NCBI GenBank assembly: GCA_020630735.1
Contig: JAHDIP010000005.1
Coordinates: 1-64,000 of the forward strand
DNA: 64,000 nucleotides
DNA from: Saprospiraceae bacterium
GTDB taxonomy: Bacteria > Bacteroidota > Bacteroidia > Chitinophagales > Saprospiraceae
Direction: 5' to 3'
In this document: positions 1-64,000 of the stretch, in pieces
How the letters are laid out: each line of letters starts with the position of its first letter
Position numbering within the stretch: position 1 is the first letter of the stretch
Made by a program: the position numbers and the translations under genes
Notes under the pieces: model-generated
What the model was told of the DNA's origin: nothing
Database searches by the model: none
Seen by the model: only the letters and a program-made list of their open reading frames with translations

Positions 1-2
1 CT

Positions 3-30
3 AAGCGTAGTTTGCAACTACGCTTTTATA
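3..30 (+). terminator. Strong hairpin, probable terminator of a gene left of the window
   Basis: A perfect 10-bp stem (AAGCGTAGTT at 3-12, AACTACGCTT at 16-25) closes a TGC loop and is followed by TTTATATTT. It reads as an intrinsic terminator for a plus-strand gene ending before the window. It is also the first of a run of three-base-loop hairpins, so it could belong to that repeat structure instead. Confidence 0.5.
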
Positions 31-234
31 TTTCGCTGTTTCTAACAGCACCTTTAGCACGATGCTAAAAGAATGATTCGTTTTAAACATTCCTTTGTGT
101 GCCTGCCTGTCGCAGACAGGTTTATACCTTAATCATGGACGTTTCATCTGTTTAAAATTCTAAATGATGCGTTTAAAAATAGAGTGTATCTCTAAGATAC
201 GGTCTATCTTTTTTTTGACCAAGCTAAAAAAATC

Positions 235-408
235 GGCTCTTTGACAATTTTTGCATTTTAGATAGGGCAACTACCTTTCTAGCGTTTAGTATCATGCAAA
301 AGATGCCGTTAAAAACGGCGCAAATATTGGGTCATAGTTTAAAACTACGACCAGCGATTTTATCTTTTGGCTTGAGTTTTTCTTTTTTGCAAAAATTGTC
401 AAAGAGCC
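235..408. repeat. Perfect 21-bp inverted repeat enclosing 132 bp
   Basis: Bases 235-255 and 388-408 are exact reverse complements, starting GGCTCTTTGACA on the left arm. The interior has two further hairpins (305-319 and 331-351). There is no open reading frame of note inside. The arrangement resembles terminal inverted repeats of a small element or a long stem of a structured transcript; no flanking target duplication was recognised. Confidence 0.75.
351..408 (-). repeat. Dispersed repeat, copy 1
   Basis: Read on the minus strand this segment ends in GATAAAATCGCTGG and contains TGCAAAAAAGAA. The same words in the same order and nearly the same spacing recur at 2581-2634 on the plus strand. 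By eye the copies agree at roughly four of five positions with a few one- or two-base gaps. Copy 1 includes one arm of the 21-bp inverted repeat. Confidence 0.65.
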
Positions 409-425
409 AAAAAATCATTTTTTCG

Positions 426-450
426 TCAGCAAAAGTGATAGGATCACTTT
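426..450 (-). terminator. Hairpin at the 3' end of purK
   Basis: AAAGTGAT (432-439) and ATCACTTT (443-450) form a perfect 8-bp stem around a three-base loop overlapping the purK stop codon. On the minus strand the stem runs into TTTTG. The T tract is short, so termination is plausible but not certain. Confidence 0.35.
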
Positions 451-1604
451 GATTCAGATGCAATTATTTTTAAAGTTTCTTTTATATGGATAGCTTTTCG
501 TTTTGCACTTTGCAAATCGGTATCAACTACCGTTGCGTGTCCCATTTTTCTGAAAGGTTTTGTTTCTGCCTTTCCATAAAGATGAAGATGCGCACCATCA
601 ATTTTCAAACAATCTTCTAAGCCTGTGTACTGTGCAGCCCCTTTAAATCCATCTTCGCCTAACAAGTTAACCATTACAGCAGCTTGTAAGTTTTCGGTAT
701 TTCCCAAAGGCAAATTTAAGATTGCTCTAAGGTGCTGTTCATATTGCGAAGTATGCGCACTATCTATAGTGTGGTGCCCACTATTATGCGGACGAGGAGC
801 TACCTCATTGATCAATACTTCATTTTCTGTAGTAAGAAAAAACTCAATAGCAAGTAGCCCACAAATATCGTAAGTCTCGATGATTTGAGCAGCCAACTGA
901 TGTAAGGCTTTATCCTGTGATTCAGAAATGTTGGCAGGACAAAAAAGATATTCAACTAGATTTGCAGTCGGATTAAATTCCATCTCAACAACAGGAAATG
1001 TTTTTACTTCTCCCTTCGGACTACGTGCAGCGATAACAGCCAATTCTTTTTGGATCGCAACTAATGGCTCTACTACCGACGCTGTGGCTAAAACTTTATC
1101 GAGATCTTCCATTGTCTTTATCACAACTACTCCTTTACCATCGTAGCCTGCTGTTCTCGATTTTTGAACAAAAGGCAAACTCAATTTACCAGTATTTACA
1201 GCATCTAGTATGGCTTCCTTTGAATCATAAAGTTCGAATGATGAAGTAGGCAATTGGTGCTCTTTATAGAATTGCTTTTGCAAGCCCTTATCCTTGATGA
1301 TGTTTAAGGCACTCGGACTTGGGTGTATCTGCTTTCCCTCTTTTTCCAATTGCAATAAAGCATCTGTATTGACATGCTCTATCTCAATCGTCAATACATC
1401 TACCTGCTGACCAAAACGATAAACATCATCATAATCTTTGAAATTGCCTTCGATAAATTTGCTACAGACTGTACCCGCAGGGAAGTCAGCAGAGCGATCT
1501 AAAATATAGGTATTTAGATGAAGATTACTAGCAGCAATACAAAACATCTTGCCCAACTGTCCGCCACCAAGGACACCTATTTTTAAATTATTAATTGTAG
1601 ACAT
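444..1604 (-). CDS. purK: 5-(carboxyamino)imidazole ribonucleotide synthase (PurK)
   Basis: This is the ATP-dependent enzyme that carboxylates aminoimidazole ribonucleotide with bicarbonate in de novo purine synthesis; its product is the substrate of PurE. The 386-residue protein has the typical family length. It opens with the PurK nucleotide-fold motif GVLGGGQLGKMF (about residues 10-21), has the ATP-grasp segment SRTAGYDGKGVVV, and the C-terminal NEVAPRPHNSGHHTIDS motif that marks PurK among ATP-grasp enzymes. I start at 1604 rather than further upstream because this ATG is preceded by AAAAAGGAG at good spacing and the protein begins just before the conserved glycine-rich loop; the 53 upstream codons look non-coding. 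No purE is adjacent. Assignment is firm. Confidence 0.95.
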   Translation of the reverse strand: MSTINNLKIGVLGGGQLGKMFCIAASNLHLNTYILDRSADFPAGTVCSKFIEGNFKDYDDVYRFGQQVDVLTIEIEHVNTDALLQLEKEGKQIHPSPSALNIIKDKGLQKQFYKEHQLPTSSFELYDSKEAILDAVNTGKLSLPFVQKSRTAGYDGKGVVVIKTMEDLDKVLATASVVEPLVAIQKELAVIAARSPKGEVKTFPVVEMEFNPTANLVEYLFCPANISESQDKALHQLAAQIIETYDICGLLAIEFFLTTENEVLINEVAPRPHNSGHHTIDSAHTSQYEQHLRAILNLPLGNTENLQAAVMVNLLGEDGFKGAAQYTGLEDCLKIDGAHLHLYGKAETKPFRKMGHATVVDTDLQSAKRKAIHIKETLKIIASESK

Positions 1605-1911
1605 AATACGACTCCTTTTTTTGAGTGGCGAAAATAGTAGTAATAAAGGAGTCTGCCAAATATCGAACGAATTAAACGAACTACTAAGTGAAGGCCGAAA
1701 AATAAGTTCCGTATTTTGGCTAGGGAATTTTGAGTTTAGACAAGGGATTAGCCTAGTTTGCACTAGCTATCACGAGGCTTTTCAACATGAATGCAGTGGT
1801 GCAAAGCAGAAAAGATTTTGGAAACCTTTTCAACGAAATGAACCGCTAGCGGTCGGGGCTGCAACTCAAAAGTGCCAACCACAAATCGGGAAGTTATTAT
1901 TTGACCATTAC
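1605..1911. other. Non-coding spacer between the Nudix gene and purK
   Basis: About 300 bp separates the end of the Nudix gene from the purK start. It contains the purK ribosome binding site (GGAGT at 1605-1615 on the minus strand), a perfect 10-bp palindrome CCGCTAGCGG, and a small CTAGT/ACTAG hairpin. An open frame crosses it on the plus strand but overlaps purK and has no recognisable protein features. The minus-strand purK promoter should lie here, but I cannot point to a convincing one. Confidence 0.4.
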
Positions 1912-2427
1912 TTACAGAGTACTAACTATAAGTTCTAATAAAAAAGTTTCTCGTTCGATAGACATTCCTTTTTTATGACTGGTCGCCATAGTTTGTTTAT
2001 TATGTTTTATGGCTTCCTGAATATCAACCCATATGGCTTTCATGCCATTCTTTATTTCATAGGCTTCCAAATTTGCGTTTCCAAGCTCTTTGTTGATCTC
2101 ACAAGTATAGCAATAGGAAATCATGTGTTGAATGTCAAAATCTGGTTTATACCATGGTCGGTATTCTTCGTAAGAGCCAAAGGCTTTTATGTTTTTAATA
2201 TTTTGGGCTCCTGTTTCTTCACTAAGCTCTCGCATCATGCCTTGGATTTTATCTTCGTCCAAATCTAAGCCTCCACCTGGAAGACTGTAGTCTTCATATC
2301 TTTCGGTATACATTAGTAATATGCTATTGCCTTGAACAGCTATACTTCTAGTGGCTAGTCGTGTGAAAATGGTTTTATTTTCTAAGCTTTTTATTTCAGG
2401 ATGATAATGGGTTTTTAATAGTTGCAT
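1912..2427 (-). CDS. Nudix hydrolase
   Basis: The 171-residue protein contains a complete Nudix box at residues 52-74: G, five residues, E, seven residues, REL, S, EE, T, G, A. This is the metal-binding catalytic loop of enzymes that hydrolyse nucleoside diphosphates linked to another group. The motif is preceded by SLPGGGLDL, the usual strand entering the box. Length matches a single Nudix domain. Substrate cannot be told from the sequence; housecleaning of oxidised nucleotides or an NDP-sugar are equally possible. It is on the same strand as purK with about 300 bp between them, so it is probably a separate transcription unit. Start is the ATG at 2427, with no clear Shine-Dalgarno. Confidence 0.88.
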   Translation of the reverse strand: MQLLKTHYHPEIKSLENKTIFTRLATRSIAVQGNSILLMYTERYEDYSLPGGGLDLDEDKIQGMMRELSEETGAQNIKNIKAFGSYEEYRPWYKPDFDIQHMISYCYTCEINKELGNANLEAYEIKNGMKAIWVDIQEAIKHNKQTMATSHKKGMSIERETFLLELIVSTL

Positions 2428-2580
2428 TGGCTTGTTTCTATTTTTATGTAAAGATAGAGTAAACTAGATGAATAAGGGATGAAAACTAAATAAATGTTCC
2501 ATTTTGATTTGCCTATTTTGAAATATTTATTGAATCATAGAGAGTATGTTTTAAAATCAGTTCACAAAATTTTAAAAGAT

Positions 2581-2634
2581 ACTCTGACAATTTTGCAAAA
2601 AAGAATAATCCAATCAAAAAGATAAAATCGCTGG
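2581..2634 (+). repeat. Dispersed repeat, copy 2
   Basis: Shares TGACAATTTT, GCAAAAAAGAA and GATAAAATCGCTGG, in order, with the minus strand of 351-408. It lies in the 285-bp spacer upstream of the UvrA-like gene. The rest of that spacer (2428-2712) is AT-rich and shows no other gene; a promoter for the UvrA-like gene is expected there but none is convincing. Confidence 0.65.
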
Positions 2635-2712
2635 AAAAGATGTGGAGGCTTTAGGTACCGACTTTTTTAAAATTCATAAACCCTTTGTGCATTATTTCAT
2701 TAATTTTACCAG

Positions 2713-5700
2713 ATGATTTCAAGAACAGCAGCAATAGAAATTCAAGGAGCAAGAACTAACAATCTGAAGAACATTTCCCTGCGTATTCCGCACAACAAAC
2801 TTATAGTAGTCACAGGAATATCAGGGTCAGGAAAATCGAGCCTTGTATTTGAGGTCATTGCCAAAGAAGGACAGCGCAGATATTTTGAGACACTACCTTC
2901 ATTTGCACGACAGTTTATGGGAAAATTGAATCGTCCTGATGTAGATGAAATAGAAGGACTTTCGCCAGTTATTGCCATAGGACAAGGGACTGCCGGAATG
3001 CATGCACGATCTACAGTTGGTACTTTATCGGATATTTACGATTTGTTGCGTTTGTTGTTTGCTAGAACAGGTACGACAACGAAGCCTAGTAAGCTTTCAC
3101 GTGCTCTTTTTTCGTTCAATTCCCCAATAGGAAAGTGTAATCATTGCAATGGCATTGGAAAAGAAGAACAAATAGACTTAAAGCGCCTTATTCGTTTTCC
3201 AGAAAAATCAATAAGAGACGGTGCATTGGCACCAACATTACCAAATGGTTATATCATGTATTCACAGGTAACTATTGATGTGCTGAATCAGGTATGTGAA
3301 GCGGAGGGCTTTAGTGTTGATATTCCGTGGAATGAATTGACGGCTGCCCAACGTAAGGTTGTTCTGTATGGAAGCAATAAAATTAAAGTACCTTTTGGAA
3401 AGCATTCTCTAGAATCACGGTTGAAGTGGAAAGGCATAAAGGCTAAGCCTCGGGAAGAAGGACATTACAAAGGAATGATTCCGATTATGTCTGATATTCT
3501 TCGGCGAGATCGAAATGCCAATATTCTCAAGTATGTATATTCGTTGACCTGCCAAGTGTGTAATGGAACTCGCTTGAATGCCGATGCTTTAGCTGTTAGC
3601 GTTCATGGAAAATCAATAGCAGAAATAGTTTGCTTAGAATTGAACGAATTGAAAGCGTGGATTCAATCAAATACTTGGAAAATAGTAGGACGTGAAATTA
3701 TAGAACGAATTGTAGCGCAAGTTGATCTATTGGAGGATTTAGGATTGGGGCATCTAAGGATAGATCGTTCTTCGAAATCGCTTCGTGCAAGTGAGATTCA
3801 ACGCATTCGTGTGGCCAATCAAATTTTAGTTCCTTTGAGTGATGTACTTTATGTTTTTGATGAGCCGTCTATCGGTTTGCATAAAGAAGAAAACGAACGC
3901 TTGATTTATCATTTTAAAGAACTTGTTAAAAAAGGAAATACAGTTATAGTTGTGGAGCATGACTTGGACACGATAAAGAGTGCAGACCATATCATAGAGA
4001 TTGGTCCACAAGCTGGAGTGAATGGTGGAGAATTGATTTTTAATGGAGCATTTTCAGCATTTCAGCAAGAGGCGGAATTGAAAGAAGTGAGTCCAACATA
4101 TCGAGCAATTACATTTTTAAAAGAGAGGGCTAGAAGGGCATCCGTAAAAAAAGAAGACAAGTCGATTCGATTGATTGGATGCCATACACGAAACCTGAAA
4201 AATATTGATGTTGAATTTAAACTAGGAAAACTCAATGTCGTTAGTGGGCGGTCAGGTGTTGGCAAATCAACTTTAGTAAAAGGCACCTTGCTCAAGATCG
4301 TTCAACAGCAGTTGGGGATTGAAGTTGGTGAAGCTGCTAAACTAGCTGGTCATGAAAATCTTGCCGCTATAAATAAACTAATTTTTATAGATCATTCACC
4401 GATAGGAAAAACACCACGCAGTAATCCTGCCACCTATTTAGGGCTGTCAGATCATATTCGTGATCTCTATGCAAATTTGCCCGATTCAAAAATACAAGGA
4501 TTTACCAAATCTCGATTTTCATTCAACAATAAAGGAGGGCGATGCGAAGGCTGCCAAGGTGCAGGAAAAACACAGATAGGTATGCACTTTTTGGGTAATG
4601 TGGATTTGGTTTGTGGTATCTGTAATGGTCAACGATTTAACGCAAGTACACTGCAAATAACGTACAAAGGATTGTCTATTGCAGATTGTTATCAATTATC
4701 CATTAATGAAGCGATTGTCTTTTTTGGTGATCAGAAAAAGATATTGGCAGGTCTCAAAATATTACAAGATATAGGACTCGGATATTTAAGACTCGGACAA
4801 TCTTCCACTACACTTTCGGGAGGCGAAGCGCAGCGCATTAAGATCGCCAATCAACTACAGAAAAAAGATACAGGAGATACCTTATATGTAATCATTGAGC
4901 CAAGTATTGGACTCCATCACGATGATATTGAAACGCTCGTTCAATTGTTTGACAGCATTACCGAGAAAGGGAATACCATTGTTTGTATCGAACAAAACGA
5001 AGCGGTCATTGCTTGGAGCGATTGGCATATTGAACTTGGTCCCAAAGGTGGTCAGGAAGGAGGGAAGCTCGTTTATCAAGGAATCCCAAAAGTAATGTCT
5101 AAAAATACAAGTGATGAAGTCAAAAAGGAAATCCCAATTACGCTTGTCCAGAAGGAGATTGTATTGAATGGAGTGACGACGCATGGGCTTAAAAACATTA
5201 ATGTTCGTATTCCAAAAAATCAGTTGACTGTAGTAACGGGACTTTCAGGAAGTGGAAAGTCAAGCTTGGTATACGATACCTTGTTTGCTGAGTCTAATGC
5301 CCGTTTCACAGAATCTTTATCTACTTACAACAGAAGTTTTCTTCAACAAAACAGTGCTGCTGAAATAGCATCTTTCGCTGGTTTGGGTCCAGCAATAGGG
5401 ATTAACAGAAAAGGCGGAGCACCTTCGAAGCGATCAACGGTTGGTACCTTGTCAGGTGTGTATGATGCTTTTCGATTATTGTATTCGAGAATTGCCCAAG
5501 AGGAAGGAGCAATTTACACTGCTCAACATTTTTCATTCAACCATCATCTTGGTGCCTGTCTTGCCTGTGAAGGGCTTGGTCTGCAAGATACATGCGATCC
5601 TGATAAGGTGATCGTTGCGCAAGAGAAATCCATCTTTGAAGGCGCTATCTCTACCAATAAGGCTGTAGCTTATTATGCTGATGTTAATGGTCAATTCATG

Positions 5701-7482
5701 GCTACATTAAAGGAAGTCGCTAAGCAAAAAAAATGGAATATTGATCGTCCGTGGCAGGAACTGGAAGATGAACAAAAGGAGGTGATATTGTATGGTGCGG
5801 GAGATGCACTTTGGGATGTCACTTGGGAGTTTAATACAAAATCAAGAAAGGGGACACAATCCTTAAGTGCTAAGTGGCTCGGATTCTGTCCTTATATTGA
5901 TGCCGAATATCAGCGGAAACGACATAACAAAAATAGTAAACATTTAGAAGCATTATTGCATGAAGTGGTATGTCCAACATGTAGAGGAAGCCGCTTGAAA
6001 TCCGAATTGTTAAAAACGAAATTTATTGGAAAAGATATTCATGAGTTTTCTCAATTGAGCATTGTGTCGGGGCTCGAATTATTGGAGGATATAGATGATC
6101 AACTCGATACGGTTGTTTTGGCGATAAGTAAAGTTGTTTTACCCGCAGTAAAAAAAACGTTGAAGACAATTGTTGATCTAGGTCTGGGCTATTTGAATTT
6201 GGATAGATCTGTACGCACTCTTTCTGGAGGCGAACGACAACGGGTTACGCTGGCAGGTCAATTGTCAACGCATTTGTTTGGTGTTACCTATGTTTTGGAT
6301 GAACCCACAATTGGCTTGGATGAAAAGCAAGTAGCCGTTTTGTCTGGCGCTTTAAAAAATATTGTAGCCAATGGAAATACGGTGGTGGTTGTAGAGCATG
6401 ATCCTTTTTTTATTCGTAGTGCCGATTATCTGATAGAGATGGGACCTGGGGCTGGTCGGCTAGGGGGCGAAGTGATCTACCAAGGGAAGATCAACGATAT
6501 TGCTAAAGCAAAACATTCTGTTACCTACCAATTATTGCAAGCTGAGCGAATTGCTCCAGTTAAGCGAGCAGGAATAAAAGGGAGACCCTTTGGTGTGGGT
6601 GGTGCCTATGCCAACAATTTGAAGCATATTGATGTCAATTTTTATTCCCGTCAGCTAATCGCCATTACAGGTGTTTCGGGTAGTGGAAAATCAAGTTTGA
6701 TTAAAGAGGTCTTGTATCGTTCTTGCTTGCAAAGTCGCTTGGTAAATTGTACTTCTTTGACAGGAATGGATCAGTTTGAAGAGGTGTTGCTTATTGATCA
6801 AGAGCTATTGAAACAGAGTAGGTGGAGTACACCTGTTTCGTATACTGGAATAATGGAACAGATAAAAAAGATTTTTTCTACAACTGCATTCGCTCAAAAA
6901 AATGGATTGAAGAAAGCTAATTTTTCTTATCAAAACAAACAGGGTAAATGTGCTACTTGTAGCGGCAATGGAAAGCTAAAAACAAGTATGGATTTTATGA
7001 GTGATATCTGGCTAAACTGTGATGGCTGTAATGGAATGCGTTATAATGAAAATATCTTAGCCTGTAAATTTAAGGGGCGTTCTATTGGTGATGTGTTGCG
7101 TATGACGGTGCAAGAGGCAATTGAGTTTTTTGATGCTGGAATTCTTGTAGAAAAACTGGATGTCCTCAGTAGAGTAGGAGTGGGTCATATCTTGTTGGGG
7201 CAAGCTGTAGATACTTTATCTGGAGGAGAAGCCCAGCGTTTGAAACTAGCCAAATCAATGATGGAAAAACGAAATGGTGCGACCTTGTATCTCTTCGATG
7301 AACCGAGTACAGGGCTTCATTATTTTGATGTTTTACAATTAATTAGCGTTTTTCAAACGCTAGTTGATCAAGGTGATACAGTACTTTTTATTGAACATAA
7401 TAGTACCTTGATTGAATCCGCCGACCAAGTAGTTAGGCTAGGGCCTGGTTGTGGAGAGGATGGTGGACTTGTATTGTTTTAG
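2713..7482 (+). CDS. Double-length UvrA-like ABC ATPase with four nucleotide-binding domains
   Basis: At 1589 residues this is about 1.7 times a normal UvrA (around 940). Four Walker A loops are visible: GISGSGKSS near residue 35, [10 protein letters not shown] near 512, GLSGSGKSS near 843 and GVSGSGKSS near 1320. Each half-unit also has one CxxC...CxxC pair (CNHC/CQVC, CEGC/CGIC, CLAC/CPTC, CATC/CDGC), as in the UvrA zinc modules. Signature motifs are LRASEIQR (about 357, degenerate), TLSGGEAQR (about 700), TLSGGERQR (about 1170) and TLSGGEAQR (about 1502). Walker B regions read VFDEPS, VIIEPS (Asp replaced), VLDEPT and LFDEPS. The insert between the first Walker A and the first zinc module is short, so the UvrB-binding domain of canonical UvrA seems absent. 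It is thus like two UvrA2-type subunits fused head to tail. The likely role is DNA-damage or DNA-intercalator tolerance rather than classical UvrABC repair; that is inference. Confidence 0.9.
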
Positions 7483-7505
7483 CTTAGTGTAAATTAATTA
7501 ACGTT

Positions 7506-7539
7506 AATAAGTACTTGGACCAAAAGTAACTTATTTTGT
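7506..7539. terminator. Hairpin between convergent genes
   Basis: AATAAGTACTT (7506-7516) pairs with AAGTAACTTATT (7524-7535) with one bulged base, around a seven-base loop, followed by TTG on the plus strand. It sits between the convergent UvrA-like and S41 genes and could terminate either. The T tract is weak. Confidence 0.4.
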
Positions 7540-7549
7540 CTAGGTTTCA

Positions 7550-8974
7550 CTATGGGTTTTTAAAACTATCTGTGACAAATTCTATCCATTCATATCTAGG
7601 TATTGATTTATCTAAAAAGACATCTGGCTGAATTCCAATATCATCAATCGGCATATTATTTATTCTTCTGGAGAGCGTATATACAAGAATAACTTCTTTG
7701 TCGGGAGATAGAGTATAGTATTGGTTCGAAGCATCTAAAGCTCCCATTGTAGGTATGCCATAAATTTTCACTTTTCTACTTTGTTTTGAAGCTAACAAAA
7801 ATTCTTCTGCAGAGCTAGCAACTTCATCATCTACTAAAATTGCAACTTTTTCAGGATAAACATAAACTTCATCCAAAAGAATTGTTTTTACTTTTTCTGG
7901 TTTTTCAAAATTAACGTATTCGCCAAGATTTTCTGATAATATATTGTAATTTGATTTGTATTCTTGAAGTTCATCTTCATTCAACTCTCCAATAGAACCT
8001 TTTATAAAATCTAATGTTCTTTGGTTGTTTAGTTCTGTTGATAAAAATTCAAATCCAGCTTTCCTAATCGGATTAGTATATATGATTGGTAGTAATTCTT
8101 GATAGGACTTATCTGCACCTCCACCATTTGACCGAATATCTATAATTAGATTTTTAGTACGTATAACTTGATTTTTATGGAGCAGAATAATACTATCTAT
8201 TTTGTTTTTTTGACTAGGATCAAAAGAAGGAATTCTGATGTAATAAGTATCGTTATTTATTTTATTCGCTGAAGGCGTATCTGCGTCTAATTGAGTTATA
8301 AATTGTTCTATTTTTTTGCTATTTTTTTCTGTATGCAAGAAAGTTCTTCTTAAGTAAAGGTTACTGTTGATCTTAAGTAAATCTTTTGATAATAATTCAT
8401 ATTTTTTTAAATGCCATTTGCTTTTTTCCCAATTAAAAAAATCACCTTTCCCATCTTCATTAATTATAAACTGAACTTCATGTTTTTTCCAAACGGTATC
8501 GGTTGATTTATTTACAATTCCTAAATATTGATTATTTACTTTTTTGAACAGTATCTCTTTACCTGCAAAGTCCCAAATTCCCTCTAGGTCATGTGTCTTT
8601 TTATCGGAAAGATATTTTTTAAAATCATCCAAATCAACTGTATGAGATCTGACATCTTTACTATTAGGAGGTGTATTAATATTTACAATATCTACATGAT
8701 TTTTTCTAAAAAAGTACACCCATTTTCGTAATATTTTTATGCATTGATGCAAATCTGAAATAGCGTTAATTTCTTTTTTGATTAAAGTGTTATGTAGTTT
8801 ATAAGCATCTTGTCCTTTTTTTTGCAAAGCATCTGGAAAGCCTGCATCATTTGTTTCAAAAACTTCCTTTGCCCATTCATAATGAGCATTGCAATCACAG
8901 GTTTGGGCAAACAATGCCGTTACGAATAATGAAAGAGCCAGACTTAATAGAAATTTTTTTGTTTTCGTTTTCAA
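7550..8974 (-). CDS. Secreted S41-family peptidase-like protein
   Basis: The 474-residue protein starts with a signal peptide (basic KTKTKK, a leucine-rich core, cleavage near FAQ). The C-terminal half carries S41/tail-specific-protease landmarks: LIIDIRSNGGG, the nucleophile region VASSAEEF with the serines at about 387-388, and the following GIPTMGALDASN loop. The N-terminal KNHVDI fits the conserved histidine region. Tsp-type enzymes carry a catalytic lysine about 25 residues after the serine (FGKG); here the equivalent reads MGAL, so the enzyme is either tricorn/IRBP-like in mechanism or inactive. No PDZ domain is obvious. The start is TTG: an in-frame TAA directly precedes it and no ATG lies before the signal peptide. 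The substrate is unknown; it would act in the periplasm or outside the cell. Confidence 0.82.
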   Translation of the reverse strand: MKTKTKKFLLSLALSLFVTALFAQTCDCNAHYEWAKEVFETNDAGFPDALQKKGQDAYKLHNTLIKKEINAISDLHQCIKILRKWVYFFRKNHVDIVNINTPPNSKDVRSHTVDLDDFKKYLSDKKTHDLEGIWDFAGKEILFKKVNNQYLGIVNKSTDTVWKKHEVQFIINEDGKGDFFNWEKSKWHLKKYELLSKDLLKINSNLYLRRTFLHTEKNSKKIEQFITQLDADTPSANKINNDTYYIRIPSFDPSQKNKIDSIILLHKNQVIRTKNLIIDIRSNGGGADKSYQELLPIIYTNPIRKAGFEFLSTELNNQRTLDFIKGSIGELNEDELQEYKSNYNILSENLGEYVNFEKPEKVKTILLDEVYVYPEKVAILVDDEVASSAEEFLLASKQSRKVKIYGIPTMGALDASNQYYTLSPDKEVILVYTLSRRINNMPIDDIGIQPDVFLDKSIPRYEWIEFVTDSFKNP

Positions 8975-9000
8975 TTAATTATAATTAACTTTTAAAATGA

Positions 9001-10908
9001 TCAACTTATTTTTCGCCCATTACTAAGCTCGACTTTAGCGTTCACAATTTTGTCAGCAAAATTTAAAAAGACTTTTTTATGGCGTTCAATATCCATATTA
9101 GGAGAAAGTGCTACACGGGCAATATAGTCTTTGTCACTTTCTTTAGTTGTTCCCTGAGTCGATGTTGCAGGAACGGTCCAGTAACATCCTTTTAATTGAC
9201 CATAGCTGACACAGTGCTTACTTTCGTTGGGAATTTCGGTAATCATTAAATCGATTAGTTTAAGATTTAAGGCTCTTTTATACGTTTCTTTTTCTTCATC
9301 CGTATCTCCTTTTGTCGGAAGGTCTAATGAAAAAACGGATGGAGTAAAACCCTTTGCTGCCAATTCTTCTGAAACAAAGTTGATTTTTGCCTCAGGTAAG
9401 GTATCTTTAATGAAGTTGACAAATTCACGTGTATTCTGATAAGCTTTATTGATTCTTTGTTTCATAGAAGGCAATTGTTTTGCTAATATTGCCATTTGAT
9501 GATTGGTGGCTCCATTGTCGCAAAGTTTTAAATGCATTTCTATTTGTTTCATCAACGATTCCGATTGTTTATTTCCGACACAGTAACCTGCTGTACAAAG
9601 ACCACCACTAGGGAATTTTGATCCACTAGCATATGAAATACTTCTGATGGTTGAGAGTATTTCATCATCGCCTAAGAAGTGTACATTAGGACAAAAAGTT
9701 TGATCTAAAATAAAAACAGGATCTATAGCTACCTTACCAGTAGCTGTTTTACGCTCTTTGCCTAAAACCTCTTTTAGTTGTATAAGGTTTGGTACTTCAA
9801 CTCTTGGGTTGGTTGGGATTTCAGCGATTATATAAGGTACGGCATCTTCAGTAGCAATTTTTTCCAAAACGATATCAATACTTTTCACCATGTCGTTGCC
9901 ACTATCAACAGGTAAATCTAAGACTTCAACATTATCAATGCAAGCAGCAACTCGCCTTGCCTGATCATTTGTTCCGCCATAACAATTTGGAGGAACAATA
10001 ATTTTGATTGCCTTTCCTTTATGTTGTTCTAGGGCATTGTGAATAAGCCCCATCATGATTGCATATTGAATAGAAAGACCACTAGAACCTACAATGGGTT
10101 TTGTAGTTGTTCCTGTAATTTGTTTGATGGTGTCTAAGACCGTTGTGTTATCTGTTTCGGTATTACTTGTATCGTGATCGAAAGAGGTCTTTTGAACAAG
10201 ATGCTTTAAAGCAATAAAGCAATTGGCTGGAGTCATTGCTATAGTCTCTCTTCTTCGGACGTGCTGAATTGCAGGAATGTAGGCCTCATTTTGTTCCCCA
10301 TTTACTAATATAATACTACCAAGCTGAGCATGAACATGGACGAAAAAGTCAATATTGGGATTGAGATCAGTTTTGTTTACTTCTTTCTCGGCAGAAAGGA
10401 AGGCTTCTTGCTGCGCGATGAAAATCGTGCTACCATCAAAGCTGGAAATGTCTTCTAGCTTCTCAATTTTCTTTAACTCAAATTTATAACCATAGATTTG
10501 CTGCAGTACTTCAGGATCAAAAAAATCGGGCAAATCACCAGTATAAACCAGTTGGGTATTTTTTTTGTCTAATAAATTTTTTCTTAGAACAGACAAAATA
10601 GGAATTGTCTTGGATGAAAAACTTATTACATTTTTTGGTTCAAGCTTATTGAAGTTAGCAATTGCCCATTCTAGTATACAAGATAAGGGATGACCTAAAC
10701 GGACATAGTCGTAAGCAGTGGGCAATTGATTTAGTGCCGAAGGTTGAGCATTATGTTCATTAAATAAAAGGTCAAACTGCTCTAAGAATTGAATTTTGGC
10801 TAATTGTTCTTCATAGATATCTAGTCGATGAGTTGTCATACTTAACCAACCAGTAGGCATACTTTGTAGTACCTCTTTAATATAATTTAGCATTTTATTG
10901 GGTTCCAT
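9001..10908 (-). CDS. Cys/Met-metabolism-type PLP-dependent enzyme with long N-terminal extension
   Basis: The C-terminal two thirds match the gamma-family of PLP enzymes (cystathionine gamma-synthase/lyase, methionine gamma-lyase). Visible signs are the YGGT motif, an LDQTF segment in place of the usual DNT, and the PLP-binding lysine in ASGSKFPSGG at about residue 431. Family members usually have about 400 residues; this one has 635, the extra being some 230 residues at the N terminus with no motif I recognise. The reaction cannot be named: lyase, synthase or sulfhydrylase are all open. I start at the ATG at 10908, which has AAAGGT eight bases upstream; the longer frame would begin with TTG nine codons earlier. 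It is separated from the S41 gene by about 25 bases on the same strand, so the two may be cotranscribed. Confidence 0.82.
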   Translation of the reverse strand: MEPNKMLNYIKEVLQSMPTGWLSMTTHRLDIYEEQLAKIQFLEQFDLLFNEHNAQPSALNQLPTAYDYVRLGHPLSCILEWAIANFNKLEPKNVISFSSKTIPILSVLRKNLLDKKNTQLVYTGDLPDFFDPEVLQQIYGYKFELKKIEKLEDISSFDGSTIFIAQQEAFLSAEKEVNKTDLNPNIDFFVHVHAQLGSIILVNGEQNEAYIPAIQHVRRRETIAMTPANCFIALKHLVQKTSFDHDTSNTETDNTTVLDTIKQITGTTTKPIVGSSGLSIQYAIMMGLIHNALEQHKGKAIKIIVPPNCYGGTNDQARRVAACIDNVEVLDLPVDSGNDMVKSIDIVLEKIATEDAVPYIIAEIPTNPRVEVPNLIQLKEVLGKERKTATGKVAIDPVFILDQTFCPNVHFLGDDEILSTIRSISYASGSKFPSGGLCTAGYCVGNKQSESLMKQIEMHLKLCDNGATNHQMAILAKQLPSMKQRINKAYQNTREFVNFIKDTLPEAKINFVSEELAAKGFTPSVFSLDLPTKGDTDEEKETYKRALNLKLIDLMITEIPNESKHCVSYGQLKGCYWTVPATSTQGTTKESDKDYIARVALSPNMDIERHKKVFLNFADKIVNAKVELSNGRKIS

Positions 10909-11030
10909 ATTTTTTACCTTTAGATGGCGCCGCAATTTACATCTATTTTTAACGTGTTACAAGGAGTTGTATTATTTTTTGTTTGATTGTTGTGTAGTCC
11001 TGATATATGCTTCAAGAATTGTCAATGACC

Positions 11031-11067
11031 CAAAAAAACAAGCATCAACATGGGAATGTTGATGCTT
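11031..11067 (-). terminator. Rho-independent terminator of the 157-residue protein gene
   Basis: AAGCATCAACAT (11040-11051) and ATGTTGATGCTT (11056-11067) form a perfect 12-bp stem with a four-base loop. On the minus strand the stem is followed by GTTTTTTTGGG. This is one of the strongest intrinsic terminators in the window and ends the unit that starts at 11613. Confidence 0.88.
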
Positions 11068-11139
11068 GGTGAGAGAGCGTTAGTTGTTTAATTTTCCTAT
11101 CCTATAGATAAGGAATTTTTGTGTTTATAATTGAGTTCT

Positions 11140-11613
11140 TTATTTCGTTAGATCATGAATTCCTTTAGCGTATTTGTCTTTCAATCCTTTCAATTCTGTT
11201 TGAAAAGCATGTTGAATTTCTTTTAATGCTTGAGGATTCAATTTACTTGCATCTAAGTTATATTCTTCGATGATAGATTTGATCGAGTTGCTAGCTCTAC
11301 GAGTATCTTTAGCTTGAGCTTTTTTGATGATTTGGTCAAAAATAGAACCAGGTGCAGTTTCTACATTTGGATCTTTTTTGTTTTGCTTACGAGCTTCATC
11401 TATTTTTGATTTGATTAAATCAACAATATTTACAGGTTTTTTACCTTTAGTAGCACGTTTAGTATTCCAGTTGTTTTCTACATCTTGAAGTTTGCCTTGT
11501 AAAAGGTCAAAAACGGAAGCATCTGCGGTAGGTTCGTTTGGATTAGCAGAGTTCTTTTTTTGTACTTCGTTTACTGCTGCTTTGATGATATCAAAAAAAT
11601 TAGCTTTAGCCAT
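11140..11613 (-). CDS. Small helical protein with an internal duplication, function unknown
   Basis: I do not recognise this 157-residue protein. It is rich in Lys, Asp, Ala and Asn, has no cysteine, no signal peptide and no membrane segment, and is predicted largely helical from its pattern. Residues about 6-45 (FFDIIKAAVNEVQKKN ... VFDLLQGKLQD) resemble residues about 62-100 (IVDLIKSKIDEARKQN ... IFDQIIKKAQ), so it contains a tandem repeat of about 56 residues followed by a third helical segment. It is monocistronic, with its own strong terminator, and uses many AAC, ATC and GAC codons, suggesting good expression. A cytoplasmic structural or nucleic-acid-associated protein is conceivable, but nothing proves it. 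Confidence 0.75.
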   Translation of the reverse strand: MAKANFFDIIKAAVNEVQKKNSANPNEPTADASVFDLLQGKLQDVENNWNTKRATKGKKPVNIVDLIKSKIDEARKQNKKDPNVETAPGSIFDQIIKKAQAKDTRRASNSIKSIIEEYNLDASKLNPQALKEIQHAFQTELKGLKDKYAKGIHDLTK

Positions 11614-11720
11614 TGTTAAGTTTGTTTATAGTTTAAAAGAGGCAAATTATGGATACAATTAGCCTGTTACCAAATATATAGACTGTGCATAATGTATTTG
11701 GTCACTTTTTCTTGGAAGAA

Positions 11721-11746
11721 AAAAGGGCATAAAAAAGCCCCCCCCC
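11721..11746 (-). terminator. Possible terminator with a nine-base C tract
   Basis: On the minus strand a run of nine G is followed by CTTTTTTATGCCCTTTTTTC. The GGGC and GCCC parts can pair, with TTTTTT after the stem. It lies about 85 bp downstream of the large HYR/cohesin protein and may terminate it. The stem is short; the homopolymer (11738-11746) may also vary in length between cells. Confidence 0.4.
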
Positions 11747-11829
11747 ACCGAAGTAGAGAGAGGCCGTCCCAAAAACTGACCTTAAGTATCTTAAACAGTT
11801 CTTGGATTAACACACAATCACCTATTTAT

Positions 11830-14800
11830 TTAATCAATCAAAAGCATTTTCTTAGTAGCAGAATCGTTGTTAGTGTCTAATTGGTAGTAAAGAACACCAG
11901 CTCCAGCAACTTCATTTCTGTTGATGCTGATTTCGTTGTATCCTTTAGCATAGTCACCTGCGAATTGCTTCAATACTTTTCCAGAAAGATCGTAAATCGT
12001 TAGTGTAGCACTTCCTGCTTCAGGCAAGTTGAAACCGATAGCAGTTTCAGACTTGAATGGGTTAGGAGTGTTTTGGTATAACTCGAAAGAGTTAGCAGCT
12101 ACTTGACCGTTGAATGCAAGAGCAACATCTAATACCTCAGCATCAGCGTTGTAAGCTTCAGCAGCAGTATACTTAGAGTTGATCGTTAAAGCATTACTTA
12201 AAGTAACATTGTTTAACGCTTTGAAAGTAAGGCTAAATCCAGCTTTAGTAGCTGTAACATTGTTCCAGCTAGATGTGATTACACCTTCGTTCAATAATGA
12301 TAAACCAAAGTTTTCTTCATTAGAAACTTCAACTAATTCAAGCGCTTTTTGGTCAAAGTTCATTGTGAACTGGTATCCTAATACAGCATCTTGAGCAGTA
12401 AACTCAACAGTGTATGTATCACCAGCTTTCAATTGAGCATCAGTAGCATTGAAAACTAAGTTTCCAGCAGTAGTACGACCTTCAACACCTAATATGTTGT
12501 TAGCAATAGCAGAATCGTTTACATCACCAACTTTGATAGCTGTGAAGTTAGCTTCCAATACATCTTGGTCAAGATCGTTGAAAGAAATTACTTCTGGGAA
12601 TGATGTAGCAAATGGATTGCTAGCATTAGGGAATACAAAGTTCTTATCAACAAATCTCCAAGAAGTGTTGTTAGAGAACTCAGTATCAATGTGAAGGATT
12701 AACTTACGTAACTCAACTAAGTCAAGAGTAGTTACAGAACCAGAGTTGTTAATATCAGCAGCGATCATCTTGTAAGGAGAGTTCAATGCTTGAACACCTA
12801 AGATGTGCTTGCTAATCATTACGATATCAAACGTAGTAACACCATTTAAAGGATCGATATTCTTTTGTGGAGTTACTGTGTAGTTGTTATGCATAGAAAC
12901 TTCAGAAGTATAAGCACCATCAAGACCAGTCATGAATGGTTCGAAACCATTGTCACCAGCGATTTGTACTTCTACATCATTCACTTCATCGTCCATTTCG
13001 TTAGCGATACGTCCAGCAATAGCTACTGTTGGGTCGCCACCACCACAAGAACCAGAAGGATCTTGGATAACGATATAAGTACGACAGTGATCCCAGTTTC
13101 CAGACTCGTCACCAACCCAAAGGTCAACCCACTGCTGACCTAAGTCATTACAGTCGAAAGTAACAGAAGTTTGAGAAGCACTTGGTACGTTATTATTTGG
13201 AGCATCAAATTGTTGTACTCTTCTTACACGGAAATCTAAATCTTCGTAAGCAGTACAGTTATCGAAAGAAGAACCAGCTTCGAAGTCAGAAGCCCAAATT
13301 TCGATAGCACCTGCAGAAGGCATAATTGTAGTCGCAATGATTTGACAAACTGGAGTAGGCTTCTTACCGTCAGTAACAGTTACAGAAGTTTCTTCAGTTG
13401 TAATGTTTCCACAACCATCTTCGATAGTGAAGGTTACGATTGTAGTACCATATGGGTATGTTCCACTTGCATCAGCACCACCGTTGTTGTAATCGTTAGT
13501 GATTGTGATAGAAGAACAATCATCAGAACCAGTAGCTGGATCTAATTCAACATTACCATTTGAGCAGTTGTCTGCATCACTATCTACAGTTACATCACCA
13601 GGAACAGTGATTTCAGGAGCAGTAGTATCCAATACTTTAATTACTTGAGTATTTTCCCAACGTCCAACAGATTGGTTACCATTAGGATCATACTGACACC
13701 AGTCAATTACAACCCAAGTACGTAAAATCTTGTAGCAGAATGGGTATTCAACAGGTAATTCTAAATCATCGTATCCAACGAATACGTTGTCACAGTGATC
13801 ATCATTGATACCTGGCTCACCAGTAGCATCAGTATTGATACCTTGAGCACAGTCAGCATCTTTGTCAGTTGGCCAAACGATATCATTACCATCAAAAGGA
13901 TCGTAGTTGATAACACGGATACGTTGAACACAAGAAGCAGTTAAACCGTTAGGATCAGTTGCAGTGAATACACGAGTGATTAAACCATTACCACACTCAA
14001 TATTTTCGTTAGAAGATTCAGATACTGTTACATCACAGTTGTCATAAGCAATACCATCTTGTCCCCAAGTAGTAGTACCTAAGCCATTAGGATCAACAGT
14101 AGTTACATCTTGTCTATCATCTTCGTCAGTTTGAACTGTACCGAAAACAGAAAGATCAGAGTAATCAAACTCACAGCTGATTGTTACATCAGGTGGGCAA
14201 GTGATAGAAGGACCAATTTTGTCTTCAATGTTTACTTCAACCATACAGTCGTTGTAGTGACCATAAAGGCTACCACCTTCGTTGTGACGGTTGTCAGAAA
14301 CAGGACCTTCTCCTGGATCAACGTCATATACACGGAAGATAACTGTGATTGGGCTATCAGCGATATCATCACAGCAGAAATCAGCATAATCATCAAACCA
14401 TTCTTGGTAAGAAGAGTTAGCTGGGTTGTCGTCACCATTTAAACGGTTACATTCACCAGTTTCCATTCTTAATACTTTGAAGAATACTTCACCACAGTTA
14501 TCGTGAGAACCATCATCAAAAGTAGAAGCGAATACACGAGCAGTACCATCAATACCTAAAGATACTTCAGTATGCTCATCACAAACAGCGATAGGTGGCA
14601 CATTATCTTTTACCCAAATATAGAAGAAACATTCAGCAGTATTACCGCAGTCGTCTTCAGCATAGTAAGTAACAGTGTAATCACCTGGAGCAACATCTGT
14701 AAGAATATAGCTACCTGGACCATTGCTGATAATTGTACCAGCTGTAGACTCAGCAGTATATGTTACACTACCACAAGCATCAGAAAGAGTTGGTTGAGGT

Positions 14801-15828
14801 AAGATAATAGTTGCTGTACAAGTATATTGATCAGTACCTGCGTGCATGTTTTCAGGGCACTCAATGATTGGAGCCGTTTGGTCTAATACTTTGATGATTT
14901 GTTGAGCAACACGGATTTCACCAGTACACCAGTCTACTAAAGACCAAGTACGTAAAAGCTTGTAGCTACCTGTACAAATATCAATTGTTTGATCAGTATA
15001 AGAAGCACCTAAGTTGCAAAGTGTTTCGTTGATGTCGTTACCGTTTACACTTGGGTAATCTTCATCAGCAGGACCTTCGCTAATTAAGCCATCTAAATCG
15101 TCTGGGCTAGTAGCAGCACCACACTCTAAAGTGATGTCGTCTGGTACATCAACATCATCAAGCGTTGGGTTAATAACGTTGATGATTTGATCACAAGAAG
15201 CAGTATTACCACTACCATCAGTAGCAGTCCAAGTTCTTGTGATAACAGTAACACCACAATCACCACCATCAGCAACGCTATCTTCGTAAGAAGTTGTAAC
15301 AACGTCACAAGCATCAGTAGCAACTGGTTGAGGTGTATTTAAAGAACCATTTAAAGCATCTTCTAGCTCGTAGCAGTAGATGTCAGATGGGGCAGGACAA
15401 GTGATCTCTGGATCAACCTTGTCTTCAACAGTAATGTATCCCCAGCAAGAATTATTGCCAGAAACAACACTTACAATAAGAGTACGTCCAATATGGTCGC
15501 TGTTTACTAAAGGACTTGAAGGAATAGGATTCATATTTTCATCCTGGATTTCGACTGTAAGACCTGTACAATCTAATTCTTCAAATCCTTCGACTACCAT
15601 ATCAGGCGTTATTAACGCTTCGCAATCAAGATCAACAGAAATGTTGATATGATCGTTGCACGCTAACGCACATTGTGCTACAGAGTTGTTACTCCATAAC
15701 ATTACAAGAAGGATCGGAAGCGCCATTGCTCCTACAGCTTTCATTGCATCCGTCATTAGGTCTTTTAGAATGCTTGATCGCTTTACCCATCTCGTAGAAT
15801 GAACTAAAGTCGAAATCTTTTTCTTCAT
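11830..15828 (-). CDS. Large secreted HYR/dockerin-like/cohesin-like protein with T9SS type A sorting domain
   Basis: The 1332-residue protein has an unusually long N-terminal leader (about 53 residues, hydrophobic stretch AMALPILLVMLW, cleavage near SVAQ). Then come several cysteine-containing HYR/Ig-like domains recognisable by TAPEITVPGDVTV, DKIGPSITCPPDVTI and TATDGSGNTASC. Around residues 990-1040 are two dockerin-like calcium-binding repeats (NGVTTFDIVMISKHILG and DINNSGSVTTLDLVELRKLI), then at about 1123-1233 a cohesin-like strand domain, and at about 1250-1332 a T9SS type A sorting domain (FELYQNTPNPFKSETAIGF, final KKMLLID). The likely role is an abundant surface or matrix protein. 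Codons ending in C (AAC, TAC, GAC, ATC) are favoured, unlike the giant gene at 34699, suggesting high expression. Start chosen at the ATG at 15828; the longer frame begins with TTG. The dockerin and cohesin calls rest on pattern only. Confidence 0.85.
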   Translation of the reverse strand: MKKKISTLVHSTRWVKRSSILKDLMTDAMKAVGAMALPILLVMLWSNNSVAQCALACNDHINISVDLDCEALITPDMVVEGFEELDCTGLTVEIQDENMNPIPSSPLVNSDHIGRTLIVSVVSGNNSCWGYITVEDKVDPEITCPAPSDIYCYELEDALNGSLNTPQPVATDACDVVTTSYEDSVADGGDCGVTVITRTWTATDGSGNTASCDQIINVINPTLDDVDVPDDITLECGAATSPDDLDGLISEGPADEDYPSVNGNDINETLCNLGASYTDQTIDICTGSYKLLRTWSLVDWCTGEIRVAQQIIKVLDQTAPIIECPENMHAGTDQYTCTATIILPQPTLSDACGSVTYTAESTAGTIISNGPGSYILTDVAPGDYTVTYYAEDDCGNTAECFFYIWVKDNVPPIAVCDEHTEVSLGIDGTARVFASTFDDGSHDNCGEVFFKVLRMETGECNRLNGDDNPANSSYQEWFDDYADFCCDDIADSPITVIFRVYDVDPGEGPVSDNRHNEGGSLYGHYNDCMVEVNIEDKIGPSITCPPDVTISCEFDYSDLSVFGTVQTDEDDRQDVTTVDPNGLGTTTWGQDGIAYDNCDVTVSESSNENIECGNGLITRVFTATDPNGLTASCVQRIRVINYDPFDGNDIVWPTDKDADCAQGINTDATGEPGINDDHCDNVFVGYDDLELPVEYPFCYKILRTWVVIDWCQYDPNGNQSVGRWENTQVIKVLDTTAPEITVPGDVTVDSDADNCSNGNVELDPATGSDDCSSITITNDYNNGGADASGTYPYGTTIVTFTIEDGCGNITTEETSVTVTDGKKPTPVCQIIATTIMPSAGAIEIWASDFEAGSSFDNCTAYEDLDFRVRRVQQFDAPNNNVPSASQTSVTFDCNDLGQQWVDLWVGDESGNWDHCRTYIVIQDPSGSCGGGDPTVAIAGRIANEMDDEVNDVEVQIAGDNGFEPFMTGLDGAYTSEVSMHNNYTVTPQKNIDPLNGVTTFDIVMISKHILGVQALNSPYKMIAADINNSGSVTTLDLVELRKLILHIDTEFSNNTSWRFVDKNFVFPNASNPFATSFPEVISFNDLDQDVLEANFTAIKVGDVNDSAIANNILGVEGRTTAGNLVFNATDAQLKAGDTYTVEFTAQDAVLGYQFTMNFDQKALELVEVSNEENFGLSLLNEGVITSSWNNVTATKAGFSLTFKALNNVTLSNALTINSKYTAAEAYNADAEVLDVALAFNGQVAANSFELYQNTPNPFKSETAIGFNLPEAGSATLTIYDLSGKVLKQFAGDYAKGYNEISINRNEVAGAGVLYYQLDTNNDSATKKMLLID

Positions 15829-16703
15829 GAGATTATAATTTTGGTTAATAAAATGTGTTAACAAAAAAAAGGATATATTAAATAATTATGAGTTTCAATA
15901 CTCACAGATTAACTCCAATTTAGGTAACAAAAAACTGTTTAAAGTCATAAGAATATCTGTCTAAGCAAGCACATTAGCTTCTTAGATTAAGATGATTGTT
16001 AATTACTTTAAAGAAATGTTTTTATTATACCATAGACTAATGCGAATTAGTTTAAGGCACAAAACCTTATCTGTAAATTACAGATAAAGACCATTAAAAA
16101 AACATTGATATGTCTCAGAAAAAAAACGAAAGGTTACTATAATACTGGTAAGCATTTTTAAAGAGTAAAGTTCGTTTGTTCATGAGATTCAGTTTTTGTT
16201 TTTACAATTTCAAGAATAGTAGTTTGAATACTATTCAAAACAATGCTAGATACCTAATATGGATCTGCACTATGTGTTCGTTTTTGTTTTTGATTGTGTT
16301 GATATAAATACCTCAATTATCCTATTCAATAGGGGTGAAGGCTTTAAAATCAACTAGAAATTATTAGTAATTATTTATCACTAATAACCAAAGGGGGGAG
16401 ATGATAAAAAACTTGTGTTCTTATAACTTGTCGTTCATCATGTAACAAAAGTACAACAAAGTTAGCTGTCTTGCATACCCTTGAATCGGTAATTTTTATA
16501 TGAGTTTTTTTTTGCTTCTTTGATGGCTGAGTTTTTATATTAAAAAAATAAATGATAATATGGTATACATTTGGATGACTGAAAAGAAGAAAATTTTAGG
16601 TAATGATTTTATGCCTTTTTTAAATAGCTAATATTGTTTTAGTTATAGATTCATTCAAACGACTATTTGTTATATATTGACTTTGTATTGTTATTAAATG
16701 CAT
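15829..16703. other. AT-rich non-coding region
   Basis: About 875 bp without a credible gene. It holds a hairpin at 16067-16087 (9-bp stem TTATCTGTA/TACAGATAA, three-base loop), another at 16214-16236 (GAATAGTA/TACTATTC, seven-base loop) and long A and T tracts. It should contain the promoter and leader of the highly biased gene ending at 15828, but no clear TAnnTTTG element on the minus strand was found near the start. A long leader or a small RNA is possible. Confidence 0.45.
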
Positions 16704-16732
16704 AAAAAAGAGCAGATCGGAAGATCTGCTCT
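16704..16732 (-). terminator. Rho-independent terminator of the head-GIN gene
   Basis: AGAGCAGATC (16709-16718) and GATCTGCTCT (16723-16732) form a perfect 10-bp stem with a four-base loop. On the minus strand it is followed by TTTTTATG. It lies directly after the gene ending at 16761. Confidence 0.88.
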
Positions 16733-16760
16733 CTAAATACTATTTGTACATTGGGTTGAA

Positions 16761-17501
16761 TTATTCTTTTGCAACTACATCGCCAGAACCAACAATACTT
16801 GAGTCTAACTTTGCAGGATTACCTTTATAGTAAACATCGCCACTTCCAGCAATTGATACTTCTAGTGAAGAAGACACATTTACTTTGCACTGACCTGATC
16901 CGCTGATACTGATAGAGGCTTTATCCGTTTTGAGATCGTAAGCAGATATACCTCCTGAACCACTTATTGCAACTTCTTGGGTATTTGCATTGCCCGATAA
17001 GATGATATCACCTGAACCGCTAATCGCTGATTGGATATCAGAAGTCTCTACTTCTAGTTCGATATCTCCTGATCCACTAACGGCAAACTCTAAATCATCT
17101 GAACGGTCAAAAACGTTTGTTCCTTTTATTTTACCTGAGCCACTAATATAAGCACCGTCCAGTTTTTTCATAGTAATGTATACTATGACTCGATCTGCCT
17201 CTTTTACATTCTCTTTGTAGGTAATTTCCCAATTCCCATTGCGTACTTCCGTCTTAATATTGTCAAGAATATTTTGCTGGGCATGAATGGTGACTTCTTG
17301 CGAATTGCCTTGTGTTACAATTACATCTGCTGCGATAGCTAAACCAATACTGGTAAATTTGTCTAACTCGACAGTTTTTTTAACTACTTTTCCTTCACCT
17401 TTAATTCCTTTTCCCCATCCCCACCAATTTTGAGCAGTTACGGAATTGATACTAAATAATGCGATTGCTAAAAATGTAATTAAAGTCTTCGAAGTTTTCA
17501 T
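16761..17501 (-). CDS. Secreted head-GIN (DUF2807) domain protein
   Basis: The 246-residue protein has a signal peptide ending near VTAQ and a single head-GIN domain. The hallmark is the repeated SGSG turn of a right-handed beta-helix: ISGSGKIKG, VSGSGDIEL, ISGSGDIIL, ISGSGGISA, ISGSGQCKV, IAGSGDVYY, IVGSGDVVA. This family is widespread in Bacteroidota and usually extracytoplasmic; some members are lipoproteins, but this one lacks a lipobox cysteine. Molecular function is not established; an adhesion or polymer-binding role is often proposed. It is monocistronic with a strong terminator. The GNW motif and tryptophans after the signal (QNWWGWGKG) are a local oddity. Confidence 0.9.
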   Translation of the reverse strand: MKTSKTLITFLAIALFSINSVTAQNWWGWGKGIKGEGKVVKKTVELDKFTSIGLAIAADVIVTQGNSQEVTIHAQQNILDNIKTEVRNGNWEITYKENVKEADRVIVYITMKKLDGAYISGSGKIKGTNVFDRSDDLEFAVSGSGDIELEVETSDIQSAISGSGDIILSGNANTQEVAISGSGGISAYDLKTDKASISISGSGQCKVNVSSSLEVSIAGSGDVYYKGNPAKLDSSIVGSGDVVAKE

Positions 17502-17665
17502 CTTATTTAAAATTTAGTTGTTTACAAATTTGATTCATCTGTAATGACATCATATTTTTTTTAGGGTTGCATCATGTGTATATGTTTTTATTTTTATGTG
17601 TTAAAAATTTTCTTTGCCAAAATCAAATCGGATCTTATAGAAGGCTTCGATTAGATATTGATGTT

Positions 17666-19096
17666 TCAGGCTTTTTTATGTTCTTCGGATGCTAATTTTT
17701 GTATCAATGCCCATGCTTCGTCAAGGTGTCGTGTTTCGAGAACGGTATTGGCCGCAACCAAACGAATGGTATAAGTTCCATTAATTTTGGTATGTGTCAA
17801 ATATAATTTTCCAGTTTTATTTATAGAGTGTAAGAGTTGTTCGTTTAGTTGATTTAGTTTTTCTTCATCATTTATAGTAGTAGGGTGGTAGCGGAAGCAA
17901 ATCAGGTTCATGGTGGTCGGAGCTAAGATTTCGTAGTTCGGATTTTGCTCCATTTGTTTTTCTAATTGTTTTACTAAAGTAATATGTCTTCTTATTTTTT
18001 CTTGTATTTCGGTTGTGCCAAAACTGCGAATGACAAACCACAGTTTTAAGGCTCTAAAACGTCGACCTAGTTGTACGCCCCAATCTCTATAATCGTTTAC
18101 TTTTCCTAAAGTTTCTGTTTTTAAATATTCTGGTAAAATGGAAAAAGTATTGATCAAGGCTTTTTTGTCTTTGACGAAATACGCAGAACAATCAAAATTT
18201 GTAAATAGCCATTTGTGTGGATTAAAAACAAAGCTATCTGCATCTTCAATGCCTTCGATCATCCAACGGTATTCGGGGAGGACGAGTGCAGAGCCAGCAT
18301 AAGCAGCATCTACATGAAGCCAGACCTTATACGTTTTGCAAATAGCAGCTATTTCTTTTAGTGGGTCAATAGCAGTGGTGCTTGTAGTACCTAGAGCTGC
18401 TGTTACAAAACAGGGAATATAACCTGCTGCTATGTCGTTTTTGATTGCTTCTTCTAGTGCTTCTGGTATGAGTTGTAGTTTTTCGTCTACAGCAATTTTT
18501 ACTAAATTTTCTTTGCCTAGTCCTGCAATTTTGATTCCTTTTTCGATAGAAGAATGTGTTTGGGAAGAACAATAGGCACGTAGTTTTTTGTCGTCGCTAA
18601 AGCCTGTTTTATTGACATTGAAATTAGTTGCTTTTTCTCTTGCTGTAAGTATAGCGCAGAGTGTGGCAGTAGAAGCGGTATCTTGAATAACTCCTTCAAA
18701 AAAATCAGGTAATCCTGTCATTTGTCTTAGCCAAATCATCATCATCTCTTCAAGTTCCGCAGCAGCGGGAGAGGTTTCCCAAATCATACATTGAGCACTC
18801 ATTGTAGAAATCAACATTTCGGCAAGAATAGATGGATAACTAGCATTACTCGGAAAATACGCCATAAAGTTAGGGCTTTGCCAATGGGTAATACCAGGCA
18901 TAATGATTTGCTGAAAATCTTGCATTATCTTTTCCATTGCTTCTCCAGCGCTAGGAGGTGTGCTAGGAATTTGATTAAAAATCTCTTTGGGTTCTACTTG
19001 TGATTTTACAGGATAGTTTTCGATGTTTTCGAAATAGTCTGCCATCCAATCTACAAATTGATGTGCGTGTTTTCTGAAGTCACTCGTATTATTCAT
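17666..19096 (-). CDS. Group II PLP-dependent amino-acid decarboxylase (aromatic-type)
   Basis: The 476-residue enzyme follows the aromatic L-amino-acid decarboxylase pattern: ITHWQSPNFMAYFPSNASYPS near the N terminus, WETSPAAAELE, GVIQDTASTATL, HVDAAYAGSA with the PLP-contacting Asp, and FNPHKWLFTNFDCSAYF with the PLP lysine at about residue 294. It removes the carboxyl group of an amino acid to give an amine; the best architectural match is tryptophan/tyrosine/DOPA type, but the substrate cannot be fixed. Start is the ATG at 19096; the longer frame begins at a TTG. It is divergent from a second decarboxylase at 19357, with about 260 bp between them. It acts in the cytoplasm. Confidence 0.92.
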   Translation of the reverse strand: MNNTSDFRKHAHQFVDWMADYFENIENYPVKSQVEPKEIFNQIPSTPPSAGEAMEKIMQDFQQIIMPGITHWQSPNFMAYFPSNASYPSILAEMLISTMSAQCMIWETSPAAAELEEMMMIWLRQMTGLPDFFEGVIQDTASTATLCAILTAREKATNFNVNKTGFSDDKKLRAYCSSQTHSSIEKGIKIAGLGKENLVKIAVDEKLQLIPEALEEAIKNDIAAGYIPCFVTAALGTTSTTAIDPLKEIAAICKTYKVWLHVDAAYAGSALVLPEYRWMIEGIEDADSFVFNPHKWLFTNFDCSAYFVKDKKALINTFSILPEYLKTETLGKVNDYRDWGVQLGRRFRALKLWFVIRSFGTTEIQEKIRRHITLVKQLEKQMEQNPNYEILAPTTMNLICFRYHPTTINDEEKLNQLNEQLLHSINKTGKLYLTHTKINGTYTIRLVAANTVLETRHLDEAWALIQKLASEEHKKA

Positions 19097-19160
19097 ATCT
19101 GGTTTTTTTATTTTTTGTGAAGGTAAAAAAAATCTAACGCTCTGTGGAATCAATTTTTTG

Positions 19161-19259
19161 GGCTAGCGATGTGGAGTAGCCATGCTGATAAGCATGGGCC
19201 CGAAGGGCTGAGCGAGTAGCGAACTGCGAAACGTAGCGACCCGTAGGGGAGACCTATGG
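19161..19259. repeat. GC-rich patch between two divergent decarboxylase genes
   Basis: This 100-bp segment is far richer in G and C than its surroundings. It contains the hairpin CATGCT-GATA-AGCATG (19181-19196), the runs GGGCCCGAAGGGC and CCCGTAGGGG, and GTAGCGA twice (19216 and 19233). Such a patch in an AT-rich intergenic region suggests a dispersed palindromic element or a small RNA gene. No second copy is in the window. Confidence 0.45.
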
Positions 19260-19356
19260 AAATGAAAATGAAAGTAAAAATAGAAGTGTACGTGAAGATA
19301 TTTCTGATTATCTCTAAAATTGTTGGATATTAGCGAAAATTTGAAAACAAGTATGT

Positions 19357-20781
19357 ATGATTGACAAACTGAAGAAACTAGAGGCGATAGCCAACTTATT
19401 GGAACCAAGTGCAGAACAACGAACGGCTTGGAATAAGGCGGTGCAAACTTATGCTGACCAATTTATTGATACGATTGATGAGCGACAGGCATTTATTGAA
19501 ACGGAAGAAAGTGGAAAAGCTATTTTAGATGTTCCGTTTCAAGAGGAGGCACGTGAAATGAATATGCTGATTGAAACAATTCGAACAGAAGTAGATACAC
19601 CTGGTTTGAATCCAGCTTCGGGTGGTCACTTGGCTTATATTCCTGGAGGTGGCATTTTTCCTACGGCTTTGGGTGATTATTTGGCAAGTATTTCGAATCG
19701 ATATGCGGGCGTATTTTTTGCTAGTCCTGGAGCAGTTCGTATTGAGAATATGTTGCTTCGTTGGATGTGCCAACTGATTGGTTTTCCTGATACGGCTTTG
19801 GGGAATTTGACTTCAGGTGGTTCGATTGCAAATTTGGTAGCAGTGGTTACAGCAAGGGATCACAAAGATTTGAAAGCAAAAGAGTATGACAAAACGGTTA
19901 TTTATGTCACTAGTTTTGCGCATCATTCTGTTCAAAAAGCAATTCGAATAGCTGGTTTGAGAGAAGTGCAGATTCGATATATTCCAGTAGATGATCGCTT
20001 GCGAATGGATGTGGATGCTTTGGAAAAGGCGATAGCAGCGGATAAAACGAATGGAATGAAGCCTTTTATGGTAGTAGCTTCTGCTGGTACGACAGATGCT
20101 GGGGCTATAGATCCATTGGATCGGATAGCTGACCTTGCTGAACAGCACGAACTTTGGTATCATGTCGATGCAGCTTATGGTGGTTTCTTTTTAATGGTGG
20201 ATGAAATTCGTCCACATTATAAGGGAATAGAGCGAGCCGATTCGGTGACGATTGATCCGCATAAAGGCTTGTTCTTAGCTTATGGTTTGGGAGCGGTGTT
20301 GATTAAAAATGTAGAGGCCTTACAAAATTCACATTACTACTTGGCGAATTATATGCAAGATGTAATCAATGAAGTAGAAGAGCCTTCGCCTGCAGATTTG
20401 TCGCCAGAATTGACGAAGCATTTTAGAGGAATGCGGATGTGGTTGCCTATGCAATTGTATGGACTCAAACCTTTTCGTGCTGCGTTGGAGGAAAAGATAT
20501 ATTTGTGTCGATATTTTTATGAAAAAATACAAGAGTTGGGCTTTGAAGTGGGGCCTTATCCAGAATTATCAGTAATGCTCTATCGTTATGTTCCAAAGGA
20601 AGGTGATGCGAATGAGTTTAATGCAAAACTAGTAAAAGCAGTGCGGGCTGATGGTCGAGTGTTTTTGTCTTCTACGAATATTGATGGGGTCTTTTGGTTG
20701 CGCTTAGCGGTGCTGGCTTTTCGAACACACTTGTATCATATTGATTTGTGTTTGGAGGTGTTGGAAGAGTTGATTGATTGA
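19357..20781 (+). CDS. Second group II PLP-dependent decarboxylase, distant paralogue
   Basis: The 474-residue protein has the same fold as its divergent neighbour but a different sequence signature: GHLAYIPGGGIFPTALGDYL, SPGAVRIENMLLRWM, LTSGGSIANLVAVVTARD, YHVDAAYGGFF and TIDPHKGLFLAYGLGAVLI with the PLP lysine at residue 303. The aromatic-type FNPHKW motif is replaced by IDPHKG, so substrate preference probably differs. Family members include decarboxylases and carbon-carbon lyases acting on aromatic or other amino acids; I cannot choose. It ends two bases before the stop of the convergent GNAT gene, with a hairpin overlapping both ends. Start is the only well-placed ATG. Confidence 0.9.
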   Translation: MIDKLKKLEAIANLLEPSAEQRTAWNKAVQTYADQFIDTIDERQAFIETEESGKAILDVPFQEEAREMNMLIETIRTEVDTPGLNPASGGHLAYIPGGGIFPTALGDYLASISNRYAGVFFASPGAVRIENMLLRWMCQLIGFPDTALGNLTSGGSIANLVAVVTARDHKDLKAKEYDKTVIYVTSFAHHSVQKAIRIAGLREVQIRYIPVDDRLRMDVDALEKAIAADKTNGMKPFMVVASAGTTDAGAIDPLDRIADLAEQHELWYHVDAAYGGFFLMVDEIRPHYKGIERADSVTIDPHKGLFLAYGLGAVLIKNVEALQNSHYYLANYMQDVINEVEEPSPADLSPELTKHFRGMRMWLPMQLYGLKPFRAALEEKIYLCRYFYEKIQELGFEVGPYPELSVMLYRYVPKEGDANEFNAKLVKAVRADGRVFLSSTNIDGVFWLRLAVLAFRTHLYHIDLCLEVLEELID

Positions 20782-20801
20782 AATTAATCAATAATTTTTT
20801 T
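20773..20801 (+). terminator. Terminator overlapping the convergent gene end
   Basis: ATTGATT (20773-20779) pairs with AATCAAT (20786-20792) around a six-base loop, followed by AATTTTTTT. It covers the stop codon of the plus-strand decarboxylase and the last codons of the minus-strand GNAT gene. Confidence 0.55.
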
Positions 20802-21350
20802 AAGACCCTCCCATTCACGGCGCAGGAGTGCGTATTGATATTCACTTCCCCATTTTCCTTTGAAGAAAATATTTTCGATAAAGTGCCCTTCTTGACGAAA
20901 ACCGATGCTTTTGAGTAAGTTAATCGAAGCAATATTTTCGGCATCGACGGTTTCTACAATGCGGTGTATTTTTATATTGTCGAATAAAAAAGAGATGATG
21001 GCTAGTAAGGCTTCTTTTCCAAAACCTTGTTGCTGGTAAATGTGAGAAATAGTAATCCCAATTTCAGCAATACGAGGATCGACTTTTTGGAGTTTGATGG
21101 CGCAGTCGCCAATTATTTTTCCAGTTTCTTTGAGTACTATTCCATATTGCACCCATTCGCCAGCTTTGCCAAATAATTTGTCTTGTTGGCTAAGAAGAAA
21201 TTGGGCTGCTTGATCAACACTAAAAACATCGAACCCTTGGTATTTGGTAACTTCAGGATTGGAGCGGTAAAAGTGAAAGTCGTATAAATCTTTGTTTATT
21301 AGATTTCTAATTTGTAGTCTTTCTGAGCTAATGTTTAATTTTTGAAGCAT
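20784..21350 (-). CDS. GNAT-family N-acetyltransferase (RimJ/RimL-like)
   Basis: The 188-residue protein matches single-domain GNAT acetyltransferases of the ribosomal-protein or small-molecule type: N-terminal ERLQIRNL, the acetyl-CoA binding segment ISHIYQQQGFGKEAL, and the later NIASINLLKSIGFRQEGHF, typical of the RimJ/RimL group. It transfers an acetyl group from acetyl-CoA to an unknown amine. Its ATG follows the stop codon of the Vat-like gene with no gap (TAAATG), so translation is probably coupled. It is the last gene of a three-gene unit starting at 22957. Confidence 0.9.
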   Translation of the reverse strand: MLQKLNISSERLQIRNLINKDLYDFHFYRSNPEVTKYQGFDVFSVDQAAQFLLSQQDKLFGKAGEWVQYGIVLKETGKIIGDCAIKLQKVDPRIAEIGITISHIYQQQGFGKEALLAIISFLFDNIKIHRIVETVDAENIASINLLKSIGFRQEGHFIENIFFKGKWGSEYQYALLRREWEGLKKIID

Positions 21351-21983
21351 TTAGATGTTTGATTTTTGGAGTTCTTCAATATTATTTGAAGTAAGTGTTT
21401 TGATATATGTTGTAATTTTTTCGATGTCCCAATTCCACCATTTGAGTTCAAGTAAGGTATTAATTTTTTCTTCCGAAAAACGTTTTCTGATTTCAAGTGC
21501 AGGATTGCCACCAACAATAGAGTAGGGGGCAACATCTTTTGTAACAACAGCATGCGTCGCTATTATTGCACCATCGCCGATTGTCACACCTGCCATAATG
21601 GTAGCTTTGTAGCCAATCCAAACGTCGTTTCCAATTTTCGTATCTCCTTTGGATGGATAACTTTTTCCTTCCATTGCATTTTCCCAACCATTTGCAAAAA
21701 TAGCAAAAGGGTACGTTGATACGGCATCAGTAAGATGATTGGCACCGTTCATAATGAAAGTGACATCAGAAGCGATCATACAGAATTTTCCGATGATTAA
21801 TTTATCGCCAGTAAAATCGAAGTGGTACTTTACATTTTTTTCAAAATTATGCACATCTTCGAAATCATCATAGTAGGTATAGTCACCTACTATGATATTC
21901 GGATTTTTGATAATATTCTTTAAAAAGCAAAGCCTATCATAATGCGCTAATGGAAAAATAGTATTGGGATTAGGTCCGTTCAT
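21351..21983 (-). CDS. Vat/CatB-type hexapeptide-repeat O-acetyltransferase
   Basis: The 210-residue protein follows the xenobiotic acetyltransferase family closely: N-terminal [33 protein letters not shown] with the catalytic histidine at residue 83, [13 protein letters not shown], the left-handed beta-helix segment [25 protein letters not shown], and WWNWDIEKI. Enzymes with this signature acetylate streptogramin A (Vat) or chloramphenicol (CatB), and many chromosomal members have unknown natural substrates. Resistance is therefore possible but unproven. It starts five bases after the upstream DUF2059 gene and its stop abuts the GNAT start, which indicates one operon. The family acts as a trimer in the cytoplasm. 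Confidence 0.92.
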
Positions 21984-21988
21984 CGTCG

Positions 21989-22957
21989 TTATTTTTTGAG
22001 GATCACTCCATTATTGAAATCCTTTATTCTTGTCAGATTTTTTTCATAATCAGCCTTATTGCAAAAGGTTAGTATTTGTATGACTCCCCAATCTGTAGAA
22101 ACATAATAATTGTGGTAACTAATATTGAATCCATCAATGAAGGCTTCCATTTGTATATGATACATTACTTTTTTATTGACCTCAACTAAGCCTTCATTAT
22201 TTATTGAAAAATCTTCTGTTGCTTTATTGGCATTATTTAAGGCAACAGCTTTTAGTTCGTGTAAATCAGCTTTAACATCTTCAGCAATGATCATAGAAAC
22301 GATTTGTTGATCTTTGGTATAAAAACAGACCTCTGCATCTGTAGCTCCAAGTATGCTACAATCACCGACTACCCAGTCTTCTTCCATGAAATATAATTCG
22401 TATGCAAATTTTTCGCTTTTAAATACCCCTTTTGCTTTTTTCGATTTTTTAAATGAATAGGGTGAAAGCTTTTTAAATTCTTCATCAGGATTATAATATT
22501 TTTTGTAAGCTGGTTCGTTAGCTTCTTCACCTAGTACTTTTGCTAATCGTTCTTTTAAGTCGTCGGTATGCTCAACCGCCCAATTGTGTCCAGCATTTGC
22601 CCCAGCTTCTGTCAAAATAGGCGTACGGTCTAGCATTTTTTTTCCGCTAGGTGTTCTGTAAAAAGCGATGATGTCATCGATTTCTTTTTCGCTAAAGTTA
22701 TTATCATAAATGAGTACCATACTATCTAATATGGCTTCATGGCTTTGAGCTATCCACTCTCTCATTACTTGCTTTACTTCCTCATTATTTGGTAATTGCG
22801 AGTCGTAATTTTCTATGATGCTATTCGACATGATATCCATGACAGCTTCGTAGTTTGTTATTTTCAGGAATTCTCTAATTTTTTCCATTTTGGTTTGTGC
22901 AAAACTATTATTGATACCTGATATCAATAGTAATAAACAGATGAGTTTAGTTTTCAT
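21989..22957 (-). CDS. Secreted DUF2059-containing protein
   Basis: The 322-residue protein has a signal peptide (cleavage near SFAQ) and an N-terminal DUF2059-like segment: [22 protein letters not shown] at about residues 87-108 is the family's core. The C-terminal half, about residues 155-320, is a strand-rich region ([22 protein letters not shown]...) without a family I can name. DUF2059 has no known biochemical function. It is the first gene of a three-gene unit with the Vat-like and GNAT acetyltransferases, separated by five bases from the former; the reason for this grouping is unclear. Confidence 0.85.
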
Positions 22958-23011
22958 TCTTTTGTTTTTTGCTATTTTAAGTAATGAGACATTAATAAGA
23001 TAGCGTTATGT

Positions 23012-23614
23012 TTAAAAGTTAGAAGCAGCAGTAAGCATGGCACGGTCACATTGATCAAGTGTAGAGCAATTATCGATTAGAAGATTGCCTTTGTAGCCAA
23101 AGAAAACGCCCGAAGCACCTTGAGCTTCTAAAATGATATAGTTATATTTCTTTTTAGGATATAGCGTAAATTTGTATTCTTCCCATTCTTCGTGATCTAT
23201 GAGTGGCGACTCTGCTAACAGTTGAGCTTTATCGCAACGTGTTTGGCAACCCCATATAACTAACTTTAGTGGCATATTGTACCCTGAGTATGTTTTGGAG
23301 TGAGCAAGTGCTACTGAAAATTCGTAGCATTCAATAGGAAGAAGGGGCTGACTAAGCCGTTGACCCACATTTTCGAAGGAACCATCTTCACGTGTGATCA
23401 AACCCATATAAGTGTCTCCATCTTCAGGTTCTGTTTCAACACCCCAAAAACCAGGTAAGATATCGGGAGTTGAGCCTTCAGCACATGGATGCCAACCTTG
23501 AGGTACAGTGGCGTCTTGTGCTTGCCCTTCAAAAGAAGGATTGTCGAGACGAATTTTAGTAGTAATTTGGAATCCGATCGTTATTGCGAGAAAAAGGAAA
23601 AAAGATTTCTGCAT
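23012..23614 (-). CDS. Secreted jelly-roll-like protein
   Basis: The 200-residue protein begins with a short signal sequence and continues directly with NPSFEGQAQDATVPQGWHPC, the opening of a strand-rich domain frequently seen in large secreted proteins of Bacteroidota. Further conserved-looking blocks are TPDILPGFWGVETEPEDGDTYMGL, VGQRLSQPLLPIECYEFSVALA and LLAESPLIDHEEWEEYKF. The pattern resembles carbohydrate-binding jelly rolls, with six or more cysteines that could form disulfides. No sorting domain follows, so it may stay in the periplasm or be an isolated stand-alone version of a domain normally found in T9SS cargo. Binding partner unknown. Confidence 0.75.
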   Translation of the reverse strand: MQKSFFLFLAITIGFQITTKIRLDNPSFEGQAQDATVPQGWHPCAEGSTPDILPGFWGVETEPEDGDTYMGLITREDGSFENVGQRLSQPLLPIECYEFSVALAHSKTYSGYNMPLKLVIWGCQTRCDKAQLLAESPLIDHEEWEEYKFTLYPKKKYNYIILEAQGASGVFFGYKGNLLIDNCSTLDQCDRAMLTAASNF

Positions 23615-24190
23615 AAATTATTAGTTATTAGACATAATTCTGAAAGGTTTTTATGAGCAAAAAAAGGAAGTATTTTTATATCAGCCAAGAAACACCCGAA
23701 ACCTAATCCCCATAGGGCTTACAGGTGAGGATGAATGCAATGCAGTCGTGAAACAACCAAATATTCTGTGGATATTTGATGGAATGAACCACATTGTGGG
23801 TGGGCATGCCCACCAGAAAGATAAAAAGACGCTTTTTGTGCCTTACAAAATTCTTCATTACTTCAACGCTCAAAATATGGTTTTCGTGGCATTTCTAGTA
23901 GCTTGTGTGCGAAAATGCCGTTTTTATTCGACTAATTCATCTTTTTTGTAGTAAATAAATGTGTAATACAACCAAGTTTCAGCTTCTGCGTTGTGTTTTT
24001 TTACAAAATTTGGAGCTTAGGTAGTAGGTAGTAAGCTTGGGTAGGTTATATTTTTCCTACTCCCTTAACTCGTTCCATACGCTAAATCAGATTTTTACTT
24101 AAACTTTCATATTAATTTAGCCAAGCACTTACTTATACTAGGAATCTCGCAGATATTTTATAATTTTGCGGTTTCAAAATAAAAAAGAAT
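23615..24190. other. Non-coding divergent region with palindromes
   Basis: About 575 bp between the jelly-roll gene and ftsX. It contains a perfect 16-bp palindrome GGTGGGCATGCCCACC (23799-23814), a hairpin AAAAAG-ACG-CTTTTT (23823-23837) and a comparatively GC-rich stretch around 23700-23820. A 67-codon open frame crosses it (23748-23951), but it has no protein signature and seems accidental. The leftward and rightward promoters must lie here. Confidence 0.45.
24161..24168 (+). promoter_or_regulatory. Candidate Bacteroidota -7 element upstream of ftsX
   Basis: TAATTTTG matches the TAnnTTTG consensus known for the primary sigma factor of Bacteroidota and lies 22 bases before the ftsX ATG. 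A good -33 TTG is not seen at the expected spacing, so this is tentative. Confidence 0.35.
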
Positions 24191-25063
24191 ATGGCTAGTT
24201 TAACTGGCAACCCAGAGACAAAACCCAATTATTTGTATTCCATTATCAGTGTAGCGCTGGTCTTGTTTTTACTTGGTTTTTTTGGATTATTGATCTTACA
24301 TGCACAACAATTGGTCAACCTTTTTAAGGAAAAGGTAAATGTAATGGTTGAAATAAAGCCAGATACTGTTCAAAAAGACATTTTCATCCTAAAAAAGAAA
24401 CTGGAAGAAGAAACGTATGTAAAGGAAGGTTCGGTATATTATACAAGTAAAGAAGATGCAGCAGCATTGCTAAGAGATGATTTTGGAGATGACTTTCTGA
24501 ATTTAGATATGCAAAACCCGCTTTATGATGTCATCAATTTCAATATTAAAGCGGCAGATCTTGACCAAGAACGTTTGGCGTTGATAAAAAAAGAAATAAA
24601 ATCGAACGAATTTGTAAGTGATGTGTATTATCAAGAGGGATTGGTCGATAGTATTTCTGGAAATATTCAGAAAGTAGGCTGGCTGAGTTTACTGATTGGT
24701 GGTTTGTTTGTTTTAGTAGCTGTATATTTGATTCATAATACGATTCGATTAGCGATTTATTCTAATCGGTTTTTGATCAAAAATATGGAGCTTGTTGGGG
24801 CAACCTGGTCGTTTATCAGTCGTCCTTATATTATGAGAAGTATCAAGCATGGCATTTTGAGTGCATTATTGGCAATAGTAGGTTTGGTGGTTTTGATGGC
24901 AATTGCTCGAAATGATTTGCCTGAAATAAAAGCTTTGGAAAATTATGGCGCCTTTACAACCTTGTTTTTTGCCTTAATTTTTTTAGGTGTTTTAATTACA
25001 AGCCTAAGTACATATTATGTTGTTCATAAATATTTGAAAACAAGTGTTGATGAATTGTATTGA
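24191..25063 (+). CDS. ftsX: Cell division protein FtsX
   Basis: The 290-residue membrane protein has the FtsX layout: one N-terminal membrane segment (about residues 14-36), a large extracytoplasmic domain, then three C-terminal segments (about 157-180, 215-238 and 250-275), with ELVGATWSFISRPYIMRSIKHG between the second and third, a conserved FtsX permease stretch. FtsX works with the ATPase FtsE to activate cell-wall hydrolases at the septum. ftsE is not adjacent, which is common in Bacteroidota. It is followed by DUF3098, uppP and truB on the same strand, a gene order conserved in the phylum. Confidence 0.93.
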   Translation: MASLTGNPETKPNYLYSIISVALVLFLLGFFGLLILHAQQLVNLFKEKVNVMVEIKPDTVQKDIFILKKKLEEETYVKEGSVYYTSKEDAAALLRDDFGDDFLNLDMQNPLYDVINFNIKAADLDQERLALIKKEIKSNEFVSDVYYQEGLVDSISGNIQKVGWLSLLIGGLFVLVAVYLIHNTIRLAIYSNRFLIKNMELVGATWSFISRPYIMRSIKHGILSALLAIVGLVVLMAIARNDLPEIKALENYGAFTTLFFALIFLGVLITSLSTYYVVHKYLKTSVDELY

Positions 25064-25111
25064 TGAGACGCTGATTTTGAACAGTTTCTTAAAATCATTA
25101 AAAACAAAAAA

Positions 25112-25447
25112 ATGAGTAAAAAATCACCGAAGAAGAAAATAGTTATTGAGAAGAAAAATGAGAAAACGATTAAAAAAAGTATAACACCTACCGTTTCGCG
25201 GGCTAGTAGATCAAAAGACGCTGTTTTAGAAAAAGATAATCTCATCTTCGGTAAGCAAAACTATATTTTAATGGGAGTTGGTGCGGCCTTAGTTGCTTTA
25301 GGTATGTTATTGATGACAGGCGGAAATATGCCAAGCCCTGATGTTTGGGATGAAGATATTATTTATGGCTTTAGACGTACTGTATTGGCACCTTTTACCA
25401 TTTTAGCAGGTCTAATTGTTGAAATTTTTGCCATATTCAAAGATTAG
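25112..25447 (+). CDS. DUF3098 membrane protein
   Basis: The 111-residue protein has a lysine-rich N-terminal tail (about 45 residues) and two membrane segments (about 51-69 and 87-107) separated by PSPDVWDEDIIYGFRRTVLAP, which is typical of DUF3098. It has no known function. Its fixed position between ftsX and uppP suggests a link to envelope assembly or division. It starts 48 bases after ftsX. Confidence 0.9.
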   Translation: MSKKSPKKKIVIEKKNEKTIKKSITPTVSRASRSKDAVLEKDNLIFGKQNYILMGVGAALVALGMLLMTGGNMPSPDVWDEDIIYGFRRTVLAPFTILAGLIVEIFAIFKD

Positions 25448-25570
25448 TCTATACATTGATTTTTATATAGATTTTTACTTTTGTGTTGAAGTTTGAAACC
25501 TTTCTATAGTGTTTCGGCACAATTTTCTATTCTCTTTTACTTTTTAGTCTTCTTAATTTTACAATCAAGC

Positions 25571-26371
25571 ATGGAGGAAATAATACGGTCAATTATAATG
25601 GGAATCATTCAGGGGTTAACTGAATTTTTACCTGTCAGTAGTAGTGGTCATTTAGAACTAGCAAAAGTAATACTTGGCGATGAAAGTGTCGCCAAAGAAA
25701 GTATGTTGATGACAGTGATGTTGCATGGTGCTACAGCATTAAGTACGATAGTTATTTTCAGAAAAGATATTATGGAAATACTGAGTGGCTTGTTCCAATT
25801 TAAATGGAATGAGGAAATGCAGTTTTCTACAAAAATTATATTATCGATGATACCGGCTGCCATAGTAGGAGTTTTATTTGATGATATCATGGAAAGTCTT
25901 TTTGATCGGCAAATATTGTTAGTAGGAGTAATGTTGCTATTAACTGGAGGACTACTGTTTTTGGCAGATCGAGCGAAAAATACGGATAAAAAAGTTGGAT
26001 TCGGTCATGCTCTTATTATTGGTATTTCTCAAGCCATTGCGATTTTGCCAGGGATTTCTCGTTCTGGTGCAACTATTTCAACTTCTGTTTTGTTGGGGAT
26101 AGATAGAGAGCGAGCTGCTCGTTTTTCTTTCTTGATGGTTGTACCATTAATTTTTGGAAAAATGGCAAAAGATATTTTGAGTGGTGATCTCTCGTATTCA
26201 AGCGATGTTTTAGTTCCTTTATTAGCAGGCTTCGGAGCCGCTTTTGTTACTGGATTGTTGGCTTGTACTTGGATGATACAAATCGTAAAAGCGAGTAAGT
26301 TAAAGTATTTTTCATTCTACTGTTTTATTGTAGGTGCTTTAGCAATTGCTTATGCTTTATTCTTTATGTAA
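25571..26371 (+). CDS. uppP: Undecaprenyl-diphosphate phosphatase (UppP/BacA)
   Basis: Integral membrane enzyme that dephosphorylates undecaprenyl diphosphate so the lipid carrier can be reused in peptidoglycan and other envelope polymer synthesis. The 267-residue protein has both family motifs: GLTEFLPVSSSGHL with the catalytic glutamate at residue 18 and histidine at 27, and PGISRSGATIS with the arginine of the second half. Several hydrophobic segments fill the rest. I start at the ATG at 25571, giving the normal length; the frame extends 26 codons upstream from a TTG, but the extension is absent from the family pattern. Overproduction in other bacteria confers bacitracin tolerance. Confidence 0.95.
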   Translation: MEEIIRSIIMGIIQGLTEFLPVSSSGHLELAKVILGDESVAKESMLMTVMLHGATALSTIVIFRKDIMEILSGLFQFKWNEEMQFSTKIILSMIPAAIVGVLFDDIMESLFDRQILLVGVMLLLTGGLLFLADRAKNTDKKVGFGHALIIGISQAIAILPGISRSGATISTSVLLGIDRERAARFSFLMVVPLIFGKMAKDILSGDLSYSSDVLVPLLAGFGAAFVTGLLACTWMIQIVKASKLKYFSFYCFIVGALAIAYALFFM

Positions 26372-26380
26372 ACAATAACA

Positions 26381-27091
26381 ATGAACGTAAAACAAAATCC
26401 AATACCCTACGAGCAACTTCGAGAGGGAGGGTTTTTATTAGTCGATAAACCTCAAAATTGGACCTCTTTTGATGTCGTCAATAAAATTCGCTATTGCCTT
26501 AAAAAGCGTTTTCAAATAAAAAAAATAAAAGTTGGCCATGCTGGTACGCTCGATCCTATGGCTACTGGTCTACTCATTATCTGTACTGGAAAATTCACCA
26601 AAAAACTCCACGAATACCAAGGGTTTCCTAAAGAATATACTGGAACCATCACACTTGGTGGTACGACTCCTTCCTACGATAAAGAAACCGAGATAAATGC
26701 GGAGTATCCAATAAGTCATATTGATGAAGAATTAATGGAGCAAGGTCGCCAACAATTTTTGGGCGATATTGAACAAATTCCTCCAATGTATTCTGCGATT
26801 AAAGTAGATGGACAACCGTTGTATAAAAAAGCTAGAAAAGGGATCATGGTAGAAATAAAACCACGTCCTGTTTCTATTTATAGGTTTGATTTGAATAGAG
26901 TAGACTTACCTGAAGTCGATTTTTTAATAGAATGTAGCAAAGGGACTTATATTCGCTCTATTGCCAACGATTACGGTAAAGCCTTAAGAAGTGGAGGATA
27001 CTTAAGTAAACTGGTACGAACTAAAATAGGAGAGTACCAGCTAGAGGATGCTTGGAACTTGGAAGAACTTGTAGAGTATTTAGAGGCCTAG
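26381..27091 (+). CDS. truB: tRNA pseudouridine(55) synthase TruB
   Basis: Converts uridine 55 in the T loop of nearly all tRNAs to pseudouridine. The 236-residue protein has the catalytic motif VGHAGTLDPMATG with the nucleophilic aspartate at residue 58, preceded by LLVDKPQNWTSFDVVNKIR and followed by the PPMYSAIKVDGQPLY and SKGTYIRSIANDYG blocks. It is shorter than E. coli TruB because it lacks a C-terminal PUA extension, as is usual in this phylum. It begins nine bases after uppP. Its stop codon (27089-27091) is the first three bases of a MITE-like palindromic element. Confidence 0.95.
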   Translation: MNVKQNPIPYEQLREGGFLLVDKPQNWTSFDVVNKIRYCLKKRFQIKKIKVGHAGTLDPMATGLLIICTGKFTKKLHEYQGFPKEYTGTITLGGTTPSYDKETEINAEYPISHIDEELMEQGRQQFLGDIEQIPPMYSAIKVDGQPLYKKARKGIMVEIKPRPVSIYRFDLNRVDLPEVDFLIECSKGTYIRSIANDYGKALRSGGYLSKLVRTKIGEYQLEDAWNLEELVEYLEA

Positions 27092-27255
27092 TGCACAAAC
27101 CCATAAATTCTGATATCCCCAAGATTTGATAAATTCAGCATTTACTTCGTTGTAAAAATACTCACTATGCTACGGCATAGCTCCGTTTTTTGCGCCTCGT
27201 TTATGCTGACATTATCTACATCTTAACATATCGAAACTTATGGTTTAGTACACTA
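27089..27255. repeat. MITE-like imperfect palindrome overlapping the truB stop
   Basis: The ends 27089-27116 and 27228-27255 are inverted copies of each other with about 22 of 28 positions matching, both starting TAGTG. The similarity continues inward (for example TCAGCAT on both arms) almost to the centre near 27170, so the 167-bp segment could fold into one long hairpin. It has no coding capacity. A partial copy of the left arm is at 30968-31012. This is the structure expected of a small non-autonomous transposable element. Confidence 0.75.
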
Positions 27256-27338
27256 GTACATTGTAAATTAAATTCTTCTGCATTTTGCTTATGATCTCCA
27301 CTGCTAGATTCATCTCAGCATTACCCAACCTATCTATG

Positions 27339-27373
27339 TGATTGATCGTCTATAGATATGAAGAGATCAATCA
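27339..27373. repeat. Inverted repeat upstream of the T9SS cargo gene
   Basis: TGATTGATC (27339-27347) and GATCAATCA (27365-27373) are exact inverted copies 17 bases apart, 34 bases before the ATG at 27407. It may be an operator or a leader hairpin; no other evidence. Confidence 0.35.
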
Positions 27374-27406
27374 ATCTGGAGCTATAATTTTTTTAAATGT
27401 ATAATT

Positions 27407-28162
27407 ATGAAATATTGGATACTTCTACTTCTTTTATACTTTTCTGCTCAGCCAACCTATGCTTGTTCTTGTTATGATATAGCAGAATATTTTTGTGATG
27501 ACATTTATACCGATCATGAGCCAGATCACTATGTAAAAGCCATAAAAATAAAAGATACTGCTTCTTATGCTATGATAATCGAAATTATTGATGAGTATAT
27601 CAATGAAATAGAAGATGAAAGGATTCTGGTGTGGGGTGATCCAGGTCATTTATGTAGATTTTATACATCGGAATTTGAAGTTGGGGATACTATAATTTTA
27701 GAATTGGGTGTCATTCAAGGGGAGATATTGATGGAAGAAGAATCTATTGGCGATTTTACTATTCCTGCTTGTCAATATCCATTTTTTATCATAAATAATG
27801 GTTTTGTAAACGGACCAATATCTGAAGAAATTAATCAAGTTACTGTACAAGAATTTGATAGTTTTATGAGTGATTTTCCGAATGGAACTTCCTGCTTTAC
27901 AAATAGTGTTCATGATATTTTCAATAAACTAAAAGTATATCCAACCGTTTCTGCTGAGCAGGTTTTAATAGATGTTGGCAATAAGCATATCAAAGATTTT
28001 GAAGTGGATATAGTCGATTTAAGAGGAGGGGTTTTATTTTCTCAAAAACTACATAATAATTCTATTGTAATCCTTAATGTTTATGATTTGCCTGCAAGTA
28101 TGTACTTTATTGTTATCAGAAGAAAAGATGCTTATCATATCGAAAAGTTCATTAAAATTTAA
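27407..28162 (+). CDS. Small secreted protein with T9SS type A sorting domain
   Basis: The 251-residue protein has a signal peptide ending near TYA, a cysteine-containing start (CSCYDIAEYFC), a strand-rich middle without recognised family, and a C-terminal segment (about 175-251) with the T9SS type A layout: VYPTVSAEQVLIDVG, VDIVDLRGGVLFSQKL, VYDLPASMYFIVI and final HIEKFIKI. The cargo region resembles small tissue-inhibitor-like or other cysteine-capped secreted domains only superficially. It would be exported across the outer membrane and either attached or released. The gene is followed by a 400-bp repeat-containing spacer. Confidence 0.8.
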   Translation: MKYWILLLLLYFSAQPTYACSCYDIAEYFCDDIYTDHEPDHYVKAIKIKDTASYAMIIEIIDEYINEIEDERILVWGDPGHLCRFYTSEFEVGDTIILELGVIQGEILMEEESIGDFTIPACQYPFFIINNGFVNGPISEEINQVTVQEFDSFMSDFPNGTSCFTNSVHDIFNKLKVYPTVSAEQVLIDVGNKHIKDFEVDIVDLRGGVLFSQKLHNNSIVILNVYDLPASMYFIVIRRKDAYHIEKFIKI

Positions 28163-28294
28163 TGCATTTTTTGCAATGCTGAAAAGTAGTATCAATATCG
28201 CCTACTTTTTTCCCCTTTATGATTTTTTGCTCAAAAGGATCATGAGGGAAAAGATTTTACGTTATACCTACTAGTATTTAGTTTAAGAATCATC

Positions 28295-28382
28295 ATTGGT
28301 AGCTATCCTTTGATTCTCAGTAGCTTTAGTCGTTTGACAATCCGAAAACCACTTTTGTTTCAGTATAAATCCAGAACTCGAT
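28295..28382 (+). repeat. Dispersed intergenic repeat, copy A
   Basis: Aligns without gaps to 30804-30891, with roughly three quarters of positions identical, sharing AGCTATCCTTTG, TAGCTTTA and AAAACCA. It lies in the 28163-28564 spacer, which otherwise holds two hairpins and a 20-codon open frame (28422-28484) I do not consider a gene. Confidence 0.65.
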
Positions 28383-28497
28383 ACGTAAACTTACAAGACT
28401 TTGAACCATTTTTCTAAAACAATGAACTACACTTTTGAAGGTCGTTTGACGATAGAGTTGTTAGCACATTTAGGAGTAGAATAAAAATACTATAAAT

Positions 28498-28525
28498 AAA
28501 AAATGGCGCCAATATAGCGCCATTT
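28498..28525 (-). terminator. Rho-independent terminator of the thioredoxin-like membrane protein gene
   Basis: AAATGGCGC (28501-28509) and GCGCCATTT (28517-28525) form a perfect 9-bp stem with a seven-base loop; the minus strand then reads TTTTTTATTT. A second hairpin (28540-28558, TCATTCAA/TTGAATGA, three-base loop) lies between it and the gene end. Confidence 0.85.
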
Positions 28526-28564
28526 CAAAATTTAGTCTTTCATTCAATTATTGAATGATTCAAA

Positions 28565-30220
28565 CTATAACAACAGTTTCTTTCTGTTCTGAATAAAAAG
28601 TTGATTTCCTTTTTTGAGGAGATATTGCTTTTCTTTCTCATGAACATATAGGGTAAAGCTATAATTGTCACTTCTTTTATGTTGGTTATTGATATGTTCG
28701 ATATGTGCATCTAATAAAATACCGTTTTCATTTATAGATACTATTTTGGCATCAGCCATAGACATCGTTAACCCAGTATCGGTGTCGGTAATTTTTATGG
28801 TAAATTTATCTATAGAAGCTAGGTCTAATTGTTCTTGAGTGTCTATTTTAATTTTGATATTGGTATAATTCCAGTTTTTTCCTTCTCCTTTTATTTTGGC
28901 AATACTATTTCCTTTTTCTTTTTTCAGCATTTTTATTTTCACATAATCTACAGGAGCATCAATCAATTGTTCAATCATTGTTTTAGTAGCTACAATTGCA
29001 GCTTGTTCTTTTTGTTGGACAATTCTATTTTCAGGCGTATCATTCTTTTTCAAAATACTCAATAATCTAGAAGTATGTAAGGTGCCTTCGTGTTTTTCTA
29101 CAACGTTTCCATTTACATCAAAAAATACAAATGCAGGCATTTTTTTAATGTCGTATTGTTGCTTTAAATTATAGCCATCAAAATCATCTACATCAATATC
29201 TACAGCGATATAACTTTTGTTTAAATAATTTTTTACAATAGGATCTTTAAAGGTTGTCTCTTTCATAACTTTACAAGGCATACACCAAGTAGCTCCAAAC
29301 CGTAAAAAATAAAGTTTATTTTCTGTCAATGCTTTTTCTTGAATAAATTGTAAATGCGATGCAGAGGCAGTACTTTTTAAATCTTTTATTTCTTCTTCAG
29401 CAATTAATTCTTTTTCCGTTTTATTTTCTTCAACAATTAATTGTTTTCTTTTTATTACTTCTCTTTCTTCAATTATTTTTACTGAAATATCGTCAACAGT
29501 TTGTTTCTTTTTTTCGGTGTTTACCGTATAATCATTTAGATTTTGAACTAATTTATTTGCACTTATATCATCGTAAACAATAGTTTGCTTTTTTATTTCT
29601 TTTCTTTTTGTAATTGATGTGTTATTTTTTTTGTTGATTATTTTTGTATCGTAAATATATTGTTTTGTTTTATTCGGTTTTACTTGTACAGGAGGTGCAA
29701 AAGAAACATCCGATGCATAAGTCCTATTAATAGGCTTTCGGATTGTCTCTTTTATCACCTTTGTTTTGAAGTAGCCAGCATTACTTTTCTGCGAAGAAAT
29801 AGTAACAGAACTGGACAAGTTGTTTTTGTGCTTATATTTTGTGTCCTGTATAAGCATTGGTTTTTCCTCCTCCTTGATAGTAGTAGAAATATCAGTAAAG
29901 TCTGTTTTAAATAGGGTTACATCCGAAGTGGAAAATTTCTTTTGGCTATGCTTTAAGCTACTAGCAGTTAGTTTGAGCATAGGAATCTCTTCTACAACAG
30001 CTAGTTTATCAGAAGTTGTAGTAGTGGAATAATATAAATTGAGCCCCATCATTACCATAAAAGTAGTGATGTAAGCAAGGCTTATCAAGAGGTTTTCAAT
30101 TTGTCCATCGAAATAGAGAGAATGGTATGCAGAAGGTTTCTCTGCATTTTTTGATAGTGTTTCAGAAGTATGGAAATTGTCTGATAATTGTTTTCCATTT
30201 CTGGGGGTCAATCCTGCCAT
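28565..30220 (-). CDS. Membrane-anchored protein with a thioredoxin-like domain
   Basis: The 551-residue protein has a short N-terminal tail, one membrane segment (about residues 43-64), a long Lys/Glu/Thr-rich, low-complexity linker (about 70-285), a thioredoxin-fold domain (about 290-395) with the active site WCMPCK at about 311-316 and the cis-proline region KKMPAFVFFD, and a strand-rich C-terminal region (about 430-551) I do not recognise. The topology would place the thioredoxin domain outside the cytoplasm. The linker holds several clusters of IKEERE- and KKQT-like residues. A role in disulfide exchange or in supporting cysteine-rich secreted proteins is an inference; such proteins are abundant in this window. 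It is transcribed alone and has its own terminator. Confidence 0.82.
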   Translation of the reverse strand: MAGLTPRNGKQLSDNFHTSETLSKNAEKPSAYHSLYFDGQIENLLISLAYITTFMVMMGLNLYYSTTTTSDKLAVVEEIPMLKLTASSLKHSQKKFSTSDVTLFKTDFTDISTTIKEEEKPMLIQDTKYKHKNNLSSSVTISSQKSNAGYFKTKVIKETIRKPINRTYASDVSFAPPVQVKPNKTKQYIYDTKIINKKNNTSITKRKEIKKQTIVYDDISANKLVQNLNDYTVNTEKKKQTVDDISVKIIEEREVIKRKQLIVEENKTEKELIAEEEIKDLKSTASASHLQFIQEKALTENKLYFLRFGATWCMPCKVMKETTFKDPIVKNYLNKSYIAVDIDVDDFDGYNLKQQYDIKKMPAFVFFDVNGNVVEKHEGTLHTSRLLSILKKNDTPENRIVQQKEQAAIVATKTMIEQLIDAPVDYVKIKMLKKEKGNSIAKIKGEGKNWNYTNIKIKIDTQEQLDLASIDKFTIKITDTDTGLTMSMADAKIVSINENGILLDAHIEHINNQHKRSDNYSFTLYVHEKEKQYLLKKGNQLFIQNRKKLLL

Positions 30221-30580
30221 GAATGTTTTTTTGGTTAACGTATATGCTCTTTACAAAGTGCTATAGCACCCTAAAGAAACCCCTTCTGAATTGTACAGAG
30301 TGGGCAGTATACGTTTCCTCATAGTAGGTTTGAATAGCTAAATATAAAGTAAAATAGTTTTGTTACCCAACACTTTATTTCGATTTCAATTCATTTTTTA
30401 ATGTGTTATTTATAAAAACCTGTTTTGTAGACGGTAAAAAATAATTAAATTGTAACATATGTTTATTTAATATCTTAAAGTGAGCCTAAATTGCTATAAA
30501 TCAACGAAATAATGAAGAAAAGAAGAGGAAAGCAATGTGATAGAATGGGAGAATTACTTCATACACCAAATAAATAATAC

Positions 30581-30683
30581 TAGGAACCTGTTTAAAATTA
30601 ATGCACTAAGCTGAGAACTGCCTAGTCTCCCCTTTAAATTAGCCTAGTTTCAGCAATAGCGACTAATTTTTAAACAGGTTCTA
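30581..30683. repeat. MITE-like palindrome of about 103 bp
   Basis: The segment begins TAGGAACCTGTTTAAAA and ends with its near-perfect inverted copy (TTTTTAAACAGGTTCTA). The two arms remain similar inward (AGCTGA/TGCTGA and GCCTAG/AGGCTA on the same strand sense) to the centre near 30632. No coding capacity. Typical of a small non-autonomous insertion; a parent transposase is not in the window. Confidence 0.7.
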
Positions 30684-30803
30684 AGTTAACTGTTAAAGAT
30701 GGAGAATGTAAGAGTGAAGCTTTTTTTTTCTACTAAAAGAGGGAGTTATTCTTTGATCATTATTTAACTAAAAGGAGAAGTTATTGCGAGGGCAAAGAAT
30801 TTT

Positions 30804-30891
30804 ATTGGCAGCTATCCTTTGGATAGCACTAGCTTTAAATGTTTGGAAAATCTCAAAACCAATTTGATTTCAATGCATCTAGAATAAAAGA
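30804..30891 (+). repeat. Dispersed intergenic repeat, copy B
   Basis: Gapless partner of 28295-28382. In this copy the core forms a hairpin GCTATCC-TTT-GGATAGC (30811-30827) with a three-base loop; in copy A the right half of the hairpin is altered. Confidence 0.65.
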
Positions 30892-30967
30892 TCAAGTAAT
30901 AAAAATGTCTTGATATATAAAATGAATGTGGTCGCTCTGCTTTCGGTTTTTTATAAATAAAAATACC

Positions 30968-31012
30968 TATGCACTAACCCATAAATTCTACATCCAAGAC
31001 TTGATATTCAGA
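30968..31012 (+). repeat. Truncated copy of the truB-associated palindromic element
   Basis: Shares TGCAC, AACCCATAAATTCT, CCAAGA and TTGATA in order with the left arm at 27089-27140, with small gaps. The right arm is missing, so this is a remnant. Confidence 0.65.
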
Positions 31013-31050
31013 CAACTATTCCTGTTTATCAAAAGCTTTGAATCGGATTA

Positions 31051-32061
31051 TTATTTCTCAATAGATTGGGGAAGTGTTATTTGCAATTTTTTTACTGCTT
31101 TGCCATCGCTCCATTTACCCATGTTCTTTTGTTCAGGCGTATTGCCATAAGCATAGTTGCAATTTTTATTATGTCGAGTACAATCTATCAATGCATCAAA
31201 TAATTTCCAATAACCATAATAATCAACAGCATCTAATTTTCCAACACTAAGCGAACGTTTCGAAGAAAAATTCTTGATACCAGTGTCAAATGTTTTATCG
31301 ACACTATAAGATTCATTATGACCAGCCGTAATTTTTTGATCACCATGATAATCATGTTTTTGACGAATAAGATTCCTGTTAGGTGTATTTACTGCAGTGT
31401 TAAAAATAATATTACCTAGTTCATCTCCAACCGTTCTGTCGTCTTCACTTACCATCACTAAAAGATTTAAATCTGTATCCATTCCTTTATAATCATCTAG
31501 TCGAGCACCTTTTAATGGACCAGTACCAGGAGAGGCTAAAAAGACAGCACTGGGTTTGGGTAAATCAAAATCTCGATAATGAACTGCTAAATATGCAGCA
31601 CTAGCTCCTCCATATGAATGACCAACATAGCACAATTGCTGATTGAGTACTTGTACATGGTCTTCTTTTTTTAATTCTATCAGAGCATCGTTTATTGCAG
31701 TAGCTATATTCTTTGGAAATTCATTGGGACTTGGGCTAAAAAGATTTTTTTGGTAACGAGGAAAAATAACAATATTTCCTTTTTTGACTAAATGTCGAAT
31801 CCATTGACCATAGATCATGGTATTATAAGCTCCATATCCATGTAAGAATACAATGACAGGTGCAGCCACTGGTTTAGGTGAAGTAGGTTCAAATAACCAA
31901 TAACCATCTTCTTTTTCAGCAAAGTCAGACCATATTACATCGTCATGCAAATATTCGGAGCTTCCTGGTCCTATTTCAGGCTGAGAAGGAGGTAATATTT
32001 CTTGTGGGTTGTATGCAAAGCAGAAAAGATTGAAAATGATAATCAGTACGAAGTGGTTCAT
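31051..32061 (-). CDS. Secreted alpha/beta hydrolase
   Basis: The 336-residue protein has a short signal peptide and an alpha/beta-hydrolase fold: VIVFLHGYGAYN provides the oxyanion-loop HG, CYVGHSYGGASAAYLA holds the nucleophilic serine elbow (GHSYGG), VMVSEDDRTVGDE probably supplies the acid, and GHNESYS the histidine. It resembles dienelactone hydrolase, chlorophyllase or poly-ester hydrolase types in motif spacing, but the substrate is not predictable. It would act in the periplasm or outside. It stands alone on the minus strand, divergent from the lipoprotein gene at 32264. Confidence 0.85.
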   Translation of the reverse strand: MNHFVLIIIFNLFCFAYNPQEILPPSQPEIGPGSSEYLHDDVIWSDFAEKEDGYWLFEPTSPKPVAAPVIVFLHGYGAYNTMIYGQWIRHLVKKGNIVIFPRYQKNLFSPSPNEFPKNIATAINDALIELKKEDHVQVLNQQLCYVGHSYGGASAAYLAVHYRDFDLPKPSAVFLASPGTGPLKGARLDDYKGMDTDLNLLVMVSEDDRTVGDELGNIIFNTAVNTPNRNLIRQKHDYHGDQKITAGHNESYSVDKTFDTGIKNFSSKRSLSVGKLDAVDYYGYWKLFDALIDCTRHNKNCNYAYGNTPEQKNMGKWSDGKAVKKLQITLPQSIEK

Positions 32062-32263
32062 TATTATTGAGTATAAAAATTAGTTAACGTGTACTAAAAG
32101 AACGTCTCTGAGTATAAAAAGGTTGACCATTGGAATTGAAATTTCTACTAACATTTGAAAAATACCGATAAAGCTCACTATATCTATTGGTGTTTACCTC
32201 CTTAACCCCCTTTATTTTCTTTTCCTAATCTTATTGATTAACTTTACGGCAAATATTTAGGAG

Positions 32264-33340
32264 ATGCGATTTTTATACTATATTCTTCCACTTGTGCTGC
32301 TGGCTTCTTGTTCAGGTTCTAAGAAATCAAAACGTACAACTATTGAGCCTAAGTTACCTACTTCGGGGATTGTTAAATATGATATAGCACTTGACCTCTC
32401 AGAAGAAGGGAAAGGTATGGCTGAAGTCTTTGGTGATAAAGCAACAGCGGTATTTAACGAATCTTATTTACGGTTTGAAAAAAATAAAAACCCCAAAGGT
32501 GGTGAATATCAAATTGTCGATTTAGCAACAGATATAGAAACAAATTATTTAGAAGCTTTCGAAGAAAAATTTGCGATTACAATTCCTGCAGAACAGTTGC
32601 CTGATATAGGTGAATTAACCTTTCATGAAGAAACTAAGCAAATCGCTGGATATACTTGCCAAAAAGCAACTGCTCCAATGGGGGGCGAAGAGATGGTTAT
32701 TTATTATACAAAAGCTATTGGAGTGAATTTTTGTCCTTACATAGATTTTAATGGGTTTGCACTCGAGTATGAATTAGTGATGCCTTACGGAAAAGTAAAA
32801 TATACCGCAACAGAAACATTATTACAATCTATTGATAATTCTTTTGTCCGTCCGCCAGTAGGTTACAAAGCAGTAACTCCCGATGAGTTTAATGCAGAAA
32901 TGGTTAAAAAAATGCAAAAGAAAGAAGGTGTTACAGCAGAAGGTTTTGTGAAAAAAGATATAAATGGTCACTTAATTGATCTCGAAGACCTCCAAGGTAA
33001 AGTTGTAGTGATAAATTTTTGGTTTACAGCTTGTATGCCTTGTCAAATAGAAATTCCTTTATTGAATGAATTGAAAGCAGAAATGGCAGGAAAGGATGTT
33101 ACATTCTTGGCAGCTACATTTGATGATGTAAACACGATCGTTCCCTTTTTGCAAACCCACCCATTTAATTATACCATTATACCGAATGCTAGAGATATGG
33201 TATTGCGATATGAGGTTTTTGTATATCCAACTACAATGGTACTAGACAAAACGGGAAAAGTTGTAGATAGTAGAATGGGGGGCTCTTCAAAAATAAAGGA
33301 AGAAATAAAAGCAATTATTGAAAAAGCACTTTTAAATTAG
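32264..33340 (+). CDS. Lipoprotein with a C-terminal TlpA-like thioredoxin domain
   Basis: The 358-residue protein has a lipoprotein signal peptide with the lipobox LLASC (cysteine at about residue 16). The middle (about 32-195) is a strand-rich domain resembling GLPGLI or DUF4412-type regions (IVKYDIALDL, IAGYTCQKATA, VIYYTKAI). The C-terminal 130 residues are a TlpA/AhpC-type thioredoxin domain with VVVINFWFTACMPCQIEIPLLNEL holding the redox CMPC motif and YPTTMVLDKTGKVV with the cis-proline. Likely an envelope disulfide reductase or resolvase. AGGAG lies directly before the ATG. gpsA follows six bases after its stop, so the two are cotranscribed. Confidence 0.87.
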   Translation: MRFLYYILPLVLLASCSGSKKSKRTTIEPKLPTSGIVKYDIALDLSEEGKGMAEVFGDKATAVFNESYLRFEKNKNPKGGEYQIVDLATDIETNYLEAFEEKFAITIPAEQLPDIGELTFHEETKQIAGYTCQKATAPMGGEEMVIYYTKAIGVNFCPYIDFNGFALEYELVMPYGKVKYTATETLLQSIDNSFVRPPVGYKAVTPDEFNAEMVKKMQKKEGVTAEGFVKKDINGHLIDLEDLQGKVVVINFWFTACMPCQIEIPLLNELKAEMAGKDVTFLAATFDDVNTIVPFLQTHPFNYTIIPNARDMVLRYEVFVYPTTMVLDKTGKVVDSRMGGSSKIKEEIKAIIEKALLN

Positions 33341-33346
33341 TAAGAC

Positions 33347-34399
33347 TTGAGTACAGATAAATCCTCAAAAAAAATAGTTGGCGTAATTGGTGCTGGAAGT
33401 TTTGGAACAGCTATCGCTAAATTATTAGCCGAAAATGTGAATGTTTTGTTGTATAGCCGTAAAGCAGAATTAGTCACCCAAGTCAACGAAAAACATATAA
33501 ATCTCGGGATCGAATTACCTTCAAATATCTATGCTACTAATGATATCGAAGAATTAGCAGCCAAATGCTCACTTATTTTTCCAATCGTACCATCTGTTAG
33601 TTTTCGATCGATGATGCGTAATCTTGCACCCTTTTTGCGTCCCTCTCATATACTCATTCATGGCACAAAAGGATTTGATCTAACAGATGTTGAAAAGCTT
33701 TCCGATAAAGATACCATTCTCACAAGAGCTAATGTTCATACCATAAGTGAAGTCATTCGTCAAGAAAGTGTAGTAGTTAGGGTAGGGTGTTTGTCTGGAC
33801 CAAATCTTTCTGCTGAAATACTAGAAGGGCAGCCTACAGCCACAGTTATAGGTTCTAAGTTTAATGAAGTCATTAAAGCAGGACGTAGATCATTGGACAG
33901 CCGTCGGTTTCATGTATTTGGTACTCATGAAATATTAGGTGCCGAATTAGCTGGAGCGTTTAAAAATGGTATTGCTTTAGGCTCTGGTATTTTAGGGGGG
34001 CTTGGGTTAGGTAAAAATATCCAAGCGATGTTGATTACCAGAGGATTAACCGAAATGGTTTATTTGGGTAAGGCGATGGGGTCAAGTAGCCAGGCTTTCG
34101 TCGGTACCGCTGGTATTGGTGATTTGATTGCTACAGCAACAAGCACGAAAAGTAGAAATTATACGTTCGGAACAAGATTGGCAAAAGGGGAGACTTTAGA
34201 GGAAATCAACAAAACAATGCCTGAACTGGCTGAGGGAGTTCGTACGATCGCTATTATGCAAAAATTATCAAAGCACTATAAATTACACTCACCTATTACT
34301 CAAATGCTTTACAGCGTCGTTTTTGAACGATTTGAAATAGAAAAAGCTATAAAGTACTTAATGAATTATCCTTATGCTATTGATGTTGATTTCTTATAG
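33347..34399 (+). CDS. gpsA: NAD(P)-dependent glycerol-3-phosphate dehydrogenase (GpsA)
   Basis: Reduces dihydroxyacetone phosphate to sn-glycerol 3-phosphate, the backbone of phospholipids. The 350-residue protein shows the dinucleotide motif GVIGAGSFGTAIAKLL at about residues 12-27, the SGPNLSAEI block, GAELAGAFKNGIALGSGI with the catalytic lysine, and GTAGIGDLIATATSTKSRNY. The start codon is TTG: a TAA lies two codons upstream in the same frame, no ATG precedes the nucleotide-binding motif, and the length is then normal. It follows the thioredoxin lipoprotein gene by six bases. Assignment is firm. Confidence 0.95.
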   Translation: MSTDKSSKKIVGVIGAGSFGTAIAKLLAENVNVLLYSRKAELVTQVNEKHINLGIELPSNIYATNDIEELAAKCSLIFPIVPSVSFRSMMRNLAPFLRPSHILIHGTKGFDLTDVEKLSDKDTILTRANVHTISEVIRQESVVVRVGCLSGPNLSAEILEGQPTATVIGSKFNEVIKAGRRSLDSRRFHVFGTHEILGAELAGAFKNGIALGSGILGGLGLGKNIQAMLITRGLTEMVYLGKAMGSSSQAFVGTAGIGDLIATATSTKSRNYTFGTRLAKGETLEEINKTMPELAEGVRTIAIMQKLSKHYKLHSPITQMLYSVVFERFEIEKAIKYLMNYPYAIDVDFL

Positions 34400-34698
34400 T
34401 CTGTAAGCATCATCTTCCTTTCTATACCTTACCCTTAATCCACTGTATTTCTTTTATCTACTTCCTTTAGCGATGTAGATGAGTGAAAACATATTAAAAA
34501 ATAAATTTATGTGTAAAAGGGAAACCCTACTTATTAATTGTCGTTTATAAATTTGTAAATACATTGTCACAAAACGTATTTGTTTAAAAAACTATATGTT
34601 AGACTATGTTTATATTTTGAAGTAAATAAAGTATTGACAAACTCCTTAGCCCAACTCTCTACTCTTTGAAGCCTGATACTCATTAAAACTTATACATA
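34400..34698. promoter_or_regulatory. Upstream region of the giant gene
   Basis: About 300 bp of AT-rich non-coding DNA. TTGACA at 34634-34639 and TACTCTTTG at 34660-34668 loosely resemble Bacteroidota -33 and -7 elements, but the spacing between them is a few bases too long and the second has one extra base. No other element is recognised. The promoter of the giant T9SS cassette is expected here. Confidence 0.3.
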
Positions 34699-37600
34699 AT
34701 GACAAAAACTATTTTGTTGAATACAAATTTAGTTCGTAGAGTTAAAAATACAAGAATTTTTATTTCTAAGCAGCTAATAGTTTTAGCGTTTTTGATTTTA
34801 TTAGTTCCTTTTTCAATTCTAGCACAAGGTGTAACAATTACGGGAATTACTCCGCCTTCAGATGCTGATCAATGGTCGATCTGTGATGAAAATGGTGGCG
34901 TATTTGATATAGAAACTCGTGCCCTTTCTGATGCTACTAATGTAAGCATTCAAATACAACTCCAACCAGGTATGGCTTATATGCCTGGCTCACTTAATCC
35001 TGCTCCACTATATGAAGACTTGAGCAATCCATCTCAACCTTTACTCGGATTGTCAGATTACACTGCTGGTGATATAGTCGACTATACATTTGCGATTACT
35101 ATGAATTGCACGACGATGTCTTATTTGGTAGATGATGGAAATGAGGGCAATTTTACGTTTACAGTTCGATCAGATGAAGGCAATAATTCAGTAACTACAG
35201 CAAATCCGCCCTTTGCACCGTTTACCAATTCGGTAAAAATTCCATTTCTTCTTCCTTTCCCTGGTGCGAATGTAAATCCGATTGTAGAAGTCGGTGATCC
35301 ATATACACGTACCTTTGATGTATTACAAACAGGGGTCAATGCAAATTTAGACGAGTTTACTATTTGTATGAATTATGGAACAGATATAAATGTTTCTAAT
35401 CAAACATTGAATGGAAATGCTGTGACCCTTGATGCAAATGGTTGTTTGTTTATAGATGCAACTAGTGCTTTAACCTATGGAATAGCCTTGCCGCTTTCTA
35501 CAAGTGAATCTTATGAGTGGAGTGAAGATGTTGTTATAACAGGATGCTCGGATTATAGTTCTTCTGCTATACTAAGTTGGGGCTGTAATGGAGACCAATG
35601 CCAAGAACAATCCTTAGATTTAGGAGCAGAATTACAAGTAGATCCTCCTGTGATTAAAGAAATAGATCGATTTAGAGAAATTGGCAGTTGTATAGGTGAA
35701 GGCGCTTTAATGACCTATGAATATGAATTGGAAAGTGGAAAAGCATATAATATTGTTTTTAGGGCTAGCCGAAGAGATAACGAAGGATGGATAGAAGGAA
35801 ATTCTGTAGAAGTAAATATGGGAACTGGCTGGGTTGCTATCGATCCTGCTACTTTTACGAACGTAAATACGGTAAATAGTAATTCCTGTGCTGGAGGAGA
35901 TACGCAATATACAGATTTTAGATTTTTGGTAGAAGCTGGACCAATAGTTGCGCCTGCAACTTTTCAATTCAGATATGTACGGAGAACATGTTGTCCAACT
36001 GGTACTTGTTCTACTGCCGAAAAAAGTATTTATGGTGGAAATGCATGGCTTTATGTAGATAATGCTTGTGGAACCCGAAAGAATGATCGTGCGAATATAG
36101 GTGGTATAGATTTAAGATCATCAACATCAGATGATGTGCCTGCAATTATAGGATCTGGACAAGTATTAGAATGGGGCTATGATTTGAATGCTGTACCTTC
36201 TTTTAGTGCTTTTCAGGGAGAGGGGCAGGTTTGTTTTGACTTGCACTTAGATGCCCCTCTAGAGTATCAGCCCAATACAGTTTCTTGGGTAGACGCACAA
36301 GGGAATGATCCAGAAAATATAACTTATACCGAAAATATTACCAATAATGGAGATGGTAGTACGGATGTTTTTGTTTGTTTTGATAAATACTATGAAGATG
36401 GCTCTCGAATTACTTTTGATGTAAGTTATACTTGCACACCCTGTGGTGGTGGAAGTGCTGGTACGTCAATGGAAATGGGGTATCGTTTTGGAGATGGTAC
36501 TTGCCCAGATAATTGTTTGATGACTTTCTTATGTGAAGAAGCGACTACAGTAACCACTGGTTGTTGTCCTTGCGATGGTGGAATGAATCCACTCTACACA
36601 AATGTGATGCGTTCTTGCTTTGGTGAACCTGACTCCGACAATGATGGCTGTGCTGATGTTGGTGGTACCATCGATATGACGAAAGTACGATGGGATAGAG
36701 CAATGCTGGGTGACGAATTAGAATTTGAAGCAGCAGCAGAAGCCTTAGTAAATCCTGCTCTAGGTGTTACCTTTTTTGAATACGTTTATTTTGAAATGAC
36801 TTTTCCTAATGATCACTCTATCGGTAGCGTACATACTTTAGAAATAGAAGATCAATCTACGGGGCTAACCTATATTTGCGATGCACCTAATGTTTTTATT
36901 TCTCCTGATTCTAGAAGTATGAAATATTACCTGCTCACAAGTTTGATTCAAGGTTGTGGAGATATACCTACCGATTATGTATTTGAAGATGGAGATATTG
37001 TTAAAGTAAAAGGTTCTTTTGTCAATCTAAATAATCCTGGTTGTGGAATTGTTTCAGTCGTAATTGGAACGAATTGGTATGCTGGTATTAATCCCGACCC
37101 TGAAGGTGCAGATCGTTTGGCTTGTGGTCCTCAAATTCCTGCTGATTATGGTCAAGTAGGATTTGAAGATTATTTTTCTGATAATAACAATCAATCGAAT
37201 GGTTGCGGCGGGGTTCTTTTTGGTATGCGTTACGACTTTTGTATTGGAGGAGGTGAATTGGTAAGTGTTCCTTTTCCTTACGAAATACGAAATTTTAATC
37301 TACCATTAACTTCAAATTTAGAAATTCCTCCTGGGATGTTTTTAGATTATATAGAACTTACACGGTATGATTTCTCAAAATATGCAGGTCAAAATGGTGG
37401 AAGTTTTTCACCTAATGAAGACATAACTGCATATACCCAAATTGTCAATGGGCACATACAATTTAACTGGGATCAATACTTTGATGATTGTAATAATCAT
37501 TACAAACCGAATGGTGGTTACCGTTATTGGATACGTGGATATTTTGAAGGATCTTGTGCATCTGAGCCGTACCGTCCTACCAATTTTGCAGAAGGAAGTA

Positions 37601-40600
37601 TGGATTATTGCTCTCCTGTATTGAGCGACGAGACCATAAGAAAAGAAAAAACATATAGTAGTGACCTTGAAGTAGTTATTCCAAATATAGAACCAAGCAC
37701 AAGTACAACATTAAGACAGCCAATAGATGAAGATCTAAGATGGAATTTAAGTATCCGTGAAATACAAGGAGAAACAGCTTTTAATGCATGGATGGTATTG
37801 ACAACGCCAACTGGTGATGTCGTTCCTTGGAGAGTTAAGGATGGTACTACTAATATTAATCCTATAAATGGTGTTTATCCTTTAGGGGATATAGTAGGAG
37901 GGGCAATTAAAAATTACAAAATAGATGCTTCTTATAACTCATGTGGTTTAGATTCATTAAATGTTTTAATAGGTTGGGATTGTGACGGAATTCCTTCAAG
38001 CGACCAAGAAGCCATTCAAGGTGGTTTATTGTGTTCTTCTGATATGATTACGCTCTATGTTAATCCAATTGAAGGCTCGGTACAACAAGAGGTTACCATG
38101 CAACCTGGAGGTGCAGTAGAAGCCTGTACACCGCTTGATTACGAATTAGAAATTACCAATGTTGGTAATGCTGAATTATATGAGCCTGTTTTTGAGTTGT
38201 TTTTACCTTACACTTCTGGTTTAGAAATTCTTGCAGGTTCGGAGCAAGCTTGTTATCCTTGTGATGTGTCTGCACCTAACTATAATTATCCATTATTTAG
38301 TCCTACAGAAATAATTTATACTCCGCAAGGAATCAAATATATTTGGGATTTAGAAACACTAATAAGTGATTTTGATTGGTCTGCTCCAGATGGTTTTCCT
38401 GGTCAGTTAAGTACAGATCCTAATGATCGAAAAATAAAACTAAAATTCCAAGCAGAAACGAATTGTGATTTTATTGGGGGTGATTTTATTCGACTAAAAA
38501 CGAGAGGTCATACTTTTTGTGGATCAAAAACACAATCACTTTTACAAAATGCAAATCAAGTGGCTTTTCAAGATCAAGTTGTACCTTACCCAGCTGTAAT
38601 GTCACTTGATTTAGCAGGTAGTGTAATAGATGGTTGTTCCGAAAATAGTGTAGTAAATTTAGGTGGAAAAATTACGTTCTTTGGAGCATCTGATGGGCAA
38701 GATAGTTTGATCATTGCTTTGCCTCCAGCATTCCGATATTCCTCAGTTACTTTTAATCCAGCACATATTGCAGATCAAAATCCCGTTATTACTGTTTTTG
38801 GTCCATCTGCTTCGACACCTACAACATTCGAAGAATTGCGTTGGGGGATAAATGCAGGAATTAGTTCGCTCACAGCTATTCCATTTTCTTTGCAAGTAAC
38901 GATTGATCCTACGCAAGTTCTTTGTGAAGATGACAACATTATCTTCATGCGAACTGTTCGAACAGCTTCTGCAACTTGTGGTGGAACAACCTGTAATACA
39001 TTGATGCAAACTGGAGCCTTAGTAAAGGATTTAGAAATGGTGAAAAACGAATTTTCTTTATCTGATTTACAAATTTCTACTAACTGTGGAATGACTCGGA
39101 TTGATGTAGATAATATAACCATTAATAATATTGGACAAACAGATATTGTTTCAGATATTAATATAGATTTTTATTACGACGCAGACGATAGTGGTAGTTA
39201 TTCTACTGGAGATGGACTAGTAGGTAGTACAACATTTACAGAAGCTGTTCCTATAGGAGGAAATACTCAAATTGCTGCAGGTCCCTTCTTTGTAGCGGCT
39301 GGTCAATCTTGCAAAATCATTGCTGTAGCATCAGGTTGTAGTTGCGAAACAACTGAATTGAAAGCCAATAGTCTAAAAACAGTGAATGCTGGAAATGATC
39401 CAGAAGGTTGTAGTTCTGATCAGTTTCAATTAGGTTGTGGTGAAGATTTAACAGGTTCAGGTTTTGACTACAAATGGTTTGGATTAAATGGTGCTCCTCT
39501 AGACTCGTTAAGCTCCGACACCTCACCGAATCCTATTTTAAACTATACACACTATAATCCTGATCCTTTAGAAATTCAATATGTATTGGTAACAACGCAT
39601 CCTAGTGACGTTTGTATTAGTGTCGATACGGTTACTGTTAGACTGAAAGGCTTAGCAAAAACGATTGGTGATGAAAAGAAAGTTTGTAATGGAGAACAAA
39701 TTGGTTTAGATGGACCAACAGGTTTTTACGACTATTCATGGTCTCCTCCTAATGGATTAGTAGATATTCTTAATCCACTTACTTTAGCGACTGCTCCAGT
39801 TGGGGTTCAAAAATACTCTCTAACTTATAGAGATGATACGGCTTGCGAAACAGTATTCGAACAATCAATAAGGGGTGTTTCTTGCACAGATTTAGAGTTG
39901 GACAAACAAGTAAATTCACCAACAGGTGTAGTAGGAGATATCTTAACGTATGATATCTTTATCGTTAATCAAGGACCTAATGGCGCCTCTGGTATCCAAA
40001 TTAATGAGCAATTACCAACTCAATTAAGCTATTTAAGTTCAATTCCTACTGGAGAATATGATGCAGGCACAGGTATATGGACTATTCCCTCTGTAATGCT
40101 TCCTGATGATACTGCTAGATTAACAATCTACGCTGAAATTGTAAGCGGAGGTCCAATTTATAATGTCGCTGAAATCGGTCATATGAATGAAGGTGATTTA
40201 GATTCTACACCAGGAAATGATGATGAAACAGAAGATGATCAAGATGGTGTCTGTACATCAGCACCGATCAATTTGTTATGTCAGGAAATAAAAATATTAA
40301 GTATTCCAGATGAATTCAATTCATATCAATGGTTCTATGAAGGGGTTTTAATTACAAATGCTACCTCTTACGAAATCGAAATTTCTCAACCAGGAAATTA
40401 TTACTTAGAAGTAGATGGAGGATTGTGCCCTTATGGTAATTGTTGTCCTTTTGTGGTAGTAGAGGAACCTTGTGCAAATATCGGAAATTATGTTTGGGAG
40501 GATTATAATGGCGATGGTATTCAAGATGGAACAGAGAGTCCAATCGAAGGTGTAATGGTTGTTTTGTACGATGGTATTTTGGGTACACCATTAGATACCG

Positions 40601-43600
40601 TATTTACAGATGCTACTGGTATGTACTTGTTTGAAGAGATTCCTTCTGGCGATTATTCTATAGGTTTCGATGTTAGTACTAATACCGCAGGAGATGATTA
40701 TATCGGTACAGCTCAAAATACAGGAGATGGTACCAATGATAGTACAGTAGATCCAATCACTGGACAAACAAATGCATTTAACTTTGATGCAAGTACTGGC
40801 GATGACTTAACGCAAGATGCAGGCTTCCAACCTGTTGCCGAAATCGGTGATTTTGTTTGGTCTGATACTGATGGAAATGGTATCCAAGACTTTGGTGAAA
40901 CGGGTGTTGAAAACGTCATGGTAATATTATTTGATTCCAATACTGATTTGCCTTTAGATACAGTTTATACAGACTCCAATGGGCAATATACTTTCGAAGA
41001 TGTTCCCCCAGGTGACTACTTTTTAGAGTTTGATCCTTCAACAAGTCCAGGTCAAGATTATGTGTTTACTCAAAATGATTTAGGAACAGGCGGAGACGAT
41101 AGCGAAGCAGATCCATCAAATGGTCAATCTCCATCCTTTAATTTTGATCCGCATAATGGTGACGATTTAACCCATGATGCAGGTTTAGTTCCTGTAGCTG
41201 ATATTGGAAATACAGTATGGATAGATAGCGATGGCGATGGCAACCAAGATGGAGGAGAAGCTGGTCTAGCAGATGTAACTGTAATTTTGTTCGATAGTAA
41301 TTCGGGCTTACCGCTTGATACAGTAATGACAGATTCTAATGGAAATTATTTGTTTGAAAATATTCCAGCAGGCGATTATCACATTGGATTTGATCCTGAT
41401 ACTTCTGGAGGGAATTATGCTTTCTCTCCACAAGACAATACAGCCGACGCAAACGATAGTGATGCTGATCAGTTAACTGGATTGACTAGTACTTTTAGCT
41501 TCGATCCTACAAGGGGAGATTGTCTAACTAAAGATGCAGGGCTAATTCCTTGTGCAATTCAAATTGCCGCTAGTACAGTTGGTTGCCAAGATAATGGTTG
41601 TTCCTCCGAGACATCTGTTGGGCTAACGATTACTTGGAATACAACGATTACAGATGATATAAATGTAACGGTTGGAGGAATTACGAAAACAATAGATGTT
41701 TCTGGTACAGCAACATCTCCTTATGCAGTTCAATTTGATATTCCAGCTGATGGGAGTACAGGTCTATCTGCTATAGCAGAATTGGTTTCTGATCCTAATT
41801 GTAAAGACGTCTTTTTCTTTGATGCACCTCAACCTTGTGATTGTGCAAGCAATGCGATTACCATAGATGATTTTAGTACAGCTAATCCACCGTCTAGTTT
41901 AACAGGTACAGGTTCTGATTACCAAATTGCTTCGGGTAGTGGAATGTTACTAAACGAAAGAGATGTTGAAACTTTTTTGACTCAAACAGATGCCCCATTT
42001 AATGTCTTCACTATTGGTGACGCAAGTACAGGTATTTTTCATTATACTGAAGGAGGTGGTGTACGTGGTGGTTTTGTCCTTTCTTGGGATGGTCCAGATG
42101 GAACGGCTGCTTCATTTGACCCAACAGGTTTAGGTGGAGTAGATTTAACAGCTAGCGGATTGCTCGATGTATTTACTGTCGAGCTTCAATCAGATTTAGC
42201 GATGATTGTTACCTTAGAAATTTATACGGATGCAGGAAATTATTCTTCTTATGATTTATTAGTGACAGGAACAAACTCACCGCTTGGTTACGAATTTCCT
42301 TTTGCTGGATTTACAACAGAAGCTGGATCTGGAGCTGATTTTACAAATGTTGGAGCGATCAAGTTTGTTGTGAATACAACAGGTACTACGGGCGACTTAG
42401 ATATGCTAGTATACAACTTTGGAGCAACTTGTACCACTTGTGGTTCAAGTCCAATTGCATCAACAGATAAAGTAATTACACCAGTAGCAACAGCGATCAC
42501 TATTCCTGTACAAGCAAACGATATAGATCCAACTGGAAGTTCATTAACAACCGCAATTACTGCTTCTCCAGCAAATGGAATAGCTGTAGTAAATGGAACA
42601 GCAATTGATTATACTCCAAATCCAGGTTTTGTCGGAACAGATTGTATCTACTACTCTGTAACAAACGCTGCAGGTGGTACAGACGAAGCAAAAGTGACCG
42701 TTATTGTAAGTAGTTGTGGTACACCAATAGTAATAGATGTTTTTGATATTGGTAGCCCTTATACAGCACTTGCCAATGTTGGTTCAATGTATAATGAAGA
42801 TACAGGTGCAAACATTGTTGGTGGTGAGCGTGATGTCGAAACATTTATGACAGTCTCTGATCCAAATTTCAACTTATTCACTTATGGTGACCCAACAGAA
42901 GCTTGTTTTAATTATATCGAAGGTGGTCCAGTTCGTGGTGGTTTTACGATCGTTTATGATGGTAGCGATAGCGATGCATCCACAATAGATTACACAGGTC
43001 TTGGTGGTTTAGATATGACAAGTGGAGGCAATGATGCATTAGATATCTCTTTACAAGCAGATAATACAGTAGATATTGTGGTAGAAATATTTACCGATGC
43101 TTCTAATTCTTCTACCTATATTATCCCTGTATCTGGAAGTACGAGTACTCAAGACTTTTCTATCCCTTACGGATTATTTGCAACAAGTCTTGGTAGTGGC
43201 GCAAATTTTTCAAATATAGGAGCAATTACTTTACGAGTAGAAACTACAACAACCGATGGGAATTTAGATATGAAACTCGTCTGTTTATTAACAGGTTGTA
43301 GCAACGACAATGATTATGATATGGATGGTATCGTCGATACTATTGATCCTGACGATGATAATGATGGAAAGCCAGATTGGTTAGAAGCTGGTTGTGCTTC
43401 TGCTGCCATTTTCGGAACGGCTGCTTGTCCAGATCCAACAGCTGATGACAATAATGATGGTGTTCCAAATTATCAAGACAATACTTTCTGTGCCCTGAAT
43501 GCTTTTGGTGTTTGTGAAAATTATGATTTAGACAATGATGGTACTCCGAACTTCTTCGACCCTGACTCTGATAATGATGGTTTGGCTGATTGGTTTGAAG

Positions 43601-46600
43601 CTGGCAATTCAGAACCAACAGATATTGATTCTGATGGCGATGGCATAGATGATGCACATGATATTGATTTAGGTGGAGCTGGTCTAAATGCCAATCCGAC
43701 GAATTCTGATTCTGATTTAAAAGCAAACTGTAACGAATTAGATTCTGACAATAACTGTATTCCTGATTGGGCTGATGCTGGCAATCCAGCACCAACAGGA
43801 ATGGATACAGATAGCGATGGCATAGATGATGCCTATGATGTCGATCAAGGTGGTGTCGGTCTAAATAGTTCACCTAATGATTTTGATGGTGATGGCATTT
43901 TTGACTACGAAGATGAAGACGATGACAATGACAATATTCCAGATTGGGAGGAAACGGGTTTTGATAATTTAGCCAATTTGGATGTTGATCAAGATGGAAT
44001 CGATAATTCATTTGATGCAGACTTAGGGGCTACTTGTTCAAGTGAAGCAGCCTTAGATACCGATGGTGATGGATCACCAGATTTTCAAGACGAAGACAGT
44101 GATGGCGATGGCATTTTGGATGATGACGAATGTAACACTACGCCTTGTGAAGATAAAGATATGGATGGTATTCCAGATTTTCAAGATGAAGATAGCGACG
44201 ATGACTGCATCAATGATGTGGTAGAATGCCCAACAGGGGCACCATGCCCTGATACTGATGGTGATATGGTGCCAGATTATTTGGACGAAGATGCAGATGG
44301 AGATGGTGTAGTTGATCACGAAGAATGCCCAAATTGTGATCCATGTCCTGATACTGATGGCGATGGTATTCCAGATTTTTTAGATAACTATTGTAACCTT
44401 GTTTTAGAAACGCCAAAGCTAACGACAAATAGTCCGATTTGCCAAAATGATAGCGTTTACATGTTTGTTCAGCAAGTGTATAGTACTTATATTTTAAATC
44501 CTCCATTTGCTACTGTAAGTTATACTTGGATAAATGGAGTAGGAGATACGATAGCTGTTACTAGCAATGGATTTATTAAAGTCCACACAGAAGATGCGGA
44601 TGCGATTTCTCCACTTTCTGTTCAAGTAACTGTAAACGATTGTTTGTCACCATTCTCTGAACCTGCTGATTTTGAAATCATTGAGCGTGAAACAGTGACA
44701 GCATCTAATACGGGACCAATCTGTGCAACAGACGAAGTACAATTATTCGCTAGCACAATAGATTTTGCCGATTATGAATGGACAGATTTGACGACGAATC
44801 AAATTGTGTCTACAGATCAAAATCCAATACTTTACAATGTAAGCGCAACTACAACTTATCAAGTTAAAATTCAAGTAGATGGTTGTACGCCAGAACAAGC
44901 AGAAACTATAGTGACAATAGGTTCGCCAATAACAGTGAATGCCGATGCTAATTATAACCCGAATTCTAATTGCGCACCAACTGATCTTAAATTAGCGGCG
45001 AATATTACTGGAAGTTCTGCAGGATTGATTTTTGCATGGACAGGACCAAATGGCTATTCGTCTAACGTTCAAGATCCAATTATTCCAAGTGCGACAAGTC
45101 AAGCAAATGGTTCTTATACCGTAGTTGTTACAGATGCGAATGGCTGTACTGCTTCGAGCAGTCTTCAAGTAACAAATGTTGTTGATGCTATTTTAGACCA
45201 ACCTCTTATCATCAGCACCTTACCAGAATGTAATGGTGGTACGATGACTTTATCTATTGAAGAATACGATGGAACAGATGTGGAATACATTTGGTCTATA
45301 CCTTCAACAGTAAATGTAAGTGGTTTGTCAACCAACCAGATTATCATAAGTCCTCTTGACGATACCATTCACGAAGGAAATTATCAAGTAAAAGTTTCTG
45401 TAGATGGTTGTGAAAGTGATGCGGCTCCTTATGCACTAAATATTTTAGATGATCCTAGTGCCAATATAGGGAATCTTACTGGAAATCTTTGTCATGGAGA
45501 TTTATTAGAATTCCGTGGAGATTCAGATACAGGAAATACATTTGAATGGACAGGACCAAATGACTTTGTTTCAAATTTACAATACCCAATCATTTACAAT
45601 ATCGACGAAACATATAATGGTCAATACACTTTAGTTGTAACCAATCCAAGTGGTTGTTCAGCTACTGAGTCAGTATTTATCAATACTATTTTACCAGAAT
45701 CAGAAATACCAACTATCGCTGTCAATTCTCCAAATTGTGAAGGAGATGATGTCGTATTGACAACAAGTGCAATAGGCACAAATTATGAATGGGTTGGACC
45801 ATTAGGTTCAAGCGCAACAACCTTAGCTTTACCTGGATTAACTACTGCTTCGGGCACAACCACACTTGATGATGCGAATGCCGCTTACTTATCGGGTAGC
45901 TGGCAAGTACAAGTAACAGACGCCAATGGATGTACAAGTATTTCTGATCCAATTAGTGTTGCGATTAACCAAGTACCCGTTGCTATTGCTTCAAACGATG
46001 GCCCAGTATGTGAAGGAAGTACTGTCAAAGTTTTTGCTTCTCCAGTTGAAAACGCAACCTATCAATGGTACGATGGCGATCCTAATGGTTCACCTACAGG
46101 AGTACTTATTTCTACAGATCAAGAAGTGGTTTTAAATAACTTAAGCCCTGGAACTTACGATTACTATTTACGATTATTAAACGAAGGTTGTGAATCTGCT
46201 TCAGCTATAACGACAGTTATCATTAATAATGAACCAACGATAGCACCAACAGCAAGTTATACGCTTAATCCAGATTGCACACCAGCTGACTTAAGTTTGA
46301 TCGGAAATCCTACTGGAACAGCACCATATACATTCATTTGGACAGGACCTTCGGGCTTTACATCAACTGATCAAAACCCAACTATTGCGAATGCATCAAC
46401 AAACAACAATGGTTCTTACCAAGTTATGATGACGGATGCAAATGGTTGTGGAAGTATGGGAACAGTTGAAGTCTCTACGATTACAAATACGATTCCTGAA
46501 CCTGTGATTTCAAGTACTGGACCTGCTTGTACAGGCGATCAGATTACACTTTCAATTGATGAATATACGGGATCAAATGTAACTTATGTATGGACAACCC

Positions 46601-49600
46601 CAGCAGGAACCAGTTCTAATATTTCAGGTATGAATACCAATGAAATTATTATTGATCCTGTTTTTGGAAGTACGCATAATGGAGATTATTCTGTTAGTGT
46701 TACAGCTGATGGTTGTACACTTAGCTCCGATACATATACTGTCAATGTATTTGGAATGCCTACTTTGTCGCTATCAACAACAACAGGTTTACTTTGCGAA
46801 GGAGAAGAAATTTCATTGAACTCAGGTGCAGCAGGCGCAACTAGTTATGAATGGACAGGACCAAATGGGTTTACTTCAAATGCTGTTAATCCAGTTATCT
46901 CCAATATAACGGTTGCAAATAATGGAACATACACATTAACTGTTGCAAACTTTAATGGTTGTACGACTCAAGAAAGTATAGATGTAAGTTCTATTGTTTT
47001 ACAACCAATTACACCAAGCGTTTCTGCTACAACAACTGCTTGTGCTGATGGAGTAATCAATTTGGCTATCCAAGAACAATATACAGGATCTATCATTACC
47101 TATAATTGGACAAATGGTGCAGGAACATCCATTGGTAATACATCAAGTATTTCTATACCTGCTAATGATATAAATGCTATTTCACCTTATCGTGTTCGTG
47201 TTACTGTTGATGGGTGTACGACTAATCTTTCAGATGCAGTAGATGTAGAAGTAACATTATTACCAGAAGCGATTGCCACAAATGCTGGTTCGATTTGTCC
47301 AGGAGATGCTGCGCAATTATTTGCAAATCCAATTGCAGGAGCATCTTATGAATGGCGTATTGCAGGCTCAGCTGGAATAATCTCTACTGATCAAAATCCT
47401 ATCATTAATGGACTTACTGCTAATCAGTCTTATGAATTGACAGTCTTAGTCAATGGATGTGTTTCTGATCCATTGTCTACAACTACAATTATGGTCAACG
47501 AAGAACCTAGTATTGCGCCAAATGCAAACTATGTATTAAATACTGATTGTTCTCCTACTAGTTTAACTTTAACGGCAAATCCAACTCTTGGAACAGGCAC
47601 AATAACAAATTATCAATGGACTGGACCAAACGGTTTTACGTCAACATTAGAAAATCCAGTTTTACCGAATGCAACAAGTTCCAATAATGGTTCATATGCC
47701 TTGACGGTTGAAGATGATAATGGTTGTTCGGCTACAGCAACAGTAGAAGTATCAAATATTACTGATATTGTTTCTATGCCTGTCATTAGTAGTACAGGGC
47801 CAGCTTGTGATGGCGAAACAATTATTTTAACTATTCCTACTTATGATGGAGCAATAGTTGATTATGCATGGACTACTCCTGCTGGAACAACATTAAATAT
47901 CACAGGTCAAAATACAAACGAAATTACGATTAGCCCAGTTGATCAAGCTATGCATAACGGAAGCTATCAAGTACAAGTGACCGTTGATGGTTGTGTGCTT
48001 CTTTCAGATACTTATGATATCTTAAGCTATACTTCACCTACGGCTAGTCCTATTGCGACGACTAGCAATATTTGCGAAGGCGGAGTGTTAGAATTAACAG
48101 CAAATCCGACTGGAACAAATCCTCTAACCTACGATTGGGTAGGACCAAATGGGTTTACATCTTCGCTAGAAAATCCTGTATTAACAAATGTAAGCAATGT
48201 AAACAATGGTCAATATACCTTAACCTTGACGAGTGCAAGTGGTTGTACTATCGTAGAAAGTATATTAGTTACAAATATTTTAGAAACACCAGAAATGCCT
48301 GCAATTGTTGTGAACTCACCGATCTGTGAAGGTGACGATATTGTATTGACTACTAGTGGAATAGGTGTGCAGTATGAATGGGTTGGACCATTAGGAGCAA
48401 GTGCAAGCACACTTACTTTACCAGGCTTAACAACAGCAGTAGGAACCACTACATTATCTTCAACGAACACATCCTACTTAAGTGGTGATTGGCAAGTTCA
48501 AGTGACAGATGAGAATGGCTGTGTGAGTATGTCTAATCCAATTTCAATTACTATAGAAGAAGAGCCTATAGCTATTGCTACTAATGATAGTCCACTCTGT
48601 ATTGGAAATGATATTACCTTGTTTGCTTCGCCAGTAAGTAATGCAAATTATTATTGGTATGATGCTGATCCTACTACAGGAGGTGTATTGATTTCGACAC
48701 AACAAAATCCTGTAATGATTAATTTAGCAGCAGGTACACACGACTACTTCTTAGAAGTTGTACGCAATGGTTGTTCTTCTACATTGAGTTCTACTACAGT
48801 AGAAATTAATGCGGAGTCTACGATTAGTCCTTCATCTTCTTATACGTTGAATACAGATTGTACGCCATCCGATTTAACTCTATTTGCAAACTCATCAGGT
48901 GCCACGCCATTTACATATAATTGGACTGGACCAAATGGCTTTTTATCTACAGAAGAAAATCCAACGATCGCAAATGCCACACCAATTAACAATGGATCAT
49001 ATACTTTAACAATAATAGATGCTAATGATTGTAGTGAAATAGAAACAGTAGAAGTTGCTGGCATTAACGCTACAGTTGCTCAACCAATTATTACTTCCTC
49101 TGGTCCTGCTTGTTTAGGAGAGTCTATCGTCTTAACAGTACCTCAATATACAGGCGCATCAGTTGATTATATTTGGACAACACCTGCGGGGACTAGTACA
49201 AATATCACAGGTCAAAATACGAATGAAATTATTATAAGTCCTGTAAACGAGACAACTCACGAAGGAAGCTATAGTGTAGAAATTACAGTCGATGGTTGTG
49301 TTATTAATTCTGATACTTATATTGTAGATGTTTTTACACAACCTACGGTAACTCCCTCTGCTACGGCAACACCTTTATGTGAAGGAGATGTTCTAGAATT
49401 ATTTGCTAATGGATCTGGTGTTACTAGCTATAACTGGACTGGACCAAATGGTTTTACATCTAATGCTGCTGATCCTATTCTTGCAAACACTAGCATGAAT
49501 GATAATGGTATTTATACATTAACAGTATCAAATGCATCTGGATGTTATTATAGCGAAAGTGTAATCGTTTCCAATATTCAGACAACGCCTGAAACGCCAA

Positions 49601-52600
49601 CGGTTTCTGCAAATAGCCCACTTTGTTCTGACGACTTCATCGAATTAGGTATACAAGAACAATATAGTGGTGCAGTAAATTATAATTGGACAAATGGAAA
49701 CGGAAACACCATTAGTACTTCTAGTGTGGTCTCCATAAGTGCCTCAAATTCCAATGCGATTTCTCCTTACCGAGTTGAAGTGACAGTAAATGGTTGTACA
49801 TCTGAATTGTCTGAACCAGTAGATGTTGTGGTAAACGCATTGCCTATTGCAGTAGCAACCAATGCGGGTTCTATTTGCCCTGGTGAAGATGCACAATTGT
49901 TTGCTAATCCGATAAGTGGTGCAACTTATGAGTGGACAGAAGCAGGCTCTTCTGCTATTATTTCTACTGCGCAAAATCCAGTTATCAACGCTTTGATGAC
50001 TGACGCAACATACGAACTAACCGTAATAGTTGGAGATTGTATATCTAGTACTACTTCGACTACTACAGTTGTTGTAAACAGCCTTCCAGTAATGTCGCCG
50101 ACAGCGAATTATGTATTAAATACAGATTGTTCGCCAGCCGATTTGACCTTAATTTCAAATATCACAACAGGAAGTGCTAGTGTCGTTAATTACGAATGGA
50201 CAGGACCAAACGGTTTTATATCGTCAATAGCGAATCCAACTATTCCAAATGTAACTGCAGATTACAATGGTTCTTATACTTTAATCGTGACAACGGATAA
50301 TAACTGTACAGTTGAGGAAAGTGTAGAAGTAACCAACATTAGTAATCAAGTTGCTCAACCAATTATTGCTAGTACAGGACCAGCTTGTGAAGGTGAAACC
50401 ATTGTATTGACGATACCTGCTTACTCAGGTTCATCTGTAGATTATACTTGGGCAACACCAGCAGGCACGACAACAAGTATTGCAGGATTGAATACGAATG
50501 AAATAGTTATCAGTCCAGTTGATCAAGTGATACATGATGGTATCTATTCTGTGGAAATAACAGTAGATGGTTGTGTACTTAATTCAGATACTTATGAAAT
50601 TCAAAGTTTCAATATGCCTACGGCGGCACCATCAGCAACTTCGACTGCAATATGTGATGGAGAAGTACTTGAGTTACTTGCAAATTCTACAGGAGTAAGT
50701 CCTTTGTCTTATGAATGGGTTGGTCCAAATGGTTTTGTATCAACACTAGAAAACCCAATCCTAACAGATGTAACGAATGCCAATAATGGCCAATATACTT
50801 TAACGACATCGAGCGTAAGTGGATGTTCTGTTGTAGAAAGCGTTTTTGTAAATAATATTTTAGAAACACCAGAAGTTCCAACAATTGCAGTAAATTCTCC
50901 AATATGTCAAGGCGAAGATTTAATCTTTACAACAAGTGGAACGGGGGTGAAATATGAATGGGTTGGTCCTTTGGGGGCAAGTAATGGCACCTTATTATTA
51001 CCTGGCTTAACAACGGCGAATGGTCTTACTACATTAGATGCTAATAACGATGCTTACTTAAGTGGTGATTGGCAAGTGCAAGTGACAGACGCAAATGGCT
51101 GTGTGAGTTTATCGAACTCAATCTCAATTACCATAGAACCTGTACCTGTTGCTATTGCATCAAATGATAGCCCTTTATGTATTGGCAATGATGTTACCTT
51201 ATCTGCATCGCCAGTAAGTGGTGCTAATTACTATTGGTATGATGCTGATCCTACTACAGGAGGGACTTTAGTTTCGACACAGCAAAATCCTGTGATGCTA
51301 AATTTAGGAGCAGGCTCCCATGATTATTACTTAGAAGTAGTTAAGAATGGATGTGCTTCTATAGTTGATGTAACAACTATAGAAATCAATGCGGAGTCGA
51401 TGATTAGTCCTTCATCGTCTTATACCCTGAATACGGATTGTTCGCCTTCTGATTTGACCTTATTTGCTAATCCAATAGGAGCGGCTCCATTTACATATAC
51501 TTGGACTGGACCTAATGGTTTTACATCAGCAGATGAAAATCCAATGATAGCAGATGCAACGCCATTGAATAATGGTTCCTATACTTTAATGATTACTGAT
51601 GCAAATGATTGTAATGAAACAGCAACAGTAGAAGTCGCTGGAATAACAGCGACCGTTTCGCAACCAATCATTGCAGCTTCAGGTCCTGCTTGTAATGGCG
51701 AAGCGATTATCTTAAGTGTACCTCAATATTCAGGTTCATCTATTGATTATGTTTGGACAACTCCTGCGGGAACAAGTATCAATATTACAGGCGAAAATAC
51801 AAATGAACTAATCATCAGTCCAGTAGACGAAGTAGTGCATGAAGGAAGTTATAGTGTAGAAATTACAGTGGATGGATGTGTCATTAATTCTGATATTTAT
51901 GTAGCAGACATTTTTGCACAACCAACAATAATACCTACTGTTGCTACAACGGCATTATGTGAAGGAGATATTCTAGAATTATTCGCCAATGCTACAGGAG
52001 CGGGCGCTTATTCTTGGACAGGTCCAAATGGATTTACATCGAATGCCGCTGATCCTGTAATTGCAAACACAAGTTTAAATGATAATGGAATTTATACATT
52101 GACTGTTACGAATGAAAGTGGTTGTTCTATAACAGAAAGTGTTACCGTCTCGACAATTCAACCAACGCCAATCATGCCTACAATAAGTGCAGAAAGTCCT
52201 TTATGTGCTGATGGAATGATAGAGTTAGGAATGCAAGAACAGTATAATGGTACAGTACTATACAATTGGACAAATGGAATTGGGAACACTATTAGTACAT
52301 CCAATTCAGTAAACTTGCCAGCTTCGCATCCAGGTGCCGTTTCACCTTACCGAGTGGAAGTGTTAGTGAATGGTTGTCCTTCTAGTTTGTCGGTTCCAGT
52401 AGAAGTAATTGTAAACGACCTTCCTGAAGCAATAGCGACCAATGGCGGTGCTATTTGCCCAGGCGAATCGGCACAGTTATTTGCAAATCCAATTGCTGGT
52501 GCATCTTATGAATGGACAGAAGCGGGATCTTCAACAGTAATTTCTACTGCTCAAAATCCTATGATTGCAAGCCTTGATGTTACAACAACTTATGAATTGA

Positions 52601-55600
52601 CTGTAAGTGTTGGAGAATGTATTTCTAATCCAACAGCTACAACTACAATCGACGTAAATAAGATTCCAACGGTTGAACCACAAGCTGCATATGTGTTAAA
52701 TACAGATTGCTCACCTTCTGATTTGACATTGCAAGCTAATGTGGAAACAGGTATTAATAATATTGTAACTTACGAATGGATAGGACCAAACGGTTTTACT
52801 TCTTCAATTGCGAATCCGACCATTCCAAACGTAAATGCAGCTTACAATGGTTCGTATACTTTAGTAGTAACAACAGATAATAATTGTACAGTAGAAAATA
52901 GTATTGAAGTAACGAATATTAGTAATCAAGTGGCACAACCAATTATTACAAGTACAGGTCCAGCTTGTGAGGGTGATATTGTTACCTTGACTATTCCTGA
53001 ATACACTGGTTCAATTGTAGACTATACATGGACAACGCCAGCAGGAACTACAACTAATATCAATGGTTTAAATACCAATGAGATAATTATCAGTCCAGTA
53101 GATGCGGCTACGCACGAAGGTACATATAGTGTCCAAGTTTCAGTAGATGGCTGTGTGCTAAGTTCTGATACCTATAATGTTGCTGTTTACGAAATGCCTA
53201 CTATAGCTCCTATGGCAACGACTAATGATCTTTGTGAAGGAGAAGTACTAGAATTTTTTGCTAATACAACAAGTACAACAACCTATTCTTGGACAGGACC
53301 AAATGGCTTTACATCGAATGCTCAAAATCCTCAGATAGCGAATACTTCAGTTGATGCGAATGGTACGTATACTTTAGTTGCAACAAGCATTAGTGGTTGT
53401 GAAGTAATAGCAAGTGTAGAAGTGGACAATATAATTGCGACACCGATTACACCAACCATAACGAGTAATGATCCAATTTGTGATGATGAGTTCATTCAGT
53501 TGGCAATACAGCAACAATATACAGGATCAGTAATTGCTTACAATTGGATAAATGGAGCGGGCACATCTATTGGTACAACGAACAGTATTTTGATGGCTAC
53601 CACAAATCCGAATGCTATTTCGCCTTATCGAGTAGAAGTGACAGTAGATGGTTGTACGACACAATTGTCTCCTGCAGCAGAAGTGACGGTCAACAACTTA
53701 CCTGATGCTATTGCTACTAACAGTGGTGCGATTTGTCCTGGTGAAGTGGCACAGTTGTTTGCAAATCCAATTGCGGGGGCTGTGTATGAATGGACAGAAC
53801 AGGGTTCCTCCGCAGTTATTTCTACTGCGCAAAGTCCAATCGTTATTCCTAACCAAACAACAACTTATGTCTTAATGGTTGATGTAAATGGATGTATTTC
53901 TAATCCATTAAGTACAACAACAGTTACGGTAAATAATCCTCCAGTTATAGTACCGAATTATAGTTATACACCAAATACAGATTGTGCCTCTGCTGATTTA
54001 ATCCTTAATTCGAATGTGCTAAATAATGGGAATGTTGGTATTAGTACCTTTAATTGGACTGGACCAAATGGCTTTTCATCTACACAATCAAATCCAATAA
54101 TTAATGGAGCCAGTACTGCGTATAATGGTTCGTATACCTTAACCGTTACTGATCAAAATGGCTGTGTAGATAGCGAAACGTTTGTTGTAAATGCTATAAC
54201 CAATATTGTTAATCAACCAACAATAACAAGCACTGGGCCAACTTGTGAAGGCGGCGAAATTATCTTAACCGTTCCAACTTACACTGGAACATCAGTGGAA
54301 TATACATGGACAACTCCTAACGGAACAACAGTTGATATAGCAGGCTTAAATTCTAATCAAATAGTAATTAGCCCTGTCAAAGCAACTGAACACATTGGTA
54401 ATTATGTGTTAACTGTTACTGTTGATGGTTGTGAACTTAGCTCGAATGTTTATGAAGTAACAGTATTAGAAGCCCCAACTGCTACCCCAACTGCCACTGG
54501 AGGTGATTTATGTGAAGGAGCTGTATTAGCTTTCCAAGCTAATGCGGCAGGAGTAGCGCCATTAACTTTCGAATGGCAAGGGCCAAATGGTTTTTCATCA
54601 ACTCAACAAAATCCAAACTTGAGTGATATCACTACTGCTAATAATGGAGAATATGAATTGACGGTAACAAGTGCAAGTGGTTGTGTTTATACCTCGACGG
54701 TCGATGTCAATAATATTTTAACAACTCCAGATGCACCTTCTATAGCAAGTGATCTTGATATTTGTGAAGGAGAAAATATAGTTTTAGCAACGAGTGCAGG
54801 TGGTACTTTATACGAATGGATTGGACCTTTAGGAGCTAGTGATTCTACATTGACCTTACCTGGTTTGACGACGGATACAGGAACAACTACAATCTCTGGA
54901 ACAAGCGAAACGTATTTGGCTGGTCAATGGCAAGTACAAGTGACGAATGCAAATGGTTGTGTTTCTATTTCTGAACCTATTATAATAGATATCAATACAA
55001 TACCAGAGGCACAAGCATTTAATAGTGGCAATATTTGTCCTGGCGAAAGTGTACAGTTAAGTGCAACAACAATAGATGATGCATCTTACGAGTGGAATAT
55101 TGTTGGTGATCCAACAGTTATTTCTACCGATGCTAATCCTACAATGTATAATGTAACGACAACAACAACCTTTGAATTAACAGTTATTTCGGATGGTTGT
55201 ATTTCTTCACCAACTGCTTTGACAACGGTTTTGGTTAATGAAGAACCAACCGTATCACCTACTGCAAATTATACCTTGAATACAGATTGTGCACCATCAA
55301 ATCTTAATCTATTTTCTAACCTTACATTTGGAGCTAGTTCGACTGTAAGTTATGAATGGGAAGGTCCAAATGGTTTTACAGCATCTGTTGCAAACCCAAC
55401 AATACCAAATGCAACAGAAGATAACAATGGAGTATATATACTGACGGTTTCGGATGAAAATGGCTGTTCTTCTAGTAATGCTGTTGAGGTTATTGGTATT
55501 CTAAATCAGGTTGCTCAACCTATTATTTCTAGCAGTGGTCCAGCTTGTGAAGGAGAAATAATTGTCTTAACAATTCCAGAATATTCAGGTTCTTCGATAG

Positions 55601-58600
55601 ATTATACATGGAATGTTCCATCTAATTTCAACATCACTGGATTGAATACACATGAAATTATCATTACTCCTGTTGATGCTGCTACACATGAAGGAACGTA
55701 CTCAGTAACGGTAACTGTTGACGGTTGTGTTCTTACATCTGATACATATAGTGTTGAAGTTTTTGACCAACCTTCAATTACACCAAGTGTTTCTTCTGCT
55801 TCTTTATGTGAAGGAGAAGAACTTGCCTTATTTTCTAATGCATTTAATGTTACAGACTTTTTCTGGACAGGACCGAATGGTTTTGTTTCTAATGCCGAAA
55901 ATGTAGTTATAGATAATATAACAGTTGCTAATAATGGAACCTATTCTTTAACAGTGACTAGCGAAAGCGGTTGTACTGTTACCGAAAGTATTATTGTAAA
56001 TACAATTACCATTACACCAGCTACACCTACCATTACAGCAGATGCCACAACTTGTGAAGATGGAATGATTAACTTAAGTATTCAAGAACAATATGTTGGT
56101 TCATCAATTGAATATAATTGGGTGAATGGAAATGGTTTTACTATTGGAACTGAAAGTACAGTTACGTTAGCAGCAAATGATCTGCAAGCGGTTTCTCCTT
56201 TTAGTTTGGAGGTTACTATTGATGGCTGTTTAACAGAAATATCAGAAGGCGTTACTGTTGAAGTGAATGATTTACCGATTGCTGCTGCATCAAATAATGG
56301 TTCTATTTGTGAAGGCGAAGATGTTCAACTTTATGGAGGAACTGTTTTAGATGGATCGTATGAATGGCGAATTGTTGGGAGTCCAACGGTTATTTCTACT
56401 GATCAAAACCCAATGATGTTTAATGTCAATAATACTACGGTCTTTGAGTTAACAGTTATTTCAAATGGATGTATTTCTGATCCAGTAGCCACAACAACGG
56501 TTGTAGTGAACGAGCCACCAACTGTAACTCCTGATCAAGGGTATACTGTAAATTCTGATTGTTCCCCATCCAATTTATCTTTACAAGCAAATGTTATGAT
56601 CGGTTCGGGACAAATAATTGAGTATCTTTGGACAGGGCCAAATGGTTATATATCTACAATAGAAAATCCAACGATTACCAATGCAACTTCAACTAATAAT
56701 GGATCTTATTCTTTAGCAGTTGTTGATGAAAATGGATGTACTGCCACTGCTAGTATTGAAGTGACTGCTATTACTGATCAAATAGCTCAACCAATAATTG
56801 CTAGCTCAGGTCCAACTTGTGAAGGCGATCAAATATTACTAAGTGTTCCTGAATATGCAGGTTCGTCTGTGGATTATGTTTGGAATTTACCAAGCTCTAT
56901 AAATGTAGCTGGCTTAAATACAAACGAAGTAATATTAAGTCCAGTATCTCAAAGTATTCACGAAGGGAATTATAGTGTACAAGTTACAGTAGATGGTTGT
57001 GTATTAGATTCTGATGTTTACAATTTAGAAATTTTTGCCCAACCAACAATTGACCTTTCTGTGTCGACACAATCTTTATGTGAAGGAGAAGTATTAGCTC
57101 TAAATGCAATAGTGACAAATACAGATTCTTATTTATGGGAAGGACCAAATGGATTTACTTCTATTGCTGCAAATCCAATTTTACCCAATGTTTCAGTTGC
57201 CAATAATGGCACCTATACATTGACCGTAACAAGCGTAAGTGGTTGTACAAATACAGGAAGTGTTGTGGTTAATAATATTAGCGCTACTCCTGTTGAGCCA
57301 ATTGTTATAAATGCAGTAGAAGTCTGTGAAAATGAAACAATTGAGTTAGCGATTCTACAATCATATACTGGAGATGCTGTCGGATATTTCTGGTACAATA
57401 GTGTGGGGACTTTGGTAGGTAATGCGAATGTACTTTCTATTGATGCTACTGATCAGAATGCTATAGCTCCGTATTATGTAGAAGTGATTGTAGATGGATG
57501 TATATCTCCAACGTCTCAATTAGTTGATATCGAAGTGAATGAGTTGCCTCAGGCTACTGCGACAAATGATGGACCGATTTGTTCTAACGAAGCGGTACAA
57601 TTATTTGGAGGAACAATAACAGGAGTAGAATACTATTGGTATGCCGCTGAACCTTCGGCTTCGTCACCACCAGCAGTAGCATTTTCTACAGAGCAGAATC
57701 CAGTTATTTACAATTTAGGTGAAGGTATACATAATTTCTATTTAGAAATTGTAACAGAAGATGGATGTATTTCTAACCCTGCAGTTATGACAACAGTAGA
57801 AGTACAGTCATTACCAGTGATAAGTGGTATCACAAGTACTGGAACCTATTGCGAAGAAACTACGGTTACTTTATCGGCTATCAATACTGTACCAGTTCAA
57901 GGAAATATTACCTACACTTGGTCTGGACCAAATGGATTTAATTATGTAGCAACGACAACTTCTTCAGGGCCATTTACCATTGCTCTTCCAAACGTAAATG
58001 AGACAAATGAAGGAACTTATACTTTAGTATTAGAGACAGAAAATGGCTGTATTTCTGCACCACAATCAATTAATCTTTCTTTAGACGGAGCACCAAGTAC
58101 ACCCGCTTTAGTTGTTGAAAATGAAGCACTTTGTGAAGGCGAGCAAATAGAATTAAACAGTACCGCATACACTGGTGGTTTCGTAGAATACGAATGGTTC
58201 TTTGATGATGGAAGTTCTGTAATATCTGTTGGAACTACTAATACACCAACATTCTTTTTACTAAATGCAACTCCTGCGAATGAAGGTATTTATACGGTAG
58301 TTGTTACAGTAGAAGGATGTACTTCTCCAATTTCAAATGCACAATACGTTAGTATCTTTGGAGCGGTATCTGCACCTGAAGCGTCGAATTCAACATCAGA
58401 CCAAATACCTGCCTGTGAAGGAGAAAATGTACAATTGAACTTACCTGTTATCGCTGGAGCAACTTACCAATGGTATGGGCCAAATGGTTTTGATTCGACG
58501 ATACCTAATCCTGTGATTGATAATGTCAGTTTAAATGATGTTGGCTCTTACTATGCTGTAGTAGAAGTGAATGGTTGTGCGTCAGTTATTTCAACATCTA

Positions 58601-60246
58601 CAATAATTTATGTACAGGAAGAATTAGCAGCACCTACAATAGTAAATGATGGTCCTGTTTGTGTTGGAGGAGATATCTTATTGAATATTACAAGTACGAT
58701 AAATATTCCTACAGGGGCAACCACAAGTTTTGATTGGTATAATGCTGCAACCAATGCATTAGTAGGAACAACTACTGATCCTGAAATTGAGTTGTCAAAT
58801 TTAGATGCTAACGAAAGTGGAGAGTACTATGTGATCATGACCATCGGAAATTGTACAAGTGCAGCTTCTCAAGCTACTTCAGTTGTAGTCAATACGATTC
58901 CTCCTAATGAAGCAGATGCTGGACTAGATATAAATCTGTGTGGCGAAACAATATTGACACTTGATGCTGAAGATCCTACTATAGGTACAGGATTTTGGAC
59001 GACTACTACAGGCGCTACTATTTCAAACCCTGAATTGTCAAATTCTGAAGTAATAGATTTAGTTGAAGGTGAAAATATTTTCATTTGGACTTTATCAAAT
59101 GGTGCTTGTCAAGGTTATGATCAAGATACTGTAATCGTAATGGTAAGCAACGAACCAGGTGATGTTGCCTTTGCAGGAAATGACATTGAGGTTTGTGGAG
59201 AAACTACACTTGCTCTAAATGCTAACATTCCGACTATCGCAAATGGTGAATGGATGCAGTCGACTGAACAAGCAAGTCAAGGGGTAATTATAGTTGATCC
59301 TAGTTCTCCAACATCAAGTATTTCAGGAATGGAAGCAGGAAATGATTATGTATTTACTTGGAATTTGACAGAAGGTGTTTGTGAAGAATTTGCTTCTGAT
59401 GAAGTAATTGTAACGATAAATGAGGCACCACTCATAAGTGCTTTCATTCAAGAGGAAGTACAATATGCTTGTAGTGAATCTATCCAAAATATCCAAGCCT
59501 TAGAACCAAGTATAGGAACTGGTCTATGGTCGGTTGTCAATACAGGTGTACAAATCATAGATCCAGAAGAGGCGAGTACAATAGTTGATGGTTTAGAAAT
59601 GGGTGAAAATATTTTTGTGTGGAGCTTATCAAATGGCACTTGTGAAAACTATTCTTCAGATACTTTAATTGTAGTATTAGAAGATGAACCTGTAGCGAAA
59701 CCAGATCAGTATTTGATTCCATTTAGAGATAGTCTGTTTGGAGAAGATATTTTGGCAAATGATATTCTTGGAAATATTCAAGAATGGGAAATTACAATTT
59801 TAGATGATGTAAAACATGGTATACTTGGAGATGAAATAGAGGAAGGGATACTCAATTATATTCCTGAGTCAGGCTTCTTTGGTGTAGATGAGTTTGTTTA
59901 CCAAATATGTAATGTCAATTGTCCAGAATTATGTTCTACTGCCACCGTTCAGATAACAGTACAAGCGAATGAAAATGATGAAGAATGTTGGGTGCCAAAT
60001 ATTGTTACTCCAAATGGTGATGGTATGAACGATGCATTAATTATCCCTTGCTTGAGTGAATATGAGGATAATCAAATAATGGTTTTCAATCGTTGGGGAG
60101 ATAAAGTTTTCGAAGAAGGTCCTTACAATAATGCTTGGGAAGGTACTTATAAAGACAACCCTCTTCCAGCAGGTACTTATTTCTACATTCTTAAATTAAC
60201 ACCAGATGGAGAACCAAAGCAAGGTTTCTTCACTTTAGTTCGATAA
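34699..60246 (+). CDS. Giant multi-domain surface adhesin-like protein with T9SS type B (CHU_C) sorting domain
   Basis: The single open frame encodes 8515 residues, probably close to 0.9 MDa. Order of parts: signal peptide (1 to about 43, cleavage near ILAQ); an N-terminal region without named family (to about 1730); a DUF11-like domain (about 1732-1835); three SdrD_B-like domains (about 1929-2286); two related domains of about 190 residues (about 2388-2581 and 2677-2865) flanking a cadherin-like Big_9-type domain; a TSP type 3 calcium-binding array (about 2868-3233); then about 55-60 Ig/PKD-like modules of 80-90 residues, each with two cysteines (about 3234-8065); three PKD-like repeats (about 8068-8330); a cadherin-like domain (about 8332-8424); and a CHU_C sorting domain (about 8430-8515) with VTPNGDGMNDALIIPC, VFNRWGDKVFE and final QGFFTLVR. 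Homologous layouts are seen in SprB-like gliding adhesins. Export by T9SS and surface exposure are inferred. Binding target unknown. Reading frame is intact throughout. Confidence 0.93.
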   Translation: MTKTILLNTNLVRRVKNTRIFISKQLIVLAFLILLVPFSILAQGVTITGITPPSDADQWSICDENGGVFDIETRALSDATNVSIQIQLQPGMAYMPGSLNPAPLYEDLSNPSQPLLGLSDYTAGDIVDYTFAITMNCTTMSYLVDDGNEGNFTFTVRSDEGNNSVTTANPPFAPFTNSVKIPFLLPFPGANVNPIVEVGDPYTRTFDVLQTGVNANLDEFTICMNYGTDINVSNQTLNGNAVTLDANGCLFIDATSALTYGIALPLSTSESYEWSEDVVITGCSDYSSSAILSWGCNGDQCQEQSLDLGAELQVDPPVIKEIDRFREIGSCIGEGALMTYEYELESGKAYNIVFRASRRDNEGWIEGNSVEVNMGTGWVAIDPATFTNVNTVNSNSCAGGDTQYTDFRFLVEAGPIVAPATFQFRYVRRTCCPTGTCSTAEKSIYGGNAWLYVDNACGTRKNDRANIGGIDLRSSTSDDVPAIIGSGQVLEWGYDLNAVPSFSAFQGEGQVCFDLHLDAPLEYQPNTVSWVDAQGNDPENITYTENITNNGDGSTDVFVCFDKYYEDGSRITFDVSYTCTPCGGGSAGTSMEMGYRFGDGTCPDNCLMTFLCEEATTVTTGCCPCDGGMNPLYTNVMRSCFGEPDSDNDGCADVGGTIDMTKVRWDRAMLGDELEFEAAAEALVNPALGVTFFEYVYFEMTFPNDHSIGSVHTLEIEDQSTGLTYICDAPNVFISPDSRSMKYYLLTSLIQGCGDIPTDYVFEDGDIVKVKGSFVNLNNPGCGIVSVVIGTNWYAGINPDPEGADRLACGPQIPADYGQVGFEDYFSDNNNQSNGCGGVLFGMRYDFCIGGGELVSVPFPYEIRNFNLPLTSNLEIPPGMFLDYIELTRYDFSKYAGQNGGSFSPNEDITAYTQIVNGHIQFNWDQYFDDCNNHYKPNGGYRYWIRGYFEGSCASEPYRPTNFAEGSMDYCSPVLSDETIRKEKTYSSDLEVVIPNIEPSTSTTLRQPIDEDLRWNLSIREIQGETAFNAWMVLTTPTGDVVPWRVKDGTTNINPINGVYPLGDIVGGAIKNYKIDASYNSCGLDSLNVLIGWDCDGIPSSDQEAIQGGLLCSSDMITLYVNPIEGSVQQEVTMQPGGAVEACTPLDYELEITNVGNAELYEPVFELFLPYTSGLEILAGSEQACYPCDVSAPNYNYPLFSPTEIIYTPQGIKYIWDLETLISDFDWSAPDGFPGQLSTDPNDRKIKLKFQAETNCDFIGGDFIRLKTRGHTFCGSKTQSLLQNANQVAFQDQVVPYPAVMSLDLAGSVIDGCSENSVVNLGGKITFFGASDGQDSLIIALPPAFRYSSVTFNPAHIADQNPVITVFGPSASTPTTFEELRWGINAGISSLTAIPFSLQVTIDPTQVLCEDDNIIFMRTVRTASATCGGTTCNTLMQTGALVKDLEMVKNEFSLSDLQISTNCGMTRIDVDNITINNIGQTDIVSDINIDFYYDADDSGSYSTGDGLVGSTTFTEAVPIGGNTQIAAGPFFVAAGQSCKIIAVASGCSCETTELKANSLKTVNAGNDPEGCSSDQFQLGCGEDLTGSGFDYKWFGLNGAPLDSLSSDTSPNPILNYTHYNPDPLEIQYVLVTTHPSDVCISVDTVTVRLKGLAKTIGDEKKVCNGEQIGLDGPTGFYDYSWSPPNGLVDILNPLTLATAPVGVQKYSLTYRDDTACETVFEQSIRGVSCTDLELDKQVNSPTGVVGDILTYDIFIVNQGPNGASGIQINEQLPTQLSYLSSIPTGEYDAGTGIWTIPSVMLPDDTARLTIYAEIVSGGPIYNVAEIGHMNEGDLDSTPGNDDETEDDQDGVCTSAPINLLCQEIKILSIPDEFNSYQWFYEGVLITNATSYEIEISQPGNYYLEVDGGLCPYGNCCPFVVVEEPCANIGNYVWEDYNGDGIQDGTESPIEGVMVVLYDGILGTPLDTVFTDATGMYLFEEIPSGDYSIGFDVSTNTAGDDYIGTAQNTGDGTNDSTVDPITGQTNAFNFDASTGDDLTQDAGFQPVAEIGDFVWSDTDGNGIQDFGETGVENVMVILFDSNTDLPLDTVYTDSNGQYTFEDVPPGDYFLEFDPSTSPGQDYVFTQNDLGTGGDDSEADPSNGQSPSFNFDPHNGDDLTHDAGLVPVADIGNTVWIDSDGDGNQDGGEAGLADVTVILFDSNSGLPLDTVMTDSNGNYLFENIPAGDYHIGFDPDTSGGNYAFSPQDNTADANDSDADQLTGLTSTFSFDPTRGDCLTKDAGLIPCAIQIAASTVGCQDNGCSSETSVGLTITWNTTITDDINVTVGGITKTIDVSGTATSPYAVQFDIPADGSTGLSAIAELVSDPNCKDVFFFDAPQPCDCASNAITIDDFSTANPPSSLTGTGSDYQIASGSGMLLNERDVETFLTQTDAPFNVFTIGDASTGIFHYTEGGGVRGGFVLSWDGPDGTAASFDPTGLGGVDLTASGLLDVFTVELQSDLAMIVTLEIYTDAGNYSSYDLLVTGTNSPLGYEFPFAGFTTEAGSGADFTNVGAIKFVVNTTGTTGDLDMLVYNFGATCTTCGSSPIASTDKVITPVATAITIPVQANDIDPTGSSLTTAITASPANGIAVVNGTAIDYTPNPGFVGTDCIYYSVTNAAGGTDEAKVTVIVSSCGTPIVIDVFDIGSPYTALANVGSMYNEDTGANIVGGERDVETFMTVSDPNFNLFTYGDPTEACFNYIEGGPVRGGFTIVYDGSDSDASTIDYTGLGGLDMTSGGNDALDISLQADNTVDIVVEIFTDASNSSTYIIPVSGSTSTQDFSIPYGLFATSLGSGANFSNIGAITLRVETTTTDGNLDMKLVCLLTGCSNDNDYDMDGIVDTIDPDDDNDGKPDWLEAGCASAAIFGTAACPDPTADDNNDGVPNYQDNTFCALNAFGVCENYDLDNDGTPNFFDPDSDNDGLADWFEAGNSEPTDIDSDGDGIDDAHDIDLGGAGLNANPTNSDSDLKANCNELDSDNNCIPDWADAGNPAPTGMDTDSDGIDDAYDVDQGGVGLNSSPNDFDGDGIFDYEDEDDDNDNIPDWEETGFDNLANLDVDQDGIDNSFDADLGATCSSEAALDTDGDGSPDFQDEDSDGDGILDDDECNTTPCEDKDMDGIPDFQDEDSDDDCINDVVECPTGAPCPDTDGDMVPDYLDEDADGDGVVDHEECPNCDPCPDTDGDGIPDFLDNYCNLVLETPKLTTNSPICQNDSVYMFVQQVYSTYILNPPFATVSYTWINGVGDTIAVTSNGFIKVHTEDADAISPLSVQVTVNDCLSPFSEPADFEIIERETVTASNTGPICATDEVQLFASTIDFADYEWTDLTTNQIVSTDQNPILYNVSATTTYQVKIQVDGCTPEQAETIVTIGSPITVNADANYNPNSNCAPTDLKLAANITGSSAGLIFAWTGPNGYSSNVQDPIIPSATSQANGSYTVVVTDANGCTASSSLQVTNVVDAILDQPLIISTLPECNGGTMTLSIEEYDGTDVEYIWSIPSTVNVSGLSTNQIIISPLDDTIHEGNYQVKVSVDGCESDAAPYALNILDDPSANIGNLTGNLCHGDLLEFRGDSDTGNTFEWTGPNDFVSNLQYPIIYNIDETYNGQYTLVVTNPSGCSATESVFINTILPESEIPTIAVNSPNCEGDDVVLTTSAIGTNYEWVGPLGSSATTLALPGLTTASGTTTLDDANAAYLSGSWQVQVTDANGCTSISDPISVAINQVPVAIASNDGPVCEGSTVKVFASPVENATYQWYDGDPNGSPTGVLISTDQEVVLNNLSPGTYDYYLRLLNEGCESASAITTVIINNEPTIAPTASYTLNPDCTPADLSLIGNPTGTAPYTFIWTGPSGFTSTDQNPTIANASTNNNGSYQVMMTDANGCGSMGTVEVSTITNTIPEPVISSTGPACTGDQITLSIDEYTGSNVTYVWTTPAGTSSNISGMNTNEIIIDPVFGSTHNGDYSVSVTADGCTLSSDTYTVNVFGMPTLSLSTTTGLLCEGEEISLNSGAAGATSYEWTGPNGFTSNAVNPVISNITVANNGTYTLTVANFNGCTTQESIDVSSIVLQPITPSVSATTTACADGVINLAIQEQYTGSIITYNWTNGAGTSIGNTSSISIPANDINAISPYRVRVTVDGCTTNLSDAVDVEVTLLPEAIATNAGSICPGDAAQLFANPIAGASYEWRIAGSAGIISTDQNPIINGLTANQSYELTVLVNGCVSDPLSTTTIMVNEEPSIAPNANYVLNTDCSPTSLTLTANPTLGTGTITNYQWTGPNGFTSTLENPVLPNATSSNNGSYALTVEDDNGCSATATVEVSNITDIVSMPVISSTGPACDGETIILTIPTYDGAIVDYAWTTPAGTTLNITGQNTNEITISPVDQAMHNGSYQVQVTVDGCVLLSDTYDILSYTSPTASPIATTSNICEGGVLELTANPTGTNPLTYDWVGPNGFTSSLENPVLTNVSNVNNGQYTLTLTSASGCTIVESILVTNILETPEMPAIVVNSPICEGDDIVLTTSGIGVQYEWVGPLGASASTLTLPGLTTAVGTTTLSSTNTSYLSGDWQVQVTDENGCVSMSNPISITIEEEPIAIATNDSPLCIGNDITLFASPVSNANYYWYDADPTTGGVLISTQQNPVMINLAAGTHDYFLEVVRNGCSSTLSSTTVEINAESTISPSSSYTLNTDCTPSDLTLFANSSGATPFTYNWTGPNGFLSTEENPTIANATPINNGSYTLTIIDANDCSEIETVEVAGINATVAQPIITSSGPACLGESIVLTVPQYTGASVDYIWTTPAGTSTNITGQNTNEIIISPVNETTHEGSYSVEITVDGCVINSDTYIVDVFTQPTVTPSATATPLCEGDVLELFANGSGVTSYNWTGPNGFTSNAADPILANTSMNDNGIYTLTVSNASGCYYSESVIVSNIQTTPETPTVSANSPLCSDDFIELGIQEQYSGAVNYNWTNGNGNTISTSSVVSISASNSNAISPYRVEVTVNGCTSELSEPVDVVVNALPIAVATNAGSICPGEDAQLFANPISGATYEWTEAGSSAIISTAQNPVINALMTDATYELTVIVGDCISSTTSTTTVVVNSLPVMSPTANYVLNTDCSPADLTLISNITTGSASVVNYEWTGPNGFISSIANPTIPNVTADYNGSYTLIVTTDNNCTVEESVEVTNISNQVAQPIIASTGPACEGETIVLTIPAYSGSSVDYTWATPAGTTTSIAGLNTNEIVISPVDQVIHDGIYSVEITVDGCVLNSDTYEIQSFNMPTAAPSATSTAICDGEVLELLANSTGVSPLSYEWVGPNGFVSTLENPILTDVTNANNGQYTLTTSSVSGCSVVESVFVNNILETPEVPTIAVNSPICQGEDLIFTTSGTGVKYEWVGPLGASNGTLLLPGLTTANGLTTLDANNDAYLSGDWQVQVTDANGCVSLSNSISITIEPVPVAIASNDSPLCIGNDVTLSASPVSGANYYWYDADPTTGGTLVSTQQNPVMLNLGAGSHDYYLEVVKNGCASIVDVTTIEINAESMISPSSSYTLNTDCSPSDLTLFANPIGAAPFTYTWTGPNGFTSADENPMIADATPLNNGSYTLMITDANDCNETATVEVAGITATVSQPIIAASGPACNGEAIILSVPQYSGSSIDYVWTTPAGTSINITGENTNELIISPVDEVVHEGSYSVEITVDGCVINSDIYVADIFAQPTIIPTVATTALCEGDILELFANATGAGAYSWTGPNGFTSNAADPVIANTSLNDNGIYTLTVTNESGCSITESVTVSTIQPTPIMPTISAESPLCADGMIELGMQEQYNGTVLYNWTNGIGNTISTSNSVNLPASHPGAVSPYRVEVLVNGCPSSLSVPVEVIVNDLPEAIATNGGAICPGESAQLFANPIAGASYEWTEAGSSTVISTAQNPMIASLDVTTTYELTVSVGECISNPTATTTIDVNKIPTVEPQAAYVLNTDCSPSDLTLQANVETGINNIVTYEWIGPNGFTSSIANPTIPNVNAAYNGSYTLVVTTDNNCTVENSIEVTNISNQVAQPIITSTGPACEGDIVTLTIPEYTGSIVDYTWTTPAGTTTNINGLNTNEIIISPVDAATHEGTYSVQVSVDGCVLSSDTYNVAVYEMPTIAPMATTNDLCEGEVLEFFANTTSTTTYSWTGPNGFTSNAQNPQIANTSVDANGTYTLVATSISGCEVIASVEVDNIIATPITPTITSNDPICDDEFIQLAIQQQYTGSVIAYNWINGAGTSIGTTNSILMATTNPNAISPYRVEVTVDGCTTQLSPAAEVTVNNLPDAIATNSGAICPGEVAQLFANPIAGAVYEWTEQGSSAVISTAQSPIVIPNQTTTYVLMVDVNGCISNPLSTTTVTVNNPPVIVPNYSYTPNTDCASADLILNSNVLNNGNVGISTFNWTGPNGFSSTQSNPIINGASTAYNGSYTLTVTDQNGCVDSETFVVNAITNIVNQPTITSTGPTCEGGEIILTVPTYTGTSVEYTWTTPNGTTVDIAGLNSNQIVISPVKATEHIGNYVLTVTVDGCELSSNVYEVTVLEAPTATPTATGGDLCEGAVLAFQANAAGVAPLTFEWQGPNGFSSTQQNPNLSDITTANNGEYELTVTSASGCVYTSTVDVNNILTTPDAPSIASDLDICEGENIVLATSAGGTLYEWIGPLGASDSTLTLPGLTTDTGTTTISGTSETYLAGQWQVQVTNANGCVSISEPIIIDINTIPEAQAFNSGNICPGESVQLSATTIDDASYEWNIVGDPTVISTDANPTMYNVTTTTTFELTVISDGCISSPTALTTVLVNEEPTVSPTANYTLNTDCAPSNLNLFSNLTFGASSTVSYEWEGPNGFTASVANPTIPNATEDNNGVYILTVSDENGCSSSNAVEVIGILNQVAQPIISSSGPACEGEIIVLTIPEYSGSSIDYTWNVPSNFNITGLNTHEIIITPVDAATHEGTYSVTVTVDGCVLTSDTYSVEVFDQPSITPSVSSASLCEGEELALFSNAFNVTDFFWTGPNGFVSNAENVVIDNITVANNGTYSLTVTSESGCTVTESIIVNTITITPATPTITADATTCEDGMINLSIQEQYVGSSIEYNWVNGNGFTIGTESTVTLAANDLQAVSPFSLEVTIDGCLTEISEGVTVEVNDLPIAAASNNGSICEGEDVQLYGGTVLDGSYEWRIVGSPTVISTDQNPMMFNVNNTTVFELTVISNGCISDPVATTTVVVNEPPTVTPDQGYTVNSDCSPSNLSLQANVMIGSGQIIEYLWTGPNGYISTIENPTITNATSTNNGSYSLAVVDENGCTATASIEVTAITDQIAQPIIASSGPTCEGDQILLSVPEYAGSSVDYVWNLPSSINVAGLNTNEVILSPVSQSIHEGNYSVQVTVDGCVLDSDVYNLEIFAQPTIDLSVSTQSLCEGEVLALNAIVTNTDSYLWEGPNGFTSIAANPILPNVSVANNGTYTLTVTSVSGCTNTGSVVVNNISATPVEPIVINAVEVCENETIELAILQSYTGDAVGYFWYNSVGTLVGNANVLSIDATDQNAIAPYYVEVIVDGCISPTSQLVDIEVNELPQATATNDGPICSNEAVQLFGGTITGVEYYWYAAEPSASSPPAVAFSTEQNPVIYNLGEGIHNFYLEIVTEDGCISNPAVMTTVEVQSLPVISGITSTGTYCEETTVTLSAINTVPVQGNITYTWSGPNGFNYVATTTSSGPFTIALPNVNETNEGTYTLVLETENGCISAPQSINLSLDGAPSTPALVVENEALCEGEQIELNSTAYTGGFVEYEWFFDDGSSVISVGTTNTPTFFLLNATPANEGIYTVVVTVEGCTSPISNAQYVSIFGAVSAPEASNSTSDQIPACEGENVQLNLPVIAGATYQWYGPNGFDSTIPNPVIDNVSLNDVGSYYAVVEVNGCASVISTSTIIYVQEELAAPTIVNDGPVCVGGDILLNITSTINIPTGATTSFDWYNAATNALVGTTTDPEIELSNLDANESGEYYVIMTIGNCTSAASQATSVVVNTIPPNEADAGLDINLCGETILTLDAEDPTIGTGFWTTTTGATISNPELSNSEVIDLVEGENIFIWTLSNGACQGYDQDTVIVMVSNEPGDVAFAGNDIEVCGETTLALNANIPTIANGEWMQSTEQASQGVIIVDPSSPTSSISGMEAGNDYVFTWNLTEGVCEEFASDEVIVTINEAPLISAFIQEEVQYACSESIQNIQALEPSIGTGLWSVVNTGVQIIDPEEASTIVDGLEMGENIFVWSLSNGTCENYSSDTLIVVLEDEPVAKPDQYLIPFRDSLFGEDILANDILGNIQEWEITILDDVKHGILGDEIEEGILNYIPESGFFGVDEFVYQICNVNCPELCSTATVQITVQANENDEECWVPNIVTPNGDGMNDALIIPCLSEYEDNQIMVFNRWGDKVFEEGPYNNAWEGTYKDNPLPAGTYFYILKLTPDGEPKQGFFTLVR
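40483..41555 (+). repeat. Three tandem SdrD_B-like domain repeats in the giant gene
   Basis: Three units of about 120 codons begin near 40483, 40846 and 41203 with IGNYVWEDYNGDGIQDG, IGDFVWSDTDGNGIQDF and IGNTVWIDSDGDGNQDG, each followed by a TD(A/S)(T/N)G.Y.FE(E/D/N)(I/V)P.GDY strand. These calcium-binding beta-sandwich domains are known from Gram-positive adhesins and common in Bacteroidota. The units share a D-rich loop at the start. Confidence 0.85.
43300..44395 (+). repeat. Thrombospondin type 3 calcium-binding array in the giant gene
   Basis: About 365 residues with many DxDxDG(x)D units: DNDYDMDGIVDTIDPDDDN, DSDGDGIDD, DSDNDGLADWFEAG, DGDGIPDFLDN and others. Each unit would bind calcium and stiffen the chain. 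It separates the N-terminal domains from the Ig-like repeats. Antisense open frames over this region arise from the biased repeated codons. Confidence 0.88.
44935..57800 (+). repeat. Ten five-module super-repeats of about 1.29 kb
   Basis: Each super-repeat starts with a module opening Y-x-LN-x-DC-x-P, at about 44935, 46255, 47525, 48840, 50105, 51420, 52690, 53965, 55270 and 56545. Module order within a super-repeat is B (TDC...WTGPNGF), C (GPACEGE...YTWTTPAGT...SPVD), D (LCEGE...GPNGFTS...NNGTYTL), then either F-G (SPICEGDDIVLTTSG...GPLGAS; then SPLCIGND...YYWYDADPTTGG) or E-A (LCADG..L.IQEQY...NWTNG; then GSICPGE.AQLFANPI). The order over the ten is FG, EA, FG, EA, FG, EA, EA, FA, EA, EG. 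Equivalent codons recur exactly 2580 bp apart in the first six. Confidence 0.88.
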
Positions 60247-60255
60247 AAACGTATA

Positions 60256-60299
60256 GAAAGACTAATACTTCTTACTAAAACAAGTAGTATTAGTCTTTC
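60256..60299 (+). terminator. Strong hairpin after the giant gene
   Basis: GAAAGACTAATACT (60256-60269) and AGTATTAGTCTTTC (60286-60299) form a perfect 14-bp stem around a 16-base loop. No T tract follows, so it may be a terminator, an mRNA 3'-end stabiliser, or a processing site before the PorP/SprF gene. Confidence 0.55.
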
Positions 60300-60360
60300 A
60301 ACATTCTTCCCGAAACTACATATACAACAACCTACCAGAATAAAAAATACAAACGTAGCT

Positions 60361-60383
60361 AAAGGCTGATTTTAACAGCCTTT
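60361..60383. promoter_or_regulatory. Second intergenic hairpin before the PorP/SprF gene
   Basis: AAAGGCTG (60361-60368) and CAGCCTTT (60376-60383) form a perfect 8-bp stem with a seven-base loop, about 75 bases before the ATG. Its role is unclear; together with the preceding hairpin it may set the ratio of giant protein to downstream proteins. Confidence 0.4.
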
Positions 60384-60457
60384 GGAATGTGATTTGTATA
60401 TATTATAGAATAATTCTATTTGAATCGAGTTTTCTCCCAAACTCTAAAATTAGGAAA

Positions 60458-61378
60458 ATGAAAAAAATATTTCAACTAGGCATCCTTTTATTTTTTGCCA
60501 TTTCTATCAATGCACAGCATGATACACACTATTCGATGTTCATGTTCAATAAACTAACGCTCAATCCAGCTTATGCAGGGAGCAAAGAAGTTATGACTTT
60601 TACAGGGCATTATAGAAATCAATGGAGCGGTATTGATGGTGCACCCCAAACGTTTACATTTGGTGCGCATACACCATTTTTTAAAAAGCGCTGTGGAGCT
60701 GGTATTTCGATTATAGCAGATAAAATCGGTATGGTAAATACTTACTATATTGATTTGTCTTATGCATATCGAATAAAATTAGATAAGAAAAAAACTCTAA
60801 GCATTGGACTTACTGGTCAAATGGAATACGGGCGTACTGACTGGACACAATCTGATCCGCTTGACTTGGGCGATAGTATGGTACAAGGTTCTGCTGTTTC
60901 GAAACTCAATTCTAATTTTGGTGTAGGTGTCTATTATCAAGAACCAAGTTTCTATGTGGGAGCATCTGTACCAAGAGTTTTCAGAACAACGGTTTATAGT
61001 GATCTTCCTTTTGAAGATATTAGCTTACGAGATTTACGTAGTTATTATTTAATGGGAGGATTTGTTGCTCGCTTAAGTAAAAACTTAAAACTACAACCTG
61101 GAGTCTTATTAACGATTAATCCTAATGCACCATTAGACATTGATTTGAATACAAGTTTAGTGTTTATGGATCGCCTATGGTTTGGCTTATCTTATCGACT
61201 ACAAGATTCGTTTGATGCGATCATTCAGTTCCAAATAAATACACAACTTAAAGCTGCACTAGCTGTTGATCTTACCTTGTCGGAATTAAACTATTTTTCG
61301 CCAGGTAGTTTCGAATTGATGCTTGAGTATACATTACAGTACAATGGCTTAAGACATAATAATATTCGTTATTTCTAA
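60458..61378 (+). CDS. PorP/SprF-family outer-membrane protein
   Basis: The 306-residue protein has a signal peptide (cleavage near SINAQ) and the family opening HDTHYSMFMFNKLTLNPAYAGSKEVMTFTGHYRNQW, followed by strand-rich repeats typical of an outer-membrane barrel (GISIIADKIGMVNTYYIDLSYAYRI, LSIGLTGQMEYGRTDW). Family members such as SprF are needed to export or anchor a giant CHU_C-type protein encoded just upstream. I start at the ATG at 60458, which has TAGGAAA before it; the longer frame begins at 60389, but its 23 extra codons would precede the signal peptide. It lies between the giant gene and an OmpA/PD40 gene, the usual order of such cassettes. Confidence 0.92.
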   Translation: MKKIFQLGILLFFAISINAQHDTHYSMFMFNKLTLNPAYAGSKEVMTFTGHYRNQWSGIDGAPQTFTFGAHTPFFKKRCGAGISIIADKIGMVNTYYIDLSYAYRIKLDKKKTLSIGLTGQMEYGRTDWTQSDPLDLGDSMVQGSAVSKLNSNFGVGVYYQEPSFYVGASVPRVFRTTVYSDLPFEDISLRDLRSYYLMGGFVARLSKNLKLQPGVLLTINPNAPLDIDLNTSLVFMDRLWFGLSYRLQDSFDAIIQFQINTQLKAALAVDLTLSELNYFSPGSFELMLEYTLQYNGLRHNNIRYF

Positions 61379-61462
61379 AATTATAAGAAAACCGAAGTTG
61401 ATTTTGGAGAAATGTAAATTTTAAAAACATGAAGTTATGGGAGAGCATAGCGGAAAAATGGG

Positions 61463-61480
61463 TGCAGAAATATTTCTGCA
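61463..61480. promoter_or_regulatory. Perfect 18-bp palindrome before the OmpA gene
   Basis: TGCAGAAATATTTCTGCA is self-complementary and followed by TTTT, about 28 bases before the ATG at 61509. It could be an attenuator between the PorP/SprF and OmpA genes or an operator. Confidence 0.5.
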
Positions 61481-61508
61481 TTTTAAGTCGCAGAAAAATT
61501 TTAAGCAC

Positions 61509-64000
61509 ATGAAAAAAGTAATCACCTTATTAATCATACTACCTCTGTTATTTAGTCAGTTGGTATACGCTCAAGGGAAAGTAAGCAAAGATGAACTGAA
61601 TAAAATGGAGAAAGCTGCTAAGAAATTATTGAAAAATAATAAGCGCAGTATGAGCAAGAAAAAGGCAGATCGATTATACCGAGATTTAGGCTATAAAGCA
61701 TCTGTAGATATGTATCGAAATCTTAAAAGTGAAGAGATACAACGTACAGAAGTATTAGCACGATTAGCCAATAGTTTTCGTTTAAATCACGAAACGGAGA
61801 ATGCTGAATATTGGTATGCAAAATTCATAGACAAAACAAAAGATCCATTGGATTATTTGCATTATGCTCAGATGCTTCAAAGCAATGGGAAATGCGATGC
61901 GGCAACTAAATGGTATAAAAAATATATGGATACAGCAGATGCCGATCATAAATCAAAGCGAGATTTTATAAAAGATTGTAACGACCTAGAAAGTTTTACC
62001 AACCATACCAATGTTGAAATATTTAATGTAGAAGAGCTTAATACAAGTCACCTTGATTTTAGTCCAATACCTTACAAAAATGGGGTAGTGTTTACTTCTA
62101 CACGTGGTCGTGATGGGATGATGGAAACGAAAGATGGTTGGACAAATGATAACTTCTCTGATCTGTTTTTTGCAGAAATGGGTAAGGCAGGGAAATTTGA
62201 AAAAATACGCCCACTAAATGGCGATATAAATGCTAATTATCATGATGGTTTAGCTACCTTCAATGAGGGAGAAACCATTATGTTTTTTACTAGGAATAAC
62301 CGAACAGGAAAAAGTAAAAAAGGTCTCATTGATTTGAAAATATATATGGCACATTTGCAAGAAGATGGCTATTGGTCTGAAGCTGAAGAATTACCATTTA
62401 ATGATGATAATTTTACTTCTTGTCATCCTACACTTTCAGCCGATGGAAGACGTTTGTATTTCGCTTCAAATCGTGAAGGAGGCTATGGAGGATTAGATCT
62501 CTATGTGGCAGAATACAAAGCAGGTGTCTGGTCAGAACCGTATAATTTAGGACCTGAAGTGAATACTTCTGGCAATGAATTGTTCCCATTTATTACTGAA
62601 GATGATGTATTATATTTTTCGTCAAATGGTCATAAAGGTTTAGGAGGATTAGATATGTACAAAGTCGTTCAGGCTGATGAGAATAAAGAACTTTCTTGGG
62701 ATATTAGAGAGCATCTTGGTCGTCCATTTAATTCGTTAAAAGACGATTTCGGGTTTTATATTAACAAAGAAAAAACGGCAGGATACTTCTCGTCAAGTCG
62801 ATGGAAACTGGATGGTGATGATGATATTTATTCTTGGAAAAAAACGCATGATATTGAGCTGCCAATCACTCGTTCTATCTGTGTATATGAAAACGGTACA
62901 AGTAATCGAGTTGCTGATGCTAAAGTTACAATAGCGGAAATAAACGGAACGTCTAATACGTCAATTTCTGATGATTTAGTATTGACATTAAAACCTGTGA
63001 ACGACCAAAAAGATGAATTTGTTTTAGGTCTTTCTGGTAACAAAAAGAATGCTGCTCAAAGCAAAAGCTCTATCCATTTGACAGGTAATAGTGGTGATTT
63101 CGATTATGCCTTTTTGCCGAATAGAACGTACAATATTGTAGTTGAAAAAAATGGTTATATCACATACAATCAAGTGATGACTTCAGAAGAATTAGCCAAG
63201 CTAAATGAATTTTGTTTACCTATCGGAAAAGAAAAATGTTTACTCCTTGAAGGTGTCGTCAAAAATAGAGATACAAAAGTCATCATGCCTTCAGCTAAAA
63301 TAAAAATCTTAAATAAGTGTAGCAACGAAGAAACAGAATTAACCTTGGATAATAATGCAGCTTTCGAACTTTGTTTAGATTGCTCTTGTGAGTATCGAAT
63401 TCGGGCGATAGAAAGTGGTTTTGATGATGATTACGAATTTGTCTCAACGATTAATAAAGATTGTGCAAATGGAGAAACTATCTCTGTTTTATTGGAGTTA
63501 AATAAGCCAAGACCTATTTCGTCTACAGCGAATACAGCGACACCAAGTTATCCAACGACTACTTATCCAACACCAAGTTCCAATTCAGTACCAGTTGTAA
63601 CATATCAGCCAGTAACTACGTATCAGCCTGTTACAACATACCAACCCGTCACTACTTATGTCCCTGCTGGGTCAGTTGCACATTCATCAGTGCCAACGGG
63701 AAATCTAAATAGTCATTTCTTAGGATCTTCAACAGCTCGTTTTGGCGAAGGGCAAGTGATTACACTAAAAGATGTTTACTACGATTTTGATAAATATTTT
63801 ATTCGCAATGATGCTAGTCTTGATTTGGATAGAGTAGTAGCGTTGATGAATGAATATCCTGATATGGAAATTTCTTTAGAGTCGCATACAGATAGTCGAG
63901 GTTCTGATGATTATAACAGGCAACTATCTCAAAATAGAGCAGAGGAAGCTAGAAAATACATCATCAAAAGAGGAATACAAGCACATCGTATAACAGCTAG
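61509..64000 (+). CDS. OmpA-family protein with TPR-like and PD40 repeats (cut by the window end)
   Basis: The visible 830 residues start with a signal peptide (cleavage near VYAQ). A helical TPR-like part (about 20-165) is followed by PD40/WD40-like propeller repeats (LDFSPIPYKNGVVFTSTRG; SCHPTLSADGRRLYFASNREGGYGGLDLYV; LFPFITEDDVLYFSSNGHKGLGGLDMY), two strand-rich domains (about 455-560 and 575-660), a Thr/Pro/Ser-rich linker with TYQPVT repeats, and an OmpA-like peptidoglycan-binding domain (YYDFDKYFIRNDA, LESHTDSRGSDDYNRQLSQNRAEEARKYI) still open at 64000. This layout matches the OmpA protein next to PorP/SprF in T9SS cassettes (PorE-like). It would link the outer-membrane machinery to the cell wall. 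The 3' end is missing. Confidence 0.93.
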   Translation, partial: MKKVITLLIILPLLFSQLVYAQGKVSKDELNKMEKAAKKLLKNNKRSMSKKKADRLYRDLGYKASVDMYRNLKSEEIQRTEVLARLANSFRLNHETENAEYWYAKFIDKTKDPLDYLHYAQMLQSNGKCDAATKWYKKYMDTADADHKSKRDFIKDCNDLESFTNHTNVEIFNVEELNTSHLDFSPIPYKNGVVFTSTRGRDGMMETKDGWTNDNFSDLFFAEMGKAGKFEKIRPLNGDINANYHDGLATFNEGETIMFFTRNNRTGKSKKGLIDLKIYMAHLQEDGYWSEAEELPFNDDNFTSCHPTLSADGRRLYFASNREGGYGGLDLYVAEYKAGVWSEPYNLGPEVNTSGNELFPFITEDDVLYFSSNGHKGLGGLDMYKVVQADENKELSWDIREHLGRPFNSLKDDFGFYINKEKTAGYFSSSRWKLDGDDDIYSWKKTHDIELPITRSICVYENGTSNRVADAKVTIAEINGTSNTSISDDLVLTLKPVNDQKDEFVLGLSGNKKNAAQSKSSIHLTGNSGDFDYAFLPNRTYNIVVEKNGYITYNQVMTSEELAKLNEFCLPIGKEKCLLLEGVVKNRDTKVIMPSAKIKILNKCSNEETELTLDNNAAFELCLDCSCEYRIRAIESGFDDDYEFVSTINKDCANGETISVLLELNKPRPISSTANTATPSYPTTTYPTPSSNSVPVVTYQPVTTYQPVTTYQPVTTYVPAGSVAHSSVPTGNLNSHFLGSSTARFGEGQVITLKDVYYDFDKYFIRNDASLDLDRVVALMNEYPDMEISLESHTDSRGSDDYNRQLSQNRAEEARKYIIKRGIQAHRITA
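63600..63653 (+). repeat. Three tandem TYQPVT repeats in the OmpA linker
   Basis: Three 18-base units (63600, 63618, 63636) each encode TYQPVT, with a fourth degenerate TYVPAG after them. The codons differ between units (CAG/CAA, CCA/CCT/CCC), so the peptide repeat is conserved while the DNA has drifted. It is a flexible linker before the peptidoglycan-binding domain. Confidence 0.8.

Follow-up and report, generated by a model that had tools for sequence, protein, structure and literature searches.

A ten-module super-repeat in a giant Ig-domain gene of a Saprospiraceae bacterium that probably encodes a fibre of the GhpA type

Background

The window, a stretch of 64,000 nucleotides of a Saprospiraceae genome, contains a giant open reading frame of 8,515 residues (34699..60246, forward strand) in which a rod of Ig-like modules repeats every ten modules. 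The homology of its rod and C-terminal base to GhpA, the grappling-hook filament, together with its gene neighbours, makes it probable that the product is a long extracellular fibre of this kind, secreted by the type IX system, anchored by a PorP-like carrier and used for contact. GhpA is the grappling hook protein A of Aureispira sp. CCB-QB1, for which structures are available (PDB 9flp, 9fly and others; Lien et al. 2024, as cited in PMC13319060), and it assembles as a heptamer (PMC13319060). The first-pass annotation had called the locus a giant surface protein gene; the GhpA-type identity was missed.

Results and discussion

Organization of the giant ORF

The domains follow one another, from the N- to the C-terminus, as a segment resembling a signal peptide, some 1,700 residues that match no Pfam family, DUF11, three SdrD_B domains, Big_9, an acidic DxDxDG stretch, 59 Ig-like modules, a second Big_9 and CHU_C/TIGR04131. 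The N-terminal head (residues 1-1734; 34699..39900, forward strand) gave no matches in a Pfam search at E values up to 1. At approximately 41500-43700 (forward strand), past the SdrD_B domains and ahead of the acidic stretch, two segments resemble each other, NERDVETFLTQTDAPFNVFTIGD and GERDVETFMTVSDPNFNLFTYGD; each is about 160 residues long and belongs to no clear family. The 59 cysteine-paired modules, m0-m58 (44401..59685, forward), were delimited at their paired cysteines, the C1-C2 spacing being 53-67 residues and the linkers 26-32 residues, and modules m1-m50 form ten five-module units, U1-U10 (44683..57540, forward), in the register a-b-c-d-e. The last 456 residues or so (58876..60246, forward) consist of base repeats and the sorting domain, a type B T9SS domain of the CHU_C/TIGR04131 family (59992..60237, forward).

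Two other ORFs in the window were noted. One of 1,589 residues (2713-7482, forward) combines an ABC ATPase domain with two matches to UvrA DNA-binding and exceeds the standard length of UvrA, while another of 1,344 residues (11830-15864, reverse) has HYR, dockerin-type and weak Por_Secre_tail matches.

The repeat period

The motifs GSICPGD, GSICPGE and GAICPGE occur at 47287, 49867 and 52447, that is, 2580 bp apart twice. SPLCIGND occurs at 48589 and 51169, also 2580 bp apart, and the motif GPVCEGS, which corresponds to it earlier in the array, is found at 46000, an offset of 2589 bp. Exactly these spacings (2580, 2580, 2580 and 2589 bp) had been claimed in the first-pass annotation and are borne out at equivalent codons, although its coordinates were displaced by 6-12 bases. 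Over the whole array, the best residue lag was 860 (29% identity), the runner-up lags giving 20% or less. The identity between modules m1-m50 was 23.0% at lag 1, 46.7% at lag 5, 54.9% at lag 10, 48.0% at lag 15 and 48.9% at lag 20, and all lags that are not a multiple of five gave 22-28%. The hierarchy that had been proposed, a module of about 86 residues, a five-module unit of about 430 residues and a ten-module unit of 860 residues, was correct. The annotation had also named equality of the lag-5 and lag-10 identities as evidence against a ten-module order; the lag-10 value was higher both for m1-m50 and, at 64.8% against 46.5%, for U2-U6 taken alone, while in U7-U10 the two were the same. 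The excess at lag 10 had a p value of 0.008 by shuffling of the unit order, a test of modest power with only ten units.

At a lag of 860 residues the array matches itself without gaps from residue ~4130 to ~5305 (about 1,175 codons). The span originally assigned to the repeat, 47281-55000, was in part too generous: the ten-module order extends through U1-U6 and three modules into U7, up to approximately 53190, and is lost beyond, where U7 is a hybrid.

The basis of this order is an alternation between two versions of the unit, A and B. The C1-C2 spacing at position a is 53-54 residues in the A version and 58-60 in the B version, and at position e it is 65 (eA) as against 57-58 (eB). Read from these spacings, U1-U6 (44683..52416, forward) have the series A B A B A B, which constitutes the ten-module higher-order repeat. 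In U7 (52417..53694, forward) the modules a-b-c are of the A type and d-e of the B type, and the strict ten-module order stops here; U9 and U10 have the same composition and U8 is an A unit. Such hybrids match what recombination between A and B units would be expected to leave behind.

Age of the ten-module block

In the last 860 codons of the ungapped run, the two copies have 72% amino acid identity and 73% nucleotide identity, and for this ten-module block the proportion of synonymous differences, pS, is 0.57, with dS ~1.1 and dN ~0.20. The lag-860 identity rises stepwise, as located by a block-permutation change-point test, near 47.8 kb in the protein (p 0.008) and near 48.1 kb in the DNA (p 0.004). 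The position of the step places the younger copy at approximately m14-m23 (48034..50613, forward; breakpoint approximate), repeated as m24-m33 (50614..53193, forward, also approximate), with 72-73% amino acid identity and without indels. U3U4 and U5U6 are 70% identical, and a tree built from ten-module units grouped them with a bootstrap of 100 against the units of other genera. This tree and the step in identity support a ten-module copy particular to the window lineage. The block may stem from gene conversion or from an old duplication on which purifying selection has acted, which look alike in these data.

The genome is a draft assembly of 6.6 Mb in 434 contigs, and the contigs of relatives stop within similar arrays, two points that would speak for an assembly artefact. 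The longest exact repeat in the array, at lag 2580, is only 32 nt and for this reason an assembly artefact is unlikely; about 27% of the bases differ between the copies and five other genomes, independently assembled, have the identical module order, all of which makes the artefact extremely improbable.

The ten-module order in other genomes

Relatives of known name include Saprospiraceae, Phaeodactylibacter, Saprospira and Aureispira, from which the bacterium is taken to belong to the Saprospirales. The 860-residue unit was searched against 298 genomes of the family and gave full-length tandem matches in several genera. When the modules of other genomes were typed with profiles built from the window modules, the order aA-b-c-d-eA-aB-b-c-d-eB was found to be exact in five genomes of four other genera (G083, G239, G268, G301 and G089), at about 50% identity. 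G268 and G301, which belong to one genus, have orthologous units: the first units of the two genomes pair with each other (88%), as do the second units (86%), whereas the units within one gene are only about 50% alike. Module trees unite positions a, b, c and both versions of e across genera, with weaker support for d. From the pairings in the ten-module-unit tree, the order predates the split of these genera, or was passed among them by exchange, and the last copy in the window is younger. The tandem duplication of 860 codons proposed in the first-pass annotation is supported as far as a lineage-specific copy goes, but it did not create the ten-module order; a simple recent duplication as the origin of the order was rejected, the order being common to other genera.

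Related fibres elsewhere in the family have other periods: two modules (G015), three (G142, G263 and L039), three or six (L016), five (G003 and G009) and seven (G005). A module of a longer array hardly ever has its best partner next to it, although a few short arrays of 12-17 modules behave differently. A nine-module array at another locus (L146; G130:C40:36001-56000) has a three-module period at about 91% identity and is apparently a recent block copy.

Duplication of several domains at once is the usual mode of growth (PMC1553488). In the literature on giant bacterial adhesins with higher-order repeats, searched with most subscription journals outside its reach, the pattern was not found described for type IX fibres. 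As far as that literature shows, three aspects are new: 1) the ten-module order conserved across genera, 2) the range of periods in GhpA-related fibres and 3) a rod and base of the GhpA type with another head.

Homology to GhpA

A five-module unit was predicted from an alignment of the ten units of the window, with a mean pLDDT of 86 and a pTM of 0.49, the latter making the arrangement between modules in the model unreliable. When this unit was compared with the PDB using Foldseek and VIA-align, the best eight solved structures were all GhpA fragments, with E values down to 1e-26, 34% identity and a best Z score of 22.2, against 12.7 for the best entry other than GhpA; GhpA is represented in the PDB by 56 chains across 8 entries, in line with a heptamer. 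A phmmer comparison of the rod and of the C-terminal region with GhpA gave about 1980 bits each. The last ~450 residues of the ORF align collinearly to the final residues of GhpA, the C-terminal portion being 38% identical, and among the ORFs compared in its own genome the window ORF was the best C-terminal match to GhpA.

An ORF of 5,898 residues in another genome of the family (G142, locus L149) is taken to be ghpA itself, since the last 2,999 residues of the ORF cover GhpA 2900-5898 over its full length. In GhpA the rod repeats every three modules, or 249 residues. The GhpA gene (L149:931-18627, reverse strand) contains an exact internal repeat of 875 bp, likely a site of copy-number change.

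The window protein and GhpA have in common a homologous cysteine-paired Ig rod, a homologous base of 450 residues with a type B sorting domain, a comparable size, and the same PorP and PorE-like neighbours. They differ in the N-terminal head, in the rod period (three modules, 249 residues, in GhpA; five or ten modules in the window) and in length (5,898 as against 8,515 residues). The upstream gene is also different, OmpA at the ghpA locus and glycerol-3-phosphate dehydrogenase in the window, and positional orthology by way of the upstream gene was rejected on this ground.

The head of the GhpA hook (residues 1-1150) had no similarity to the window head, and a search of the window genome with it at E 1e-10 found none; among the 298 family genomes it occurs in only 8. 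Because the hook head was searched for and not found, the window protein is not classed as a grappling-hook protein, but is proposed to work like one in its rod, base and anchoring. Over 2,188 residues the window head region shares 51% identity with its ortholog in G089, a genome of another genus that carries the ten-module order as well, with its matching C-terminus on a different contig. Since both are shared, head and rod seem to travel together in G089. At a further locus (L075; G015:C236:1-20000), a GhpA-like head (34% identity) is joined to a rod with a strict two-module period, in an ORF that exceeds the stretch retrieved.

These comparisons bear on another reading, in which the protein is an adhesin acting as a single chain, its Ig rod a mere spacer without a GhpA-like bundle and its likeness to GhpA a matter of a widely shared stock of modules. 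Related modules do occur in many genes across the family and the head is not that of GhpA. However, the homology and collinearity with GhpA extend beyond the modules into the C-terminal base, and the gene cassette matches the ghpA locus, so that this reading is considered possible but rather unlikely.

Secretion, anchoring and gene neighbours

The giant ORF is followed by a gene for an outer-membrane carrier of the PorP/SprF family (60389..61378, forward), which scores 240 bits against TIGR03519 (cut-off 90.6) and is 41% identical to the PorP adjacent to ghpA, and by a gene for a PorE-like OmpA protein of 902 residues (61437..64000, forward) that extends beyond the window and is 37% identical to its counterpart at the ghpA locus. 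The same succession of giant gene, PorP/SprF and PorE-like OmpA was found in G142 and G263. The sorting domain scores 99.2 bits with Pfam and 63.8 bits with NCBIfam (cut-off 35). The genome carries SprA (SprA_N), GldM, 24 PorP proteins and about 50 type B sorting domains above the cut-off. The SprB/SprF and PG1035/PorP/PorE type B systems likewise pair a CHU_C/TIGR04131 sorting domain with a neighbouring gene for PorP/SprF (and a PorE-like protein), and type B cargo remains bound to its PorP-like carrier (PMC9143113; PMC12635249).

A type B cargo adjoining a PorP/SprF gene is also the arrangement of SprB and SprF, and the protein might therefore be a mobile gliding adhesin like SprB, which its PorP/SprF partner would move along the track used for gliding. 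GldM is present in the genome, as is a GldJ-like protein that scores under the curated cut-off. Normal attachment of SprF to the track requires a twin-cysteine C-terminal tail (PMC12635249), whereas the tail of the window carrier ends in LQYNGLRHNNIRYF, with no cysteine there and hence no twin-cysteine tail. A gliding adhesin is accordingly a distinctly unlikely identification, and the lack of the tail that ties SprF to the track makes a fixed fibre more likely than a travelling one.

The type VI genes TssC and TssD are present on contig C225 of the genome, and their presence alone is no proof of predation (ixotrophy); contact-dependent antagonism is possible given these genes. They adjoin a ClpB-like AAA ATPase (L189; G000 C225:1-5886).

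A model of the fibre

If the protein is a fibre of the GhpA kind, the chain would be exported through the type IX translocon and its C-terminus held by the dedicated PorP, with the PorE-like protein as a brace. Its tip would differ from that of GhpA and its rod would be longer. Like that of GhpA, the rod would probably form a parallel bundle, and it would hold the head at least ~200 nm off the cell, where the head would contact a surface or another cell. The rod length, roughly 200 nm, assumes about 3.7 nm per module, a ratio taken from PMC13319060 (49 domains in ~180 nm) for a different domain type. By analogy with GhpA, the window protein may form a heptamer. Counting against a firmer assignment, Ig-rich type B proteins are numerous in the family and homology of the rod leaves its role unfixed.

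The rod is proposed to have grown by the copying of blocks, of five or ten modules here and of two, three, five or seven in the relatives. Block copying would leave neighbours only about 23% alike and preserve the character of each position, and the 2580-bp period would be its trace.

Whether the period has a structural meaning is a separate matter from the identity of the protein. There is about an even chance that the super-repeat is purely a by-product of unequal recombination combined with selection against alike neighbours, which would tend to misfold, so that the period itself is structurally meaningless; this is compatible with a GhpA-type fibre. It is consistent with the commonness of several-domain duplications (PMC1553488), with the varied periods of the relatives (2, 3, 5, 7 and 10) and with the rarity, in longer arrays, of best partners at lag 1. 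On the other hand, conservation across genera (~50% identity) extends to the a-e order and the types of module, and no indel interrupts the 860-codon lag over ~1,175 codons despite a dS of ~1.1. The super-repeat could instead be a structural register, in which module types alternate so that side-by-side contacts in the bundle recur with a period of five or ten modules, or of three in GhpA, and exchange of block period and head would let the fibres of Saprospirales vary in length, stiffness and target. This proposal is speculative and judged unlikely.

The analogy for a register is titin, the classic super-repeat, whose super-repeats match the thick filament (PMC10665226). The titin A-band resembles the window array in having Ig-type repeats of repeats whose equivalent positions resemble one another more than neighbouring modules do, but the window array is bacterial, consists of Ig modules only, without FnIII, and its super-repeat is not known to match a partner lattice; no homology is claimed. 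The 7,651-residue adhesin of Mobiluncus mulieris, with 51 Ig-like domains (PMC10619420), is, by its description, likewise a giant bacterial Ig-domain adhesin, from another bacterium and with other cross-linking (ester, isopeptide, thioester and disulfide bonds are reported).

Conclusions

The repeat protein probably belongs to the family of GhpA fibres, which serve a predatory representative of the Saprospirales. The findings suggest that fibres of the GhpA type occur more widely than the hook itself, a common rod and base carrying exchangeable heads. Ordered super-repeats shared across genera offer a testable case for how giant bacterial Ig rods grow and also a test of whether a repeat period has structural meaning.
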